From Seleniivibrio sp. (GTDB lineage: Bacteria > Chrysiogenota > Deferribacteres > Deferribacterales > Geovibrionaceae), in assembly GCF_021209385.1 (NCBI RefSeq), contig NZ_JAJOIL010000001.1, positions 1 through 64,000 on the forward strand: a DNA stretch of 64,000 bases. Reading direction: 5' to 3'. This document shows positions 1 to 64,000 of this stretch, one piece after another; the stretch's first letter is position 1; every line of letters starts with the position of its first letter. Under the pieces are notes generated by a model that was given only the letters and a program-made list of their open reading frames with translations, was not told the origin of the DNA and did no database searches. The position numbers and the translations under genes were made by a program.

Positions 1-78
1 AACAGAAGGCTGCATTCAGCTTTGGGATATAAGAGACCTATGGAAGTGCACATGAATCAGATGAAGATGGCGGCATAA
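1..78 (+). CDS. IS3-family transposase, C-terminal end (partial)
   Basis: Only 25 codons are visible, reading NRRLHSALGYKRPMEVHMNQ and then MKMAA before a TAA at 76-78. The RLHSALGYK-P-E string is the signature C-terminus of the DDE integrase core (OrfB) of IS3-family transposases, where it normally reads R(L)HSALGYxSPxEFE. The rest of the gene lies upstream of the window, so whether the transposase is intact cannot be judged. Confidence 0.8.
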   Translation, partial: NRRLHSALGYKRPMEVHMNQMKMAA

Positions 79-127
79 TATTTACTAAGAAATAGTAAAC
101 TGATGTCTTGACAATAGGTCCACTATA
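1..127 (+). mobile_element. 3' end of an IS3-family insertion sequence
   Basis: Bases 1-78 encode the last residues of an IS3-type transposase. They are followed by about 49 non-coding bases ending in ggtccactata at 117-127. Read inward on the minus strand the end is tatagtggacc then gtcaaga, which resembles the terminal inverted repeats of IS3-subgroup elements (tgaagtggtcc-like). The interrupted ACR3 reading frame resumes just beyond 127, so the element boundary is placed there. The left end and the target duplication lie outside the window, and the exact end could be off by a few bases. Confidence 0.75.
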
Positions 128-972
128 TATCCTGCGCCTGCTTTTTTACCCATATAAAAAGAAACAACAAACATAACTGCAAAATAGATACAGAGCGGAA
201 CGGCTATCCTGAACACATCGTATGGTATCTCCACAATCATCTTACCCTTAAGACTGAACATCACAAATATAGTAAAAAGAAGGGCAATCAGTGTAAGTTT
301 ACCCACTTTCGGAACGAATCGGCTGTAGTAAGCATCTTTTCCTATAATCTTTATGCCTATCAGGCGTGTTATGAATCCCGCTATGAACGGTATGCCGAGG
401 TATATAAAGACACTGACTGCTATCTCTTTGACAGATATGTCCACATAAGTGCCGCGAAGCCCGAAGAACGGCGGCAGAACAGTCATAAAAAACCACGCGA
501 AAACGCTGTAGAAAAACACCTGAAATATTGAGTTGAAAGCAACCAGTCCGGCGGCATACTCTGCGCTGCCCTCCGCAAGCTCGTTCCAGACGATAACCAT
601 TGCGATACATCTCGCAAGACCTATGAGGATAAGCCCCGCCATATAATCCGGCTTGTCGGGCAGAAAAATAACAGCGAGAAAAAACATTAGAAAAGGACCG
701 ATAAGCCAGTTCTGCACCAGCGAAACCAAAAGCACGCGGACATTGCGGAACACGTCCGGCAGATCTTCGTAATGCACCTTCGCAAACGGCGGATACATCA
801 TTATGATAAGCCCCGCGGCAATCGGTACATTAGTTGTTCCGACATTGAAAGCGTTTACTATATTCTCTATTCCGTCGATGAAATAACCGACGGCAACTCC
901 CGCCAGCATCGCAATGATTATTATAAGCGTCAGGTTTCTGTCGGTAAATGACAACTTTGAGGATGTTTTCAT
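128..972 (-). pseudogene. arsB/acr3: ACR3-type arsenite efflux permease, 3'-truncated by the IS element
   Basis: The minus-strand frame encodes about 282 residues of a multi-span membrane protein of the ACR3 (BASS superfamily) arsenite/H+ antiporters, normally about 345 residues. It includes the characteristic [16 protein letters not shown] segment, whose cysteine is the conserved arsenite-site residue of the family. After GKKAGAGY, where family members continue with a final helix pair, the frame enters IS sequence ([13 protein letters not shown]) and stops at 85. Two transmembrane segments are therefore lost and the product is presumably inactive. Start ATG is at 970-972. No other ars gene is visible, though the remainder of an operon could lie left of the IS. 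Confidence 0.85.
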
Positions 973-1059
973 AACTACCCTGCCGAATAAATTTACGACA
1001 GAATTGCATATATCAACTTAAAAATCAACATTATTCCTAAAAATATAAAATTATAACGG

Positions 1060-1097
1060 CGATAAAAAAAATAGCCCGGATTTCTCCGAGCCATTTC
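1060..1097 (-). terminator. Rho-independent terminator after tRNA-Lys
   Basis: On the minus strand a stem (ggctcgga, loop gaaa, tccgggct) is followed by a run of eight T. It lies 10 bases past the tRNA-Lys 3' end. Confidence 0.75.
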
Positions 1098-1106
1098 AGT
1101 TATTTA

Positions 1107-1179
1107 TGGGGTATGTAGGATTCGAACCTACGACCTACTGATTAAGAGTCAGCCGCTCTACCAACTAAGCTAATACCCC
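1107..1179 (-). tRNA. tRNA-Lys (anticodon CTT)
   Basis: A 73-nt cloverleaf folds on the minus strand. The acceptor stem is GGGGTAT/ATACCCC, the D arm includes TAGCTTAGTTGG, the anticodon loop is ACTCTTAAT with anticodon CTT, and the T arm holds GGTTCGAATCC. The discriminator base is A and the CCA tail is not encoded. Confidence 0.95.
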
Positions 1180-1206
1180 TATAAAATTTTTAACATCCAA
1201 AAACGG

Positions 1207-1242
1207 AACAAAAGGGAACCTGTGTTGTTTCAACAAGTTCCC
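1207..1242 (-). terminator. Hairpin with T-rich tail between the two tRNA genes
   Basis: On the minus strand gggaac and gttccc pair around an inner ttgtt/aacaa stem, followed by ttttgttccgttttt. It lies just downstream of tRNA-Ala and could end that transcript or act as a processing signal before tRNA-Lys. Confidence 0.55.
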
Positions 1243-1253
1243 TTCCGATAATA

Positions 1254-1326
<73 letters not shown>

Positions 1327-1345
1327 TGATTTTTCAGGAAGTTTG

Positions 1346-1373
1346 ATTATATTTATATTCATCAGATAATCAA
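1346..1373 (-). promoter_or_regulatory. Sigma-70-type promoter for tRNA-Ala
   Basis: On the minus strand TTGATT (1368-1373) is separated by 16 bp from TATAAT (1346-1351), placing the start of transcription about 15 bp before the tRNA 5' end. Confidence 0.6.
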
Positions 1374-1398
1374 GCATAAATTTTCAATTATTTTTGAC

Positions 1399-1425
1399 AA
1401 AAAAAGCGGCTTGCAAACCCGCCTG
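1399..1425 (-). terminator. Terminator after the DUF438 gene
   Basis: On the minus strand a GC-rich hairpin (gcggg-tttgcaag-ccgc) is followed by seven T, directly downstream of the stop codon at 1430. Confidence 0.65.
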
Positions 1426-1429
1426 GATA

Positions 1430-2644
1430 TCACTGAAAGTCCAGAAGTCTCTTTTCGCCGGAAAGCTCGCGTATTCCTGTCACATCCTGACTGACCTCGA
1501 TTGTACCTATATATTTCCCGTCTTTGTCTCTGAGCGCAAAATACTGGATGAGGATAAATTTGCCGCCCATCTGAATCCAGAAGCTCTCAACGTTCTTTTT
1601 GCCGGATTTAAGACGCTCCACAACATCGTTCACTATATGAACGCTCTCCGGCGGGTGGCAGTTCTGAACTGTGCGTCCGATGATAGCTTTTGAACGCGGA
1701 AAGATACGATCATTGGGAGATGAAAAATAGCGAACCCTGTCGTCGGCATCCACATAGGTCATGTCCACCGGCAGTGTGTTCAGCATAGTTATAAGCTCAT
1801 TTGCGGATAAGCTTCCCGTTTCAAGATCAATAGTTCCGTCGGGAATGGCTGTTCCTTTTTTCAAAGCGGCTTTGACTTCCGGTGTTTTTATGAACGAGTA
1901 ACCGATTTCAGGACACTGCGACACTATCTCTGCGAAAACGTCCTCCGGTATCTTTTGTGCCGCCATGGGCAGCAGTATGTAATCCTCTCTGAAGATAAGC
2001 CCGTATATATCAAAAAACAGCCTGCCCACAGTGCGGTTGAATTTTATACTGTCCATAGACGGTTCCGAAAGGATGCCTGTAAGTAACTTTATACCCTGAC
2101 GCACGTCGTCATGCATCGACCACATCACGCCTATACATCTGTATTCCGGAATATATTTCTCAACATACGGAAAAAGGATGTTCTCCTTCTTTATGTAATG
2201 CTTGTCTATCTCTGTAAGCTCTTCCAGTTTCCCGATGAGTTCACGTTTGCACCTGTCAGATTCAGCGGAACCTTCCTGTGCCTTACTGAATGATTTCAGC
2301 AGCTCCTTTATAGAATCCATGTGTTCAATTACGGCACTGTTTTCATCCGACAGAATGGAAATGAACTGCGGCACATGCCTGCATAGATTGAAGACGTCCT
2401 TGTCCAGCTGGCTTGAAAAGATGTTTATAATTCTGTTCAGCGCATCCTTAACAGTTTCCATATCATAATCGCCGCAGGATACCATCCAGTGAACAAGAGC
2501 CATGACCTCGTCATACTGAACTGATTTTATATCGCCTTCATATTCGGCATAAAGTGCTCCAAGGTCTTCGTCTTCAAGAACGCCCTTGCAGTAGAGCCTG
2601 AGGTTTTCCATATGGGGATCATTTTTGGCAAGCCATTCCGACAT
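1430..2644 (-). CDS. DUF438/hemerythrin-like protein with C-terminal PAS domain
   Basis: This 404-residue cytoplasmic protein matches the DUF438 architecture. It has an N-terminal helical DUF438 region (about 1-95) and a hemerythrin-like four-helix domain (about 95-240) with candidate iron ligands in HMDS, HYIKKENILFP and MWSMHDD. A PAS-type domain follows (about 290-395; TYVDADDRVRYF...IIGRTVQNCHPP). Relatives are thought to sense O2, NO or redox state, but the substrate is unknown. Start ATG 2644 is preferred over an upstream GTG at 2650 because a ggagg box lies 6 bp before it. It is monocistronic with its own terminator, and no neighbour suggests a pathway. Confidence 0.85.
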   Translation of the reverse strand: MSEWLAKNDPHMENLRLYCKGVLEDEDLGALYAEYEGDIKSVQYDEVMALVHWMVSCGDYDMETVKDALNRIINIFSSQLDKDVFNLCRHVPQFISILSDENSAVIEHMDSIKELLKSFSKAQEGSAESDRCKRELIGKLEELTEIDKHYIKKENILFPYVEKYIPEYRCIGVMWSMHDDVRQGIKLLTGILSEPSMDSIKFNRTVGRLFFDIYGLIFREDYILLPMAAQKIPEDVFAEIVSQCPEIGYSFIKTPEVKAALKKGTAIPDGTIDLETGSLSANELITMLNTLPVDMTYVDADDRVRYFSSPNDRIFPRSKAIIGRTVQNCHPPESVHIVNDVVERLKSGKKNVESFWIQMGGKFILIQYFALRDKDGKYIGTIEVSQDVTGIRELSGEKRLLDFQ

Positions 2645-2816
2645 TATCACCCTCCGGCAGTGTTTAACGAATTATACCCCATTAAGAACCATGTTTCAAT
2701 TCACCACGCTGATTTCCAAAGGAGTTCCGGTCAATTTTTCTTCTGCCGGACAACCGTACAGATACTTTTGATATTGAAAAAACACACCTTTATTTTCAAT
2801 ACACTGCACGACAGTC

Positions 2817-2845
2817 TTGCTTCCTTTCATTTTTGATACCATAAT
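2817..2845 (+). promoter_or_regulatory. Promoter of pncA-pncB
   Basis: TTGCTT (2817-2822) and CATAAT (2840-2845) are separated by 17 bp, upstream of pncA and its ribosome site. Confidence 0.45.
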
Positions 2846-2885
2846 TACAGTCAGCTCACAAAATATCAGCACAGGAAGGTACAGC

Positions 2886-3518
2886 ATGACAGCAGGAAAA
2901 GATACCGCTTTGATAGTTGTTGATGTCCAAAACGACTTCTGCCCGGGCGGCGGGCTTGCCGTTAAAGGCGGTGACGAGGTTGTTTCAGTTATCAACAAAA
3001 TGATGGATTGCTTTGATACGGTTGTCGGAACACAGGACTGGCATCCGGCAAACCACAGATCTTTCGCATCAAACAACGAAGGCACCGAAGTTTATCAGAT
3101 TAAAAATCTGAACGGAACTGATCAGGTCATGTGGCCCGACCACTGTGTTCAGGGTACATGCGGAGCCGATTTTCATCCCGATCTCACAACCGACCTTTTT
3201 TCAGTCATAATCAGAAAAGGGAGCAATCCTGAGATAGATTCATATTCCGCATTCATGGAGAATGACAGGAAGACAGTAACGGGACTTAAAGGCTATCTGG
3301 AAAGCAAAGGCATTAAAAAAGTGTTCATAACCGGGCTTGCAACTGATTACTGCGTAAGATATACCGCAGAAGATGCGCTTTCAGCCGGATTCGAGGTTTA
3401 TGTAGCCGCAGACGCGTGCAGAGGAGTGGATTTTCCGGAAGGAAGTGCCAAAGCCGCTCTTGATGCTATGCAGGCAAAAGGCATAAGGATAATCTCTTCG
3501 GAGGATATTTTAAAATGA
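2886..3518 (+). CDS. pncA: Nicotinamidase
   Basis: This 210-residue isochorismatase-fold enzyme deaminates nicotinamide to nicotinate in NAD salvage. Visible motifs are the Asp in VVDVQNDFCPGG, the metal-site Asp/His in GTQDWHPANHRSF, the Lys in IIRKG, and the nucleophilic Cys in ITGLATDYCVRYTA. Start ATG 2886 follows an aggaagg box; the frame stays open upstream to 2817 but that part does not match the family. The stop overlaps the start of pncB (ATGA), so the two successive steps are co-translated. Length is normal. Confidence 0.95.
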   Translation: MTAGKDTALIVVDVQNDFCPGGGLAVKGGDEVVSVINKMMDCFDTVVGTQDWHPANHRSFASNNEGTEVYQIKNLNGTDQVMWPDHCVQGTCGADFHPDLTTDLFSVIIRKGSNPEIDSYSAFMENDRKTVTGLKGYLESKGIKKVFITGLATDYCVRYTAEDALSAGFEVYVAADACRGVDFPEGSAKAALDAMQAKGIRIISSEDILK

Positions 3519-4975
3519 AATGCACTTACTCGGCGCTTCTGACAGATTTTTACGAACTCACAATGATGCAGGGATTCTTTTCGCAAAATCCCGACAGACT
3601 GTCCGTTTTCGACATGTTCTTCCGCAGACAGCCATACGGCGGCGGTTACGCTGTTTTCGCAGGACTGGAGCCTATGCTCGACGCTATAGAGAACTTCACT
3701 TTTTCGGCGGACGATATCGGCTATCTCAAAAGCCTGAACTGCTTTTCTAAGGAATTTCTGGACTACCTCAGTAATTTCCGTTTCAAAGGCGAAATATATG
3801 CCGTTAAGGAAGGCACTGTCGTTTTCCCAAATGAACCTCTGCTCAGAGTTAAAGGGACTCTGCTCGAAGCCCAGCTTATCGAGCCTATTCTCCTCAACTT
3901 TGTGAATTTTCAGACCAGCATAGCTACCAAGTCCGCCAGAATATGCAGAGCCGCAGGTGCTTCCGCCGTTATGGAATTCGGACTGAGGCGCGCGCAGGGA
4001 CCCGACGGCGCAGTGTCCGCCACAAGGGCATCATACATCGGCGGAGTCGGCGCGACATCAAACGTTCTTGCAGGCAAATTATATGATATCCCAGTCAGCG
4101 GAACCATGGCGCATAGCTGGATAATGAGCTTTAAAACCGAGCTTGAGGCATTTGAAGCATTTGCACAAATGTATCCCAACAATTGCATTCTTCTTGCAGA
4201 TACATACGACACGCTGAAATCAGGCGTACAGAACGCCGTAAAAGTATTCAAAAAACTTAAGGCAAAAGGCTGCAAAGGATACGGCATACGCCTTGACAGC
4301 GGGGATTTGAGCTTTCTGAGCCGCGAAGCTAAAAGAATCTTTGCGGAAAACGGATTGCAGGAAGCAAAAATAGTCGCATCCAACGATCTGGACGAATGGG
4401 TCATCGAACAGATGGCATTCGAAGGCGCCAGAGTAGACGCTTACGGCGTGGGAACCAGACTTGTCACAGCGGACAAAGATCCTTCGCTCACCGGAGTGTA
4501 TAAGCTCACAGCGAAAGAAGCTGAAGACGGCTCTTTTTCTCCGGCAATAAAACTGACAAATAACCCAGAAAAGATGTCAAACCCCGGTATAAAGAACATC
4601 CTCCGTTTTTATGACAAAAGCGGAATGATGCTTGCAGATATGGTACTTTTTGAAGAGGAAACAGAGGAAATTCTGAAAATCACCGCAGAAAAGAAACCCC
4701 TGCGCCTGAACCACCCATCCATTGAATATGCTTTCATAACACTGGATGAATACGCCGATGCAAAACTCCTGCTTGAGAAGGTCATGGAAGGCGGTAAAAA
4801 GATAATCGCTCAATCTGACTTGCGTGAAATAAGAGGACGTGCGAAAACAGAAATGAATTCCCTGCACGACACGTTCAAACGCCTGCTGAATCCTCACGTC
4901 TACAAGGTAAGCATCTCCGACAGGCTGAAGAAGGTCAAAACCGACATGATCAGCGAACATATGCAGGACTCATAA
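3515..4975 (+). CDS. pncB: Nicotinate phosphoribosyltransferase
   Basis: This 486-residue protein converts nicotinate plus PRPP to nicotinate mononucleotide. It starts with the family hallmark ALLTDFYELTMMQGFF, followed by GGYAVFAGLEPML, the active-site region around EFGLRRAQGPDGA with a histidine in GTMAHSW, and the phosphate-binding GIRLDSGDLSFLSREAK and GVGTRLVTA segments. Length fits the long bacterial PncB-B type. It overlaps pncA by 4 bp and is followed by a strong terminator, so pncAB is a complete two-gene operon feeding NAD synthesis. Confidence 0.95.
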   Translation: MKCTYSALLTDFYELTMMQGFFSQNPDRLSVFDMFFRRQPYGGGYAVFAGLEPMLDAIENFTFSADDIGYLKSLNCFSKEFLDYLSNFRFKGEIYAVKEGTVVFPNEPLLRVKGTLLEAQLIEPILLNFVNFQTSIATKSARICRAAGASAVMEFGLRRAQGPDGAVSATRASYIGGVGATSNVLAGKLYDIPVSGTMAHSWIMSFKTELEAFEAFAQMYPNNCILLADTYDTLKSGVQNAVKVFKKLKAKGCKGYGIRLDSGDLSFLSREAKRIFAENGLQEAKIVASNDLDEWVIEQMAFEGARVDAYGVGTRLVTADKDPSLTGVYKLTAKEAEDGSFSPAIKLTNNPEKMSNPGIKNILRFYDKSGMMLADMVLFEEETEEILKITAEKKPLRLNHPSIEYAFITLDEYADAKLLLEKVMEGGKKIIAQSDLREIRGRAKTEMNSLHDTFKRLLNPHVYKVSISDRLKKVKTDMISEHMQDS

Positions 4976-5008
4976 AAAAAACCGCTATAATTACAATCTA
5001 TTTCTATA

Positions 5009-5036
5009 AGGGCTGACATTTCAGCCCTCTTTTTTT
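5009..5036 (+). terminator. Terminator of pncAB
   Basis: Perfect 8-bp stem agggctga / tcagccct with a 4-nt loop, followed by a T-rich tract (ctcttttttt). Confidence 0.9.
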
Positions 5037-5045
5037 ATGTCTTAA

Positions 5046-5441
5046 CTGTTAGAATCTGAAAATCAGGCATCGGCAGGTTACGGAGCATATAACAGCAACG
5101 AGCCTGTAGGTCAAATTTCTCTTGATAGAGTATTTATCGAAAAGGGACTTAGAGCGAATTACAAACTTTTAGCATCAATTACAGTTGTTGGCGACAGTAT
5201 GGAACCTACATTGCGAAATGGTGATGTGGTCATCGTTGATAATAGCCAAACTGGCGGGGATGGCATATTTATAGTCAGAGCCGGAGAGGTTTTATATATA
5301 AAACGTGTACAAATATTCTTCGATAAGGGTATAATGAGATTAACATCGGACAACGGTTTCTATGAGCCGATGGAGCTTGATGTCAAAACTGATAATGTTA
5401 AAGTCGTTGGTCGCGTAATATGCTGCCTCCGAAAAATCTAA
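5046..5441 (+). pseudogene. S24/LexA-type phage repressor, N-terminus missing
   Basis: The open frame begins right after a stop at 5043-5045 and encodes 131 residues of an S24 autoproteolytic domain. It includes an Ala-Gly cleavage-site-like ASAGYG, the nucleophile Ser in GDSMEPTLRNGD, and the catalytic Lys in VLYIKRV. The N-terminal helix-turn-helix that such repressors need for DNA binding is absent; upstream lies the pncB terminator. The only ATG in frame (5199) is inside the catalytic motif, so this is a decapitated remnant. Its lower GC and position next to small unknown genes suggest a decayed prophage or element edge. Confidence 0.8.
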
Positions 5442-5457
5442 CAACTAAGAGGTCTTG

Positions 5458-5712
5458 ATGGCTAAGTTAACTTTCATTTTTGCTATACTCTGCCTTCTGA
5501 TTGGTTTGATTTTCCCTCCATTTATCATGATAGCCATCATCATGTTATTGATTGCTCTATTTCTCAAGCCCACTAATCAAAAACCTGACAACGGTTTTTT
5601 AGCTGGTCTCAAAAGAGGGCTTTATGAAAGAAAATGTCCCTACTGTTTGTCACAAATCCCCGCCGATGCACTTAAATGCAAGCACTGTGGGGAATTTGTA
5701 AAGCCGGATTAA
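5458..5712 (+). CDS. Small membrane protein with C-terminal zinc ribbon
   Basis: The protein has 84 residues. Two hydrophobic stretches (about residues 4-20 and 22-37) form a hairpin in the membrane. A basic linker follows, then a CPYC...CKHC zinc-ribbon (CPYCLSQIPADALKCKHCGEF) of the kind often fused to membrane segments in small accessory proteins. Start ATG 5458 is chosen over TTG 5455 because of its spacing from aagagg. Function is unknown. It lies 16 bp after the repressor remnant and 3 bp before a lipoprotein gene, so the two are probably co-transcribed. Confidence 0.7.
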   Translation: MAKLTFIFAILCLLIGLIFPPFIMIAIIMLLIALFLKPTNQKPDNGFLAGLKRGLYERKCPYCLSQIPADALKCKHCGEFVKPD

Positions 5713-5715
5713 TAA

Positions 5716-6348
5716 ATGAAATTTAGAATTATCTTTATAATATGCTTGTCAATCATTACAACATCGTGTGCAAACAATTATACTCCAAAGTATTTCCCAA
5801 CATCGCAGACAAAAATTGACGGATATCTTAAAGAAATAAATGTCACCACGGCACCCGAAGAAAAACAGATGGGAAAAATTGTCGGGTTAAGGGATTCAAA
5901 ACTTGATTTAATTAAAGAATCAATACAAAAAACAATGGACAATTCTCATACATTTAATGGCAACATTAAAAACCTGTATACATTGGATGCAACAATTTAC
6001 ACGTTTTACACACCTGCTGCAAAGGTATTTATGTCTTTTTACCCCATGCAGGTATTTGTCCCCGCAAATCAATCACAACCGACTGATGTTATCATCAGAT
6101 ATGATATCTATGATGATTTTGGCACCATTTACAGTTTGGTTGTAACAAGCCAAGGCGTCGGAGACTCTTCATGCACAAGTGATTGCTCAGAACATTTCGC
6201 AGTTAGAAATAACATTTCAATGTTTATGGATAACTTTATCGCCGCAATTCCTGAGATGGAAGAATACATAGAGGGTAGTAAACCGAAAAAAGAACAAGAG
6301 AAGAATTTCAAATCTCTGATCAGAATCATGCCTAAGAACAGTCGTTAG
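5716..6348 (+). CDS. Putative lipoprotein of unknown function
   Basis: The protein has 210 residues with a type II signal peptide: KFR, a hydrophobic core, then the lipobox-like ITTSC, predicting lipidation at Cys18. The mature part has a beta-rich central region and an internal cysteine pair (SSCTSDCSE) that could form a disulfide. No family is recognised. It follows the zinc-ribbon membrane gene after 3 bp and has low GC like its neighbours, so it probably belongs to the same acquired stretch. No clear Shine-Dalgarno box is seen, so translation may be coupled. Confidence 0.65.
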   Translation: MKFRIIFIICLSIITTSCANNYTPKYFPTSQTKIDGYLKEINVTTAPEEKQMGKIVGLRDSKLDLIKESIQKTMDNSHTFNGNIKNLYTLDATIYTFYTPAAKVFMSFYPMQVFVPANQSQPTDVIIRYDIYDDFGTIYSLVVTSQGVGDSSCTSDCSEHFAVRNNISMFMDNFIAAIPEMEEYIEGSKPKKEQEKNFKSLIRIMPKNSR

Positions 6349-6830
6349 TCTCCATCATCAAAACCGCGCGTTCAAATTTCGCTGGTTTCGATGCGCTCGT
6401 CAACCATCTTCAAAAAGGATAGCACTCTTAATTTTCTCGCTTTAAAAGTTCGACCGTCTTTCTCGCATTATAGATTTTCATAATAGCTCTTTTCTTGGTT
6501 TTGGTCACTGTGACTTCTTACGAAAGCTCTGACATGTTAAGAGATGTTAAGTAGAAGTTGGAAAAAAAATTCCATTCCGTTTGACACGACAGTCACTACT
6601 CTTTTGACACCCCCGTACATTTATTCATCAAAACTACTCACTTATAATTCTTCTGAAATATTTTATTCCATAATATCAACCATATACATTCTTGATATAT
6701 TATCGGATATTTTACATTTTTCTTTACATTTTATATGACTTTTTTCTTTACATTAAATAGCTACTATGATATATAAATAATTGTGGTTAGGAATTAAAAA
6801 TATTACATTTTTAATTTTAAAGAGGGTGTT
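6349..6830. other. AT-rich intergenic stretch before the Fic gene
   Basis: About 480 bp without a convincing gene. The only frame (6544-6738) encodes low-complexity Ile/Ser/Tyr-rich sequence with no ribosome site. The 3' third is very AT-rich and probably holds the Fic promoter. A 9-bp inverted repeat sits just before the ribosome site and is listed separately. Confidence 0.6.
6793..6815. promoter_or_regulatory. Inverted repeat upstream of the Fic gene
   Basis: attaaaaat (6793-6801) and atttttaat (6807-6815) are perfect 9-bp inverted arms around a 5-nt spacer, 5 bp before the aagaggg ribosome site. It could be an operator for the winged-helix domain at the C-terminus of the Fic protein, or an mRNA hairpin. 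Confidence 0.4.
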
Positions 6831-7931
6831 ATGTTATATAAAAAGCAACTGGTTATTGCGGACGGTTTTTCTACGGCGGATATTTTTGACGAGAATCAGC
6901 TAAATGATTTACTTACAAGGGCATCTGTTCTGAACGGAACCATCAGCGATATACCGCTGCTGCCCAATCAGGCGTTAGAAATGGAGACCGAAATTGCTGT
7001 TTCCTCCATTTTTGCCACTGCCGCACTGGACGGAAACACACTTTCTAAAGAAGAAATAGCATCCATATACTCACAAAATGCATCTAAAACTTCTACAGCA
7101 AACAATGTAAAAGAAATAAAGAACCTGATAAGAGCATATAAACTGCTCGACGAGATAGTGCCGGACGGTTCGGCACCAGTTATAACTCAGGAACTCATAA
7201 AAGAACTGCACAAAAACCTCACCATAGGAATCGACACAGCAGGTTCCACCCCCGGTGAATACCGCGATAAACCCGCGAAGGCAGGAAGCAGAAAATCAGC
7301 AGACCTTGACGCGCAGATGGCTGAGTTCATTGAGTTCATCAACCATCCCGTTATGATGTCCGTATCACCCTATGTCCGCGCCGCAGCCGCGCACGCGAAG
7401 CTCACAGGAATACACCCTTTCTTCACGGCGAACGGACGCACTGCAAGACTTCTGGAAGCCTACATCCTCTCCCATGCTGACATGCGTCTCACTGCAAAAT
7501 CACTCAGTGTCCGCTACCATGCAAAATCAGAAGAGTATTTCAATATATTTTCAATGTCTAAAAGAGCCAAAAAAGACATAACTCCTTTTATCCGGTTCGT
7601 CCTTGAGGCGGTCAACGCCTCACTGGACGGGCTGAAGGACACTGTTTACGGTTACCTTTATGACCTGACCATGCGCGAATACCTCAATATACTTAAAGAG
7701 GACGGCGATCTGAACCAGCGCCAGCTTGATCTTGTCATACTTATGATGGACAAGGATTGTACAATCACTCTGGCATCCATCCAGACGAACCTTCCGTTCT
7801 CTCTGCTTTACTCAGGCAAGAACGAGCAGACAGCCAGACGTGACCTTAAAAAACTGACGGATATGAAGATATTAGCAACCGACGATAACAAGGAATACAG
7901 ACTCGGAACAGACCTGCTCTGTTTCGGCTAA
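6831..7931 (+). CDS. Fic domain protein with C-terminal winged helix
   Basis: This 366-residue protein has a Fic N-terminal helix (about 40-80), a Fic core (about 115-255) and a wHTH-like tail (about 285-366). Fic enzymes usually transfer AMP from ATP to a hydroxyl side chain. The motif is HPFFTANGRTAR (195-206): the catalytic His, Asn-Gly-Arg and second Arg are present, but the Asp/Glu expected at residue 199 is Thr and the next Gly is Ala. The N-terminal inhibitory helix reads AALDGN (64-69), with Asp for the usual Glu. No antitoxin gene is adjacent, which fits self-inhibited class II Fic proteins. Ribosome site aagaggg precedes ATG 6831. Confidence 0.85.
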   Translation: MLYKKQLVIADGFSTADIFDENQLNDLLTRASVLNGTISDIPLLPNQALEMETEIAVSSIFATAALDGNTLSKEEIASIYSQNASKTSTANNVKEIKNLIRAYKLLDEIVPDGSAPVITQELIKELHKNLTIGIDTAGSTPGEYRDKPAKAGSRKSADLDAQMAEFIEFINHPVMMSVSPYVRAAAAHAKLTGIHPFFTANGRTARLLEAYILSHADMRLTAKSLSVRYHAKSEEYFNIFSMSKRAKKDITPFIRFVLEAVNASLDGLKDTVYGYLYDLTMREYLNILKEDGDLNQRQLDLVILMMDKDCTITLASIQTNLPFSLLYSGKNEQTARRDLKKLTDMKILATDDNKEYRLGTDLLCFG

Positions 7932-7983
7932 TATAACCAAGCGTAGTGTGAGCCTACGCAGGCTTTGCCTGTGTAAGGCGTTG

Positions 7984-8012
7984 ATCAAAAATGACACGAC
8001 GTCATTTTTGAT
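7984..8012. repeat. Perfect 12-bp hairpin in the fic-glycosyltransferase gap
   Basis: atcaaaaatgac (7984-7995) and its exact complement gtcatttttgat (8001-8012) flank a 5-nt loop. It has no T tail in either direction and differs from the terminator just downstream. It may be a remnant of a mobile palindromic element. Confidence 0.5.
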
Positions 8013-8059
8013 ATACATACTCTGATCATTTCGTACCTCGTAACTCTTCTTTTAGCCTG

Positions 8060-8090
8060 AAAGCCCCGCACTGCCATGCGGGGCTTTTCA
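8060..8090. terminator. Bidirectional terminator between fic and the glycosyltransferase gene
   Basis: gccccgca / tgcggggc with a 6-nt loop (8063-8084). It is followed by tttt on the plus strand and ttt on the minus strand, between convergent genes. Confidence 0.8.
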
Positions 8091-9135
8091 CATCCGCATG
8101 ATTTTGTGAAAAGCTGACGCGAAATCGTCAAGTGAATAGACAGTAACCGACGGGTCGTAATCTGTCAGGAGTTCCGACAGCCGCTCCCAGTCGTTTTTAG
8201 GATAGACGTTCTTAGAAATTTCTGGAAGCACGCCTGTATCGCTGGTGATAAGCGGCACTCCGCATGCCATGGCTTCCATACCGACACGGCATATAGCTTC
8301 CGAACCCAGAGAAGACACAACGCACACATCAAAGCTGTTGTATATGTCCGCAATATCCTCACGGAATCCCGTTATAGTTGCTATATCTTCGATACCGTTG
8401 TCGTATATATATTTTCTTATGCTTTCAGTCTGGCTCACCGCATCGAAACCGGCGATCACCAGTCTGATGTTCCTTCTGCCCTCGCGGTAGACCTTGCCGA
8501 CTGCTTTTATGAGGTTTTCATGACCTTTTATGGGGTCGAACCTGCCGACTATGCCCACAACATGATCGTCCTGTGCAAAACCGAACTCGTCGCGTATCTT
8601 TATTCGGGCAAACTCGCTCTTTTTGAATTTTTTTTGTATCGACACCGCCGTATACGACATTGAGTGCCGAATCGGGTGTTTTGAGATTTTTCCTGTAGCT
8701 GTCCGCTATAAATTCGCCTGAACAGATTATTGCGTCGGTGCATCGGTTGTGCATGACACGGTTAAAGAATCCGTTTCTGGGCGGACGTATATCGCCGCGC
8801 ACGCGTACAAGATTGAAGTTTTGTCTGGTGATGCGTTTCCACGCGAAATACCCGAAAAATTCGCCGCGGTTTGCAATGATGATATCCGGCTGATAAGACA
8901 TGAGTATCCTGTCCATCGCCCCCATGGCGGCAAGCACCTTTAACGGGTTTGATGTGTTAATGCCGGCCTCGAAAATTTCGAGACCGGCATCACGAGCTTT
9001 AAGGACAGGAGGTGAGCCCGGCAGTCCGCAAACAGCGACATCGTGCCCTTTGCACTTAAGAGCCGACGACAAAGACACGGCATACCAGGCGGTTGCGTTA
9101 TACCACCGTACGTTGATTACGTTTAGTATACGCAC
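8088..9135 (-). pseudogene. GT4 family glycosyltransferase, interrupted by a frameshift in a homopolymer
   Basis: Two overlapping minus-strand frames together make a complete GT4 (GT-B fold) enzyme of about 349 residues. The N-terminal half (8.64-9.135 kb) has the acceptor-domain start MRILNVINVRWYNATAW. The C-terminal half (8.09-8.63 kb) has the nucleotide-sugar domain with VGIVGRFDPIKGHENLI and the E-x7-E motif around SEAICRVGMEAMACGVP. They break at a run of eight A (minus strand; T 8628-8635). Removing one A restores DTKKFKKSEFARIKI. The gene lies 11 bp after ftsZ and ends the dcw transcript. It could be a true pseudogene, a phase-variable gene or a sequencing error. Confidence 0.8.
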
Positions 9136-9146
9136 CTCAATCTATC

Positions 9147-10289
9147 TCAGTCTGCCTGATTCCTAAGGTATGCGGGGAGTTCAGACTCCTCCTCATTGAA
9201 ATCAGTCAGCGTTTTTAACCTGTGGTCTGTCTTTCTTATTGTGCCGAGAGTCATTTTGATCTCTTTACCGACCTTAGTCTTCTCGGCGAAGCTTTCAAGG
9301 TCTACCGGCTTTTTTTCGCGTGTTTTACCCAGACCTGTAGCAACAACGGTAACTCTCAGTTCGCCGTTAGTGATGTCGGGGTTGATCACGACGCCTTTAA
9401 ATATGTTTGCTTCATCGCCTGCCGCTTCATAGATTTTGGTGGCGATTCTGTCCATCTCAAACATACGGAAGTCTGTGCCGCAAGTGATGTTAAGCAGCAG
9501 AGCGTCCGCGCCCGCGATGGAAACGTCTGTGATAAGCGGAGAGCTGAGTGCTTTTTCCGCAGCGAGAAGGTCTCTGTTTTCGCCTTCCGCAGTACCTATA
9601 CCCATAAGAGCCATGCCTTTGCTGCTCATGATGGTGCGGATATCTGCAAAGTCCACGTTCACTACGCCGTTTGAGTTGATAGCGTCGCTGATACCCTGAA
9701 CGCCCTGACGCAGAACGTCGTCTGCCATTTTGAACGCTTCCTCAAACAGAGTGTTCTCTTTGCACTGATCCATTATTTTATCATTGTGAACAACGATATA
9801 GGTGTCCACATGGTCTTTCAGAAATTTAAGTCCCTGCTCTGCGTTGTCGTTTCTTTTTCTGCCTTCAAAAGCGAAGGGTTTTGAAACAACGGCAACTGTA
9901 AGAGCTCCGAGATCTTTTGCAATGCTCGCTATAACGGGAGCCGCACCTGTGCCGGTACCGCCGCCCATACCTGCTGTAACGAATACCATATCGGCCCCGC
10001 GCAGGTGCTGTTCGATAGCTTCCATGTCCTCGATAGCTGATTTTTTACCAACTTCGGGAACGCCGCCCGCACCGAGACCGCGTGTGATGGTGGTGCCAAG
10101 CTGAATTTTGTTAGGTGCAAGGTTGGATGCAAGTGCTTGTGCATCCGTGTTCGCAGCGATAAACTCAACGTCTGCTATCCCTGCTCTGATCATGTTGTTG
10201 ACAGCGTTTCCACCTGCCCCGCCAACACCGACTACTTTGATTACCGCGTTTTGAGGCAGCGGCGCAAAGTCGAATTGTAATTTGTCCAT
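9147..10289 (-). CDS. ftsZ: Cell division protein FtsZ
   Basis: This 380-residue tubulin homologue forms the cytokinetic Z-ring. The GTP-binding domain shows [13 protein letters not shown] near residue 20, the tubulin signature [16 protein letters not shown] and the T7-loop region around [11 protein letters not shown]. The C-terminal domain follows, and a short linker ends in the conserved membrane-tether-binding peptide ELPAYLR. Start ATG 10289 has a strong aaggagg box. It follows ftsA after 153 bp filled mostly by a palindromic repeat, so readthrough or a local promoter in that gap may control it. Confidence 0.98.
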
Positions 10290-10347
10290 CTGAAACCTCC
10301 TTGTAAAGCTCGAAAAATTTCCTTAAAGCTATATAAAGACCTAATTC

Positions 10348-10422
10348 AAATCCACCCCAACCCTCCTTTTTTAAAGGAGGGAGTTTTTCCCCCTTTAACA
10401 AAGGGGGATTAAGGGGGATTTT
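10348..10422. repeat. Palindromic GC-rich repeat (copy 1) between ftsA and ftsZ
   Basis: Two hairpin modules in tandem, ccctccttt...aaaggaggg and ccccctttaacaaaggggg, are flanked by aaatccacccc and by gggggattt, so the whole forms one long imperfect palindrome. The same two modules recur in the opposite order between rsmH and ftsL (24110-24195). Confidence 0.85.
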
Positions 10423-10442
10423 CTTTCTATCCTGCCATTCTG

Positions 10443-11687
10443 TTAAAAGAACTCTGAAAACCAGCTTTTCATCCTGCCAAGCACATTTGAAAACTGCTTT
10501 TCGTCGCTGTCGGACGAAGAGGACAGTCTTGAACCTGATGATTTGCCTTTTTTTGCCGCGCAAAGTGCAAGACCTACGCCTGTCGCATATTTGGGGTCAT
10601 GAACATAATCGCTCAGACCGCCGACGTTGTGGGGTCTGCCAACGCGCACCGGAACGCCGAGTATCTCGCCCGCGAGCATATCAATGCCTTCGTGGTTTGA
10701 AAGTCCGCCTGTGATAACCACACCCGCACCGAGATGATCAAGCAGTCCCTTGTATTGAAGCTCTCCCTTAAATATCTGGAAAACCTCTTCTGCTCTTGCC
10801 TGAAGAATCTGAGTGACTGTCGCCTTGCTCACCAGTCTGGGGGGTCTGCCGCCGACAGTGGGAACCTCGATGCGCTCATCCTCTTCAACGAGGGGCATCC
10901 ATACGCATCCGTTCTTCAGTTTCAGCTTTTCAGCCTCGGATTCGGGAGTGTTAAGCCCTATCGCAAGATCTTTTGTAAAGTTGCGTCCGCCTATGAGAAG
11001 TGCCGCTGTGTGGAACACTGCACCCTGTTTGAAAACAGCCATGTCGCTGGTGCCGCCGCCGCCGTCGATAAGACAAACGCCTATCTCTTTCTCGTCTTCG
11101 CTGAGGACGGATTCGGAAGATGCGAGCTGTTCAAGAACGATATCGTTAACGATTATTCCCGCCTTTTCACAGCTTCTTATTATGTTCTGGGCGCTTGACA
11201 CTGCGCCTGTGATTATATGTACGTCAGCTTCCAGACGAACGCCGCTCATACCGACAGGATCTTTGATCTCGCTCTGCCCGTCCAGAATGAACTGCTGGGG
11301 CAGAATAGCCAGAATCTCGTTTCCCACGGTGATGTTCGTGGCGGCGGCTGTCTCGATTACCCTTTCAACGTCCTTCTGGGTTATCTCGCGCCCGCCTTTA
11401 ACGGCTATTGTTCCCCTCTGGTTAAAGCTTTTTATGTGTCCGCCTGCGATGCCCGCAGTAACTGCCTTTATCTGCACACCGGACATTCTTTCAGCCTCTG
11501 CGATGGCGTCGCGGATGCTTTGCACTGTGGAGTCTATATTGACAACCACGCCCCGCCTGATGCCGTCGCTGGGCGCCTTGCCCAGACCGATTATGTCTAT
11601 GCTTCCGTCGCTGTTCTGACTTGCGACAACAACACATATTTTCGTTGTGCCGAAGTCCAGCCCGACATAGATATTATCCTGTATCAT
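10443..11687 (-). CDS. ftsA: Cell division protein FtsA
   Basis: This 414-residue actin-like ATPase anchors FtsZ to the membrane. The phosphate-1 loop is YVGLDFGTTKICVVVA at the start. The SHS2/1C domain lies around residues 85-165, the phosphate-2 region is CLIDGGGGTSDMAVF, and GVVITGGLSNHEGI is the adenosine motif. The C-terminus ends in an amphipathic helix (MKSWFSEFF) typical of the membrane-targeting sequence. Its ATG overlaps the ftsQ stop (TAATG). Length is usual. Confidence 0.97.
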   Translation of the reverse strand: MIQDNIYVGLDFGTTKICVVVASQNSDGSIDIIGLGKAPSDGIRRGVVVNIDSTVQSIRDAIAEAERMSGVQIKAVTAGIAGGHIKSFNQRGTIAVKGGREITQKDVERVIETAAATNITVGNEILAILPQQFILDGQSEIKDPVGMSGVRLEADVHIITGAVSSAQNIIRSCEKAGIIVNDIVLEQLASSESVLSEDEKEIGVCLIDGGGGTSDMAVFKQGAVFHTAALLIGGRNFTKDLAIGLNTPESEAEKLKLKNGCVWMPLVEEDERIEVPTVGGRPPRLVSKATVTQILQARAEEVFQIFKGELQYKGLLDHLGAGVVITGGLSNHEGIDMLAGEILGVPVRVGRPHNVGGLSDYVHDPKYATGVGLALCAAKKGKSSGSRLSSSSDSDEKQFSNVLGRMKSWFSEFF

Positions 11688-12370
11688 TACATCACCCCTT
11701 TCACGAATATCTTGTCAGGAATCCTCATATCAACGTATTCTATCTCTTTGTAGCGTTTCCTGATGATGTCCTGATAAGCTGCGTACATCCTTTCAAAATC
11801 CGCCTGATCGTATGAAGCCCGCAGTTCCACGCCGTTTTCCACCATTGTGAAATAAAACTGCTTAAGATTTATGTTTTTGTCCTTAAGCACCGCCGCGGTC
11901 TCATACATTTTGATGAACTCCTTAAAATCGTCTTCCTTCACTTTCTGGTCCATCTTTATCCTGACGCCTTCGCATGTATCCTTTATCATAAGTCCGGTGG
12001 AGGTAGCCGTAAAGCATCCTCTGGTGTATTGAAGCTTGAACACGGGACGTTTTTCAAACACCACCACATCCAGCCTGTCGGGGAACACCTTGCGTATTTC
12101 CATACGCTCAACCCACGAATCCCCGTTATAGTTTATGGTCTCCGGCTTAACATCAAATATGCTCTGCCCCACCATGCTTTTCACCATGGTTTCGACCTTT
12201 TTGTTGTCAGCTTTTATCAGTCCTTTGACATTTACGCTCTTCACCTTGAAATAACCGCTCTCGGTGAAAGAATCCGCACCCTTCTTTATGCCGACGCCTA
12301 CGGCGCTCATTGTTCCCAGCGCAAGAAGAGACACGAGAATAAAACGTCCGATTCCTTTCTTTTTTGCCAT
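11687..12370 (-). CDS. ftsQ: Cell division protein FtsQ
   Basis: This 227-residue bitopic protein has a basic N-terminus, one membrane helix (about residues 9-28), and a periplasmic POTRA domain beginning with YFKVKSVNVKGL. An FtsQ domain follows with VERMEIRKVFPDRLDVVVFEKRPVF, the family's best conserved stretch. It links the divisome's cytoplasmic and periplasmic parts through FtsB/FtsL. It is rather short but complete. It is separated from ddl by 189 bp of palindromic non-coding DNA, the largest gap in the cluster, so a separate promoter for ftsQAZ is plausible. Confidence 0.9.
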   Translation of the reverse strand: MAKKKGIGRFILVSLLALGTMSAVGVGIKKGADSFTESGYFKVKSVNVKGLIKADNKKVETMVKSMVGQSIFDVKPETINYNGDSWVERMEIRKVFPDRLDVVVFEKRPVFKLQYTRGCFTATSTGLMIKDTCEGVRIKMDQKVKEDDFKEFIKMYETAAVLKDKNINLKQFYFTMVENGVELRASYDQADFERMYAAYQDIIRKRYKEIEYVDMRIPDKIFVKGVM

Positions 12371-12399
12371 TACTTAACTCCGTTCAAGCAACCCCATCC

Positions 12400-12555
12400 T
12401 TGGGCATTGGCAGTTGATTTAACTCTCGGAAATGCTGTCCTAGCATTTCCTCGTAACGCTCCGCATGGAATGAATCCATGCTACGCTCACACTCCGTCGC
12501 AAATCCGAGTAAAACTTCGGATTTACTCCTCCGTGTGGTGCGTCCTGCACCTTGA
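12400..12555. repeat. Hairpin-rich non-coding element between ddl and ftsQ
   Basis: Contains several nested inverted repeats: aaatccga / ttcggattt around 12494-12520, tggaatgaatcca near 12467, and an outer acgctcacac / gtgtggtgcgt pair. It resembles a decayed palindromic mobile repeat. No T-tailed terminator is evident, so ftsQAZ may still be read from upstream. Confidence 0.5.
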
Positions 12556-12559
12556 GAAC

Positions 12560-13444
12560 TCATTTTTTCAGCGCTCCGGCGAGCATCTTTTCAACCATCT
12601 GCTCAAAGGTCATCCCGGCTTTTCCGGCGGCCTTAGGCAGCAGACTTGTTTCGGTCATGCCCGGCAGTGTATTGACTTCGAGAACGTAGCTCTCTTTTCC
12701 GTCAAAGATGGCGTCAACCCTGCCGTATCCTGAACACCCTGCCGCGTTGAACGCATCCAGAGCGACTTTCTGCACATATTTATACTGTTCGTCGGTCAGT
12801 TCAGTTTCAAAGACATACTCTGTCATGCCCTTGGTATATTTAGATTCATAATCGTACACGCCTTTTTTCGGGCGTATCCAGATGATAGGGAGCGCTTCGC
12901 CGTTGAGTATGGAGATAGTAAGCTCCTTTCCCTCGATGCACTCTTCAACCATCAGCTTGCTGTCATATTTCGCAGCGTCATCAAGAGCCGCAGCATAGTC
13001 AGCTTCGTTATCCACTATATGTATGCCCACGGACGAACCCTGACGGCAGGGTTTGACCACGCATTTCTTAAAGGGCATCTTTTTATCTGTCGGCACTTTG
13101 TATGCCGGAGTGGGTACGTTGTTCTTAACGAACTGCTCCTTTGTCATGAGCTTATCGAAGGCAACCATGTTCGCCTCGAAGTCCGAACCTGTGTAGGGAA
13201 GCCCCATGATGTCCAGCATCCCCTGAATACGTCCGTCCTCACCGTATGTTCCGTGGAGAGCGATGAAGCAGACTGTTGCGCCCGCCTCGCGTATTTTAAA
13301 TGCAACGTCCTTGTCCATATCTATAAGCGCCGTGTCGTAACCCAGACGAACAAGCGCATCATACGCCGCCTTACCGCTGCGCAGTGAAACTTCTCTTTCA
13401 GCAGACATCCCGCCGTAAAGTACGGCTACCTTATTTTCCTTCAC
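12560..13444 (-). CDS. ddl: D-alanine--D-alanine ligase
   Basis: This 294-residue ATP-grasp enzyme makes the D-Ala-D-Ala dipeptide that MurF adds to the precursor. It begins with VAVLYGGMSAEREVSLRSG (the Ddl signature) and has HGTYGEDGRIQGMLDIMGLPYTGS and the ATP-grasp stretch CVVKPCRQGSSVGI. The C-terminal Mg-binding loop is VLEVNTLPGMTETSLLP. Length is close to DdlB. It overlaps the end of murC by 14 bp in the same transcript. Confidence 0.96.
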   Translation of the reverse strand: MKENKVAVLYGGMSAEREVSLRSGKAAYDALVRLGYDTALIDMDKDVAFKIREAGATVCFIALHGTYGEDGRIQGMLDIMGLPYTGSDFEANMVAFDKLMTKEQFVKNNVPTPAYKVPTDKKMPFKKCVVKPCRQGSSVGIHIVDNEADYAAALDDAAKYDSKLMVEECIEGKELTISILNGEALPIIWIRPKKGVYDYESKYTKGMTEYVFETELTDEQYKYVQKVALDAFNAAGCSGYGRVDAIFDGKESYVLEVNTLPGMTETSLLPKAAGKAGMTFEQMVEKMLAGALKK

Positions 13445-14828
13445 GTTTTTCCCTCACCTTTTCGGCAAGATCGAATGAGAACTTGGTTACGTTTCCTGCG
13501 CCCTGCGTGATTATCACGGTGTTGTCGCATCCTTCGTCTTCAAGGTAGTCATAGACCTCGTCAAAGGAACCTATATAATTTACGTTTTTGAATCCTCTTC
13601 TCTTTATCTCACGTACAAGGGTCTCTGAATCAACACCCTCTATCTTGTCTTCGCTGGCGGCATATATGTCCGCTATGAACAGCATGTCCACATCAAAGAA
13701 AGCCATTGCGAAATCTTTTATGAGCGCCTGCGTTCTGGTGTATCTGTGTGGCTGGAACACGGCGATTATCTTCTTGTCGCCGTATGCGCCGCGCACCGCA
13801 CGCAGTGTGGTCTTTATCTCTGTGGGGTGGTGACCGTAGTCGTCCATAACGATGCATGAGCCGTCGTCATATCTTGCGGTCAGCCTTCTCTGTACGCCTT
13901 TGAATTTCTCAAGGGCGCGTTTTACCGTTTTGAAAGGAATGTTGAACTCCTGCGCAACAGCTATGGCACCGAGCGAGTTCAGTACGTTGTGTTCGCCGGG
14001 GAATCCAAGCCTTATCTTACCCATCTTCTGACCTTTGATAACAACATCAAAATGCATTCCGAATCCCTTCTGTTCAACGTTCACCGCATGAACGTCAGCC
14101 TGTGCCTTAAAGCCGTAGGTAAGGAACTTTCTGCCGATATGCGGAATTATGTCCGCAGTGTTCATATCTTCCAGACAGAGAACAACGCTTCCGTAGAACG
14201 GAACCCTTGAGGCGAAATCTATGAAGGTCTGTTTAACATCCTCAAGGTCGCTGTAGGTGTCGGGGTGTTCATAATCTATATTGGTGATGAGCGCTACACT
14301 GGGTGACATCATCAGGAAACTTCTGTCGGATTCGTCCGCTTCCGCAACGATAACGTTACCTTTGCCGAGCGACGCGTTTGTGTCGCGAGTATTGAGGATA
14401 CCGCCCACGACTATCGTCGGGTCGAGTTTCGCCTCGTTCAGAATTTCAGCAACCATTGAGGTTGTGGTAGTCTTTCCGTGGCTTCCTGCAACTGCGACTG
14501 AGAATTTCAGGCGCATAAGCTCCGCAAGCATCTCTCCGCGCTTGATAACTGGTATGAATCTGTCCTTCGCACAGACAAGCTCCGGATTGGTTTCTTTAAC
14601 CGCAGATGTATAGACAACAACGTCGGCGTTCTCCGCATATTCGTATCTGTGCCCTGTGCGCACATCTATTCCCATGTTCTGTAATCTTTTAACGTTACCG
14701 CCTTCGGACAGGTCGGAGCCGCTTACGCCAAACCCCATGTTATGCAGAACCTCTGCGATCCCGCTCATACCTATCCCGCCGATACCCACAAAATGAATGT
14801 TCTTGACCGAACCGAACACCTTATCCAA
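13431..14828 (-). CDS. murC: UDP-N-acetylmuramate--L-alanine ligase
   Basis: This 465-residue Mur ligase adds the first amino acid of the peptidoglycan stem. It has the N-terminal UDP-binding loop HFVGIGGIGMSGIAEVL, the ATP P-loop VAGSHGKTTTTSMVAEI, the carbamylated-Lys region preceded by EADESDRSF, and the C-terminal DDYGHHPTEI/FQPHRYTRT signature that separates MurC from other Mur ligases. murB, often found between murC and ddl, is absent. It overlaps murG by 8 bp. Confidence 0.97.
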   Translation of the reverse strand: MDKVFGSVKNIHFVGIGGIGMSGIAEVLHNMGFGVSGSDLSEGGNVKRLQNMGIDVRTGHRYEYAENADVVVYTSAVKETNPELVCAKDRFIPVIKRGEMLAELMRLKFSVAVAGSHGKTTTTSMVAEILNEAKLDPTIVVGGILNTRDTNASLGKGNVIVAEADESDRSFLMMSPSVALITNIDYEHPDTYSDLEDVKQTFIDFASRVPFYGSVVLCLEDMNTADIIPHIGRKFLTYGFKAQADVHAVNVEQKGFGMHFDVVIKGQKMGKIRLGFPGEHNVLNSLGAIAVAQEFNIPFKTVKRALEKFKGVQRRLTARYDDGSCIVMDDYGHHPTEIKTTLRAVRGAYGDKKIIAVFQPHRYTRTQALIKDFAMAFFDVDMLFIADIYAASEDKIEGVDSETLVREIKRRGFKNVNYIGSFDEVYDYLEDEGCDNTVIITQGAGNVTKFSFDLAEKVREKREGK

Positions 14829-15867
14829 TGTTCATTCCCCCTGCTATAAGAGCAGCACTTTCGTATTTTTTCATATTTCTAAGCGACTCTATATATAAAT
14901 CGCTGTTTTCTTCATAATCTATAACGGCTTCTATAATTTTTTCCGCATTTGCGTATTCTTCCGTAACAACTTTCGCACCTTTCTGCTTTTCAGCAAACAA
15001 AGCGTTAAAGTATTGATGGTTATCCGCAGCCTTTGCAAACGGAACGTAAATAGCATAGCGTCCTGCGTTCGTGACCTCGAAAACGGTACCGGAACCGCTT
15101 CTGGCTATTACGATATCGCAGTTTTCAAGCGCCTCGGCAACGTTGTCTATGTATCCGCAGACAGTGACTTTTCCGCTGTCCAGAAGCCCTTTGACCTTAT
15201 ATTTCTCTACGGTCTCTTCATACAGCGCGCCGCCTGTCTGGTGGACGATGGTATATCCTCTGTCCACAAGTATGGGAGCGGAGTTGGAGACCAGTATGTT
15301 CACCAGTCTGGAACCCTGCGAACCGCCCATCACAAGTATGCGCTTTCCGCCCTTTTCGGCGGGTTTTATGCTTTTAAATTCCTCGCGGACGGGATTGCCT
15401 GTGACAATCGTGTTGCCCGCCGCGTTTATGGTTTCCGGAAACGACAGAAAAACCCTGTCGCAGCATCCGGCAAAAATCCTGTTTGTCAGCCCCATGACGC
15501 TGTTCTGCTCGTGCATGTAAAGCTTAAGCCCCTTCATAACGGCGATTATCCCCGCCGCCGCAGATGCGAAACCGCCTGTCATAAGAACCGTGTCGTGTCT
15601 GCGCACCAGCGTGTAGCAGACGCTTATCTCTTTCAGCAGTCTGAAAAGAGAACGGATGCGGGTAAATATATTTACGCCTTTCAGAGGTGTCTGTTTCTGT
15701 TCGTAGAACCTGTATCCAAGCTCTGTCAGCACCCTGCGTTCAAGTCCTCGGTCGGAAACGATAAAGAAACATTCGACGTTTTTGTCCTTTAGATACTGCG
15801 CAACGGCAATACCCGGATAAAGATGTCCGCCGGTTCCGCCGCCGGCTATTATAAGACGCTCCTTCAT
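14821..15867 (-). CDS. murG: UDP-GlcNAc:lipid I GlcNAc transferase MurG
   Basis: This 348-residue GT28/GT-B enzyme attaches GlcNAc to lipid I on the inner face of the membrane. It has the glycine-rich GGGTGGHLYPGIAVA loop, the second G-loop GGSQGSRLVN, and the UDP-GlcNAc site around ARSGSGTVFEVTNAGRYAIYVPF and DNHQYFNA. Start ATG 15867 is preferred over GTG 15870; it overlaps the ftsW stop (TGATG), indicating translational coupling. Confidence 0.96.
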   Translation of the reverse strand: MKERLIIAGGGTGGHLYPGIAVAQYLKDKNVECFFIVSDRGLERRVLTELGYRFYEQKQTPLKGVNIFTRIRSLFRLLKEISVCYTLVRRHDTVLMTGGFASAAAGIIAVMKGLKLYMHEQNSVMGLTNRIFAGCCDRVFLSFPETINAAGNTIVTGNPVREEFKSIKPAEKGGKRILVMGGSQGSRLVNILVSNSAPILVDRGYTIVHQTGGALYEETVEKYKVKGLLDSGKVTVCGYIDNVAEALENCDIVIARSGSGTVFEVTNAGRYAIYVPFAKAADNHQYFNALFAEKQKGAKVVTEEYANAEKIIEAVIDYEENSDLYIESLRNMKKYESAALIAGGMNIG

Positions 15868-16958
15868 CACTTCTTCACCTGAGCCTCTTCCGCACTGCGC
15901 AGAAGAATCCCCGTCATGAACATCGCAAATATCATACTCGAACCGCCGTAACTCATATACGGCAGACCGATACCTTTTGTGGGCAGTGCGCCCGAAACCA
16001 CGCCGACGTGGAGTATCGCCTGAATTATCATGCAGTACGCCAGCCCGAACGTAAGCAGTCTCTTGAATTTATCATCGTGTGCTTTCGCAACCTTTATAAC
16101 CACATAAAACAGGAGAATGAACAGTATCATTATCCCGAACGCACCCCAAAGCCCCGTCTCCTCAGCTATGATGGCATAGATGAAGTCAGTGTGGGCTTCC
16201 GGCAGGAAATAGAGTTTCTGTGTGGAGTTCCCAAGCCCCTTGCCCCAAAGTCCGCCGCTTCCAACTGCAATGAGCGACTGAATAAGCTGATATCCTACCC
16301 CGTGGCTGTCCTGCCACGGATCGAGGAAGTTCAGAAGCCTTGCCTTGCGGTAGCCCATCATCATACCCGCAATGAGTATGGGGGAGATGAACCCCAGCAT
16401 ACCGCCGATGTGCAGTACGCTTGCGCCGCCGATGACGAACATGGCGAGCAGAACCGTGATAAGCAGGAAGGTTGTTCCGAAGTCAGGTTCCATAAGTATC
16501 AAAGCCCCCATCATACCGAGCATGATGGAAGCAGGTAAAAATCCTTTTGAAAAATCCTTGAGCTTGTCCTCTTTCTTCTCAAGGTAGTGCGCCAGATACA
16601 GTATAACCGTGAACTTAGCAAGCTCCGACGGCTGCAAGCTGAATCCGGGCAGAATAACCCATCGGTGCGCACCGTTGATGGGTCTGTAAAAGAAGACAGC
16701 AACCAGCAGTATCAGCGTTCCGAAATAGAAGATAGGCACAAATCTGCGCCATGTATCAAGGGGCACCTTATATGCAGAGTACATTATGAACGCACCCACA
16801 AGGACACTGATGAGCTGTTTCTGGAAGAAATACAGCTCCTGACGACCGAGGGACATCGCCTGCATACTGCCCGCAGACAGCAGGAATATCAGTCCCAGAA
16901 TCACCAGTACGGAGGTGATTATCAGAATTTTAAGTCTGTTGTCCTGTAAATCGTGCAT
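15867..16958 (-). CDS. ftsW: Septal peptidoglycan polymerase FtsW
   Basis: This 363-residue SEDS-family polytopic membrane protein has about ten helices. Conserved SEDS segments visible are WVILPGFSLQPSELAKF, GVGYQLIQSLIAVGSGGLWGKGLG, LPEAHTDFIYAIIAEETGLWG and the C-terminal GLPYMSYGGSSM. It polymerises lipid II together with the transpeptidase FtsI at the septum. Its place between murD and murG is canonical. It is separated from murD by 1 bp and overlaps murG. Confidence 0.96.
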   Translation of the reverse strand: MHDLQDNRLKILIITSVLVILGLIFLLSAGSMQAMSLGRQELYFFQKQLISVLVGAFIMYSAYKVPLDTWRRFVPIFYFGTLILLVAVFFYRPINGAHRWVILPGFSLQPSELAKFTVILYLAHYLEKKEDKLKDFSKGFLPASIMLGMMGALILMEPDFGTTFLLITVLLAMFVIGGASVLHIGGMLGFISPILIAGMMMGYRKARLLNFLDPWQDSHGVGYQLIQSLIAVGSGGLWGKGLGNSTQKLYFLPEAHTDFIYAIIAEETGLWGAFGIMILFILLFYVVIKVAKAHDDKFKRLLTFGLAYCMIIQAILHVGVVSGALPTKGIGLPYMSYGGSSMIFAMFMTGILLRSAEEAQVKK

Positions 16959-16959
16959 A

Positions 16960-18219
16960 TCACCCTTTTTTAAGAGCTTTTACAAGCTCGCAGAAATGTT
17001 CGCCGCGGTGCTCAAAACCTCTGTAGAGGTCGAAGCTTGCGCAAGCGGGAGACAGAACCACTTTTTCGCCCGCTTTCGCGTGCTTAAAGCATACGTCAAC
17101 CGCCTCAACCATGTCTTTTACCCTGACAACAGGTACTTTTACCTTGTCTTTCAGAGTGTTTTCTATCTTTTCGCCCGCCTTGCCGTATGCAACAACAAGG
17201 GAAGCCTTTTCATTAAGTACGTCTATCAGAACGTTGAAATCCCCGTTCTTGTCCTTTCCGCCGAGAATAACGTTAACGCCCTTTTCAAACCCTTTCAGCG
17301 CTGTAAGGGTGCTGTGCAGGTTCGTTCCCTTGGAATCGTTTATCCACTCGACACCGTTTATAGTGTCAACGTATTCGCATCTGTGGGGCAGTCCCTTTAA
17401 ACCTTCGACAAGATGAGTTACATCCCCCTCAAATTTGCAGAGCGCGTCAGCCGCCAGCAGAGCGTATGAGAGGTTCATTATGTTATGTCCGCCGTTCAGC
17501 GGAAATTTTGCTACATCAACAAAAAAACTTCCGAAATCGAGCTTAGTGCCGTTAAGCTTCGGAAAACCTTTCAGTTTCGGGTCTATTTTGACCGTTTCGC
17601 CTTTATAAAAGGCGGTCTTCTTAACAAGGTACGGCTCGTCTTCGATTATAAGTCTGCCGCCCTCCTTGATATACTTCACCAGATTCATCTTGTCGTCTGC
17701 GTAGTCGTCCATATCGCGGTATCTGTCCATATGGTCTTCCGCAAGGTTGGTGACTATCGCACAGTCCGCTTCAAACTCGCGGAGCATCCCGGTCTGGAAG
17801 CTGGAGAGTTCCACGACATAGCAGTCCATATGCTCGCCGAGAACACATTCGCCGTATGTCAGCCCGATGTTTCCGCACGCCTCGGAGCGGATACCGGCTT
17901 TGGTAAGCACCTGCGCCGTGAGTGCCGTAACGGTGGATTTACCGTTTGTACCTGTTATACCCACAACCTTCGCACCCTGAGGCTTGTGCTTCTGCGCAAG
18001 CTCAATCTCGCTGGTAAACTCTTTGGGCGCGTTCGGATAGTTTCTCAGGTTCACGCCGGGGCTTACGGCAACAAGGTCGTAAGTATCTGTAAACTCACTT
18101 ATATTTTTAAACGAGTTATCACCGTCGTCAAAAACGGTGATATCTGTGTATCCGTCCAGTTTAAGCAGTGCTTCGGCAGCTTTGCCGCTTTTTCCGTATC
18201 CTAAGATCGCAGCTTTCAT
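16960..18219 (-). CDS. murD: UDP-MurNAc-L-Ala--D-Glu ligase
   Basis: This 419-residue Mur ligase adds D-glutamate. It shows an N-terminal Rossmann-like domain (ILGYGKSGKAAEALL, SPGVNL), the P-loop GITGTNGKSTVTALTAQ, ELSSFQTGMLREF, NLAEDHMDRY, and the C-terminal domain with WINDSKGTNLHSTLTAL and LSPACASFDLYRGFEHRGEHF, which is the MurD-specific end. It is 5 bp after mraY. Length and motifs are normal. Confidence 0.96.
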   Translation of the reverse strand: MKAAILGYGKSGKAAEALLKLDGYTDITVFDDGDNSFKNISEFTDTYDLVAVSPGVNLRNYPNAPKEFTSEIELAQKHKPQGAKVVGITGTNGKSTVTALTAQVLTKAGIRSEACGNIGLTYGECVLGEHMDCYVVELSSFQTGMLREFEADCAIVTNLAEDHMDRYRDMDDYADDKMNLVKYIKEGGRLIIEDEPYLVKKTAFYKGETVKIDPKLKGFPKLNGTKLDFGSFFVDVAKFPLNGGHNIMNLSYALLAADALCKFEGDVTHLVEGLKGLPHRCEYVDTINGVEWINDSKGTNLHSTLTALKGFEKGVNVILGGKDKNGDFNVLIDVLNEKASLVVAYGKAGEKIENTLKDKVKVPVVRVKDMVEAVDVCFKHAKAGEKVVLSPACASFDLYRGFEHRGEHFCELVKALKKG

Positions 18220-18224
18220 CTACA

Positions 18225-19310
18225 TTACCTCAGTTTCAGCGTAGACAGCGCTATGAGCGCCAGAATAAAGGATATGATCCAGAAACGAATGGTTATCTTC
18301 GTTTCGCTCCATCCGGCAAGCTCAAAGTGATGGTGTATCGGTGCCATGCGGAACATTCGTTTGCCCTTTGTTATTTTGAAGTAGCCCACCTGCAGGATAA
18401 CTGAAAGTGTCTCCATAACAAAAATGCCGCCGACAACCGCAAGAACTATCTCGTGTTTTGCTATGACAGCCACGCCCGCAAGCGCGCCGCCTATAGACAG
18501 CGAACCGACGTCGCCCATAAAAACGCTGGCGGGATGCGCATTGAACCACAGAAAACCAAGACCCGCACCCACCATCGCCCCGCAGAAGACTGCAACCTCG
18601 CCCGCTCCATGAACATAAATGATATTCAGATAGCTGGCGAATTTGAAGTTACCTGTAAGGTACGCCATGAAACCGATTGTTCCGAAAGCGATTATGCTTG
18701 GAGTGATGGCAAGTCCGTCCAGACCGTCGGTAAGGTTCACCGCGTTGGACGTGCCTATCATTATAAAAATAGCAAGCAGGGCATAGAAATAGCCCATATC
18801 TATTACAAACTTTTTAAAGAATGGCATTGCAAGTTTCGTTGAAACACCGGATTTATCCACATAAAGCACCAGAAGTGTGGCTATCACAGCGAAAAGAAGC
18901 TGTCCGCCGGATTTCTGGCGTGGAGATATACCTTCTGGGTTTTTAAGGATCGTTTTTTTATAATCATCAACGAAGCCTATAAGTCCGTACCCTATGAAGA
19001 GCAGAAGAACTATCCAGATATAAGGGTTGCGCAGGTCAGCCCAGAGCAATGTTGATATAGCGGCGGAACCGACTATCATGACACCGCCCATTGTGGGTGT
19101 ACCCTCTTTAACCTTGTGGCGTTCCGGTTCATATCCCTTTGATTTCATGCTGAAAGACATCTCTTTCAGCTTGCGAATAACATAGGGACCGAACACAAGT
19201 GTTATGACCAGAGCGGTAATGGCAGCATACGCCGTTCTGAAGGTAATGTACCTGAATACGTTAAGAAAACTTAAATATTCCGAAAGCGGAACTAAAAGGT
19301 TATACAGCAC
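18225..19310 (-). CDS. mraY: Phospho-MurNAc-pentapeptide translocase
   Basis: This 361-residue integral membrane enzyme transfers phospho-MurNAc-pentapeptide to undecaprenyl phosphate, giving lipid I. It has about ten helices, and the catalytic acidic motifs are visible as GFVDDYKK, NAVNLTDGLDGLA and the GDVGSLSIGGAL segment. The HHHFELAGWSETKI motif on the last cytoplasmic loop is family-specific. It overlaps murF by 11 bp. Confidence 0.97.
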   Translation of the reverse strand: MLYNLLVPLSEYLSFLNVFRYITFRTAYAAITALVITLVFGPYVIRKLKEMSFSMKSKGYEPERHKVKEGTPTMGGVMIVGSAAISTLLWADLRNPYIWIVLLLFIGYGLIGFVDDYKKTILKNPEGISPRQKSGGQLLFAVIATLLVLYVDKSGVSTKLAMPFFKKFVIDMGYFYALLAIFIMIGTSNAVNLTDGLDGLAITPSIIAFGTIGFMAYLTGNFKFASYLNIIYVHGAGEVAVFCGAMVGAGLGFLWFNAHPASVFMGDVGSLSIGGALAGVAVIAKHEIVLAVVGGIFVMETLSVILQVGYFKITKGKRMFRMAPIHHHFELAGWSETKITIRFWIISFILALIALSTLKLR

Positions 19311-20658
19311 GCTGCTCTTTCTCCTTCTGAAGATAATTTATGAAATCTTCAAACCTGCGGGCGCGGCTCGCTTTGAACAGGAACATCCCGCCGTTAAGAG
19401 CAGCCACCTGTTTCATGGCATCCTCTTTTTCGGCTATGACCTTCACGTTCTCTGCGCACTCAAACTTTAAAAAGCTTTTGCCCACGAATATGAAATTTAC
19501 ATCCTTAAGCTCTTTGGCACGCTTCATCAGCTTGTGATAAAGCATCTCTTCGTATCCTTCGATCTCGCCCATTTCGCCTAATACAGCGGTTTTTGGTGAT
19601 GCGGGTATCTCCGCCAGATTGTTCATTGCACTCATGACAGATTCAAATCCGGCGTTGTATGTGTCGTCTATAACTCTGTATGCGCCGTAGTCAGTTATCC
19701 TTCCCCTGCCGTTCTCCGGCTGAAAATTCCTGATACCTTTCATAACGTCTGTGTATGAAAGCCCGCATGTCATGCCTATGCCGATGGCGGCAAGGCTGTT
19801 CTGCACGAAGTGGCTGTATATATGGTTCAGTTTAAAGCAGTAAGGCGTGTTGCGCATAACTGCCGTAAAGTAAAAATCGCCGTTAACGGTTCTGTTCATG
19901 TCGCCCATGATAACGTGGGAAGCCATGTCCGTTCCGAAGTAGCGGACGTTTACCTTTGAAAGCTCCCGTTCGCCTATGAAGCGTCTGCATGAATCATGCA
20001 CCCAGAGGGTTCCCTCGCCTGTCATGCCGTCGACTATGGACAGCTTTTCCGCCGCCAGCCCCTCAATGTTCCCGAATCTGCCGATGTGCGCGTGACCGAT
20101 AAGTGTCACAACAGCTACGTCAGGTTTGATATATCTGGACAGGGCGGATATCTCCCCTGTGTTGTTCGTTCCCATCTCAAAAACGGCAAAACCGCTTCTG
20201 TTCTTCATATTCGCCGCGCAAATGGCAACACCAAGCTCGTTGTTATAGTTGCCGTATGCCGTATAGACCTTCTTTTTTGCTCCGAGAACACAGGAGATAA
20301 GCTCCTTAGTGGTGGTCTTGCCGACGCTTCCTGTCACTGCGACTTTTATGCCTTTGAACTTCGACAGGTTGTATGTGCCGATGGTCTTAAGAGCATCCAG
20401 ACTGCTTTTAACAAGCACCCTGTTGCCTGACATCTTGTTGAACGTCTCTTCATCCTCAAGGATAACGAGCGCCGCTCCGCTGTCCACCGCCTGCTGCGCA
20501 TACAGATTGCCGTCGGTGACCTCTCCTCGGAAAGCAACAAAACAGCTTCCTGCGGAAACCTTTCTGCTGTCGATTACAAAATCGGTTATCTCACAGTCGG
20601 TTGAGATAGCTGACCTGAGAACCCCGCCCATTGCATTTATTGCCTGTGTAACGTGCAT
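19300..20658 (-). CDS. murF: UDP-MurNAc-tripeptide--D-Ala-D-Ala ligase
   Basis: This 452-residue ligase completes the pentapeptide stem with the dipeptide made by Ddl. Motifs are DSRKVSAGSCFVAFRGEVTDG (substrate domain), the P-loop AVTGSVGKTTTKELI, FEMGTNNTGEISALS, LIGHAHIGRFG, and VIDDTYNAGFESV in the C-terminal domain. The start is taken as ATG 20658, which overlaps the murE stop (TGATG) with a ggagg box 7 bp before it. An upstream ATG at 20676 also has a plausible box and cannot be excluded. Confidence 0.95.
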   Translation of the reverse strand: MHVTQAINAMGGVLRSAISTDCEITDFVIDSRKVSAGSCFVAFRGEVTDGNLYAQQAVDSGAALVILEDEETFNKMSGNRVLVKSSLDALKTIGTYNLSKFKGIKVAVTGSVGKTTTKELISCVLGAKKKVYTAYGNYNNELGVAICAANMKNRSGFAVFEMGTNNTGEISALSRYIKPDVAVVTLIGHAHIGRFGNIEGLAAEKLSIVDGMTGEGTLWVHDSCRRFIGERELSKVNVRYFGTDMASHVIMGDMNRTVNGDFYFTAVMRNTPYCFKLNHIYSHFVQNSLAAIGIGMTCGLSYTDVMKGIRNFQPENGRGRITDYGAYRVIDDTYNAGFESVMSAMNNLAEIPASPKTAVLGEMGEIEGYEEMLYHKLMKRAKELKDVNFIFVGKSFLKFECAENVKVIAEKEDAMKQVAALNGGMFLFKASRARRFEDFINYLQKEKEQRAV

Positions 20659-22106
20659 CACTGCGCCTCCAGACATTTTCTTACCTCTTCCCTGTCGTCG
20701 AAATGTATCTTATCTTTGCCTATTATCATGTAATCTTCGTGTCCCTTGCCGGCTATCAGTACAATATCCTTGTCCTGTGCCATACCCACCGCCTGCTGAA
20801 TTGCATGGCGTCTGTCGGGTGTAAGGATAACGTTCTCCGCATCCTCAAAACCTGTGAGGATGTCCCCGAATATCTGTTTCGGATCCTCGGTTCTGGGGTT
20901 GTCGCTGGTGAGTATCACCACGTCGGAGTTTTTCTCCGCCGCTTTCGCCATTCTGGGGCGTTTCGTTCTGTCGCGGTCTCCGCCACAGCCGAAAACGGTT
21001 ATTATTCTGTTCTCTCTGAAATTGCCCAGAGCGGACAGAACGTTTATAAGCGCGTCGTCTGTGTGGGCATAGTCCACAAAGATGAATGCGCCGTTGTCTT
21101 TTTTAAATTTCTCAAGCCTGCCCGGCACGTTCTTCATCTTAGCAATGCCCTCTCTGATATGCCCGGAATCTATACCGAGCATGATGCAGGCTGATGCCGC
21201 AGCCAGCAGGTTCTCAAGGTTGTGCAGTCCCACAAGGTGGGAATCTATATTTATCTTTCCGGCGGGGCATATCAGCTTCGCTTTGATACCATCCAGCCCG
21301 AACCATATCTCTTCCGCTCCGATGTCGGTCTTCGGACTCACGCCGAAAGTGACCTTGTCGACCTCGCTCTCTTTCGCGAGCCTTTTGCCGAAATCATGAT
21401 CAACGTTTATAACGCCGACCTTTGAATACGTCGGTGTGAAAAGCTTTTTCTTAGCATTGAAATACTCGTCCATTGTCTTGTGATAGTCGAGGTGATCGCC
21501 TGTCAGGTTTGTGAAGGCGGCGACATCAAAGACTGTTCCGTATACCCTGTGCTGGTCGAGAGCGTGGGATGATACCTCCATCACCATCGCATTGCAACCT
21601 GCATCTGCTGCTTTTCGCACAGCTTTGTAATATTCATACGGAGACGGGGTTGTCGAATCCAAATCGAACGATGTGTCGCCGTATGCAACGCCCGTCGTAC
21701 CGATGCGTACAGGTCTCATTCCCGCTTCTTTCATGATGGATTCTATAATATATGTAGTGGTCGTTTTTCCGTTTGTACCTGTTACTCCGACCTTAACCAT
21801 ATCCTCGTCGGGTCTGCCGAAAAGGTTGCGGCATGCAAGAGCAATGGCTTTGCGTCCGTCCTCAACCACAACGGTGGGAACGCCTTCAATGGGGCGCTCG
21901 GCAACTACAAAAGGAGCTTTTTTTGTTTCATACGCTTCTCTGGCAAAGGAGTGAGAATCGAAATGTGTCCCCTTGAACGCAAAGAAAGGACACTTTCTCT
22001 TTGTGTCTCTGTTGTCGAAGCTGATATCTTTGATATCCGCTTCAAAGTCAACATCCAGATCAAACCCCTTAATATCAAGTCCGTCAAGAAGTTGGGACAC
22101 TTTCAT
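20658..22106 (-). CDS. murE: UDP-MurNAc-tripeptide synthetase (meso-DAP type)
   Basis: This 482-residue ligase adds the third stem residue. The P-loop is VGVTGTNGKTTTTYIIES. The DNPR motif in LTSDNPRTEDP marks meso-diaminopimelate rather than lysine specificity, fitting a Gram-negative wall. Other motifs are MEVSSHALDQHRVYG, NLTGDHLDYHKTMDEYF and FVDYAHTDDAL. The frame is open upstream to 22274, but start ATG 22106 has an aggag box 8 bp away and matches the normal N-terminus (KVSQLLDGL). It overlaps ftsI by 23 bp. Confidence 0.96.
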   Translation of the reverse strand: MKVSQLLDGLDIKGFDLDVDFEADIKDISFDNRDTKRKCPFFAFKGTHFDSHSFAREAYETKKAPFVVAERPIEGVPTVVVEDGRKAIALACRNLFGRPDEDMVKVGVTGTNGKTTTTYIIESIMKEAGMRPVRIGTTGVAYGDTSFDLDSTTPSPYEYYKAVRKAADAGCNAMVMEVSSHALDQHRVYGTVFDVAAFTNLTGDHLDYHKTMDEYFNAKKKLFTPTYSKVGVINVDHDFGKRLAKESEVDKVTFGVSPKTDIGAEEIWFGLDGIKAKLICPAGKINIDSHLVGLHNLENLLAAASACIMLGIDSGHIREGIAKMKNVPGRLEKFKKDNGAFIFVDYAHTDDALINVLSALGNFRENRIITVFGCGGDRDRTKRPRMAKAAEKNSDVVILTSDNPRTEDPKQIFGDILTGFEDAENVILTPDRRHAIQQAVGMAQDKDIVLIAGKGHEDYMIIGKDKIHFDDREEVRKCLEAQ

Positions 22107-23775
22107 ATACATAGCTCCTTTTAAGCCCCATGTGCATGGATATCTGTTCCGCGAGGGTCTTGAAAGTTCTTGCGGCTGTGGTTCCGCCATAGATAGAACT
22201 TTTGGGCTCCTTGTAAACGACAACCATAGCAATTCTGGGATTGTCAGCAGGGAAAACGCCTGCAAAACTCGCAACGTAACCCGTTTTGCTGTATGTGCCT
22301 GTTTCCTTATCTATCCTCTGTCCGGTACCCGTTTTTCCGCCTATATCAACAAAGTCTGAATAGGCGTTCTTTCCGGTACCGTCCTTGACCACCTTCTTCA
22401 AAAGCCCCTGCAAACGTTTTGCAGTTTCATCCGAAAAAACCCGCTCGTCTTTATTTTTCGGCGTATAGGTGTCCTCGCCCTTCACTATCTTCTTTACGAC
22501 TTTGGGGTTAAGAAGATGTCCGCCGTTTGCTATGGCGCTGTAAAAACGCACCATCTGCAAAGGAGTTACCAGTATCTCCTGACCGATTGAAATGGAAGGT
22601 TTACTGAGACCCGACCAGCGTCTGTAGCTGCGTACAAGCCCCTCTTCCTCTATCATGCCGGAAATGCCCGTTCTGTCACCGAATCCCAGAGACTTTATAT
22701 AATCGTGAAATTCCTGTTTAGTAACCTTGTCGGAAAGCTTAACCATTCCGATGTTGCTGGACTTAATAAGCACCTGCTCCGCCGTCAGCATACCGTTTGG
22801 GGAAACATCCTTGATGTTGTGTCCGTAAACGTTATAGGCACCGTTTTCGCAGTCTATAGTTATATTCGTATTCAGGTGGTGCTTATCCAGAAGCAGTGAA
22901 AAAAGAACCGGTTTAAATATCGAACCCGGCTCGTAAAGAAAACTTGCAGGATCGTTCTTCCACTCCTTCTGGGAATACTTTCTAAAGTCGTTCGGGTCAA
23001 ACCCTCCGGAGGACGCGGCAAAAATTATTTCCCCTGTCTGTGCGTCCATGGCAATGGCCATGCCTTTGTCCGCCATGAACTCAGCCGTGCCCTGCCGAAG
23101 GATCTCTTCCGATAGACCCTGTAGGTATTCGTCTATGGTCAGATAAATCACTGTATCCACATCTTTTTTCTTCTGCGGATCTTCAAAGATAATTCTTTTT
23201 CCTTTGTTGTCGCGCATTGCGAGAAGCTGGAATTCGCTCCCTTCAAGCACGTCGTTGTAACGGTACTCAACTCCGTTGAGACCTTCGTTGTCTGTTCCTG
23301 TGAAACCTATTATGGATGCCGCAAGTTTGCGTTCAGGATAAAACCTCTGTTCTTCGAGGACATACTCAATCTCCGGTATCTCCTCCTGAATTCTTTTTGC
23401 CTGTGCAACCTCAATGTTTCTGGCTATCCATGTGAAGCCTTTTTTATTGATTATTCTGCGTCTTTTATCAGCCGAAAGTCTGATTCCGTCGCGTCGAAGC
23501 TGATCTATAAAAGCCTGACGGTTTTTCAGTTCCTCCGGAAAAACATAAAGGGAAGCGGACTTTTTGTTCAGTGCGAGCGGGTTGCCGTTCGCATCCATGA
23601 TAAGTCCTCTTCCCTTTGTGCTTTTCATCACGCCTTTCGACTGTCTGACAGCTTTATCCGTGTAGAAATCGTTCTGCGCTGTCTGGAGATATGCCACCTT
23701 TGCACCAACAAGGCAAAAGAAAAAGATGGCGAGCCACGAAAAGAATGTCAGTCTTCCGCTCTCAGTTTTTAACAT
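22084..23775 (-). CDS. ftsI: Septal transpeptidase FtsI (PBP3)
   Basis: This 563-residue class B penicillin-binding protein crosslinks septal peptidoglycan. It has a short cytoplasmic start, one membrane helix (about 9-30), and a pedestal domain (RKLAASIIGFTGTDNEGLNGVEYRYN). The transpeptidase domain carries the active-site tetrad SIFK in YEPGSIFKPVL, SSN in IKSSNIGMVKL, and KTGT in GGKTGTGQRI. No PASTA domains follow. It overlaps ftsL by 14 bp. Partner of FtsW in the same operon. Confidence 0.97.
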   Translation of the reverse strand: MLKTESGRLTFFSWLAIFFFCLVGAKVAYLQTAQNDFYTDKAVRQSKGVMKSTKGRGLIMDANGNPLALNKKSASLYVFPEELKNRQAFIDQLRRDGIRLSADKRRRIINKKGFTWIARNIEVAQAKRIQEEIPEIEYVLEEQRFYPERKLAASIIGFTGTDNEGLNGVEYRYNDVLEGSEFQLLAMRDNKGKRIIFEDPQKKKDVDTVIYLTIDEYLQGLSEEILRQGTAEFMADKGMAIAMDAQTGEIIFAASSGGFDPNDFRKYSQKEWKNDPASFLYEPGSIFKPVLFSLLLDKHHLNTNITIDCENGAYNVYGHNIKDVSPNGMLTAEQVLIKSSNIGMVKLSDKVTKQEFHDYIKSLGFGDRTGISGMIEEEGLVRSYRRWSGLSKPSISIGQEILVTPLQMVRFYSAIANGGHLLNPKVVKKIVKGEDTYTPKNKDERVFSDETAKRLQGLLKKVVKDGTGKNAYSDFVDIGGKTGTGQRIDKETGTYSKTGYVASFAGVFPADNPRIAMVVVYKEPKSSIYGGTTAARTFKTLAEQISMHMGLKRSYVYESVPTS

Positions 23776-24067
23776 AATAGGTTCTTCTTACGTCAGGCAT
23801 CATAAGCCCCATATCCTTTGCTTTTTTATAAAGGTTCTCCGCATCGTATGCGTCGGATTTTTTTGAAAGCAGAGAGGTATAGTCTATCTCACCCTGCTCT
23901 ATTTTCTGCGTCATGCTGCTGATGTCATAACCTGCGCGGATGCACATCTGGCGCACATAAACTATGGAAAACAGAAGAAGCATCATAACAGCGCCCAGTA
24001 TCAGGGTGCTGAGTCTCACTCTTGAAACAGTCTCTGCGGGTGCTGCCGTCATGGTTTGCGCTTTCAT
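23762..24067 (-). CDS. ftsL: Cell division protein FtsL
   Basis: This 101-residue bitopic protein has a short cytoplasmic tail, one membrane helix (about 22-42) and a periplasmic heptad-like helix (ISSMTQKIEQGEIDYTSLLSKKSDAYDAENLYKKA). Sequence is poorly conserved in this family; identification rests on size, topology and position between rsmH and ftsI. It would recruit FtsWI with FtsB and FtsQ. A good caggag box precedes ATG 24067. Confidence 0.85.
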   Translation of the reverse strand: MKAQTMTAAPAETVSRVRLSTLILGAVMMLLLFSIVYVRQMCIRAGYDISSMTQKIEQGEIDYTSLLSKKSDAYDAENLYKKAKDMGLMMPDVRRTYYVKN

Positions 24068-24109
24068 ATCCGTCTCCTGATATAAATGTTTTTTACAGTT
24101 CTTCTTGTC

Positions 24110-24195
24110 TCCCCCTTTAATAAAGGGGGAATAAGGGGGATTTGCATTAAATCTTAATCAAATCCACCCCGACCCTCCTTTGCTAAAGGAGGGGG
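24110..24195. repeat. Palindromic GC-rich repeat (copy 2) between rsmH and ftsL
   Basis: ccccctttaataaagggggaa then taagggggattt (24110-24143), followed by aaatccaccccgaccc and ctcctttgctaaaggaggg (24160-24195). The modules match those at 10348-10422 but in swapped order. Confidence 0.85.
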
Positions 24196-24200
24196 AAAAG

Positions 24201-25127
24201 TCAAACTCTTTCGGCAACGCGCATCTTTGCGCTTCGCGAAAGAGGATTAAGTTCAACCTCGTCCTCTTTAGCTGTCAGAGGTTTACGGGTTATCTGGCGG
24301 AAGGTGCGTACCTTTCCGCATGTACAAACGGGCATTCCGGGAGGACATACACATTCTTTTTCAAACTCACGGAAATAGTCTTTGACAAGTCTATCCTCCA
24401 GAGAATGAAACGAAATAAAGGCAGCCTTGCCGCCCTTTGATACATATTTTTCAAGCTTGCCAAGCATCTTTTCGATGGCGTCAAGCTCTCCGTTTACATA
24501 AATACGCAATGCCTGAAAGCTCTTGGTCGCCGGATGAACACCGGGCTTCTGAGCTTTTTTCGGCACGGCGGAAGCTATAATGTCCGCCAGCTGTACAGTA
24601 GTCTCTATTCTTTTTATCGCTCTCGCCGCAACAATAGCGGTGGCAATGTTCCAGGCGAAATCGTCTTCGCCGTACTTTCTTATAAGATTTGCAAGTGTCT
24701 CTCTGGAATAGCTGTTCACAACCTCAGCGGCAGTGAGCCTGTCCGCGGGGTTCATACGCATGTCCAGCGGTCCCTGACTGCGGAATGAAAATCCGCGCTC
24801 CGCTGTTTTAAGATGGAACAGCGAGACGCCGAAATCCGCCAGAACAGAGGACACAGCTTTAACATCCAGTTCGTCGAGAACCTGATCGAAGTCGGAAAAG
24901 TTGGAATGAACAACGGTAACGTTGCTGTGCTCCGCAAAGCGTTCCTTCAGCCGCACCACTGCGTCAGGGTCACGGTCAAGGACGATAAGCCGCCCCTTTT
25001 CCGATATCTCCTTCAGCATGGCAGCCGAGTGACCGCCGCCTCCGCCCGTCATATCCAGAGTTATCCCGTCCGGATCAACCGGCAGATACCTGAGCACCTC
25101 CCTTACCATTACCGGTACATGCTTCAT
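24201..25127 (-). CDS. rsmH (mraW): 16S rRNA (cytosine1402-N4)-methyltransferase
   Basis: This 308-residue SAM-dependent enzyme modifies C1402 in the ribosomal decoding centre. It begins with HVPVMVREVLRYLP and has the SAM loop LDMTGGGGGHSAAML. Further motifs are VLADFGVSLFHLKTAERGFSFRSQGPLDMRM, the KSFQALRIYVNGEL segment, and ISFHSLEDRLVKDYFR with a cysteine-rich CVCPPGMPVCTC patch. Position after mraZ is canonical. Its start overlaps the end of a small frame (25075-25299) by 53 bp. Confidence 0.97.
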   Translation of the reverse strand: MKHVPVMVREVLRYLPVDPDGITLDMTGGGGGHSAAMLKEISEKGRLIVLDRDPDAVVRLKERFAEHSNVTVVHSNFSDFDQVLDELDVKAVSSVLADFGVSLFHLKTAERGFSFRSQGPLDMRMNPADRLTAAEVVNSYSRETLANLIRKYGEDDFAWNIATAIVAARAIKRIETTVQLADIIASAVPKKAQKPGVHPATKSFQALRIYVNGELDAIEKMLGKLEKYVSKGGKAAFISFHSLEDRLVKDYFREFEKECVCPPGMPVCTCGKVRTFRQITRKPLTAKEDEVELNPLSRSAKMRVAERV

Positions 25128-25299
25128 TTCCTCTTACCGCCCTTTGCGTTCTGCCGAAATCAAGCTCGACAAAACTGCCTTTTTGCATAAACTCTCTGCA
25201 CTGCGCCGCAATGTCTTCGATGCTTCGGTTGTGCCTGTCGAACATCGAAAGGTCGGCGCGGTTGTACATCAGTTGGGTCAGCCAGAAAAATATGTGCAT
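25075..25299 (-). CDS. Small conserved-context orf between mraZ and rsmH
   Basis: This 74-residue frame has an excellent ribosome site (taaggagtggagaa directly before ATG 25299) in the 209-bp gap between mraZ and rsmH, on the same strand. The product starts with a short hydrophobic stretch (MHIFFWLTQLMYN), continues with a mixed helix (RHNRSIEDIAAQCREFMQKGSFVELDFG), and ends inside rsmH in another frame. No family is recognised. It may be a real small divisome-operon protein or a leader peptide that couples translation into rsmH, whose own ribosome site is poorly spaced. Confidence 0.5.
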   Translation of the reverse strand: MHIFFWLTQLMYNRADLSMFDRHNRSIEDIAAQCREFMQKGSFVELDFGRTQRAVRGNEACTGNGKGGAQVSAG

Positions 25300-25336
25300 T
25301 TCTCCACTCCTTATTATAAGGCGGGCCGACCTGCCC

Positions 25337-25783
25337 TTATCTTATTTTGGAAGCGAACTTTTTGAAAAGTTCGTCCTTTCTCTCCTCTGAGGCTTTCTCG
25401 CCCCAGACAACGGCAGGCCATAGCTCGAAATGGTTTCTGAAACCGTTTACGATACATTCGCCTTGGATACCGTTTCGCTGTCTCACTTCGGAAGTGATCT
25501 GTATGCGCCCGTTTCCGTCGATGGCAACCTCGTCCATCTCGGAATACAGGTATCGCAGAAACTCCTGAAATTCGTCATTGTCGGTGGATTCGGACTCCAA
25601 CCGGGCTTCCTCTCTGTCCCATTCGGCAGAAGGGTACAGTCTCAGATGGTCTCCCATGGACAACAGTGTAAGCTCGTCACTGCCATATTTGACCTTCAGT
25701 ATCTCGCGGAACTTTGAAGGAACCGAGATACGTCCGGTGTCGCTGATTTTATGTTGGTACTGCCCTCTGAAACTTCCTGCCAT
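25337..25783 (-). CDS. mraZ: Transcriptional regulator MraZ
   Basis: This 148-residue protein has two AbrB-like SpoVT/MraZ repeats. The first has FRGQYQHKISDTGRISVPSKFREIL and the second VAIDGNGRIQITSEVRQRNGI; both carry the DxxGRI/GR-I core of this family. MraZ represses the dcw operon and itself by binding short direct repeats upstream. The gene heads the cluster, and three phased repeats lie just upstream (25785-25832). No Shine-Dalgarno box precedes the ATG, which is unusual here. Length is normal. Confidence 0.96.
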   Translation of the reverse strand: MAGSFRGQYQHKISDTGRISVPSKFREILKVKYGSDELTLLSMGDHLRLYPSAEWDREEARLESESTDNDEFQEFLRYLYSEMDEVAIDGNGRIQITSEVRQRNGIQGECIVNGFRNHFELWPAVVWGEKASEERKDELFKKFASKIR

Positions 25784-25784
25784 T

Positions 25785-25832
25785 TTTATGCCAATTTATA
25801 CCTATTAATGACATTATCGTACAATTTATGCC
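25785..25832 (-). promoter_or_regulatory. Candidate MraZ operators: three phased direct repeats
   Basis: The minus strand carries GGCATAAA, GGTATAAA and GGCATAAA (plus-strand starts 25825, 25795, 25785), spaced 30 and 10 bp, that is, whole helical turns. They overlap the spacer and initial transcribed region of the predicted mraZ promoter. MraZ is known to bind phased short direct repeats upstream of its own gene; that these are its sites is inference. Confidence 0.5.
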
Positions 25833-25840
25833 AAAGTTAA
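25813..25840 (-). promoter_or_regulatory. Predicted promoter of the dcw cluster
   Basis: On the minus strand TTAACT (25835-25840) and GATAAT (25813-25818) are 16 bp apart. The 5' untranslated region would be about 23 nt. Confidence 0.4.
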
Positions 25841-25999
25841 CAAATTATATTTCGCTAGTCAAGGGATATTGAAACTGCTCAAAATAGCATCACTAAAGGG
25901 TTTCAGAACTTAAGAGACTGATGTGTATGCGTATTCGGATATGAAGAAATTATGTGCCTAATTACATGTAAAAAAATTTTACGCAGAAGGGAGGAAAGA

Positions 26000-26025
26000 A
26001 GGGTCCCCGGAAACAGAGGACCCTG
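26000..26025 (-). terminator. Terminator after the FMN-binding oxidase-like gene
   Basis: On the minus strand agggtcctc / ggggaccct pair around a short loop and are followed by tcttt, directly past the stop codon at 26032. Confidence 0.65.
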
Positions 26026-26031
26026 TTTAAA

Positions 26032-26457
26032 TCACTGAAAAGATACCGTTTCAAACTGATCCATGCCGGTAACAACTACACAATCTTTAATGGAAATCTC
26101 ATAAACCTCCAGAACGTCCCCCATCGCCTCGATTATCTTGTCGTACCCGTCATGCACCTCGGCAAACTTTCCGCTCATGTCCTTAATTGTAAATTTGCTT
26201 TTAGATACTGAGGAATCGACGGAACGGATATGAGAAACGTCATCTGTGGGGATGGTCGTAACAGCCACTTTGCTGTTTTCCCAGAACTCTTCAACTTTCC
26301 GGCTGTGGTTCTCCGTTGCGAAATAGACCACGCCCGGTCTGCTCAGGTCGTGGACGTAAGAAAGTAATCTCACGTTAGGGACATTGTCCACTGAAGTGGC
26401 GAGCGCCAAAACTTTTGAACTGTTCAAAACTCTGCTGTAGTCTGCATATTTTTCCAT
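26032..26457 (-). CDS. Pyridoxamine 5'-phosphate oxidase-like FMN-binding protein
   Basis: This 141-residue protein has the split-barrel FMN-binding fold: SSKVLALATSVDNVPNVRLLSYVHD, then VVYFATENHSRKVEEFWENSKVAVTTIP, is the usual pattern of small PNPOx-like proteins. These bind flavin or related cofactors, but the reaction of this subgroup is usually unknown. Start ATG 26457 is chosen because of an aggagg box and loss of family similarity upstream. It is transcribed divergently from the adjacent WYL regulator, whose target it may be. Confidence 0.8.
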   Translation of the reverse strand: MEKYADYSRVLNSSKVLALATSVDNVPNVRLLSYVHDLSRPGVVYFATENHSRKVEEFWENSKVAVTTIPTDDVSHIRSVDSSVSKSKFTIKDMSGKFAEVHDGYDKIIEAMGDVLEVYEISIKDCVVVTGMDQFETVSFQ

Positions 26458-26575
26458 AAAATAAAGCCTCCTGAAATCATTGATAGAGAACTTTATCAGA
26501 TGATTTTGACATCTGTATGGCAACAATTGAAAAATGAAATTTGACACCTTTTATTCTGCGGGCTAACATCATCTC

Positions 26576-27508
26576 ATGAAGATAGACAGGCTGATATCCA
26601 TCATAATGCTGATGCTGGAGCGCAGAAAGGTGAGCGCAAAAACACTTTCGGAAATGTTTGAGGTATCCCTGCGCACAATTTACCGTGACATTGACACCAT
26701 CAACACTGCGGGCATCCCAATAGTATCCGCACCGGGGGTCAGCGGCGGTTTCAGCATAATGGAAGAGTATAAGGTCAGCAAAAGGATATTCACCGTTTCA
26801 GACATCACCACCCTGCTGATGGGACTTGGGAGCCTCCCCGGCAATATCACGGAAAACGAGATAGTGAACACACTGGCAAAGATAAAGAGCCTTGTTCCTG
26901 CGGAGCAGGCGAACGAAATAGAGTTCAGAGCAGGACAGATAACCATCGACCCGCGCCCGTGGGTTTCCAGCGAAACCTCAATGAGCTTTCTGGACACGGT
27001 GCGCACGGCGGTTCTGACGCACCGCATACTTTCGTTTAAATATTCAGACCGCAACGGAGGCAGAACCACGCGCAGAGTTGAACCTTACAGGCTGGTGCTA
27101 AAGGCTGGTTTCTGGTACGTTCACTGCTTCTGTCTGGAACGGCAGGATTTCAGACTGTTCAAGCTTACGCGGATGTCCGAACTTATGATGGAAGAAGAAC
27201 AGTTCAAACTGCGCAGCGTTCCCGAAACCATAGACAATTTCTGCGACAGCATGGACAAAGCCTTCACCAGAATCAAACTGCTGGTACACGAATCCACTCT
27301 GAACCGCGTCATGGACATCTGCGAAAGCAAGCATATAGAACCCTGCGGAGACGGGAATTATATCGTAAGTTTTCCATTCTTCCCGGACGACTTCGGATAC
27401 GGAATGATATTCGCGCTGGGCGAAAAATGCCAGTGTCTTGAACCCGCAGAAGTGCGCGAGGAAATGGCGCGCAGGGTCAGGCTCATGCTGGACAGCTATT
27501 CCGGCTGA
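26576..27508 (+). CDS. YafY-type HTH/WYL-domain transcriptional regulator
   Basis: The protein has 310 residues. The N-terminal winged helix (residues 1-55) shows RKVSAKTLSEMFEVSLRTIYRDIDTINTAGIPIVSAPG, the HTH_11 signature. A WYL domain follows (about 140-215; ILSFKYSDRNGGRTTRRVEPYRLVLKAGFWYVHCFCLERQDFRLFKLTRM), then a WCX-like C-terminal extension. WYL proteins sense ligands, often nucleic-acid-like, and many control stress or defence genes. It is divergent from the oxidase-like gene and 46 bp upstream of the next plus-strand gene, so it may regulate both sides. Confidence 0.9.
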   Translation: MKIDRLISIIMLMLERRKVSAKTLSEMFEVSLRTIYRDIDTINTAGIPIVSAPGVSGGFSIMEEYKVSKRIFTVSDITTLLMGLGSLPGNITENEIVNTLAKIKSLVPAEQANEIEFRAGQITIDPRPWVSSETSMSFLDTVRTAVLTHRILSFKYSDRNGGRTTRRVEPYRLVLKAGFWYVHCFCLERQDFRLFKLTRMSELMMEEEQFKLRSVPETIDNFCDSMDKAFTRIKLLVHESTLNRVMDICESKHIEPCGDGNYIVSFPFFPDDFGYGMIFALGEKCQCLEPAEVREEMARRVRLMLDSYSG

Positions 27509-27554
27509 ACAATCTGTTTTACATCCCGCCGCTAATGCCATATACTCTGCCCCT

Positions 27555-28355
27555 ATGAAAGGTAAACTGATAACCGGAATATCACCGTCTTATGAACTAA
27601 ACTGGACAGACCAGCGAACTGCTGTGTCAGTTTTCCCGCCCGCCGTTGCCGATGTGAACGGCGAATACTTTTTTATCAGCGGCTTTGCCGAGGCGGAGAA
27701 CTATTATGCTGTCACTGTTTCTTCAATGGCGGAGGCACTTGACCTGTCTGTGTCCGTCCACGGCAGAATAAGCATGACAGAACTGGCAAACATCTCATGT
27801 ATATGTATAAAATTGAACATAAATCACTCATCACTGAATGTTTTCGCGCTATATAATATAAAAGGACGGCAGAATTTTCAGACATTGGAAGCTGTTCCAT
27901 CCTACCCTGAACCACTGAAAAAATATCTCCGCACAAAGGATATCCCACTTAAGGTGCTTGCGATTTTCAATAAGCTGAACGACACCTGCAAAACCTATGT
28001 TGCCGACACGCTGGCATCTAAAGATATGTCGGTGGGTGATTTCAGAAATCTGGTGAATATACTTTTCGATATGATGCCGACAATAAGTCCGGAAGATCTG
28101 AACGGTGACGTATTGAAAAACCTTTCGGCAAAGAAAGATGCAGCACGTCTGGATTTTACGGCAAAGTTTGCGGCTCTTGCAGACGGACTGCCTCTGAACG
28201 TCACATCTCTGGACAATTTTGAAACGGGAAGGCTTACCTTCTCTTTCACAGCAGAATCGGCGGAGGAGTTTTGTAACAAAATAACCTCAGCCGGATCGAA
28301 GATGTCGGAGATTCAAAAAATTTACGGGTTTCTGGATGAGCAGGATATATCTTGA
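27555..28355 (+). CDS. Protein of unknown function upstream of the SPL-like gene
   Basis: This 266-residue soluble protein has no recognised domain. The first 110 residues are beta-rich; the middle (about 120-180) is helical with YPEPLKKYLRTKDIPLKVLAIF and DTLASKDMSVGDFRNLVNILFDMMP. The C-terminal part is again helical. Start ATG 27555 fits the end of the preceding gene better than an open frame reaching 27438. It overlaps the next gene by 20 bp, so a functional link to the radical SAM enzyme is likely. Confidence 0.7.
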   Translation: MKGKLITGISPSYELNWTDQRTAVSVFPPAVADVNGEYFFISGFAEAENYYAVTVSSMAEALDLSVSVHGRISMTELANISCICIKLNINHSSLNVFALYNIKGRQNFQTLEAVPSYPEPLKKYLRTKDIPLKVLAIFNKLNDTCKTYVADTLASKDMSVGDFRNLVNILFDMMPTISPEDLNGDVLKNLSAKKDAARLDFTAKFAALADGLPLNVTSLDNFETGRLTFSFTAESAEEFCNKITSAGSKMSEIQKIYGFLDEQDIS

Positions 28356-29361
28356 CCGTAAAGCTGTAAACAGCATCCCCGCCAGAATTGTCATGAAAGA
28401 CCGCGATGTCATACTTGTTGAAGGCGTATCGGAAGTGCCTGACGAAAAAACAAGTATATATATTGCGGAGGAACACAACACCTTCGTACACAGATGCCCG
28501 GCAACGAAGATATACAGATGCTGTGACTATTATGTTACGGACATCTCCGAAGGCTGCCCGTTCGACTGCACCTACTGCATCCTGCAGAGCTACCTTAACC
28601 ACGAATATATAAAAGTCTATTCAGGATTTGAGAACGTCAGGCGTGAAATTGAGAACATGCCGAAAGACAGATTTTTCAGGCTCGGCACAGGCGAACTCAC
28701 AGACAGTCTGGCACTGGATCACATATTCAATTTCAGCGGCTATATCGCAGACATAATAAACAGGTCGGACAATATTCTGTTCGAGTTCAAGACAAAATCC
28801 GCAAATGTGGGCAATCTGCTGAACTGTAATCCGAAAAATCTGATGGTGTCATGGAGCATGAATCCCCAGAGCATCATGGAGGCTGAGGAACACGGCACGG
28901 CAAAAATCAGCGACAGGCTGAAAGCAGCAAAAGAATGTGCCGCCCACGGGCTCGGCATAGGCTTCCATTTCGACCCGCTGATATACTCCGAAAATTTTGA
29001 AAAAGACTATGCCGATGTCATAGAAAAGATGTGCAGTTCTGTGCCTGAGGCATCCGTAAACTATATAAGCGTATCAACTTTCAGGTTCATGCCCGAACTT
29101 CTGGATATTGTGCGCAATAAATTTGAAAGCTCTCTTCTTCTTCAAAGCAGTTATATCAAATCGCTGGACGGAAAAATGCGGTATTTCAAATCCCAGCGGG
29201 TTTATATGCTGAATTTCTTCGTTAAAGAGGTCAGAAAACACTGGAAGAACGTATTCATCTACTTCTGCATGGAACATGAAAGCGTGTGGAAACGCGTATT
29301 CGGCTTCGACCCTGGCGAACGCGAAGAACTTGAAAAGTACTTCCCATGCGTCAGAAAATGA
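28336..29361 (+). CDS. Spore photoproduct lyase-like radical SAM protein
   Basis: The protein has 341 residues. The radical SAM cluster motif C-x3-C-x2-C is in CPFDCTYCILQSYL, in the arrangement of the SPL family. An N-terminal region (IYLDRKAVNSIPARIV) and the downstream LGTGELTDSLALDH, LMVSWSMNPQSI and FHFDPLIY segments also fit this group. In spore formers SPL reverses a UV thymine dimer. This organism shows no sporulation genes here, so the substrate may be another DNA lesion or something different. Start ATG 28336 overlaps the upstream gene. Confidence 0.85.
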   Translation: MSRIYLDRKAVNSIPARIVMKDRDVILVEGVSEVPDEKTSIYIAEEHNTFVHRCPATKIYRCCDYYVTDISEGCPFDCTYCILQSYLNHEYIKVYSGFENVRREIENMPKDRFFRLGTGELTDSLALDHIFNFSGYIADIINRSDNILFEFKTKSANVGNLLNCNPKNLMVSWSMNPQSIMEAEEHGTAKISDRLKAAKECAAHGLGIGFHFDPLIYSENFEKDYADVIEKMCSSVPEASVNYISVSTFRFMPELLDIVRNKFESSLLLQSSYIKSLDGKMRYFKSQRVYMLNFFVKEVRKHWKNVFIYFCMEHESVWKRVFGFDPGEREELEKYFPCVRK

Positions 29362-29424
29362 TTTTTCCTTTGTATTAATCTGTCTTTCTGCTTATAATAC
29401 CCCGTTTTAAGACTTGGAGGCACC

Positions 29425-30423
29425 ATGGGATTTTTCAGTATATTCAAAAAACAGGAAAAAACAGAACCTGTAATCCAGCAGGAACAGGAGCTCCCGGAAT
29501 CCTCCTCAGGCTTTTTTCAAAAACTCAAACAGGGTCTATCCAAAACATCAGGCAAACTCGTCGGCGGCATGGAGAATATCTTTCTGGGTAAAAAGGAGAT
29601 AGACGACGACCTTCTCGAAGAGCTGGAAGAGCTGTTCATAACCTCCGACATCGGCGTTGAAACCACCATGAAGATAATAGATTCCGTCCGTGAACAGGTG
29701 GACAGAAAAACCCTCAAAAATCCGGAAGACCTCAAAAATGCACTTAAAGAACAAATATTCAATATACTAAATATAGATAACAGCCTTGTTCAGACAAACG
29801 ACAGACCGTATGTTATGATAGTTGTCGGCGTTAACGGCTCCGGCAAAACCACAAGCATAGCAAAAATGGCAAAAATGTTCAAAGAACAGGGACTTAAAAC
29901 ATGTCTGGCGGCGGGAGACACCTTCCGCGCGGCAGCTATAGACCAGCTCTGCGTATGGGCGGACAGGGTTGACGTGCCTGTTGTAAAACAGTCCGCAGGA
30001 AGCGACAGCGCCGCTGTTATCTTCGATGCAATACAGTCCTGCAAGGCAAAGAATTTCGACGTTCTCATCTGCGACACGGCAGGCAGACTGCAAACCAAGG
30101 TCAACCTTATGAAAGAGCTTGAAAAAATAGTCCGTGTTGCAAAAAAGGAACTTCCCGATGCACCCCACGAGGTACTGCTGGTTCTGGATGCAACCAGCGG
30201 ACAGAACGCACTTTCTCAGGCGCTCAAGTTTCATGAAGACGTAGGACTCACCGGTATAGTTATCACAAAACTCGACGGAACCGCAAAAGGCGGCGCCATC
30301 ATCGGTATAGTTGACGAACTCAAGGTACCTGTTAAATTCATAGGTTTCGGCGAAGGTATCGACGACCTGAAACCATTTGACGCTCATGATTTCGTAGAAG
30401 CACTATTTGACACTAACAGGTAA
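29425..30423 (+). CDS. ftsY: Signal recognition particle receptor FtsY
   Basis: This 332-residue SRP-family GTPase has a short acidic/basic A domain (1-45), a helical N domain (about 45-115) and a G domain with GVNGSGKTTSIAKMAKMF, ETFRAAAIDQL-type (DTFRAAAIDQL), DTAGRLQTK and TKLDGTAKGGAI. It docks ribosome-SRP complexes at the membrane. A cttggagg box precedes ATG 29425. It is a stand-alone gene followed by a palindromic repeat. Confidence 0.97.
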   Translation: MGFFSIFKKQEKTEPVIQQEQELPESSSGFFQKLKQGLSKTSGKLVGGMENIFLGKKEIDDDLLEELEELFITSDIGVETTMKIIDSVREQVDRKTLKNPEDLKNALKEQIFNILNIDNSLVQTNDRPYVMIVVGVNGSGKTTSIAKMAKMFKEQGLKTCLAAGDTFRAAAIDQLCVWADRVDVPVVKQSAGSDSAAVIFDAIQSCKAKNFDVLICDTAGRLQTKVNLMKELEKIVRVAKKELPDAPHEVLLVLDATSGQNALSQALKFHEDVGLTGIVITKLDGTAKGGAIIGIVDELKVPVKFIGFGEGIDDLKPFDAHDFVEALFDTNR

Positions 30424-30431
30424 TCAGAAAT

Positions 30432-30499
30432 AAGATTACTTCGCTACACTCGTTAAGACTCCTTCGTCTTCGCGAGGAGTGTAACGACGACGCGATCTT
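30432..30499. repeat. REP-like palindromic repeat, copy 1
   Basis: Starts agattacttcgctacactcg, ends gacgacgcgatct, with an internal cgtcttcgcgaggagtg. It resembles the widespread intergenic family containing cgtcattgcgaggag. Related sequences occur at 36928-37001 and, more decayed, at 51322-51401. It fills the gap between ftsY and the HTH gene and ends one base before that gene's stop codon. Confidence 0.65.
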
Positions 30500-30751
30500 T
30501 TAATCTATATTCATGCAGTTTCGGGACTGTAAAAACTCCTCAAGACTCTCCTTCGGCACGCGCCATCTCCCGTGTCCTTCAAGATTTGTGTTCCATGCAA
30601 TGAGTTTTGCCTCTTTTATCCAGCGTCTGACTGTGATGTGGCTGACCTGAAGCATCTTAGCCACCTGATATATCGTCAGGTTCTTCGACACTATATTAGC
30701 CATCTGCTTTGTAATGCTCTCCTCTTCCCAAACCTTAAAAGGTGCTGCCAT
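30500..30751 (-). CDS. Excisionase-type HTH DNA-binding protein
   Basis: This 83-residue protein consists of one winged helix of the excisionase/MerR (HTH_17) type: LTIYQVAKMLQVSHITVRRWIKEAKLIAWNTN...GRWRVPKESLEEFL. Such small proteins act as recombination directionality factors or as transcription regulators. Start ATG 30751 has an aggagg box. It is divergent from the XRE gene with interlocked promoters, like a phage cro/cI or xis/cI switch. No integrase is visible, so a regulatory role in the neighbouring phage-like island is more likely. Confidence 0.8.
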   Translation of the reverse strand: MAAPFKVWEEESITKQMANIVSKNLTIYQVAKMLQVSHITVRRWIKEAKLIAWNTNLEGHGRWRVPKESLEEFLQSRNCMNID

Positions 30752-30782
30752 GTCATCCTCCTGAACATATATAATTTGTATC

Positions 30783-30811
30783 CTTATACACAAATTGACT
30801 GTATTTTTCAA
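30783..30811 (-). promoter_or_regulatory. Promoter of the excisionase-type gene
   Basis: On the minus strand TTGAAA (30806-30811), a 17-bp spacer and TATAAG (30783-30788). The leader would be about 25 nt and carries the aggagg box. Confidence 0.65.
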
Positions 30812-30825
30812 CAAATATTTTCTGT

Positions 30826-30854
30826 TTGAACATGACACAAATAATCTGTATAAG
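30826..30854 (+). promoter_or_regulatory. Promoter of the XRE repressor, giving a leaderless mRNA
   Basis: TTGAAC (30826-30831), a 17-bp spacer and TATAAG (30849-30854). The -10 ends only 6 bp before ATG 30861, so transcription should start at or next to the initiation codon. No Shine-Dalgarno box is present. Confidence 0.65.
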
Positions 30855-30860
30855 TGAATT

Positions 30861-31220
30861 ATGAATATAGGCGATAAACTTAAAGAACTTCGTAAAGAAC
30901 TGAAAATAAATCAGAAAGAGCTGGGCGGGCTTCTCAATGTTACCCAGCAGGTTGTCAGCCATTACGAATGTACAGGAAACATAGACGCAACAAAACTTGC
31001 TGTCATAGCAAAAAGATACAACATAGACATCAGATATTTTTTCAACGAGCACCCGCTTTCTTATTACAAAACCGCCACACTCCACGCAAACAGCGCACAG
31101 GGACCGGATATTCCCGCCGGATGGCATGATCTGCTGGACGATATCTCTGATCTTGATTTTGACAAAATAAGATTCATCGAAACGGTCATCAGAGCATTAC
31201 TGAAAGAATTTTCAAGCTGA
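30861..31220 (+). CDS. XRE-family phage-type repressor without protease domain
   Basis: The protein has 119 residues. An N-terminal helix-turn-helix (about 5-60; LKELRKELKINQKELGGLLNVTQQVVSHYECTGN) is of the cI/XRE type, with a helical C-terminal part of unknown fold (SDLDFDKIRFIETVIRALLKEF). It lacks the S24 self-cleavage domain, so any induction must come from another factor. The predicted mRNA is leaderless, as for the lambda cI maintenance transcript. A subtilase gene follows after 29 bp, apparently in the same transcript. Confidence 0.85.
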   Translation: MNIGDKLKELRKELKINQKELGGLLNVTQQVVSHYECTGNIDATKLAVIAKRYNIDIRYFFNEHPLSYYKTATLHANSAQGPDIPAGWHDLLDDISDLDFDKIRFIETVIRALLKEFSS

Positions 31221-31249
31221 CCGGTCTTTTACGGGGAGGTACAGGCCCT

Positions 31250-33421
31250 ATGACAGTCAGCGGCTGTTGTCCGTTCATCCTGCGTTTTTCAAGATCCATG
31301 CACAGACCAAACCCCAGAAAAGTCAGAGGCGGGTCACCACGGACTTCCTGCCGTGGGCTTCCGGACAGAGAAAGTATAGCCTACTCACTGGCATCGGGAT
31401 TCGGATTCTACAAAAAATTCGAGTACAACCGCTCCCTGCCGGTTTACAACATCATGACCCTCAGACAGGGTTCGTTTTCAAAATCACTCCGATACCACTT
31501 TCTAAGCTCTACAGGCATCAAACCCGTTGCCAGTCTTTCGCTTCCCGACCTTATTTTCGGCATCAACAGCGAAGAAGCGCTGACAAAACTGAACACCCAA
31601 GTACTCAGCGGCAGAGGCAAGGACTTTATGGCTTCTTTCAGTCACATAGAAACGATGCACACATTCATGCCGCATGACAAGCTCTCCCTCTGCAATCCTT
31701 TTGAATCAGGATTTTCTGAAATGAGTCCCGACGAAAGCATATACATCCACACCCTGCCCGGCGAAGGTGAAGAGAGCCTTCTTGGTTTTCTGAAAAACGA
31801 AGTATCTGCAGTCCGTTCAAAAATAATCAGAATTGGCACCTATCGAATAATTCAGGCGCATATCCCCGACGTAAAGGCTAAGCTGGATACAATAGTCACC
31901 CACAGTCTTGTGCGTTCTGTTTCCCCCGCATCCTGTCTGGTTTTGAAAGAGGATTATGTGCGGCATGGCGATCTGCCGCTGGAATGTGTGCAAACGCGCG
32001 ATACGGAAAAGATTTATCCGAGAGCCGCCATTGTGGATTCAGGCATAGCCCCATCCTCATATCTGCGCGAATGGGAGATGGATACCCTGAGTTTCTGCGA
32101 TGAGCCGGAAAGAGACCCCAAACACGGTACGTTTGTCACCGGCAGACTGCTTAACGAAGGTGAAAGCTTCGGCGGCATCGTCTATCTGAATGCGGAAATA
32201 CTTCCGGCGGGCGGAAGCATCGGACTGGCAGAGTTTCAGCAGAGGCTTGAGTCCACACTCAGGACTTACCACAAAATAGTTAAGGTGTACAATATATCCC
32301 TCGGTTCTGACATACAGACCGATCCTGACTCTTTTTCAGCGGCGGCACACGTTCTTGACTCGCTGCAGGAGCGCTATGACGTTCTGTTCATCATATCCGG
32401 CGGAAACTATGAAAGACTGCGCGACCCTTCGGAAGAGTATACACCTGACAACCGGATAACCTCACCCGCAGAGAGCGTACACTCCATAACCGTCGGTTCC
32501 GTCACACACAGGGACACCAACGTTCAGTCCCGTCATTCCCCCTCCCTATTCACACGAAGAGGTCCCTCATCCGCAGGTTTTATAAAGCCGGAAGTATGCG
32601 CATACGGCGGTTCCCATGAAAAACGGATGGGAAGGCTTTACCCCGTGGGAGTTTTTTCCATCGGCACACGGAACGAACTTGCAGAAGATTCCGGAACATC
32701 CCATGCGGTGCCTATGGTCACAGCTCTTGCCGCCAGAATTTTCCACAGATACTCACATGCATTTCAAAACCCCGACATGACAAAGGCAATACTCCTCCAC
32801 TACACCCGCCTGCATACACGCCGCCCGCCCGATCTTTACACGGGATACGGAATCATCACAGGTGACAGTGAAAATTTTGAAGATACACCATCAAGCGCAG
32901 TTTATCTGCATGAAGGCAACGTGCGCCATGGCGGGATAACGGAAGTGACCGGAATCCCCGTACCGGAATCCATGTGTGGAAAAAATGCGGGAAGCATTGA
33001 AATGACCCTTGTTTATAAAACAAGAACAGACCTGAACTTCCCACATTATTACTGCTGCACAAATCTGGAACTCTCTCTCGGCTATTACAAAAGAGGTGCA
33101 TGGAAGGCGATATTGACGTCTAAAGATTTGCTGGCTCTGCAAAAAAACGCGGAAGATAAGGAGACTAACAGGGAGATGTTCAAATGGAACCCTGTTAAGC
33201 TTTACGAAACAAGGCTGAAAGGGGGCGCACTGCCCGAAGAGCTGGTTCTCAGGATCACACCTTCCAAAAGAGACTTCTGTGCGGATAATACCGAAATAAG
33301 GTACTCTGTCGTCCTATCCTTCACTCATGAAAGAGAAAATCTGTTTGAAGAGATAATAATGCATTACGATGAATATGACGGGGTGCTGGAGCCTGCATCA
33401 AGAATGTGGAAAACCTGTTGA
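31250..33421 (+). CDS. Subtilisin-like (S8) serine protease, intracellular type
   Basis: The protein has 723 residues. The catalytic triad is visible as Asp263 (AAIVDSGIAP), His292 (KHGTFVTG) and Ser484 (DSGTSHAVPMV), with oxyanion Asn386 (ISGGNYE). There is no signal peptide. The N-terminal 60-250 region (VYNIMTLRQGSFSKSLRYHFL...LPDLIFGI) resembles that of cytoplasmic subtilases found on mobile elements, often next to an AAA ATPase; no ATPase is present here. The C-terminal 200 residues form a beta-rich extension. The gggaggtac box lies 10 bp before ATG 31250. Co-transcription with the repressor suggests it could control the switch. Confidence 0.85.
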   Translation: MTVSGCCPFILRFSRSMHRPNPRKVRGGSPRTSCRGLPDRESIAYSLASGFGFYKKFEYNRSLPVYNIMTLRQGSFSKSLRYHFLSSTGIKPVASLSLPDLIFGINSEEALTKLNTQVLSGRGKDFMASFSHIETMHTFMPHDKLSLCNPFESGFSEMSPDESIYIHTLPGEGEESLLGFLKNEVSAVRSKIIRIGTYRIIQAHIPDVKAKLDTIVTHSLVRSVSPASCLVLKEDYVRHGDLPLECVQTRDTEKIYPRAAIVDSGIAPSSYLREWEMDTLSFCDEPERDPKHGTFVTGRLLNEGESFGGIVYLNAEILPAGGSIGLAEFQQRLESTLRTYHKIVKVYNISLGSDIQTDPDSFSAAAHVLDSLQERYDVLFIISGGNYERLRDPSEEYTPDNRITSPAESVHSITVGSVTHRDTNVQSRHSPSLFTRRGPSSAGFIKPEVCAYGGSHEKRMGRLYPVGVFSIGTRNELAEDSGTSHAVPMVTALAARIFHRYSHAFQNPDMTKAILLHYTRLHTRRPPDLYTGYGIITGDSENFEDTPSSAVYLHEGNVRHGGITEVTGIPVPESMCGKNAGSIEMTLVYKTRTDLNFPHYYCCTNLELSLGYYKRGAWKAILTSKDLLALQKNAEDKETNREMFKWNPVKLYETRLKGGALPEELVLRITPSKRDFCADNTEIRYSVVLSFTHERENLFEEIIMHYDEYDGVLEPASRMWKTC

Positions 33422-33719
33422 AAATTTCATGTTAAAAACCCGTGATTTATCAGCATAAATTCCACATGATTCCACAAATAACTGATATTGAACACAATCA
33501 AGAGAATTCCCCGAATTTTAGGGGTTTATGCTGTCAAGCTTTTTTTTATCAACAAAATTGTGGAATATCTGTTGAAAGATTAATATGAATCCTTTGTCAG
33601 GGTGCTTTCTGAACAGGGTGACAGTTTTTTGACCATCATTAAATGAGTAAAATTTTTTTACATTGCCCATTTTTCAGACAATGGGGGCGCATGCGTTGTG
33701 AACACGCCCCCAGCTTTAT
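33422..33719. other. Intergenic region with DnaA-box-like motif cluster A
   Basis: About 300 bp, AT-rich and gene-free. Contains attccaca twice in a 10-bp direct repeat (33459-33476), TTATCAACA (33546-33554), TGTGGAATA (33559-33567), TGTTGAAAG (33570-33578), a cccc/gggg hairpin near 33513-33528 and a T8 tract after tgtcaagc. The tract from about 33521 to 33588 is clearly related to 56634-56701. Confidence 0.55.
33683..33711. terminator. GC hairpin beside the TPR lipoprotein gene
   Basis: ggggggcg-type arms (ggggcg/cgcccc, 7 bp) around a 15-nt loop, 9 bp downstream of the TPR gene stop on the minus strand. The T tail is weak, so termination is uncertain. Confidence 0.4.
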
Positions 33720-34679
33720 CTACCAGCTATTTATGGTTCTTTTTTCTTCATATGCATGCAGATATACGCGCATATCGTCCTGCTTAACAAAATCCTTTTC
33801 TTTATCCGCAGCATTTTTAAGAAGTTCCGCCGCTTTGTCAAAATCTCCTTTCTCCGCATATGCCGCCGCCAGAACAGTAACATTGCCGGATGACGGATTC
33901 GCGTCGTAAAGTTCAGATGCCAGCTTAAGCGCCTTTTCGCCGTTTCTGTAAATAGATACGGGGCATGTGGCATAAACCATGGCAAGTTCCCTCTTCGCGT
34001 CGTAAAAATCAGGTTTAAGCGCCACAGCCTTTTCATAGTCGGCTATTGCCTGATTTGCATCTTTGGTTCTGTAAAACAGCTTTGCTCTCAGATAATACAG
34101 TCCGGCATCATCAGGTATTTCAGATATGGCTCTCTGAACGTAAACCTTTGCCGTGTTGTAGTCGGCGGTCTTATAATATATCTCCGCAAGCGCCCTGTCC
34201 ATATCGGCAGAAACTTCCGTATGTTTCCGAGCCTTTTCAATATCTTTCAGAGCTTCTTTATATTTTCCGAGTTCAATGTATACCTTCGCCCGTTTCGCAT
34301 AAGCGATATAGGCATTCTCTCCGCCGTATTCTATAGCAGATGAAAAATCATATGCGGCATCGGGATAGAACCCAAGCTTAACATATGCATCCCCTCTCTT
34401 GAGATGAACTCCGGAGGCATCCTTGTTTCTGAGCGAACTGGTGTATTCGTTCACTGCGTTCCCGTACTCTCCGTACGCATAATATATGTCGCCCAGCCCT
34501 TCGTAATAATAGTGCGAATGGACACTCTTTCTAACTGTGGATTCATATTTTTTTACTGCCGAATCGGCATCCTGCATGTTTTTAAGCTGTGCCGCCGTAT
34601 CAAGGTAAACGGCGGAATTGTCAGCAGCACAGGCGGCGAGTATCAGCATCGATACCAAAAGCATAGCTTTTTTAAGCAT
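33720..34679 (-). CDS. TPR-repeat lipoprotein
   Basis: This 319-residue protein has a lipoprotein signal peptide (KKAMLLVSMLILAAC, lipidated Cys near 16) and then about seven tetratricopeptide repeats spanning most of the mature chain (e.g. YYEGLGDIYYAYGEYGNAVNEYTSS, AYIAYAKRAKVYIELGKYKEALKDIEKA). TPR lipoproteins usually scaffold envelope complexes; no specific partner is apparent. It is the only minus-strand gene inside the phage-like region, standing between the subtilase and the capsid operon. It may be a host gene or a passenger gene. Confidence 0.85.
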   Translation of the reverse strand: MLKKAMLLVSMLILAACAADNSAVYLDTAAQLKNMQDADSAVKKYESTVRKSVHSHYYYEGLGDIYYAYGEYGNAVNEYTSSLRNKDASGVHLKRGDAYVKLGFYPDAAYDFSSAIEYGGENAYIAYAKRAKVYIELGKYKEALKDIEKARKHTEVSADMDRALAEIYYKTADYNTAKVYVQRAISEIPDDAGLYYLRAKLFYRTKDANQAIADYEKAVALKPDFYDAKRELAMVYATCPVSIYRNGEKALKLASELYDANPSSGNVTVLAAAYAEKGDFDKAAELLKNAADKEKDFVKQDDMRVYLHAYEEKRTINSW

Positions 34680-34735
34680 CAGTTATCTCCCTTAGCTTTT
34701 TCTAAAGGATAGCCTCTATTCAAATATATTAAAAG

Positions 34736-34791
34736 AGGAATTGTTACAAATTTTATTTGTCATTTTTAAACATATACTACAAACAATTCCT
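34736..34791. promoter_or_regulatory. Nested inverted repeats upstream of the capsid operon
   Basis: aggaattgtt (34736-34745) and aacaattcct (34782-34791) are perfect 10-bp inverted arms 36 bp apart. Between them acaaat-ttt-atttgt (34746-34760) is a second inverted repeat. A tatact hexamer lies at 34773-34778. The layout suggests paired operators bracketing a promoter about 40-95 bp before the first phage gene. Confidence 0.5.
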
Positions 34792-34829
34792 GTATTATTT
34801 GCCAATCCGAAAAGAGAAGGAGGCGGAAT

Positions 34830-35516
34830 ATGAAACTGGAACTTGCCAGAGCAGGAAACCACAACGGTGTTGTGATAACACCCGAAGATATTCTCAGCAT
34901 GGCTGAAAATTTTTCTTCGCAGGTACCTGTAACAATAGGACACGAATCTGACGATTCCATGCCGGCATACGGCTGGGTGACGGCTGTGGAAGTGTCTGCT
35001 GACGGTGCAGTGCTTCTTGGCGAGATAGAGCTTGGTGCGGAGCTGGCGGAGGCATTTGCCGAGGGCAGATACAAGAACTGGAGCATAGGTGCGGCGCGTA
35101 AAGAGGACGACAGCCTGTATTTGCACCACGTCGCGTTCCTCGGCGCCGTCCCGCCCATGATCAAAGATCTGAAAATAATCAGCATGGGCGACAGGACAAA
35201 GATAATCACCTTTTCACCTTTAAATTGCGGGTTCGTCCTTTCCGACAGCGAAATGAGCGAGTTTTCAAAGCTCAAAACGCAGAATCTGGAACAGAAATTG
35301 AACAGACTGAAAGAGGCGGCGGCGGGTAAACTCCCCTCCGGTGCATATCAGGCGCTCATCAGCTTCGCAGACAGACTTGAACGCGAAACACCCGCAGTTC
35401 AGGCATCAGACACCCTTGCAGAGATATTCGGAAGAGTGAAGAACCCCGTTTCACAGGGAACCCACGGGCTGAGATCCGAAAAGGCACCCGCGGCATCAAT
35501 ATTCTCAAAGATATAA
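34830..35516 (+). CDS. Phage Mu gpI-like capsid protease/scaffold
   Basis: This 228-residue protein fits the Mu gpI-like prohead protease family: VVITPEDILSMAENF, VTIGHESDDSMPAYGWVTAVEV, AFAEGRYKNWSIGA and LHHVAFLGAVPPMIKDL match the family's ordered conserved blocks, with the His in IGH a candidate catalytic residue. The C-terminal third (LEQKLNRLKEAAAGKL...) is helical, as expected for an internal scaffold cleaved during maturation. It is the first gene of the operon, with a strong aaggagg box. Usually such a gene follows terminase, portal and minor head genes; none is present upstream. Confidence 0.8.
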   Translation: MKLELARAGNHNGVVITPEDILSMAENFSSQVPVTIGHESDDSMPAYGWVTAVEVSADGAVLLGEIELGAELAEAFAEGRYKNWSIGAARKEDDSLYLHHVAFLGAVPPMIKDLKIISMGDRTKIITFSPLNCGFVLSDSEMSEFSKLKTQNLEQKLNRLKEAAAGKLPSGAYQALISFADRLERETPAVQASDTLAEIFGRVKNPVSQGTHGLRSEKAPAASIFSKI

Positions 35517-35526
35517 GGAGGAACGA

Positions 35527-35889
35527 ATGGCAACAGTCAACGGAGTGGTGGGAACACAGACCATCACAGGAAAAACGGTAACAGACGGCAGACACCCAGC
35601 CGTGATCCGCATTATGGAGTTTGCATCCGACGCAGGCACAATTCAGGCGGGCGAGATAATCGCCCTTGACGCATCCGGCAAGGCGGTCAGCTTTGACCCT
35701 GCGGCGTCCGACAGCACAAATACGCCCGTAGGCGTTTGCACTGAAGACATCGACACGTCAAAAGACACGGCTGGAAGCGTCGCCGTCCACGGCACAGTGA
35801 TGAAAAAGAGCCTTCTGACCAAAGGTTCCGCATCTTCCGCGGCGCACGTTGCGTCCCTTGAAACAAACGCACCCATCTGGGTATTTTAA
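35527..35889 (+). CDS. Phage head decoration protein (lambda gpD-like)
   Basis: This 120-residue protein lies between protease and capsid, the standard place of a head decoration protein. HPAVIRIMEFASDAGTIQAGEIIALDASGKAVSFDP and PVGVCTEDIDTSKDTAGSVAVHGTVMKKSLL match the pattern of the HDPD family, which trimerises on the shell and stabilises it. Strong aaggagg box, 10 bp after the previous gene and 9 bp before the capsid gene. Confidence 0.8.
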   Translation: MATVNGVVGTQTITGKTVTDGRHPAVIRIMEFASDAGTIQAGEIIALDASGKAVSFDPAASDSTNTPVGVCTEDIDTSKDTAGSVAVHGTVMKKSLLTKGSASSAAHVASLETNAPIWVF

Positions 35890-35898
35890 GGAGTTAAC

Positions 35899-36882
35899 AT
35901 GATACAGCTTGATCTCGGTAAATATTTTACAACGGACTCCATAGTCCGCTCGCTCACGTCCATGCCGGAGCTTAAATCCCCCGTTATGGACAACGTATAC
36001 CCCGAAACGAAAAGACGCAATCACCCGCTGCCCACAGTTTCCGTAACAGACCTGCAGCAGCCGGTAACAAACATAGCGGTGACACGCAGAGGCGGCGATC
36101 CTGTCCCCGTTTACGAAGAGAACGGCAGCATAACTCATATCGAACCCCAGCCCTTCCGCCCCTCCGAAAGGCTCAACGGCGTGGACGTGAACAACCTCAA
36201 ACTCCTTGACGAATCAGGCATCCAGCTCCTTGTGAACAACAAGATAGACCGCCTGCGCAGGATCGTCAGAGCATCCACCGAAGCTATGGCGGCTCAGTCG
36301 CTTAAGGGAAGTATCGCATATCCCATGCACATGGACGGAGGACTTGCCACATACGGGGTTGAGTTCGGCTCAACACTTTCACACACACCCGAAGAGACAT
36401 GGGATCAGTCTTCCATCAGCCTAGACGGAATCCTCGCCGACCTCATCGGCATGGAATCGCAGATTCAGAACAACAGCCACTACGGTTCCGACATCCGTTT
36501 CTGGGCTGGACAGAGCGCGTTCATGGCGCTGGCTAAGGTTGTTCAGGACATCGGAAACAGCTCGCTGACAGCGGTAATTGACTCAAAAACAATCAACATA
36601 GCCGGATTCCGTGTTGAGCTTATGAACAGCTCATACACAGACCTTGCCACAGGTTCGCAGGTAAAGGTGGTTGACAGCGGCAAGCTCATGGCGTTCGCCG
36701 CAGACGCACCATTTGAAATGGTTTACAGCGTCATCGACGATCTGGACAGCAACCTTACGGCGATGCCCTTTTTCGTTAAGCAGGTGCGCGACGCACGTTC
36801 TTCCAGCATAGAGATAATCGCGGAGAGCAAGCCGCTCCCCGTGCCTTTCACAAAAGGTATCTGCTGGGCGACAGTGCTTTAA
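35899..36882 (+). CDS. Major capsid protein (lambda gpE family)
   Basis: This 327-residue protein has HK97-fold capsid features of the Phage_cap_E family: N-terminal YFTTDSIVRSLTSMPELKSPVMDNVYPETKRRNHPLP, the VPVYEENGSITHIEPQPF segment, a helical spine with VNNKIDRLRRIVRASTEAMAAQSLKG, and the C-terminal APFEMVYSVIDDLDSNLTAMPFFVKQVRDARSSSIEIIAESKPLPVPF. It is intact and of normal length. With protease and decoration genes it forms a complete set for building an empty shell. A strong GC hairpin and a repeat lie just downstream. Confidence 0.9.
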   Translation: MIQLDLGKYFTTDSIVRSLTSMPELKSPVMDNVYPETKRRNHPLPTVSVTDLQQPVTNIAVTRRGGDPVPVYEENGSITHIEPQPFRPSERLNGVDVNNLKLLDESGIQLLVNNKIDRLRRIVRASTEAMAAQSLKGSIAYPMHMDGGLATYGVEFGSTLSHTPEETWDQSSISLDGILADLIGMESQIQNNSHYGSDIRFWAGQSAFMALAKVVQDIGNSSLTAVIDSKTINIAGFRVELMNSSYTDLATGSQVKVVDSGKLMAFAADAPFEMVYSVIDDLDSNLTAMPFFVKQVRDARSSSIEIIAESKPLPVPFTKGICWATVL

Positions 36883-36892
36883 GACTTTTTGA

Positions 36893-36911
36893 GGCGGGGT
36901 TCTGCCCCGCC
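36893..36911. repeat. Strong GC hairpin after the capsid gene
   Basis: ggcgggg / ccccgcc (7 bp, perfect) around ttctg, 11 bp after the capsid stop. There is no T tail, so it is more likely to stabilise the upstream mRNA or lower downstream expression than to end transcription fully. Confidence 0.6.
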
Positions 36912-36927
36912 CTGGAAATTAAACTAT

Positions 36928-37001
36928 GAGACTGCGTCGTCACGTTGTTCCTCGCAGAGACGTTTGCCGTCTTCGCGAGGCGCGCAGCAACGACGCGATC
37001 T
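36928..37001. repeat. REP-like palindromic repeat, copy 2, inside the phage operon
   Basis: gactgcgtcgtcacgttg ... ccgtcttcgcgagg ... caacgacgcgatct. It shares the cgtcttcgcgagg core and the gacgcgatct end with copy 1 at 30432-30499. It fills the gap between the capsid and gp36-like genes. Confidence 0.65.
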
Positions 37002-37017
37002 CATTATGGAGCTTAAT

Positions 37018-37389
37018 ATGGAACTTATTGACATTGAAGAGATACAGGAACTCATGCGCGACGACGACTACCTTGCAGTATGTCAGGGGGACGATTCCGT
37101 AGCGGAAGAGGCGCTGGAAAATGCCCGCATCTACGTTCAGGCAGTGGCAGACAGTTACGGGCTGGAATATGACGAATCGGACGCGGTTCTGCGCCTCGCG
37201 GTGAAAAAGCGCACTCTGGTAGAACTTTACATCTACGCCGCCGAATGGACAACCGCAGAACAGTACAAAACCGAAACAGCACAGCTTCTCGCGCCGCTGG
37301 CACCCGTCACCTCATCCACGGGCGAGATACCCAAACAGGCGGCGGCATACACACAGACGGGACGGGGCGACTGGCAGGGATACAGATGA
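37018..37389 (+). CDS. gp36-like (DUF1320) head-completion protein
   Basis: This 123-residue protein matches the DUF1320/Mu gp36 pattern: an acidic N-terminus with IEEIQELMRDDDYL, ALENARIYVQAVADSYGLEYDESDAVLRLAVKKRTLVELYIYA, and a Pro/Thr-rich tail. Family members act at the head-tail joining stage in Mu-like phages. Start ATG 37018 (ggag box 8 bp before) is preferred; the frame is open back to 36889 through repeat sequence. Its stop overlaps the next start (ATGA). Confidence 0.75.
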   Translation: MELIDIEEIQELMRDDDYLAVCQGDDSVAEEALENARIYVQAVADSYGLEYDESDAVLRLAVKKRTLVELYIYAAEWTTAEQYKTETAQLLAPLAPVTSSTGEIPKQAAAYTQTGRGDWQGYR

Positions 37390-37739
37390 GGACAGCGGAT
37401 CAGCTTACGCTGGACACGGTGCAGGTGCTTGAGGAGTGCGGAGTTTTTACCCGAGTTCTGCTGAAAGACGGCAGTACAGAGGTGATGACGGGAAAGGAAC
37501 CGCTGGCTGCGGTCGCCTATGCAGGATTTGAAACAGTTAACGACAACGGCGTGCAGGTGACGCAGCATAATCTGAAAATATACGTCCGCCTGCTCTCTGT
37601 GGGCAGGGCAGATATATCGCCATTCCACACAGCGGTCAATGCACTCGGTGCGACACGCCCGATCAGCCTTTCAAGCAGTATACAAACAACCGACACACGC
37701 ACCATGACCTTTGTCATCGAGTGCGGATACAGGTGCTGA
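37386..37739 (+). CDS. Phage protein, probable tail-completion/neck type
   Basis: This 117-residue protein begins with RTADQLTLDTVQVLEECGVFTRVLLKDGSTEVMTGKEPLAAVAYAGFE. By position (after the gp36-like gene) it would correspond to a neck or tail-terminator protein such as Mu gp37, but sequence similarity is not strong enough to be sure. It is beta-rich with a conserved-looking end FVIECGYRC. The start overlaps the previous stop by 4 bp. Confidence 0.6.
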   Translation: MRTADQLTLDTVQVLEECGVFTRVLLKDGSTEVMTGKEPLAAVAYAGFETVNDNGVQVTQHNLKIYVRLLSVGRADISPFHTAVNALGATRPISLSSSIQTTDTRTMTFVIECGYRC

Positions 37740-37740
37740 A

Positions 37741-38109
37741 ATGATAACCATAGCAGGAATAGCACTGCCCGAAACGGCGGTGTGGACAAACGAAACGGCA
37801 TACGGACTGCCGCAGACCGACACGGAAACCGACCTTTCGGGTACCGAGATAGTATACGCAGGCAAACCTTACAACAGTATCGAGATATATATCCCCGCCA
37901 CCGAAAGCGGCATGAAGCGGGAGGACGTTCTTGCCCTCTGCCGCGCGGCATCGGCGGCGGCGGCAGTTCACGCAGATATAAACGGCAGGCAGATGGAGGT
38001 TGTTTTCGTAAGCGACAGCAGTGCAGTTCAGCTTAAGCCGCTGAACGCCAGACAGGTTCAGTCGGATGCCGACGTTTACAGCGGCACCATAAGGCTTTTG
38101 GAGGTTTAG
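37741..38109 (+). CDS. Small phage structural protein of unknown role
   Basis: This 122-residue protein reads MITIAGIALPETAVWTNE..., with an IEIYIPATESGMKREDVLALCRAA segment and a helix AASAAAAVHADINGRQMEVVF. It resembles small tail or tail-hub-associated proteins by size and place but no family is recognised. It starts 1 bp after the preceding stop and is followed by a strong ttggagg box for the next gene. Confidence 0.6.
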   Translation: MITIAGIALPETAVWTNETAYGLPQTDTETDLSGTEIVYAGKPYNSIEIYIPATESGMKREDVLALCRAASAAAAVHADINGRQMEVVFVSDSSAVQLKPLNARQVQSDADVYSGTIRLLEV

Positions 38110-38110
38110 A

Positions 38111-39061
38111 ATGAATCAGAGCGACATCAGCATAATAAGAAGCGTAAACATCACCGACACCGACGATAACGGCGGCAGAGCGAACCTTGCTTCCACCGTG
38201 GTTTCAGGCGTCAAATTCAACCTTTTCCCCCGTGTCACCTCTGCAGAGAGGGAGACTGGAGTGACCAGGTACCGCAAGGCGTTCATCGCAAACTCAAACG
38301 TGAACGGAGAGACGGCGTATTCCGCATGTGTGTGCATCGGCACTCCCGGAAACGGTCAGGACAGATTTTACATTGCACAGGCGGGCATGGCGGACACTCA
38401 GGCTGAACTGCCCGACGAATGGACGGGATGCGGAAAACTCACTCAGAGCGCCACGGCGGGAGATGAAAGTATCACTCTGCTGTTCAAATCATCAGATTAC
38501 AGCATCCCCGAAGGCGCGCTTCTGCTCATCAGGGACGATGAAAAATCATGCAATATGCGCGTGGCATCCGTTTCCGGAAACGTCAACACTGCCACCGTAT
38601 CGCTCGTAGGTCAGTTACCACATTCGTTTGAGGCAAACGCGGCTTATGCGGGCGTTATGCTTGAACTGGGCGACCTCGAACCTGTCCTTGAAAGCGCATC
38701 ACTGAACAGTCTCACGGGGGCTTTCGATCATGAGCTTGTGGTGCTTTCCAACGGAGGCACGGAATACGACACCTTTTCGCTGACGTTCACATCGGCAATA
38801 TCATTTTCTGCAACAGGGCTTTACGCAGGTACTCTGCCTTCCGGTCAGTCCACAGCCCAGTATGCACCTCTGAACCCGAAAACAGGAAAACCCTATTTCA
38901 CCATTCCGGCGGAAGCATGGTCAGGTTCATTTGAAGCCGGAAACAGCCTTACACTCGTCACCCTGCCCTCTGCAAAAGGTTTCTGGCTGAAAGAGGTCGT
39001 ACCCGCCGGATGCCCCCACGAACCCGATAACAGAATAACACTTGAATGGCAGATAGACTGA
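38111..39061 (+). CDS. Phage structural protein, NGGR-type family
   Basis: This 316-residue protein begins IIRSVNITDTDDNGGRANL, then VVSGVKFNLFPRVTSAERETGVTRYRKAFIAN. I have the impression that a similar D-T-D-NGG-R ... FP-V--AER--G-TRYRK pattern occurs in structural proteins of Mu-like prophages of deltaproteobacteria, but cannot confirm it. The C-terminal half is beta-rich (SGQSTAQYAPLNPKTGKPYFTIPAEAWSG), ending with HEPDNRITLEWQID. Possible roles are tail tube, collar or baseplate-like plate; none can be assigned. Confidence 0.6.
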   Translation: MNQSDISIIRSVNITDTDDNGGRANLASTVVSGVKFNLFPRVTSAERETGVTRYRKAFIANSNVNGETAYSACVCIGTPGNGQDRFYIAQAGMADTQAELPDEWTGCGKLTQSATAGDESITLLFKSSDYSIPEGALLLIRDDEKSCNMRVASVSGNVNTATVSLVGQLPHSFEANAAYAGVMLELGDLEPVLESASLNSLTGAFDHELVVLSNGGTEYDTFSLTFTSAISFSATGLYAGTLPSGQSTAQYAPLNPKTGKPYFTIPAEAWSGSFEAGNSLTLVTLPSAKGFWLKEVVPAGCPHEPDNRITLEWQID

Positions 39062-40233
39062 TGAACAGATTCGCCAACTTCGCGCGCTCACAGCTTGCGG
39101 CGTACCTTCATGCCAACGGCACGGAACTGACAGTTCAGAATGCGGAACTGTTTCCGGAAGGCAGTTTCACCGCCGTCATATGGGGAAACGGTTTCGCATC
39201 CCCTGCGGACGACCCTAACCGCGAAATAGTTCTGGCGCAGAAAACCGAAAGCACCATATCTGTCGAGCGCGGCAGGGAAAGCACATCGGCAAAGGACTGG
39301 AACACAGGGAGCATGATGGCCAACGTGGTCACGGCGGAAATGCTGAACACCTTTGCATCTGCAAGGTCTTTCAGGGTGGTCACCGATTCAGGAAGTGTTA
39401 TCGACCCGTTCGATTGCACTGTCGCCATCTCCTTCAGCAAGGCGAACCAAAGCATAAGCTGTGTTCTGCCTGATGCCGCGCTTTACAGCGGCGACGTGCT
39501 GACCATCATCAACAGCGGAACAGAGCCTTCGCAGTATGCGGTGATTATAGCTGCCGAAGGGGACACTATAGGTCTGAACGGCATTACGCAAACCACACTG
39601 GGTTCTGCATGTACTGTGAAACTGGCTGTCATCGGCGGGATATGGCGCATCATCGGGACAGGGATTTTCTCGCCCCACTCTTTTCAGACTTTTACAACCA
39701 GCGGACCTGTCTTTTCCTACGGTTCCGCTGTGTACGCCGATGCGTCGGAATCCCCTTTGTATCTGTACATTCAGCAGAACAGCGCCATGACCAATGTACC
39801 CGTCCCGGTCATAAAAACGGACGAAACCGATAACTCCGTTTTCATTTACGACACGGCAAACAAACTGCTCGCAGAACTGAAAGAAGAAGGCGGCTCCTTC
39901 TGGTTCATGCAGACTGCTTACGGCGGCATTGTAAACCTCACACCTGAAAGCGGCGGTTCATCGGGAACGGGCGGAACTGCTTCCGTCACGGGATATTACA
40001 GTCTGCCAAGCGGCATATCCTATATCTTCGCCGACGCATCGGTTGGCTATGCATATGTCAGCATGGGCAGTGCATCGGAACATGCGGGGCAGTCCGTAAC
40101 GGTTATCAGGACTGACACTAACTCAAATCCTGTGATGATCGGAGATATCGAAACATCTGAAATCATGCTGGAGGCGGAAGGAAGCTTCCGCACATACGTT
40201 TCAAGCGGAACCAAATGGTTCAGGACGGCATAG
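39061..40233 (+). CDS. Phage tail fibre-like protein
   Basis: This 390-residue protein's N-terminal 110 residues have the layout of a common tail-protein head domain (FPEGSFTAVIWGNGFASPADDPNREIVLAQKTES, TISVERGRESTSAKDWNTGSMMANVVTAEMLNTF). Repeated beta-rich modules follow, e.g. FDCTVAISFSKANQSISCVLPDAALYSGDVLTI and SVGYAYVSMGSASEHAGQSVTVIRTD. This fits a trimeric fibre or spike. Start ATG 39061 overlaps the previous stop (TGATGA); an in-frame ATG 39046 lacks a ribosome site. Confidence 0.65.
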   Translation: MNRFANFARSQLAAYLHANGTELTVQNAELFPEGSFTAVIWGNGFASPADDPNREIVLAQKTESTISVERGRESTSAKDWNTGSMMANVVTAEMLNTFASARSFRVVTDSGSVIDPFDCTVAISFSKANQSISCVLPDAALYSGDVLTIINSGTEPSQYAVIIAAEGDTIGLNGITQTTLGSACTVKLAVIGGIWRIIGTGIFSPHSFQTFTTSGPVFSYGSAVYADASESPLYLYIQQNSAMTNVPVPVIKTDETDNSVFIYDTANKLLAELKEEGGSFWFMQTAYGGIVNLTPESGGSSGTGGTASVTGYYSLPSGISYIFADASVGYAYVSMGSASEHAGQSVTVIRTDTNSNPVMIGDIETSEIMLEAEGSFRTYVSSGTKWFRTA

Positions 40234-40234
40234 C

Positions 40235-41866
40235 ATGGACACTTGCGCCGGAGATTACACAGCTTCGGGGTTTTCGCCGTCAGACACAAAAACAGGCGGG
40301 TGCGGTATCACCACGCCTTTCATCATATCGGGAGGGACATATTCAATGACAACGGTTTCCACAGGCGGCACAACCGTCTTATCAACATCACTGACATGTT
40401 CCGAAGAGCTGATACTCACTGCGGAGATGACAGCAGTAACCTTAGGATCGTGCGAAGCGATGAACTCTCTGTCGGCGATGGAAGACCCGTCGGCGGGAAC
40501 AGAACTTTTTAACAGCCTGTCTGCGGACGGTCTTCTGACAGTTCCATCCGTGAGCGGTCAATATCTAAGCACCGATATTTCTTTGTCAAATACACTGGGC
40601 GACTTCGGCTATACGGGATTTATAAATATGGAAAATCCGCTGTATCCGGCAGGTCTGAGCGGCAGTTTTGCCGTTTCAGTTCCTTCGGCGGCAGGCTTTG
40701 TATCAGCAGATACGTTCACCGTTTTCATCGACGGCAAAGACGTCACAAAGTATCTGACGGAACTGAATATTTCGCTCTTCGACGTCCCGTCGGTAAAAGC
40801 GTCTTTCGGCATTATGTTTAAAAGCGCGAAAACTCTGTCGGCTGTTATTAATGACGAAACCTTCACATTTGGCATCAGTTCCGTATCTTCATCGGACAAA
40901 AGCACAGTGCTGACAGGTCTGATATCTGAGCCGGAAGGCAGTTTTTATGCCGAAATCACGGGCAAAAAAGCATCGGAAGCGGCGGCGGAGCTTTCAGACA
41001 GGATAATATGGGCGGCACGGGATTTCGTAACAACTTTCAAAGGTTCCTTCACCCACATGTCTCTGGCGCAATATCTGGCAGACAGTGCGGGGCTGTCGGT
41101 ACGTCTTCTGCCCGACGGATACATAGCGGTCACAGATGACGGTTCCGACATCGAACTGATACCGACCGGAATATTTTCACGCACATTTGAAAGAACTGAA
41201 CACAAATATAAAACCATAACAGTAAATTACGGTGCATATTCATCGGATTATGTACATATAATTGCTCCTTCCGAAACGGGTACAGGCGAAGCGGCTGAAA
41301 TAAGACTTTATCACAGCGGGAACGCCAGCCTGATAAGCGATTCGGAAAATCTAACCCTCGTAAGCCGCAACGTTGCGGAAACCGTCACCGAGGACGTACT
41401 TTTTACAGATGGCGAAGGAACGCTTTCAGTTCCCGCAAGGTCGGTAATCACAGCAGGAATCGGATATGACGGCACAAGTGTAACAAGCCGCAGTCTGAAC
41501 GGTTACAGAACCGTCACCTATACAACGCGCTTCGACCTCTACACCGTGACGGAAACAGCGGAGACAAAAAAATATGTCACTGCTGTCACCGACAGCAGCG
41601 TGACAATCATTTTCAGAGACGGCGAAGGTTCACTCACCAAAAGCACCCCTGCCCTGTGCGACAGGGTTTCGGCTCTCCGTCTGGCTATGAATCTGGCATA
41701 CACCACAAACAGAATAACACTGGAAACAACCCACATGAACGGACTGACGACTGCGGCGGGACTGAAACTCAGAAGCAGATTCGGCTCAGGCAGAGTAACA
41801 TCCGCCGTCATAAAGATATCCGGCAGTCCGCTCAGGGTGAAAAATATAATCGAGGTACAGCCATGA
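40235..41866 (+). CDS. Large phage structural protein, possible tail hub
   Basis: At 543 residues this is the largest gene of the operon. The N-terminal 160 residues are Ser/Thr/Leu-rich and repetitive (SGGTYSMTTVSTGGTTVLSTSLT). The central part (about 165-345) contains FTVFIDGKDVTKYLTELNISLFDVPSVKASFGIMF and YLADSAGLSVRLLPDGYIAVTDDGSDIELIPTGIFSRTFERTEHKYKTITV, resembling the plan of tail-hub/late-control-D proteins. The C-terminus ends LKLRSRFGSGRVTSAVIKISGSPLRVKNIIEV. It is far too short and not coiled enough to be a tape measure. Confidence 0.6.
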   Translation: MDTCAGDYTASGFSPSDTKTGGCGITTPFIISGGTYSMTTVSTGGTTVLSTSLTCSEELILTAEMTAVTLGSCEAMNSLSAMEDPSAGTELFNSLSADGLLTVPSVSGQYLSTDISLSNTLGDFGYTGFINMENPLYPAGLSGSFAVSVPSAAGFVSADTFTVFIDGKDVTKYLTELNISLFDVPSVKASFGIMFKSAKTLSAVINDETFTFGISSVSSSDKSTVLTGLISEPEGSFYAEITGKKASEAAAELSDRIIWAARDFVTTFKGSFTHMSLAQYLADSAGLSVRLLPDGYIAVTDDGSDIELIPTGIFSRTFERTEHKYKTITVNYGAYSSDYVHIIAPSETGTGEAAEIRLYHSGNASLISDSENLTLVSRNVAETVTEDVLFTDGEGTLSVPARSVITAGIGYDGTSVTSRSLNGYRTVTYTTRFDLYTVTETAETKKYVTAVTDSSVTIIFRDGEGSLTKSTPALCDRVSALRLAMNLAYTTNRITLETTHMNGLTTAAGLKLRSRFGSGRVTSAVIKISGSPLRVKNIIEVQP

Positions 41867-42366
41867 CCGACGCAACAATAAGCTTCGTCACATCATCCAA
41901 AGGCTCAAAAATACTGATAACGCAGGATGCAGACAGAAACATCGACGAATACGGCAAGACCAAGACATCATTTGCATACGGGGAAACGGCATATTTCAGG
42001 GTTTATGCGGAACACCCTGACAAACTGGCAGTTTTCGCATCCGACGGTACGCTGACCCCAATGGGTATATGCACGGAAGACGTTGAGGATGAGACCGTCG
42101 TCTTTCTGGATTCCTCATCTGCAGACACAGACAAACCCGTAACATCAGTCAGCAGTTATGAATGGATGGGCGGCAGTCTGGGCGCAGTCACACGCAAAGG
42201 AACATACTCCGTACAATGCGAGGTTGAGCCAAAACCCTCGCAGGGGCTTTTCTCGGCGGCTCTGATAGGTTATCGCACAGCATACGCTCTTTACGGCATA
42301 ACTCTCACGACAAAGGATAGAGACAGCTATCCCGTAATCGTCTATGCGGAGGTTGTAAATGGCTGA
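41863..42366 (+). CDS. Phage structural protein of unknown function
   Basis: This 167-residue, beta-rich protein has FVTSSKGSKILITQDADRNIDEYGKTKTSFAYGETAYFRVYAEHPDKL and a second half with YEWMGGSLGAVTRKGTYSVQCEVEP. It looks like a baseplate- or fibre-attachment domain, but no family is recognised. It overlaps the preceding gene by 4 bp (ATGA) and the next by 8 bp. Confidence 0.6.
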   Translation: MTDATISFVTSSKGSKILITQDADRNIDEYGKTKTSFAYGETAYFRVYAEHPDKLAVFASDGTLTPMGICTEDVEDETVVFLDSSSADTDKPVTSVSSYEWMGGSLGAVTRKGTYSVQCEVEPKPSQGLFSAALIGYRTAYALYGITLTTKDRDSYPVIVYAEVVNG

Positions 42367-43078
42367 TACCAGTCTGACATTCAAAAAAACCTCAGACAGC
42401 GACATATTCCGTTTCATCCTCGAACCGGAAGAGAACAACGGCACCACCGTCTTTGCGGCAGGTACAACTGCAAGGCTCAAACTTTACCCGGGAGGGCTTA
42501 ACCCCACGCTTAAAGCGACATACGGAAGCGCCTCATTTTACGGTACGAACCACAGGCAGACTGTCACCGAGTTCATAATATTCAAAGACAGCAAAAAAGC
42601 TTCCGCCTCATTCCCTGTGGACACGGTGATATCCGCCGTATGGCAGGGCGAACAGGCGGGTAATCCGGTATTTTCGGAGAGCGCAGTAATACTTCCTGAA
42701 AACGCCACCGCAGTTCTTAGGATAGAATACGAGACAGTTTACGACATAGTTGACGTGACGTGCGGCAGTTCCGTCTTCTGCCTTGTGTCCGCAGAAAAGG
42801 ACGGGCGAAGCGGAATCTATGCACTGGATTTTACGGATGACCTGACGGGAACCTACAACAGAACGGTCGTACTCACTGTTCGGGATGCATGCACAAAGAA
42901 AAAGCTGAAGGACGCCCACGTCTATCTGAACGGAAAGTATGCCGGAAAGAGCGACAGCGAAGGCAGGGTGCGTCTGGGGAGCATGAAAAGCGGCACATAC
43001 AGCCTTCTTGTGGAAAAGGAAGGATATAAAACCACGGATGCGGACAACATCTGCAACGATACGTTCACGGTGTCATGA
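42359..43078 (+). CDS. Phage protein with C-terminal carboxypeptidase-regulatory-like domain
   Basis: The protein has 239 residues. The N-terminal 160 residues are an unknown beta-rich domain similar in plan to the preceding protein (SDIFRFILEPEENNGTTVFAAGTTARLKLYPG). The C-terminal 70 residues (RTVVLTVRDACTKKKLKDAHVYLNGKYAGKSDSEGRVRLGSMKSGTYSLLVEKEGYKTTDAD) form a transthyretin-like/PEGA-like beta sandwich as found in carboxypeptidase regulatory and surface-binding proteins. In phage particles such domains decorate tails or heads and bind cell surfaces. Good gcggagg box. Confidence 0.65.
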   Translation: MADTSLTFKKTSDSDIFRFILEPEENNGTTVFAAGTTARLKLYPGGLNPTLKATYGSASFYGTNHRQTVTEFIIFKDSKKASASFPVDTVISAVWQGEQAGNPVFSESAVILPENATAVLRIEYETVYDIVDVTCGSSVFCLVSAEKDGRSGIYALDFTDDLTGTYNRTVVLTVRDACTKKKLKDAHVYLNGKYAGKSDSEGRVRLGSMKSGTYSLLVEKEGYKTTDADNICNDTFTVS

Positions 43079-44055
43079 TGGCGCGCTACGTTACAGAGGA
43101 ATACTCGTCAGTGGGCGTCTGGCTGTGTCCGTCGGAATACACCCCATCGGGTATGTGTTATCCTGACAAGTGCGTGTCCACCTATGTAACAACGTCGGTC
43201 ATCACAGACGAACCGCCCGTAAACGGCTGGCCTTCATACGGATTTGAGACCGTTTCAGTCAACGTTTATCTGATTGAAGAGGACGGCGGTGAATACGTCG
43301 TGAATCTGTTTCTGCTCCCCTCAGACAAAACGGAAAAAGAATTCACTCCCCCCTGCGCAAACTACACGGATGCAGACACCACATCGCCATGGGAGCGTTC
43401 GGGAAACCACATAACCGCCTATTTACCCGTCATAAACACATGCGGAGTTACTGCTCTTTTAACCTATTACAGTTCATCTGGTTTCAGCGAAACAAACATA
43501 AATCCGTCAGGCGAGATAACCTCCGCATTTCCCGAATACACTCACAACGTTGACGGGAGCATACCGCTTTCAACATCGCTTTCAAACACACTACTGATTC
43601 CGGGACGCACAGTTTCCGTTTTTTTCAGGATGTACGATCTGCCGGAAGAATACTATCTGGGTTCTTACAGTTTTCAGACAGATATTTTTACGGGCGCTGT
43701 TCTGCTAGGGTGTGGTGTGACCGTCCGCCGGAAGGTGTACAACGACAAAAACGATCCGGAAAAGGGGTATACCTACGAATATTTCCCTGTAAAAGGGGGA
43801 ATAGGACACAGCTTAAAAGATGAATGGCTGTACGAAAAGGAACTCCGTTGGTGTGTAGAATATCACGGCGAACGCTGCTGGTTAAAATCAGTTTCGCCAT
43901 GCAGACTTTCTGTGGGCAGTTTTGTGGCAATTGCAAAAAATCTTGATCTGCCGCTTCTGCCCGACACTGACATATCCAATGCCAATGTTAAAAAAACTCT
44001 TTCTGAATCAGGGGATTTCATAGTCCCCGAAATGTTTTATCAGGGGGCGGTATGA
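43075..44055 (+). CDS. Phage structural protein of unknown function
   Basis: The protein has 326 residues. No family is recognised. It is cysteine-rich for a cytoplasmically made protein (CPSEYTPSGMCYPDKC at the start), beta-rich, with YFPVKGGIGHSLKDEWLYEKELRWCVEYHGERCWLKSVSPCRLS in the last third. The cysteines could bind metal or form disulfides in the particle. Translationally coupled on both sides (ATGATG at 43075; ATGA to the next gene). Confidence 0.55.
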   Translation: MMARYVTEEYSSVGVWLCPSEYTPSGMCYPDKCVSTYVTTSVITDEPPVNGWPSYGFETVSVNVYLIEEDGGEYVVNLFLLPSDKTEKEFTPPCANYTDADTTSPWERSGNHITAYLPVINTCGVTALLTYYSSSGFSETNINPSGEITSAFPEYTHNVDGSIPLSTSLSNTLLIPGRTVSVFFRMYDLPEEYYLGSYSFQTDIFTGAVLLGCGVTVRRKVYNDKNDPEKGYTYEYFPVKGGIGHSLKDEWLYEKELRWCVEYHGERCWLKSVSPCRLSVGSFVAIAKNLDLPLLPDTDISNANVKKTLSESGDFIVPEMFYQGAV

Positions 44056-45125
44056 TCTATTCACAGAACGCCCTTGACCCCACCGAAAACATCTCTTACG
44101 CCGAGGGGCGAGTCACAAAAACCAATCACACGGAAAACACGGTGGAAGTGGCGGTGAGCGGCGCAGCATACGGCGACCTGCCCATAGTATACGAATCCGC
44201 TGACGGCAAGCCAGAATCCTACGCTTTCTCCGTCAGCGATACGGTGGTCGTCAGACTGTATAAAGGAGTGCCGTCACACATTATCGGATTCAAAGACAGG
44301 CTCTGGTCTTTCGTCCCGATGCCTGCGGAAGTATATGAAACAGATAACTTCATCATGTCTTCGGGGCTTCTGCACAGAACGGAATTAGTCCGCTCACAAA
44401 AAGCAGCTTTCAACAGGGCTTATGAAGCGATGAAAAAAAGGACATGCGCGGTAAGCACGCCGACGTACATAAACGAACCTGCGCCGGACGACACCAACGG
44501 AAAGATATACTCCCTTCAGGTACACCAGACCACAAACGTCTATACCCGCCTGACCCGTTACTATTTCGGCAGTGAATTCATCTATGAAACGTACAACGAA
44601 GAGACAACATCCGGCGTTTTCAACGGCACGCGTTCAAACGTTATAACCGCCCACGTTGACCCCATAAGCGGCGCGGCGTTTGTGATATACCAGATAAACA
44701 CCTTCACCGACTGGAAGCCGCAGACATCCGGCAGGGTGGATTTCGACTTCTACCTGTACTCATCACTTGGCACACACGAAAAGATTGCGAGCGCTTACAC
44801 CATTGTCACAGGAGCATCGTCTCCTGTTTACGGCGAATGTATCGGATACGAAACGACAGGTTTCTACTGTGAAGACACAGTCGGCACAGGTTTTTTCATA
44901 GGCGGGTTCTATACCTGCTCAGTGAATCCTTTCACAGCGGCTTCCGGCACAAATACAGTGTCAACTGGAGCATACATTAAATACAGCAGATTCATCCAAT
45001 CGTGGGCACCGGACGGATACGGCACGTCTGTCATAAACTATAACTGCGACGAAGACGGGAATATTGAACTCACTGCCGGACTGTATGTGTCGCCTGACGG
45101 AAATATTTATAAAAAGAAACGATAA
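44052..45125 (+). CDS. Phage structural protein of unknown function
   Basis: The protein has 357 residues. The N-terminal 80 residues (AEGRVTKTNHTENTVEVAVSGAAYGDLPIVYESADGKPESYAFSVSDTVVVRLYKGVPSHIIGF) resemble an OB-like beta-barrel as in tail-spike or hub-tip proteins, which would fit a puncturing-device or plug role. The rest is Thr/Tyr/Ser-rich beta sequence. No enzymatic motif is seen. It is followed by 12 bp with a strong caggagg box. Confidence 0.55.
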   Translation: MIYSQNALDPTENISYAEGRVTKTNHTENTVEVAVSGAAYGDLPIVYESADGKPESYAFSVSDTVVVRLYKGVPSHIIGFKDRLWSFVPMPAEVYETDNFIMSSGLLHRTELVRSQKAAFNRAYEAMKKRTCAVSTPTYINEPAPDDTNGKIYSLQVHQTTNVYTRLTRYYFGSEFIYETYNEETTSGVFNGTRSNVITAHVDPISGAAFVIYQINTFTDWKPQTSGRVDFDFYLYSSLGTHEKIASAYTIVTGASSPVYGECIGYETTGFYCEDTVGTGFFIGGFYTCSVNPFTAASGTNTVSTGAYIKYSRFIQSWAPDGYGTSVINYNCDEDGNIELTAGLYVSPDGNIYKKKR

Positions 45126-45137
45126 ACAGGAGGAGAC

Positions 45138-46574
45138 ATGAGCTATAAGAGCGTAAAAGAGATTCTGAACGATGTTTTTGACAGTTCGGACAACGTTCTC
45201 AGAGGTATCCACAAAACTGAGGGTGAAGTTCTGAACATGGTTCTGGACGAAACGGGAGACCCGTCACTAAAGGTACGCATCGAAGGTCTGGAGGACGATT
45301 TTTACACAAAAACTCAGACCGATACCCAGCTTTCTGCAAAAATGACAAGGTCTGCAATGGCTGGGATGGTGGGAAATCTTTCCGCGCCGCTTACGCATCT
45401 GCCTTTGAAAAAGAACCTTCTGACCGCACAGGGACAGAGCATCTGCACGTTCACAAGGGCATCGACAGCGACATACATCGACAGATACGGGGTGCTTAAA
45501 ACAGCCGCAGCCGACACACCGCGTTTCACAGCTGACGGTTTGTTAGTAGAAGGTGCTTCAACAAATCTGCTCACATATTCAGATCAGTTCGATAATGCGG
45601 TGTGGGCGAAATCTGGGTCTTCTATCAGTGCAAACACGGCTGATACAACTGACCCATACGGAACCAATCTGGCTGATAAACTGACTGAGGATACAAGCAC
45701 TGCATCGCACTTTGTTGAAAGCGGGAATATATCGTTTACCTCCGGTACGGTATACTCATTGTCGGTTTTTGCAAAAAAAGCGGAACGTGATCAATTCAGA
45801 CTATATTTTCCCTCAAGCATAACAAGCGGCAGATACGGGCATTTTGATTTATCAGCAGGAACAGTTGTTTCAACGGGATCGGGGATAACCGCTAAAATAA
45901 AGAAATTAGTAGACGGATGGTACAGATGCTCTGTAAGCGTAACCGCAGGAGCTACAACCACAGGCAAGCCGTCATTAGTTTTGGCTCAGTCGAATTCAGT
46001 TGTAACATACACAGGCGACGGCACATCGGGGCTGTATATCTTCGGCGCACAGCTTGAAGCAAATCCGGGCATGACAAGCTATATCCCGACAACTACGGCG
46101 CCGGCAACACGGGCGGCGGAGGTCTGTTCTTTCCCTATTACCGATAATATGGTTAAAATCCTGCAATCAACGGGACATACCTATGTGATGGATATAAAGA
46201 TGTTATGGAGTCCATCAGCGGCGACAGACAGGATAGCGCTTGGTGGGGATACTCTAGTCACCCGATTCGCCTTAGGTTTCTACGGTGGAGGGGTATTCTC
46301 TCACAATGCAAAAGGGGGGACTTCGTATAGCGCACTGTCAGGTATTGATACTCTCTTAAGGCACAGATACAGCACCGTGTATACCGGAACCGGAACCGAT
46401 TTTTACATAGATGGCACATATAAAGATCGCAGATCAGATGTGGTACCGACTTCCGATAATACATCAGTTATGTATATCGGCTCCGCATCCGGAGGGCGCT
46501 ATCTTAACGGTACTATATCAAACCTGCGCATCTATGACCATGCGCTGACAGAAGAGGAGGTAAATGCGGCATGA
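45138..46574 (+). CDS. Tail fibre/receptor-binding protein with LamG-like domain
   Basis: The protein has 478 residues. A short helical N-terminus (MSYKSVKEILNDVFDSSDNVL) is followed by a coiled segment (KVRIEGLEDDFYTKTQTDTQLSAKM). Then comes the phage-spike pattern LLVEGASTNLLTYSDQFDNAVWAKSG...YIFGAQLEANPGMTSYIPTTTAPATRAAE, and a concanavalin/LamG-like domain ending RYLNGTISNLRIYDHALTEEEV. These parts commonly bind surface glycans. It is likely the receptor-binding fibre of the particle. The stop overlaps the start of the next small gene. Confidence 0.75.
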   Translation: MSYKSVKEILNDVFDSSDNVLRGIHKTEGEVLNMVLDETGDPSLKVRIEGLEDDFYTKTQTDTQLSAKMTRSAMAGMVGNLSAPLTHLPLKKNLLTAQGQSICTFTRASTATYIDRYGVLKTAAADTPRFTADGLLVEGASTNLLTYSDQFDNAVWAKSGSSISANTADTTDPYGTNLADKLTEDTSTASHFVESGNISFTSGTVYSLSVFAKKAERDQFRLYFPSSITSGRYGHFDLSAGTVVSTGSGITAKIKKLVDGWYRCSVSVTAGATTTGKPSLVLAQSNSVVTYTGDGTSGLYIFGAQLEANPGMTSYIPTTTAPATRAAEVCSFPITDNMVKILQSTGHTYVMDIKMLWSPSAATDRIALGGDTLVTRFALGFYGGGVFSHNAKGGTSYSALSGIDTLLRHRYSTVYTGTGTDFYIDGTYKDRRSDVVPTSDNTSVMYIGSASGGRYLNGTISNLRIYDHALTEEEVNAA

Positions 46575-46846
46575 CAGATATCATTATTATATATAAGACG
46601 GAAGAGGAAATCGAAGGGCTCACAGTGACCCCTTACGAAACTGACGGTGACGTAAAGATGTGCCTTTGCAGGTGTGAAACAGAGCCGGAGGGAGTAGCGG
46701 TTCTCGGAACATATGAAGAGGTTTTCGCCGATGAAACAAAAAAAATCATATACGACCGCATCTATCCGCCGACATATTCATATACCGACAGCTCAGGCGA
46801 AACTGTAGAAGTTAAAAAGCCTCAAAAGTTCGGGGTGTTCGCATGA
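46571..46846 (+). CDS. Small protein after the fibre gene, possible fibre chaperone
   Basis: This 91-residue acidic protein (TDIIIIYKTEEEIEGLTVTPYETDGDVKMCLCRCETEPEGVAVLGTYEEVFADETKKI) ends in a Tyr/Thr-rich tail (YPPTYSYTDSSGETVEVKKPQKFGVF). Position right after a fibre gene and 4-bp overlap suggest a fibre assembly or cap protein, but no family is recognised. Confidence 0.55.
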   Translation: MTDIIIIYKTEEEIEGLTVTPYETDGDVKMCLCRCETEPEGVAVLGTYEEVFADETKKIIYDRIYPPTYSYTDSSGETVEVKKPQKFGVFA

Positions 46847-47064
46847 TAATGGACATATCGGACATAATACAGAACCTTGGCGGGCTTTCGGCTATGGTTC
46901 TTCTGCCCATATGGCGCACGATAAACGAGCTGAGAAGGGGTCAGGAAAAGACAAACGTCATACTGGCTCGGGACTACGTTGCAAAGAACGAATGCAAACA
47001 TCGCCACGAGCTTCTGCACGCAGACATAGCGAGAGTTCACGACAGAGTGGACGAGATATTCTAA
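46843..47064 (+). CDS. Small terminal protein of the phage operon
   Basis: This 73-residue protein has an N-terminal amphipathic or weakly hydrophobic stretch (DISDIIQNLGGLSAMVLLPIWRTINEL) followed by a charged helix with CKHRHELLHADIARVHDRVDEIF. This is the plan of small phage proteins near lysis genes, but one hydrophobic segment is too weak to call it a holin. It overlaps the previous gene by 4 bp, and its stop codon overlaps the stop of the convergent kinase gene. Confidence 0.55.
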   Translation: MIMDISDIIQNLGGLSAMVLLPIWRTINELRRGQEKTNVILARDYVAKNECKHRHELLHADIARVHDRVDEIF

Positions 47065-49319
47065 TCAATCAATCTGTCCATGAATATACTGAACCGGCAG
47101 CCTTTGTCCGTATTCTCAACGGCGAGGCTGCCGTTCATATTTGATTCTATTATCCCTTTGGACATATAAAGACCGATACCCGTTCCTCCCGTACTGCCCT
47201 TTGTGGTGAAATACGGATCGAATATCCTGTCGAGTATTTCGGCGGAAATTCCGCCGCCTGTGTCTTCAACATCAAGTCTGATCTTATCACCGTTGCGCTT
47301 GATGCTGATATCTATCCTGCGTTCCGACCTTCCGGTAAGAGCATCCCTTGAATTTGAAATAAGATTCAGAAGCACCTGCTTGAACTCGTTGGGATATCCT
47401 TTAACTTTCATATCATGACCGGCACAGTATGTAAGTTTTTCCGAATCCATTATGGGCTGACCTGAATTTTCGCAACTGCAGGTGACAGTGCAGGTTATGC
47501 TGTTGTTTATAAGCTGGGCGCGAACGATTGAAAGCACCTGTTCCACAGAACGCTTAACGTCAAATACCTCTTTGGTCTTAGACGGTTTGAAGAAATCGCG
47601 GAAATCGTCTACCGTTTTTGACATGTAATCTATCTGCTGCATGGAGTTTGCCACCACGTCGCGGATATAATCTCCTGTGAGCTCTCCAAACTCCCTTGCG
47701 TCCTGGATATCCTGAATGAGAATGGCGAGCGTATTCAGAGGCTGCCGCCACTGGTGGGCTATACTGCCTATCATCTCGCCTATCTCCGCCAGACGCATCT
47801 TCTCCATGAGAAGCTCTTCGTTTCTGCGCCTCTTGGCTATTTCATCCTCAACTATATATTTAAGGTTTTTATTGATATCTTCCAGTTCACGCTGATATTT
47901 TAACCGCTGTGAAACGTCCTCAACAATGATGAACATATAGACAGTGCTGTCTATTTCCACCGGAGTTATAAGAAGTTCCACATCGCGCACAGCTCCGCCC
48001 GCAGTATACTGCTGCACAGGTATCTTAGCTCCGCGTCTGTTTTCCAGAATACTGCCCACAAGTGTCAGGCAGTCGCCATGACTTGTATGCACTGTCAGGT
48101 CGCACATCTTTTTAAGTCTGAGCTGTTCGATAGGACATCCGTAATATTCAGCCGCAGCCCTGTTCGCATCAACAAGAGCCATAGTGTCAGGCTCAAAAAC
48201 CAGCATCACCGCCGTGTTGTCTGCAAAGAAACTGCGGAACTTCGCCTCGTTCTTTTTCAGACTGCTCTGGAGCTGAACTTTATCGGTTATATCTATAACG
48301 CTGATTATCTCCGCTGTTTTTCCCGCTATCTTCATTGTATCGGAAATAACATGAACGCTTATCCTGCGCCCTTTCGGAGAATAGTATGCTATTATGTGCT
48401 CGCCGGGATCGCCTGTGTCATATACTCTGTCGCCCAGATAATAGGATATTCCATGTTTAAGCACGTCGTCCCTGCCGACCCCCAGAATATGCAGAAGACC
48501 TTCATTGGCAAAGCGAAACCCTTCATAGTCAAGATAAAGCCCCACCATAACACTCGATTCAAGCGCAGTTATCATGGCTTCCAGTTCGTTTTTGAAAGCT
48601 TCCATCTGCTTTTTTACAGAAATGTCACGGAACCGCCAAAGATGTCCTTTGGGTTTGCCGTCCATATACAGAGGCACATGGATACGGGCAAAGGTGCGCC
48701 CGTCCTTTGATGTAAACTCGTCAGAATAGCTTCTGTCCTGTTTTTCTTTAAGGATAAAGTCGGTCTTTTCGCGATACATACCGGAAAGATCCATCTCCGC
48801 AAGCAGTCTGTGATAGAAAGCGGCATTTTCAGGATCAGAATAAGGTTCGGAAAAGTACGGTGATACCATTTTAAGAAAGCTGTTGTTGAGATGAACAAGA
48901 CTTCCTGATTCGCCCTCCACCATAACCCCCGATTCCATCGCCTCAAGAACATCAGTGAGCCTTTTATTCTTCTCAATGACCTTTCTCAGGTTATCATCGG
49001 TGATCTTTGATTCGTCAATGGCGGCAGTTTCAACCATTATTTTGCGGTTGACCAGAGATGTTACGTCAGAAAATGACCAGATATGATTCTCACCGTCGCG
49101 GGAAACGGACGCAAGATAACACTTTATTTCGCCCTTGTCCGTGCAGAAGAATAACGATCTTGTATCGTCTTCACGACCAAAACTACTAAAATTACCAGCG
49201 GCATAAAGCCTTTTAAACTCTTTGTTGGAATATGCTATTTCCGAATCGGAACCGATTACGGCTATAGGATGTGCCAACAAATCGAACAATTTGAAATCCG
49301 AGCTCAATTCAACCCTCAA
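47061..49319 (-). CDS. Soluble multi-PAS sensor histidine kinase
   Basis: This 752-residue protein has no membrane segment, so it senses a cytoplasmic signal. Four PAS-like domains precede the kinase core (about 8-100, 120-230, 240-350, 360-480). The dimerisation helix has phospho-acceptor His522 in the SIAHQWRQPLNTLAIL box. The ATPase domain shows the N box LLNLISNSRDAL, G1 DTGGGI, F box DPYFTTK and G2 GGTGIGLYMSK. No response regulator is adjacent. It ends at the very edge of the phage operon, sharing stop-codon bases with it. Confidence 0.9.
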   Translation of the reverse strand: MRVELSSDFKLFDLLAHPIAVIGSDSEIAYSNKEFKRLYAAGNFSSFGREDDTRSLFFCTDKGEIKCYLASVSRDGENHIWSFSDVTSLVNRKIMVETAAIDESKITDDNLRKVIEKNKRLTDVLEAMESGVMVEGESGSLVHLNNSFLKMVSPYFSEPYSDPENAAFYHRLLAEMDLSGMYREKTDFILKEKQDRSYSDEFTSKDGRTFARIHVPLYMDGKPKGHLWRFRDISVKKQMEAFKNELEAMITALESSVMVGLYLDYEGFRFANEGLLHILGVGRDDVLKHGISYYLGDRVYDTGDPGEHIIAYYSPKGRRISVHVISDTMKIAGKTAEIISVIDITDKVQLQSSLKKNEAKFRSFFADNTAVMLVFEPDTMALVDANRAAAEYYGCPIEQLRLKKMCDLTVHTSHGDCLTLVGSILENRRGAKIPVQQYTAGGAVRDVELLITPVEIDSTVYMFIIVEDVSQRLKYQRELEDINKNLKYIVEDEIAKRRRNEELLMEKMRLAEIGEMIGSIAHQWRQPLNTLAILIQDIQDAREFGELTGDYIRDVVANSMQQIDYMSKTVDDFRDFFKPSKTKEVFDVKRSVEQVLSIVRAQLINNSITCTVTCSCENSGQPIMDSEKLTYCAGHDMKVKGYPNEFKQVLLNLISNSRDALTGRSERRIDISIKRNGDKIRLDVEDTGGGISAEILDRIFDPYFTTKGSTGGTGIGLYMSKGIIESNMNGSLAVENTDKGCRFSIFMDRLID

Positions 49320-49469
49320 AATAATATCAATATTAGACTATACCACTTTATATGAAAAATTGCTGAAAAATTAACCACCGATGCATGTTTTTTAAACAGC
49401 ATGTCTGGTATTTTTCACAATATAACGCTTTTATCACTCTATACAATGAAAATGTGCATTTTCAGAAAT

Positions 49470-49485
49470 TGGCACGAGTTTTGAT
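49470..49485 (+). promoter_or_regulatory. Sigma-54 promoter of glnK-amt
   Basis: TGGCACG (49470-49476) and TTGAT (49481-49485) match the -24/-12 consensus TGGCACR-N4-TTGCW with one mismatch, 35 bp before glnK. This fits nitrogen-limitation control by RpoN and an NtrC-type activator. Confidence 0.75.
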
Positions 49486-49487
49486 AA

Positions 49488-49859
<372 letters not shown>

Positions 49860-49875
49860 TTTCAGGGAGGTTGAA

Positions 49876-51210
49876 ATGTTAAAAAAAATTCTTCTCACTC
49901 TTTCAATAATGGGTCTTGCCGTATTCGCTTTTGCGGATGAAGCGGCAGAGCCTGTTACACTCGAATCTCTTGACGCGGCTGTCAAGGCAACTCAGGCAAA
50001 TACCGACTGGCTCTGGACACTCATTGCAGCTTTCATGGTCTTCTTTATGCAGCTTGGTTTCGCAATGGTTGAAACAGGTTTCACCAGAGCTAAAAACGCA
50101 GTTAACATCATCATGAAAAACCTGATGGACTTCGCTTTCGGTTCAATAGCTTTCTGGGCAGTGGGCTTCGCTCTTATGTTCGGAACATCAAACGGTTTCT
50201 TCGGAACCGAAGGTTTCTTCATCAGCAACTGGGACATGGTTGACAACTGGACACTTGTTTTCTGGATGTTCCAGACAGTTTTCTGTGCAACAGCAGCAAC
50301 AATCGTTTCCGGTGCTATTGCTGAAAGAGCTAACTTTACTGCTTATCTTGTATTCACATTCATTATGTCAGCAATAATCTATCCTGTTTTCGGAAGCTGG
50401 GCATGGGGTTCACTTTTCCACGGACAGGGCTGGCTTGAAGGACTTGGATTCATCGACTTCGCAGGTTCAACTGTTGTTCACTCCATAGGCGGCTGGGCTG
50501 CTCTTGCGGGTGTTATAGTTATCGGACCCCGTATCGGTAAATTTACAAAAGACGGCAAAGTAAGAGCTATTCCCGGACACAACATTCCCCTCGCAACTAT
50601 CGGTGTGTTTGTTCTGTGGTTCGGCTGGTACGGTTTCAACGTTGGTTCTGAAACTGCTGCCGATACTTCACTGGCTCTTATCGCAGTTAATACAACACTT
50701 GCTCCCGCAGCAGGCGTTATTACTGCTCTTTTCTACACTCGTTTCATCTACAAAAAATATGACGCAGGCATGGCACTCAACGGTGCGCTTGCAGGTCTCG
50801 TCGGTATCACAGCCGGCTGTGCGAACGTAACCCCCGGATTCTCTCTCATCATCGGCGGTATCGCCGGTATTCTGGTTGTTCTGTCCGTGCAGTTCTTTGA
50901 CAAGATCAAAATTGACGACCCGGTGGGCGCTATCTCTGTTCACGGTATGAACGGTGCATGGGGTACACTTGCTGCCGGTCTCTTCAACTATAACTTTGAA
51001 ACACACGCTCTTGAGCCTGTTATCGTTCCTCAGCTTATCGGTATCGCCGCCGCATTTGTTTGGGGCTTCGGAACATCCTTCGTTCTGTTCAAACTCATAA
51101 ACATCTTTATTAAGGTCAGAGTTTCCGAACAGGAAGAACTTGAAGGTCTCGACTTCCACGAACACGGAATCGATGCTTATCCTGAATACTCTAAATCTTA
51201 CATTAAGTAA
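49876..51210 (+). CDS. amt: Ammonium transporter
   Basis: This 444-residue Amt/Rh channel has a cleavable signal peptide (LKKILLTLSIMGLAVFAFA) and about eleven membrane helices. Hallmarks include LIAAFMVFFMQLGFAMVETG, the phenylalanine-gate area, TVVHSIGGWAALAG and VHGMNGAWGTLAAG with the twin pore histidines, and LWFGWYGFNVGS. Start ATG 49876 follows cagggagg; the frame is open to 49834 inside glnK. Transport is controlled by the upstream GlnK. A strong terminator follows. Confidence 0.97.
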   Translation: MLKKILLTLSIMGLAVFAFADEAAEPVTLESLDAAVKATQANTDWLWTLIAAFMVFFMQLGFAMVETGFTRAKNAVNIIMKNLMDFAFGSIAFWAVGFALMFGTSNGFFGTEGFFISNWDMVDNWTLVFWMFQTVFCATAATIVSGAIAERANFTAYLVFTFIMSAIIYPVFGSWAWGSLFHGQGWLEGLGFIDFAGSTVVHSIGGWAALAGVIVIGPRIGKFTKDGKVRAIPGHNIPLATIGVFVLWFGWYGFNVGSETAADTSLALIAVNTTLAPAAGVITALFYTRFIYKKYDAGMALNGALAGLVGITAGCANVTPGFSLIIGGIAGILVVLSVQFFDKIKIDDPVGAISVHGMNGAWGTLAAGLFNYNFETHALEPVIVPQLIGIAAAFVWGFGTSFVLFKLINIFIKVRVSEQEELEGLDFHEHGIDAYPEYSKSYIK

Positions 51211-51228
51211 GAGATTTTATATCACTCC

Positions 51229-51260
51229 TAAAAGGGCGCTCTCACGGGCGCCCTTTTTTT
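51229..51260 (+). terminator. Terminator of glnK-amt
   Basis: aaagggcgc / gcgccctttt hairpin followed by a T tract, 19 bp after the amt stop. Confidence 0.9.
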
Positions 51261-51321
51261 GTGCAAAAACGAGATGATGCCGAAACAAGTTCGGCATTCA
51301 GACTGATGACAAAGAGGAGAA

Positions 51322-51401
51322 AAGACCGGATTGCTTCGCTTTATTCGACAAATAGTTTAAAGTGGACTCATTCAGCCTTCGGCTAGTGCTCGCAAAGACA
51401 G
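51322..51401. repeat. REP-like repeat, decayed copy 3
   Basis: ccggattgcttcgctttattcg ... agtgctcgcaaagacagaa resembles the gattgcttcgct...ctcgcaatgaca consensus of the same intergenic family as 30432-30499 and 36928-37001, but with an internal insertion. Confidence 0.4.
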
Positions 51402-51446
51402 AATTTTCAGATGTTTGAACACAGTCGGCGGTGAGCTATAATCAGA

Positions 51447-51693
51447 CTGTGGGTAGATGCGAGCCAGACTTGAGCGGTTATCAGAACCAAGCAGCTCAAG
51501 GCGGACGAGGAAAAATCAACGAGCATACATCTAAGTATGTGAGGCAGATTTTTGCAAGGACAACGAAGCGGGGCTGTGGCTAGATGCGAGTGATTCAAGG
51601 CGAAGGACAAAAAATATGCGCAGTGTACACAGAAGTACATGAGCAATATTTTTTGTTCCAACAACGCTGAATCACGACGCATATAGCCACAGA
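51447..51693. repeat. Two related palindromic elements between amt and the XRE/S24 gene
   Basis: ctgtgggtagatgcgag (51447) and ctgtggctagatgcgag (51574) start two tandem, diverged elements. The second (51574-51693) is a long imperfect palindrome: its ends ctgtggcta / tagccacag, then gtgattca / tgaatcac, then acaaaaaatat / atattttttgt pair inward to a centre with gtgtacacagaagtacatg. No coding potential is seen in this 470-bp gap (51261-51735). Confidence 0.7.
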
Positions 51694-51699
51694 CAAAAA

Positions 51700-51731
51700 A
51701 AAAAGCCCTGCTTAAATCGACAGGGCTTTCT
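51700..51731 (-). terminator. Terminator of the XRE/S24-like gene
   Basis: On the minus strand aaagccctg / cagggcttt with a 10-nt loop, followed by ten T, 5 bp past the stop codon. Confidence 0.9.
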
Positions 51732-51735
51732 TACT

Positions 51736-52551
51736 TTAATACTTTACTGCATGCCAGTGTATCTTATACACTCTGCAATCTGCGTGGAGTTCGGAACCTT
51801 TCTGGTGAACAACAGGTTCTCCCGCTCCGACTTCAGGAGCAAAAAGCACCTTATCGGCTGAAACGAACGCCCGCATATATTTGAGCGATGAGCCGTCAAA
51901 ATAGAGAACAGGTTCTCTATCACCCAGATCGCCAATGGTTAATTTTTCAACGTACAGAATGTCTGACTCGTTGACCTTTGGAGCGAATCTTCCGTCATTA
52001 ACGGAAACCCACACCGCGCCTTTTTCCTTCTCGCATCTGCCGTCTTCGACATCGCTAAGGTTAAATCTGATAACAGGTGCTTCCGGTTCATACAGAACAG
52101 ATTCTGCTTCCGCGGCGGAGGATGCTCCGAAATCCATCGAATATCCCTCCTCTTCCCCGATCAGATCCGAAACTTTGCATGTCAGACAGCCTGCAAGGTT
52201 TTCGATTAAATCTCTTTCAAACTCACCGTACCCAAGTTCAAGTCTCGAAATAAACTGAACGTCGAGCTTCGCAACAACAGCCAGATCGCTTTTGGAAAAA
52301 CCTCTCTTTTCCCTCATCTTTTTAATGTTTTCCCCGATCTCTTTGGTGTTTTTGATGTTATCGCCATAGGCGAAATAATCTAATTTCACTTCCAGAAATC
52401 TGGCTACTCTGGAAAGTGTTTCAAGATCGGGTTCTCTGCTGCCGCTCAGGTAGTTTGAAAGCCTGGAAGGTGAAAGCCCGACAGCACGGCAAACGTCTAT
52501 CTGCTTAATTCCCTTCCTTTTGATTAATTTACGAATCTTATCTCCCAACAT
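51736..52551 (-). CDS. Double-HTH regulator with degenerate S24-like domain
   Basis: This protein has about 271 residues. There are two XRE helix-turn-helix domains (roughly residues 3-60: IKQIDVCRAVGLSPSRLSNYLSGSREP; and 68-125: FSKSDLAVVAKLDVQFISRLELGYGEF). A C-terminal LexA/S24-like fold follows. Where S24 proteases have GDSMEP, this one reads DGRFAPKVNESDILYVEK, so the nucleophilic Ser is replaced, while a Lys is kept in SSLKYMRAF. It therefore probably senses without self-cleavage. ATG 52551 is taken because a TATAAT at 52572-52577 would place transcription start after an alternative ATG at 52569; this choice is uncertain. Confidence 0.75.
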   Translation of the reverse strand: MLGDKIRKLIKRKGIKQIDVCRAVGLSPSRLSNYLSGSREPDLETLSRVARFLEVKLDYFAYGDNIKNTKEIGENIKKMREKRGFSKSDLAVVAKLDVQFISRLELGYGEFERDLIENLAGCLTCKVSDLIGEEEGYSMDFGASSAAEAESVLYEPEAPVIRFNLSDVEDGRCEKEKGAVWVSVNDGRFAPKVNESDILYVEKLTIGDLGDREPVLYFDGSSLKYMRAFVSADKVLFAPEVGAGEPVVHQKGSELHADCRVYKIHWHAVKY

Positions 52552-52569
52552 AAATGAATCATACCTCAT

Positions 52570-52876
52570 TAATTATAACCAGTAAATCAACTAATTGCAC
52601 ATAAGCCTGAAATGTACACGAAACGCATACTCATATATGCAAAAATATCAGAACTGATCAGAATTTGTAAAATTAATCAGAAACTTACCTGAAAGAAAGT
52701 CCCGAAATAATTATTATAAAGCCAGTGTTTCTAAACGTAATAATATTCGTTATACTGAAAGTGACAATAGTTTTTTTGTATAGACACATTCCAATCCGTA
52801 ATCTACACAATTCTGCCAATACTTTTCAGTATATTTTATATGAAGACATTTTCTGAAATTGGTGATATGAAAGCAA
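52570..52876. other. AT-rich divergent intergenic region with phased ATCAGAA repeats
   Basis: Some 300 bp between the XRE/S24-like gene and the DUF2062 gene. A TATAAT (minus strand, 52572-52577) probably serves the regulator. ATCAGAA occurs at 52647, 52657 and 52676, spaced 10 and 19 bp, and ctgatcag (52654-52661) is a palindrome. These are candidate operators. No gene is seen. Confidence 0.5.
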
Positions 52877-53317
52877 ATGCTTGAGCGCATGAGACACAAG
52901 ATAAAAAAGATACTGCTGCTTGATTATTCTCCGCGAAGGATAGCAATGTCCTGCGCCATAGGAGTATTCATAGGCTTTTCGCCTTATGTGGGGCTGCACA
53001 CGGGTCTTGCAATGGGCGCATCTTTTCTTTTCGGGCTTCCGCTTTATCCGCTCATACTTGGCGCCTACATCACCAACCCTTTCACGCTTGTTCCCGTATA
53101 TACCCTGTGCTATAAATTCGGCGCACTGATCACAGGAAGACATATCACAACCATGCCGGATTTCAGTAATTTTGAATATACCGCCATGATACACACTGCT
53201 AAGACGTTTTTTATTCCTTTTTTTGTGGGAACTCATCTGCTGGGGTTGATTCTTGCGGTAATAACGTATATTCTATCCTATCATTTAGTTAAAAAATATA
53301 AAGGCAGAGTCGCATAA
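52877..53317 (+). CDS. DUF2062 membrane protein
   Basis: This 146-residue protein matches the DUF2062 family: a basic cytoplasmic N-terminus (RHKIKKILLLDYSPRRIAMSCAIGVFIGFSPYVGLHTGLA), a central LPLYPLILGAYITNPFTLVPVYTLCYKFG stretch with the conserved NP-T motif, and a C-terminal hydrophobic hairpin. Three to four membrane segments are present. The function is unknown. It ends exactly at the start of the FlhG/MinD-like gene, forming an operon with it and the CheW-CheZ gene. Confidence 0.85.
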   Translation: MLERMRHKIKKILLLDYSPRRIAMSCAIGVFIGFSPYVGLHTGLAMGASFLFGLPLYPLILGAYITNPFTLVPVYTLCYKFGALITGRHITTMPDFSNFEYTAMIHTAKTFFIPFFVGTHLLGLILAVITYILSYHLVKKYKGRVA

Positions 53318-54201
53318 TGGCTGAAATTATCGCAGTTGCCAGCGGAAAAGGCGGCGTTGGTAAAAGCTTTTTCTCATCAAACCTGTCCATGTCCCTGAAA
53401 ACAGCAGGGAACGAGATCCTTTTGGTCGATGCAGACCTGGGCGGCGCAAACCTGCACGATTTTATCGGACTCAAGGTTCCGGGAAAAGGTCTTTACGAAT
53501 TTCTGAAAGACAAGATAGACATAAACTCCGTAATTGCGAAAACTCCCGCAGGAGTTGATTTTGTCGGAGGTTCCAGCGATGTTCTCGGAATGGCGCACAT
53601 CACAAACTTTGAAAAGCTTAAAGTACTGAACAGACTTAAGAAACTTGATTATAAATATATAATACTTGACCTTGGAGCCGGAACAAGCTTCAATATGATA
53701 GATTTTTTCAACTTCGCCGACAAAAAGATAATGATAATGAACTCAGAGCCCACCAGCCTTGAGAACTCTTACGGTTTCCTTAAAGTGGCGCTTTACAGAA
53801 AGATTGAACTGCACCTGCGCAAGGATACAAAATTCAGCGAGATATGCAACAAACTGCGCAGCAAAAGCATGAACTATCCTAATATCGACTCCATAACAAA
53901 AGCTCTCATTCAGGTGGACAGCACCGGAACTGGAGAAATAAGAAAAATGGTCGATGATTACAAGATAGGAACCGTGCTGAATATGGTGAGAACACGCAAG
54001 GAACTCAATGTTTTTTACGGTTTTGAGTCGGTTACTAAAAAATATCTCGGCATAGATATTGAAAAATTAGGTTTTATGCCTTATGATATTAGCGTCAGCG
54101 AAAGTATTAAACTGATGCGACCCTATTATATAAACAACATGCGAAGTGATATGGCAAAATGTATCGACGATATCAGAAGCCACATCATAACAAAGCTTTA
54201 G
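53317..54201 (+). CDS. MinD/FlhG-like P-loop ATPase
   Basis: This 294-residue deviant-Walker ATPase of the SIMIBI class has ASGKGGVGKSFFSSNLSMSL at residues 8-27 and the Walker A' region LLVDADLGGANLHDFIGL, with YIILDLGAGTSFNMIDFF as the Walker B area. The NMVRT segment in the C-terminal part and the size fit FlhG/YlxH-type proteins that set flagellar number or place chemotaxis arrays. Its neighbour, a CheW-CheZ fusion, supports a motility role. The last residues are basic and could touch the membrane. The start overlaps the previous stop by one base. Confidence 0.85.
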   Translation: MAEIIAVASGKGGVGKSFFSSNLSMSLKTAGNEILLVDADLGGANLHDFIGLKVPGKGLYEFLKDKIDINSVIAKTPAGVDFVGGSSDVLGMAHITNFEKLKVLNRLKKLDYKYIILDLGAGTSFNMIDFFNFADKKIMIMNSEPTSLENSYGFLKVALYRKIELHLRKDTKFSEICNKLRSKSMNYPNIDSITKALIQVDSTGTGEIRKMVDDYKIGTVLNMVRTRKELNVFYGFESVTKKYLGIDIEKLGFMPYDISVSESIKLMRPYYINNMRSDMAKCIDDIRSHIITKL

Positions 54202-54211
54202 GGAGATTTTT

Positions 54212-56260
54212 ATGAGTAATCTTCAGCCTGTCAGAGACCTTGAATACGGGGATATTAACCATTCTGATGACCTTGAGGTCATACAGCTTGTCGGTCTTAA
54301 ACTGGGGGATGAAGAATATGCCATTGACGTCCTTAAAATACAGGAAATAATACGCACTGTTGATATAACATCCGTACCAAGAACAGACACTTTCGTTTTA
54401 GGCGTTATGAACCTCAGAGGAAAGGTTATACCGGTCATCGACCTGCGTGTACGTTTCTCACTGGATAAAATGGACTTTGACAAAGAAACCCGTATCATTG
54501 TCGTTAAATTTGAAACGGAGAATATCGGTTTCGTTGTGGATGAAGTCACAGAAGTAATCCGCATTAACAAAAAAATGGTTGAACCCACACCGCCTCTGGT
54601 TGGCGCAGTGGGGCAGGAATATATACTCGGCATATGCAAATATGCGGATCGTCTTATCATCCTTCTGGATATCGACAGCGTCATTGCCGACGGAAAACCC
54701 ACAATCGAAAGCAATCTTAAAAAATCTCTGCTTACACAGCCAGGTCAATCAGCTCAGGCGGCTCTGCCATCACAGGAACAGAACTTCACAAAGATAGCGG
54801 AAGCTGTCGAAAAAGAGTTCGACGAAAAAGACATTGAGCCTGCGGCTATAGAAACGGCAGAAAAACCTGAAAAAGAAAACAGTGCGTCACTTGACGACCT
54901 TATCGCAATGGAACTGGCAAAGCGCGAAGCGGAAACTGACGAGCTGAACCAGAAAAAGAAAGAGGACACTGAAGGAAAAAAAAAGCCTGAACTAGATCAG
55001 GAGGCGATGGATGACATACTTAACGACGCCCTGAACCAGTCAGAAAACTCAATGCAGTCCACATCAGGACACGTTGAGCAGGACGAGCTTGATTTCCTTA
55101 TACAGCAGGAACTTTCCAAGCGCGAGGCTGAAACCGAAGAGCTTAATAAAAAAAAAAAAGTAAGTGAACCGTCTGCTCCGATAGCAGGCGCAGCGGCAGA
55201 ACCTGCTGCATCTGTTGAATTTTCCGAAGACGACATAGAAAAACTCATGGCTGCCGAAATGGCAGCGGAAGAGCTTGCCGCACAGCAATCACCTGAAACA
55301 CTCCCCGAAGAAGAAGAACCTGTCATATCAGAAGCCATCCGGGAATCCGAAAATCTTCCTGAAAAAACAGAAGATCTTACCATCCCCGACGACCTCGCAG
55401 CAGAGTTCGGTTTAGATACATCTGCCCTTGAGGAACCGGTTCAAAACGAACCGGAAGAGGAAGAATTCACGCTTCCTGAGCCTGTTGAACAGGAAATGGG
55501 TGATGAGATAATAGGCAAAGGTCTGCCTGACGAATATACCGAAAGCGACCAGCTTTTGGATTCAGTCGATTCACTTCTTGAAGAGCTGAAAACCGCTCCT
55601 GCAGAACCCATACAGACAGAGAGCATTCAGGAACTGAAAGCATCATCATCAACCCCGTTCAACGAACAGGAATCGTTTGAAAAACTGAAAACACTCTCTA
55701 AAAAGATAATTGACGGCGAAAAAGTTGACCTCGGAATTTCCATCAAACAGGAAGTTTCCGAACTCCTCCGCCTTATCCTTGATACAAAAGGACGGGTAGA
55801 TGAGATCGAACCTACTCTTATCACGTCCAAAGAGCAGCTTCCCAACCTTGTGAAATCACTCGAAACCGTAACTGAATCCACAGAAGAAGCGACGATGGGA
55901 CTTATGGAAGCCGCTGACGGACTCACTGGTCATTATCAGGAATTTCTCAACGAGATCGAGGATCTTGAGGATCTGATGTACAAAAAAGACCAGAAAGCGA
56001 TACTCAAAAAACTGGAATCACTTGAAAACAGCGCCGAAATGGCAGACACAATGGGAATGAACATACTCCATGCGCTCGAATTTCAGGATATCACCGAGCA
56101 GAAACTCAATAAGGTGATCAATGCTGTCAGGGAAATAGGCGGCAGACTGGGTGCCATACTCGGATTCATCAAGCTCAAACAGGAAGTCGATCCCACAACC
56201 GTAGAAGATGCTTCTCAGGATGACATCGACAAACTGCTTGCTGAATTCGGACTGAGCTAA
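54212..56260 (+). CDS. CheW-CheZ fusion chemotaxis protein with repetitive acidic linker
   Basis: The protein has 682 residues. Residues 20-165 are a CheW domain (VIQLVGLKLGDEEYAIDVLKIQEIIRTVDITSVPRTDTFVLGVMNLRGKVIPVIDLR), which couples receptors to CheA. Residues about 485-660 are a CheZ phosphatase domain: long helices with the catalytic-helix motif ALEFQDITEQKLNKV. The end, QDDIDKLLAEFGLS (669-682), matches the CheY-docking peptide at the CheZ C-terminus. The linker (166-480) is acidic and repeats similar short motifs (SLDDLIAMELAKRE 226, AMDDILNDAL 265, ELDFLIQQELSKRE 292, DDIEKLMAAEM 340, IPDDLAAEFGLD 391). Ribosome site agggag. Confidence 0.88.
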   Translation: MSNLQPVRDLEYGDINHSDDLEVIQLVGLKLGDEEYAIDVLKIQEIIRTVDITSVPRTDTFVLGVMNLRGKVIPVIDLRVRFSLDKMDFDKETRIIVVKFETENIGFVVDEVTEVIRINKKMVEPTPPLVGAVGQEYILGICKYADRLIILLDIDSVIADGKPTIESNLKKSLLTQPGQSAQAALPSQEQNFTKIAEAVEKEFDEKDIEPAAIETAEKPEKENSASLDDLIAMELAKREAETDELNQKKKEDTEGKKKPELDQEAMDDILNDALNQSENSMQSTSGHVEQDELDFLIQQELSKREAETEELNKKKKVSEPSAPIAGAAAEPAASVEFSEDDIEKLMAAEMAAEELAAQQSPETLPEEEEPVISEAIRESENLPEKTEDLTIPDDLAAEFGLDTSALEEPVQNEPEEEEFTLPEPVEQEMGDEIIGKGLPDEYTESDQLLDSVDSLLEELKTAPAEPIQTESIQELKASSSTPFNEQESFEKLKTLSKKIIDGEKVDLGISIKQEVSELLRLILDTKGRVDEIEPTLITSKEQLPNLVKSLETVTESTEEATMGLMEAADGLTGHYQEFLNEIEDLEDLMYKKDQKAILKKLESLENSAEMADTMGMNILHALEFQDITEQKLNKVINAVREIGGRLGAILGFIKLKQEVDPTTVEDASQDDIDKLLAEFGLS

Positions 56261-56871
56261 AATTTTTCAAACTATCTCCGCGAGCGAACAGACGAAATCC
56301 TGTCGAACCGGACACTGCGAGACAGCCATAGGATATTCTTGCAGAAACAGCAGCAGACATTTCTACATAACGTTTGTTTAAAAACGGGATATTCTCTATT
56401 CAAGACCTTAGAAATATGCAAAGAATATTTGTTGTCTGATGACTTTTCTCTATTAAATTTATAACAATTTCCGAATACAGGTATCTGATTTTTTAATAGC
56501 AATTTTACTCACTTCCATTGTTGATAACTTGTGGAAAATAATCCGTGTGTTTTCAACAGTCTTAACCAACCTTAATCACACTTAAACATAACCCCTTATT
56601 TATAAATGCTTTAACTCAAACACTTGACAAGCAAGGGTTACACCTGTCAAGCATTTTTTTCTCCACAAAATTGTTGAGAAATTGTTCAAAGAAAAATGAA
56701 CGATCTAAAAAAACAATTAAAAACAAATCAGTTAACCGTTTTGAGTATTTTTTGTGCAGGTATATTTACATTAAAAATTTTTATGTATCTTTTTAATACA
56801 CTTCCATTAATAAAATATTGCATAGTCATATGGATTGAACTAAAATATTGTTTTTAAAACGGAACAATTTG
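56261..56871. other. AT-rich intergenic region with DnaA-box-like motif cluster B
   Basis: About 600 bp without genes. Contains TGTTGATAA (56519-56527), TGTGGAAAA (56530-56538, a full match to the relaxed DnaA-box consensus), TTTTCAACA (56550-56558), TTCTCCACA (56659-56667) and TGTTGAGAA (56672-56680). A cttgaca / tgtcaag hairpin with T7 tail lies at 56623-56660. Bases 56634-56701 are related to 33521-33588. Confidence 0.55.
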
Positions 56872-58779
56872 ATGACAAATATACATACAAGATCTGTCTT
56901 CCGCATGTTCATTGAAGCCTGCGGAAAGTACAAAGGCAACACAGCTTTTATATACCGGGTGGGCGGTCAGGAGTTTTCTGTCACTTTCAAAAAACTTCTT
57001 GAGGACGTGTTCATTCTGTCGCGCAGTCTCAGCGATAAAGGTATATCCAAAGGCGACAAAGTCCTTTTTATATCCGACAACAGGTATGCATGGATAGTGA
57101 CAGACATGGCTCTGGCATCACTGGGCGCTGTCAGCATACCAAGAGGAAGCGACACTCCTCCCCATGAAATGAAGTACATCACAGGTCATTCCGAGGCAAG
57201 ATTTGCCATTTTTGAAACGGAAGCAGTATACGAATCCGCTAAGAAAGAGCTTCTGGACGAATATTTCAAAAAAATATTCCTCATCGAGGGTGACATCGTA
57301 GGGCACCCCCAGGGTCAGGTACACACCTATAACGAAATTCTTGCTGACCGTACTTTCACAGAAGACGAAATGAGGGCTTTTTGCGAACTTGACCCCACAA
57401 ACGAATCAGACATCTTCACCCTTATATATACCTCAGGAACAACGGGCTACCCGAAAGGCGTACCGCTTTCAAATATGAACGTAATACATAACCTGCTTAT
57501 AATGCCCGAAATAGTAGCTCTTACAGAGAAAGACAGCTTTCTGTCCATTCTGCCCACATGGCACATTTTCGAGCGCGCAGCGGAGCTTATAGCCGTTACA
57601 AACGGCTGCTGCACAGTCTATTCCGGTGTAAAAACCTTTGCACAGGATCTGGAACAGTACAAACCAACCATAGTGGCATCAGTGCCGCGTGTGTGGGAAT
57701 CGCTCTATTCAAAGGTTCAGTCGGCACTTGAAAAGCAGTCGAAATTCAAACTTTTCATGTTCCAGTTCCTTGCAAGAGCATCGGCATCCTTTAACCGCAA
57801 CTCCCGCTATCTCCTCGGAGTTCTTCCCGAATTTGAAAAAACACCCATTAAGCAGAGAATAAAAGAGACACTGACCGCCATTGCAAAGGTTATTCTGCTG
57901 CTCCCGCTTAAAATATTTGCCATGAACAAGTTCAAGGCGGTTCAGGCAAAATTCGGCGGACGGCTCAGGCTTGCAGTCAGCGGCGGAGGGAGCCTTCCCG
58001 GATACCTTGAAGACTGGCTGGACGCTATCGGTCTGCGCATCGTAAACGCATACGGCATGACGGAATGCGCACCCGCCATAGCAGGCAGAGGGCTTGACTG
58101 CCAGATATTCGGAACCCTCGGTAAGCCGGTAAAGGGAACCATACTCAAGATAATCGATGAAAACGGCAAAGAATTACCCAGAGGTCATGAGGGCGAAATA
58201 GTCATTAAAGGACCGCAGGTCTTCGCAGGGTATTACAATTCGCCGGAAGAGAACGCAAAATCTTTTACATCAGACGGATTTTTCCGCACAGGAGACCTCG
58301 GAAAACTGACCTTCTCCGGTGAACTGAAAATAACAGGACGCATTAAAGATATAATCGTTCTGGCAAACGGTGAGAACATAGACCCCTCACGCATAGAATC
58401 AGCAATTACAATGCTCCCGTTCATCAAGGACGCGGTGCTTGTGGGGCAGGATCAGAAAAGCCTTGCGGCGCTGATAATTCCCGACATGGAAAAACTTAAA
58501 GACTATATGACATCCAAGCTGGAACACATCCGTTCGGACTTCGATATGAACTCCAAACCCGTTGTGGACCACGTTAAAAGAGAGATAAACAAATTGCTTT
58601 CAAACAAAAAAGGTTTCAAAAACCATGAGAAACTGCACAACCTGTCCTTTCTGGAGCAGGAGTTCAAACAGGGCGAAGAACTGACAAATACCCTGAAAAA
58701 ACGCAGACATTTCATTGAAAAGCGCTACAAAGAACTGATATCAGGTCTTTTCAAACAGAATAACAATGATGGTCAATAA
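56872..58779 (+). CDS. Long-chain acyl-CoA synthetase
   Basis: This 635-residue ANL-superfamily ligase activates a fatty acid through an acyl-adenylate to acyl-CoA. The P-loop is YTSGTTGYPKGVPLS, followed by LPTWHIFERAAEL, the VSGGGSLPGYLEDWL region, NAYGMTECAPAI, and FRTGDLGKLTFSGELKITGRIKDIIVLANGENIDP at the domain hinge. The C-terminal Lys is in the LKKRRHFIEKRYK tail. It is close to membrane-associated bacterial FadD/FAA1-like enzymes with a large N-lobe. ATG 56872 is preferred over a TTG at 56848. Confidence 0.92.
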   Translation: MTNIHTRSVFRMFIEACGKYKGNTAFIYRVGGQEFSVTFKKLLEDVFILSRSLSDKGISKGDKVLFISDNRYAWIVTDMALASLGAVSIPRGSDTPPHEMKYITGHSEARFAIFETEAVYESAKKELLDEYFKKIFLIEGDIVGHPQGQVHTYNEILADRTFTEDEMRAFCELDPTNESDIFTLIYTSGTTGYPKGVPLSNMNVIHNLLIMPEIVALTEKDSFLSILPTWHIFERAAELIAVTNGCCTVYSGVKTFAQDLEQYKPTIVASVPRVWESLYSKVQSALEKQSKFKLFMFQFLARASASFNRNSRYLLGVLPEFEKTPIKQRIKETLTAIAKVILLLPLKIFAMNKFKAVQAKFGGRLRLAVSGGGSLPGYLEDWLDAIGLRIVNAYGMTECAPAIAGRGLDCQIFGTLGKPVKGTILKIIDENGKELPRGHEGEIVIKGPQVFAGYYNSPEENAKSFTSDGFFRTGDLGKLTFSGELKITGRIKDIIVLANGENIDPSRIESAITMLPFIKDAVLVGQDQKSLAALIIPDMEKLKDYMTSKLEHIRSDFDMNSKPVVDHVKREINKLLSNKKGFKNHEKLHNLSFLEQEFKQGEELTNTLKKRRHFIEKRYKELISGLFKQNNNDGQ

Positions 58780-60514
58780 TACTTTCCTGCCTGTAACACA
58801 GGAAGAAATCTCTAAACTCGGCTGGGACAGACCGGACGTTATACTTGTCTCCGGTGATACATATCTGGACAGTCCGTACAACGGCACCGCCATCATCGGC
58901 AGACTGCTGACCGAAGCAGGATACCGCACGGCGATAATCGCACAGCCGGACATGGACACAGACGATATAGCACGCCTCGGCGAACCGAAACTCTTCTGGG
59001 GAGTGTCCGCCGGATGCGTCGATTCCATGGTGGCAAACTATACGGCTTCAAAGAAAAAACGCAACACAGACGACTTCACTCCCGGAGGCGAAAACAACAG
59101 ACGCCCCGACAGAGCCGTTCTGGCATATACGAACCTCATCCGCAGGCATTTCAAAAACACTGTGCCGATTGTTATCGGCGGTATAGAGGCGAGTCTGCGC
59201 AGAGTGACCCATTACGACTTCTGGTCGGACAGCCTGCGCAAATCCGTGCTTTTCGACTCGAAAGCGGACTATCTTGTATATGGAATGGGCGAAAAATCCA
59301 TTATGGCACTTGCCGATGCATTTAAAAACGGCACCGATGTCACAGGAATCAGAGGACTCTGCTACATCTCCAAAGAGGTACCTAAGGGTTACCTTTATCT
59401 TCCTGCCCACGAAGAGTGCGTTGGAGATAAAGAGAAGTTCATGCAGATGTTCAACACGTTCTACAAGAACAACGACCCTATCACTGCAAAAGGGCTGGTT
59501 CAAAGGGTAGACAGCAGATATCTTGTCCAGAATCCACCATCAGAAACGCCTTTGCGCACAGAGATGAACAGCTATTACGAACTGCCATACACTTACAAAG
59601 TACATCCTTTCTACGCCAAACAGGGTGCTGTAAGGGCGCTTGACACCATAAGAAACTCCGTCACCACCCACAGAGGCTGCTACGGTGAATGTAACTTCTG
59701 CGCCATCGCAGTGCATCAGGGAACAACAATAGCAGAGCGCACAGAAGCTTCTGTTATTAAAGAGGTAAAACGGTTCAGAGATGCCGAAAACTTCAACGGG
59801 ATAATAAACGACGTAGGCGGTCCCACCGCGAACATGTTCGGCATGGAATGCCGCAAGAAGAAGGACCACGGAAGATGTACGGATAAAAGGTGTCTGTTCC
59901 CGCAGAAATGCCCGCAGATGCCTGCAGACCACAGAAAGCTGAACAGCCTGCTGAGTGCTGTGCGCACAATGAGCGGCGTAAGGCGCGTATTTGTGGCATC
60001 AGGAATCCGTTACGATATCATCATGGAAGACAAACAGTTTGGCGGTCAATATCTTGACAACCTTGTGAATTTTCATATCAGCGGACAGATGAAAATAGCC
60101 CCCGAACATACTCAGGACAGCGTGCTTGGACATATGGGTAAACCATCCGCAGAAGTGCTGAAAAACTTCGTAGCGGAGTTCCAGAAACGCAATAAAGGTA
60201 AGAAACAGTACCTCACATATTACATGATCGCTGCCCACCCCGGGTGTACAATTAAAGATATGGAAGACCTCAAACGGTTCACATCAAAAGAACTTCGCAT
60301 AAACCCCGAACAGGTGCAGATTTTCACTCCTCTGCCTTCAACCTATTCAGCTTTAATGTATTACACAGGCAAAGACCCGTTCACAGGAAAAGATATTTTT
60401 GTTGAAAAGAGTCCGCAGAAACGTCAGGCTCAGAAAGACGCTTTGGCAACTGCTGACAAGCAGTTTAAACCGAAAAGAGCGATACAGCAGGTCAAAAAAA
60501 GAAAGGGGCGTTAG
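58766..60514 (+). CDS. ygiQ: YgiQ-family (UPF0313) radical SAM protein
   Basis: This 582-residue protein has an N-terminal B12-binding-like domain (DVILVSGDTYLDSPYNGTAIIGRLLTEAGYRTAIIAQPD), then GGIEASLRRVTHYDFWSDSLR. The radical SAM cluster motif is CYGECNFCAI (C-x3-C-x2-C) followed by HQGTTIAERTEASVI. A second cysteine group lies in DKRCLFPQKCPQMPADHRKL. Function in the cell is unproven for this conserved family. It overlaps the acyl-CoA ligase gene by 14 bp, so the two are co-transcribed. Length is close to the short form of YgiQ. Confidence 0.92.
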   Translation: MMVNNTFLPVTQEEISKLGWDRPDVILVSGDTYLDSPYNGTAIIGRLLTEAGYRTAIIAQPDMDTDDIARLGEPKLFWGVSAGCVDSMVANYTASKKKRNTDDFTPGGENNRRPDRAVLAYTNLIRRHFKNTVPIVIGGIEASLRRVTHYDFWSDSLRKSVLFDSKADYLVYGMGEKSIMALADAFKNGTDVTGIRGLCYISKEVPKGYLYLPAHEECVGDKEKFMQMFNTFYKNNDPITAKGLVQRVDSRYLVQNPPSETPLRTEMNSYYELPYTYKVHPFYAKQGAVRALDTIRNSVTTHRGCYGECNFCAIAVHQGTTIAERTEASVIKEVKRFRDAENFNGIINDVGGPTANMFGMECRKKKDHGRCTDKRCLFPQKCPQMPADHRKLNSLLSAVRTMSGVRRVFVASGIRYDIIMEDKQFGGQYLDNLVNFHISGQMKIAPEHTQDSVLGHMGKPSAEVLKNFVAEFQKRNKGKKQYLTYYMIAAHPGCTIKDMEDLKRFTSKELRINPEQVQIFTPLPSTYSALMYYTGKDPFTGKDIFVEKSPQKRQAQKDALATADKQFKPKRAIQQVKKRKGR

Positions 60515-60520
60515 CCCCCT
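60496..60520 (-). terminator. Terminator of the M1/ChaN gene, inside the end of ygiQ
   Basis: On the minus strand ggggc-taac-gcccc (60505-60518) is followed by tttctttttttg. The hairpin overlaps the ygiQ stop codon, so the two convergent genes share this signal. Confidence 0.7.
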
Positions 60521-60524
60521 CCTG

Positions 60525-63253
60525 TCAGAATTTTATCTTAAGGTTCTCCGTTTTGTCCCCGCGCAGAACCTTCATATCGTATTCTCTGCCCTTCTCCGCA
60601 TAAAGGAGCTCCAGCTTCAGCGTTGCAAGATCTTTCAGCTGCACACCGTTGAAACCTGTCAGAATGTCGTCTTTCAGCACACCGCCAACCTGAGCGGCTG
60701 ATTTATCAGAAACCTCGACAACCTTGAGTTTTCCGTCCTTATCGTCTAGCCCCACGCCAAGCATGGGCGACGCGTCGTATTCGCTCTCTGCCGGATACAG
60801 AACATAGTCCGCTATACCTGGTCTGTTCTCCTCGTCCTGACACACTGCAACGTAGTTAAGGAGGTTTCTGCGGAACAATCTTTCCGGTATGGACGACCTG
60901 TATCGTATATGTCCGTTTCCGGCGATGATAACCATCAGCCTGTCGGGATTCGCTTTCATATATTTGTCGGCAGAATCCGCCATAGTCTCATCCCACAGAA
61001 GCTGCGCTTCGTAGAAATTCTCAAAATCCTTGCCCATGGGGTGCATGGAAAAAATGGTTGTCAGGTTCTCCCTGTATGCTCCGTCCGTATATTCGATGCT
61101 GTCCGGAATCTGTTTAAGGTCTTCCGCATCAAGGGATTTGATACCGCCAGCCGACACTTTTTTCGTTATCTCCTGCGGAGTGTTCAGCGCCACAAGGGGG
61201 ATTCCGTTCTCTTTCGCGTAGCGGAAGATGGGCATATACATGCGAAAATCGAATTTCCAGCGGTCATAATATTCCGTGCGGATAAGCATCTCTTTTTCGC
61301 TTATTTTACCCGCAACGTAGTCGTCAAGCGCCTGCTGAAATGGTTTCTGAACCATCTCAAGCCCGACTGCAACCTTTTTTCCTGCTTCGTTCAGCCTGCG
61401 GATGAATTCAAGCTGGTTCTCGTGGTGAGCGTAGCTCGTGTGTGACTCGCCCACATAAAATACTTTCGCATATGGATTTTCATCTATAATGGTTTTGATG
61501 TTGATTGCGGACTGCACACGCTCTCCCTGTCTGTCATCGTAAAGGATAAATCTGTTGCCCTGCCAGCTTTCTGCCAGTTTCGGCATGAGCCTGCCGTTTT
61601 CAAGGGACAAAGAGCTGTATTTGCCGTAATGGCTTGCCCTTGCGATATTCTTTTCCGCTGTTTCAGCGTCTGACGTGTGTATGATATACGTCATTCTGTC
61701 AGTGTAGAGCGGATGGAGAGATGATATCATCTCAAAATCCGACCTGATAACTGGAGCGTTCACGCCGTAATATTTTTTATATGCGGCGTTGTCCCTGTCA
61801 AGAAAGATGAGTATTTTATCATTATACTGATAAGGATTTACATCGTCACTGTAAACCTCAGCATTATTTATCATCTTCAAAACGCTTTCGTATTTTGTTT
61901 TATTTTTTGCACTTACAAACACAGCTTTAGGATATTTTCCCCAAAGTCCGTAAAATGCAGGGTAAACCTCTGTCCGGTCAAGCATCCTCGCTGTTTTATA
62001 CTGCGGGTCAATGACAAGTTCGCTGGGTCTCTCTTTGGTTTTTATAACGATTTCTTTGTCTTTGGTGTCGATATACTGCGTGCTAACCGTATCTCCTTTA
62101 TCTGTTCTGACAACAATTTCCAGAGGATAGTTAAGGTTTTCATAGTGGTTTTTTATTGTGAACGATGTTTCGTAACCATCCATAACAGCTTTGTAGCCAG
62201 CCTTGTCAACGTCAAACTCAGCTATATAATTCTCGGCAAGCCAGCCGCCGAAAAATTTATCAAGTTTCCTGCCGGATGCATCTTCAAAACACTTCTGGAG
62301 TTCATCCCAGCCTGCCTGTTCATATTTATATCTGCTGTAGATAAGTTTAAGCCCTTTTCCGAAAGCATCGGAACCTATGACATCCTCCAGCATCGAGAAG
62401 AACATCATCCCTTTTGAATAGCCCACCGCCTGCGCGGCTTTCCCGCTGTTATAGCTGAATCCTATCAGCAGCTGCCATCCTCTTTCTGTCTGGCGTTCTG
62501 CATAATGTCGATTATCGCCGCCTTGCGGTACTGCACATCCTTTCCTTCCTGCTTTTCGTAAAGTCTGTCTGCAAGGTAAGTTGTCAGCCCTTCCGCCCAG
62601 TTTCCGTTGCGGTCGGTTTCAACAGAAACACCAAGCCACTGGTGCAAAAGCTCATGACCCAATGAAGTCTTTGTCATGAAAGGCATGGCAACAATTCTGT
62701 CGGAAATGAATGTAAGAGAAACGTGTGCATGACCGATGGGATACGGAACGTCCGCCACTGCAAATCTGCCATAGGGGTACTTTCCGAACATATCTGAATA
62801 CATGTTCATAAGTTCCTTTATCCTGTCGAAATAGGTGTCTGCATACTGCATATTCTCTTTTGAGAAGTAGACGGCAAGTTCAACGCCGTTGAATTTCTCC
62901 GTGCGCACCTGCCATTTGTCTGATATTCCGAGCATCATGCCGTATTTGGCATGTTTCAGAGTGAATTTATAGCCGTATTTTGTTTTTTCGGCTCTGTCGC
63001 TCTCGGCGATCGCTGTGTAGCTTTCGGGAAGGGTCAGTTCAAGAACATAGCTTGTGTCCTTCGGTTCTCCGAACCAGTCACCGTCAAGAATAAAGGTGCC
63101 GTTCAGATCCGTCATGGCACTCTGGAAGGGTTTTCCGTCCACAGTACCGGAAATGACCTTTGCCGTCATGTCCGCTTTCGCTTTCACCAGCGTTGCGGCG
63201 TTTACAGAAAATACTGATGTGATTAAAAGAAACATGGATAACAGTCTTTTCAT
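60525..63253 (-). pseudogene. M1-type peptidase / ChaN / PDZ fusion protein, split by a frameshift
   Basis: Two minus-strand frames form one protein of about 905 residues. The first (62465-63253) has a signal peptide (about 1-20) and an M1-like metallopeptidase core with HELLH (His200, Glu201, His204) and a Glu in NWAEG 17 residues later. It breaks after ARQKEDG, near 62470. The second frame continues the same domain (QLLIGFSYNSGKAAQAVGYSKGMMFF), then a ChaN/Tiki-like domain (FYVGESHTSYAHHENQLEFIRRL, LVALNTPQEITKKV, GNGHIRYRSSIP) and a C-terminal PDZ domain (about 95 residues). One missing base explains the break. The fusion suggests a periplasmic or surface protease. Confidence 0.8.
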
Positions 63254-63300
63254 CTGCGCCTCGCAATTATATTGGGAATTTGTTGAAAATATGACTTATC

Positions 63301-64000
63301 TTAACCTTTTTGGTTCAGAAAAAGGAAGCGGTAAAAGTGCACGTCGGAAAGTTTAGCGCTTATGCGCACAGCAAGTGCGATGAAAAGAATTGAAAAAACA
63401 GTTCTTAGCAAAAGAATCCCCGAAAGATGCCCGCCTATGGAGACCATAAGAAGGGTATCTTCTATCATGGAATGACAGATGCCCATGAAGGCTAGGCTGA
63501 AAAATACGTCCCTGTGGCTGATTGTTCCCGAACGTGCTTCGTTTATGATAAGTCCGCCGCCGTATGTAAGCCCCAGCGTAAAGCCTACCATCGTAAGATA
63601 TGCCGCCTCTTTGCCTATTCCCATGAGCTTCATAAGTGGTTCACAGGCTGAGTTTATCAGATTTATCACGCCGATCACTTTCAGCACCTTCATGATGAAC
63701 ACCAGAAGGGTCACGATACAGGCGATATATGCGAGATTCTGCACCTCGCCGAGCGCCCAGCCGATGATGGATGCGTCAACGGGTGACGGTTTCAGCAATA
63801 TTTTTGCAGGCTGGTCAAGCCATCCGCCGTAACTGTATATCAGATTAAGGATGATGCCGAAGATGAGCGCCGAACCTATGCGGAAAGCCGCCATAGCCGC
63901 GAAACGCGTTCCGGCTTTTTTCGCTATCTGCACTTCCACAGGAATTGCGTGCGCCATGAGCATCATTGACGCAAGCACTGTCGCCTGCGCAGCCGTAAGC
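63301..64000 (-). CDS. Nucleoside recognition (Gate) domain membrane protein, C-terminal part
   Basis: At least 233 residues are visible, continuing past the right edge of the window. The protein is polytopic with six or more helices: AFRIGSALIFGIILNLIYSYGGW, NLAYIACIVTLLVFIMKVLKVIGVINLINS, AAYLTMVGFTLGLTYGGGLIINEAR and DVFFSLAFMGICHSMIEDTLLMVSIGGHLSG. This fits the nucleoside-recognition/Gate family (SpmA/SpmB, NupC-related), whose substrates are mostly unknown. The first in-frame ATG at 63978 is internal to the conserved region, so the true start lies outside. Confidence 0.8.
   Translation of the reverse strand, partial: LTAAQATVLASMMLMAHAIPVEVQIAKKAGTRFAAMAAFRIGSALIFGIILNLIYSYGGWLDQPAKILLKPSPVDASIIGWALGEVQNLAYIACIVTLLVFIMKVLKVIGVINLINSACEPLMKLMGIGKEAAYLTMVGFTLGLTYGGGLIINEARSGTISHRDVFFSLAFMGICHSMIEDTLLMVSIGGHLSGILLLRTVFSILFIALAVRISAKLSDVHFYRFLFLNQKG

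Follow-up and report, generated by a model that had tools for sequence, protein, structure and literature searches.

A probable gene-transfer-agent-like phage particle encoded at two loci in the Geovibrionaceae

A capsid operon in a Seleniivibrio genome is probably one of two co-regulated loci which, judging from their sequences, encode a vertically inherited, domesticated phage particle resembling a gene transfer agent (GTA), with a tail that is very short or absent. The pair has the appearance of a so far undescribed means of packaging the bacterium's own DNA and perhaps of handing it on. Independent signs coincide here: a clade-wide pair of loci, trees congruent with the host's, strong purifying selection, a common promoter, and a phage that is still intact to compare with. 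Very few GTAs are known outside the Alphaproteobacteria, and locating new ones from sequence features alone is currently impossible (PMC11841831). The candidate lies in a phylum, the Deferribacterota, for which no report of a GTA was found in the open-access literature (coverage incomplete), and no earlier description of such a split particle was found there either. It is directly testable, as cultured members of the clade exist. The route to it, from a capsid operon without packaging genes to packaging genes without a capsid and then to a common promoter, is reusable for other dispersed GTAs.

The analysed DNA (the window) covers the initial 64 kb of contig C30 in a 2.9-Mb draft genome (G000). 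Seleniivibrio is assigned to the Geovibrionaceae, Deferribacterota, and 12 genomes of this family, representing four genera only (g1 to g4), were searched. Positions 34830 to 47064 hold 16 ORFs, all on the plus strand and all intact (p1 to p16). They are given here with a promoter element and two neighbouring genes; G041 is a phage contig described below.

33720 to 34679, minus strand: TPR lipoprotein, divergent neighbour (adjoins the operon in 12/12 genomes)
34766 to 34775, plus strand: promoter element TTAAACATAT, the start of TTAAACATAT-N15-TGTATTATT (common to the TerS operon)
34830 to 35516, plus strand: p1, head maturation protease, Mu gpI type (phrog_976, 5e-23; G041 homologue, 7e-65; 12/12 genomes)
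35527 to 35889, plus strand: p2, capsid decoration protein, lambda D type (HDPD, 6e-7; phrog_49, 2e-11)
35899 to 36882, plus strand: p3, major capsid protein, lambda E type (Phage_cap_E, 2e-50; phrog_29)
37006 to 37389, plus strand: p4, head-tail connector by position (G041 homologue, 8e-27, between capsid and neck genes)
37386 to 37739, plus strand: p5, neck or tail-completion protein by position (G041 homologue, 9e-6, between neck and tube, just before the tail tube gene)
37711 to 38109, plus strand: p6, phrog_4408 protein (2.8e-12; family follows the tape measure in Ares1, ACPWH and G041)
38111 to 39061, plus strand: p7, conserved tail-tip protein (phrog_6128, 7e-25; G041, 1.9e-116; 12/12 genomes)
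39046 to 40233, plus strand: p8, variable fibre-like protein (phrog_6427/phrog_8469; dN/dS 0.2-0.4)
40235 to 41866, plus strand: p9, baseplate-hub/tail-associated-lysin-like protein (G041, 1.5e-62; Foldseek on a weak model)
41863 to 42366, plus strand: p10, tail-tip protein (phrog_24905, 4e-14; Vibrio phages; G041)
42359 to 43078, plus strand: p11, tail-tip protein (p10 paralogue with a C-terminal PEGA/carboxypeptidase-regulatory-like domain)
43075 to 44055, plus strand: p12, tail-tip protein (G041, 1.7e-18; 12/12 genomes)
44052 to 45125, plus strand: p13, fast-evolving tail-tip/fibre protein (orthologue recognised in g1 and g4 genomes only)
45138 to 46574, plus strand: p14, tail fibre with a LamG-like lectin domain (phrog_5939, 2e-61; Laminin_G_3, 6e-12)
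46571 to 46846, plus strand: p15, small protein (present in G000, G002 and G003)
46843 to 47064, plus strand: p16, small protein with a hydrophobic N-terminal stretch (8 genomes, g1 and g4)
51736 to 52569, minus strand: Cro/CI-like HTH protein, candidate regulator (in g1/g4 it lies close to the capsid locus, in g2/g3 close to the portal locus)

The intergenic gaps range from -29 to +12 bp, with the exception of 123 bp 3' of the capsid gene; this gap, before p4, contains a hairpin and a repeat-like element. The true start of p6 is probably about 10 codons downstream of the called one. Neither p4 nor p5 matched a Pfam or PHROG family above cut-off, and both have homologues in G041. In p14 the N-terminus is conserved and the remainder variable. 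AlphaFold models were poor (pLDDT 40 for p7 and 53 for p9); Foldseek gave the P1 baseplate and prophage gp18 as best matches to the weak p9 model, so that assignment of p9 as a baseplate hub is offered as a lead only. A TPR lipoprotein gene and a PAS histidine kinase flank the operon, and the stretches on either side that were scanned with Pfam hold host genes. No lysis gene was recognised in the G000 operon, which counts against a GTA-like reading, nor in the other g1/g4 operons; an M15-type endolysin-like gene is present in the capsid operon only in g2 and g3.

The first-pass annotation had placed fifteen same-strand genes here. Its coordinates, strand and intact frames were right when the ORFs were re-checked, and the number is 16. 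Protease, decoration, capsid and tail genes were recognised by PHROG and Pfam profiles (phrog_976, phrog_49, Phage_cap_E, phrog_4408, phrog_6128, phrog_5939). In profile searches the operon showed no gene for a terminase, portal, minor head protein, tube, tape measure or integrase and none for replication, and no replication or integration gene turned up in the Pfam-scanned flanks. The operon thus lacks the terminase, portal, tape measure and integrase as had been stated, and the finding named in advance as contrary evidence, one of the first three inside the operon, did not appear. The accompanying statement that there are no DNA-packaging genes holds for the capsid locus and fails for the genome, in which TerS, TerL and a portal are encoded on another contig.

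These three genes form a mini-operon at G000:C12:85389-88468 (locus L088), a TerS-like gene lying 5' of TerL (phrog_38, 2e-125) and the portal 3' of it (Portal_Mu, 2e-86). The Terminase_6N-family terminase was found in 12/12 family genomes and never within the capsid operon. In all five g1 genomes the TerS-TerL-portal locus is on a separate contig from the capsid operon; in g2 to g4 host genes separate the two over about 12-40 kb. Among the 11 intact TerL copies aligned (the copy from the MAG G009, which has an in-frame TGA, was left out) there is no variation in the Walker A motif PPRHGKSE, in the IIDDP-type Walker B region or at the acidic nuclease residues. A lambda-type portal (PF05136) gave no match in the source genome, whose portal is of the Mu type, and the phrog_2 terminase gave mostly weak, scattered matches plus one prophage-type match in G009.

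A TerS without a DNA-binding domain is usual, though not universal, among GTAs. The TerS proteins found here, which match phage TerS families, differ in this respect: all 12 retain an N-terminal region that is HTH-like by sequence.

The two loci are apparently under joint control. In the eight genomes of g1 and g4 the composite element TTAAACATAT-N14-16-GTAnnAT is found upstream of both operons, with TTAAACATAT 53-74 bp upstream of the capsid operon and of the TerS operon in every case. All 16 operons carry this 10-mer (13 exactly, 3 with one mismatch), and the -10-like GTAnnAT follows 3' at a near-constant spacing in most of them. In the sequence first examined from the eight genomes, TTAAACATAT has no exact copy away from these promoters. 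Half of the G007 genome (1.6 Mb) contains the bare 10-mer 12 times but the composite with its -10 box only twice, exactly at the two operons, and no third locus there carries it. The same 1.6 Mb contained no endolysin and no further G041-like gene, except for a weak match to p11 (E 0.003). In g3 genomes a different pair of upstream sequences appeared, by eye, to be common to both loci. The Cro/CI-like HTH protein at 51736 to 52569 is a possible regulator.

The capsid gene is present as a single intact copy in 12/12 of the Geovibrionaceae genomes searched (62-97% identity) and in 0/28 genomes from other families of the order. Across about 85,000 bacterial and archaeal species, matches in a pattern scan with the capsid were restricted to the Geovibrionaceae clade. 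Scans with the capsid alignment (2.9 million viral contigs) and with p7 found no relative; these used short peptide patterns and missed G041. A tblastn search of 50,697 phage records with the capsid protein gave no match. The capsid locus and the TerS-TerL-portal locus each occur once in all 12 family genomes. The gene set of the capsid operon recurs in the same order in all of these genomes, which is far beyond chance. In g1 and g4 it lies between ftsY and glnK-amtB; on the latter side G002 carries a different amtB and the G004 contig ends.

FastTree trees of the capsid, TerL, portal and six other head or tail-tip genes share all well-supported deeper splits with those of ftsY and ftsY+ROK, conflicts being confined to the closest tips. 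It is very unlikely that the operon belongs to a phage, satellite or plasmid-phage which is still active, moves horizontally and relies on a helper for its tail. The genes are phage-like, and G003, G005 and G010 carry other tailed-prophage genes and so possible helpers, but the trees are host-congruent, the loci are two and separate, relatives outside the family were not found, the operon and scanned flanks have no integrase or replication gene, and 9/12 genomes have no PF10145 tape-measure match above the family cut-off.

NG86 dN/dS values were 0.02-0.08 for the capsid, 0.03-0.05 for TerL and 0.04-0.08 for the portal, compared with 0.03-0.10 for ftsY, and reached 0.2-0.4 for the fibre genes p8, p9 and p14; as dS is often above 1 the absolute values are rough, but every ratio is still far below 1. 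Some copies are damaged: an IS (DDE transposase) lies within p11 of G007, p12 is in two ORFs in the MAG G011 and TerL of G009 has the in-frame stop, the last two of which may be assembly errors. This damage counts against a GTA-like reading and, with the absence of many phage genes, would fit a functionless ancient prophage remnant in slow decay. Such a remnant is nevertheless highly improbable. It is contradicted by dN/dS of 0.02-0.08 at dS near 1 or more, by core genes that are intact in 12 genomes of four genera and by invariant catalytic residues, and two separate loci have been co-inherited with a promoter in common. Prophages and their remnants are marked by sporadic distribution, integrase or att sites, or decay, whereas this operon is in 12/12 genomes with its core genes intact and dN/dS well below 1.

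The first-pass annotation had taken the operon not for a dead prophage but for the head/fibre part of a system that is dispersed or has been repurposed, a reading supported by the second locus, the conserved neighbourhood and the low dN/dS. Terminase and portal genes without capsid genes of their own, which it had proposed to look for elsewhere, were found in 12/12 relatives. The shared location it had asked after is seen around ftsY...glnK-amtB in two genera and beside the TPR lipoprotein in 12/12, and the locus, carried by 12 genomes, is not the single-strain occurrence with frameshifted orthologues elsewhere that would have spoken against it.

Relatives of the portal in IMG/VR pointed to phages L188-L194. 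Their portal, protease, decoration and capsid genes are contiguous, p4 being included in all but L194, and TerL usually lies just 5'. This contiguity implies that the two bacterial loci are one former module that has since been split. The portal also led to G041 (IMGVR_UViG_3300028030_000027; L203-L205), a siphophage-like 42.9-kb contig collinear with the operon. Its order is TerL, portal, minor head, p1, p2, capsid, a 426-aa protein, p4, neck, p5, tube (phrog_807), chaperone, a 902-aa tape measure, p6, p7, two genes, p9, p10, p11 and p12. The series portal-p1-p2-MCP-p4-p5-p6-p7-p9-p10-p11-p12 is thus in the same order as in the Geovibrionaceae, whereas G041 is in one piece and has the minor head, neck, tube, chaperone, tape measure and more genes. 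The G041 TerL is from a different family than the Geovibrionaceae TerL, which suggests that TerL was exchanged in one lineage.

The G041 minor head, neck, chaperone and tape measure had no homologue in the 12 pairs of loci, and its tube had one in the loci of G005 only (4.5e-25). That no homologue of the minor head was found, though related phages carry it, counts against a GTA-like reading. In genome-wide family searches the tube was found only in the G005 operon, with weak prophage-type matches in G003 and G010. No tape measure accompanied either locus in the 12 genomes (PF10145, phrog_2335, phrog_973), genome-wide matches being sporadic prophage-type copies in G003, G005 and G010 and otherwise weak; among the family genomes the Mu F minor head exceeded the cut-off in G003 and G010 only. 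The domesticated version therefore appears to have lost the minor head, neck, tail tube (retained only in G005), chaperone and tape measure, although the tube and tape measure could be present but diverged beyond detection.

Other phages show parts of the same arrangement. In the Vibrio siphophages Ares1 and PG28 and the Acidovorax phage ACPWH, homologues of p6 and p7, and in Ares1 and PG28 also of p10, directly follow the tape measure, but these phages have a complete long tail, and the p1 and MCP profiles fail to recognise the head genes of Ares1 and PG28. The Mu head module likewise has a Portal_Mu portal and a gpI-type protease, but the Geovibrionaceae loci are without the minor head F, contractile tail and transposition genes of Mu, and their capsid is of the lambda-E type.

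The many tail-tip and fibre genes could be taken for a tailocin or injection device, with the capsid genes as passengers. This is barely credible: a tailocin would have a tube or tape measure and no capsid or terminase, but tube, sheath and tape measure are not recognised, and capsid, terminase and portal are retained as the best-conserved genes. A DNA-packaging particle that is not a GTA has to be taken more seriously, although it too is unlikely. This would be a tailless or short-tailed capsid for DNA storage or release, for kin competition, or a released scaffold displaying fibres. It would account for head, motor and tail-tip genes that are still under purifying selection without a tape measure at either locus in 12 genomes or a tube in 11. 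Against this, the hub-like and tail-tip genes have been kept, as have the diversifying fibre genes (dN/dS 0.2-0.4), which suggests contact with cells, and the terminase and portal imply that DNA is packaged.

The GTA-like reading was compared with RcGTA, BaGTA, VSH-1, Dd1 and CcGTA, using the features reviewed in PMC11841831 (phage-derived structural genes, vertical inheritance, several loci). Like these, the Geovibrionaceae system has phage-derived head, packaging and tail genes, with the tail represented by its tip only; no replication or integration genes were found in the operon or the scanned flanks; and its distribution, trees and dN/dS indicate vertical inheritance under purifying selection in the clade. 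Its genes are also at more than one place, the second locus being on another contig (g1) or about 12-40 kb off (g2 to g4). It differs in phage ancestry (lambda-E capsid, Mu-type portal, phrog_38 TerL), in the separation of packaging motor and portal from the head genes, and in that tube and tape measure were not found with the loci (tube only in G005).

The particle is thus most likely to be a GTA or a close functional equivalent that packs and exports host DNA. The capsid locus would supply the head shell (protease, decoration, capsid), connector and tail tip with fibres, and the TerS-TerL-portal locus the packaging motor and portal, both being switched on together by the common promoter element, the function of which is deduced from its sequence in eight genomes. 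Heads would assemble and be matured by p1, the intact terminase would fill them with cellular DNA via the Mu-type portal, and p4/p5 and the fibre-bearing tail tip would close them. Deletion of the ancestor's long tail (tube, chaperone, tape measure) would have left a very short tail or none, and, as only one genome has a tube at these loci and none a tape measure, a stubby or tailless particle is predicted. After release the fibres would recognise kin; uptake by a recipient is suggested solely by the retained, fast-evolving fibres.

Tip and hub-like genes are present, but the absence of tube and tape measure makes delivery doubtful and raises the question of how, or whether, the particle delivers DNA. 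On balance the genes slightly favour transfer of DNA by the particle. The fuller account, in which a co-regulated gene-transfer or DNA-export device with two loci and a stubby tail arose independently in the Deferribacterota and G005, which keeps a tube gene, is an intermediate, has about an even chance of being correct.

One further copy of the packaging locus was found on a 6.3-kb "viral" contig (L187) carrying TerS-TerL-portal. This is probably a misfiled host fragment, as a histidine kinase and a Cro/CI-like gene adjoin it as in genus g3.

Repeats have inserted into both loci of G000, the genome that contains the window: a REP-like element follows the capsid gene, and a similar one separates TerL from portal in the TerS-TerL-portal operon (L088, on another contig).

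Window 36885-37005: GC-rich hairpin, then a REP-like interspersed element, directly 3' of the capsid gene
L088:3290-3360: element resembling the REP-like one of the capsid locus, between TerL and portal

In the complete genome G007 one of the tail-tip protein genes of the capsid operon, p11, is interrupted.

L027:6605-8005 (G007): DDE transposase, inside p11

An endolysin-like gene is operon-internal in genera g2 and g3 only, as is the gene next after it, whose 69-72-aa product contains a hydrophobic stretch. Equivalents of the G005 endolysin gene are present in G006, G008 and G010.

L022:10851-11282 (G005): Peptidase M15-like endolysin gene, within the capsid operon

A protease gene lies near the capsid operon and its position is kept in genera g1 and g4.

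Window 31250-33421: large subtilase (S8), homologue family phrog_3964

This homologue family is phage-borne. Next to the subtilase are an XRE regulator as well as an HTH_17 protein.

Prophage-type terminase, tape-measure or minor-head genes (G009:C9:7135-8601; G003:C3; G005:C1:1151462; G010:C1 and C7) are unrelated to the two loci and sporadic across the family, providing a helpful contrast with the clade-wide capsid and TerS-TerL-portal loci. The latter locus is also carried by L187 (IMGVR_UViG_3300032154_000066), a 6.3-kb contig catalogued as viral, which looks like a Geovibrionaceae chromosomal fragment rather than a viral contig.
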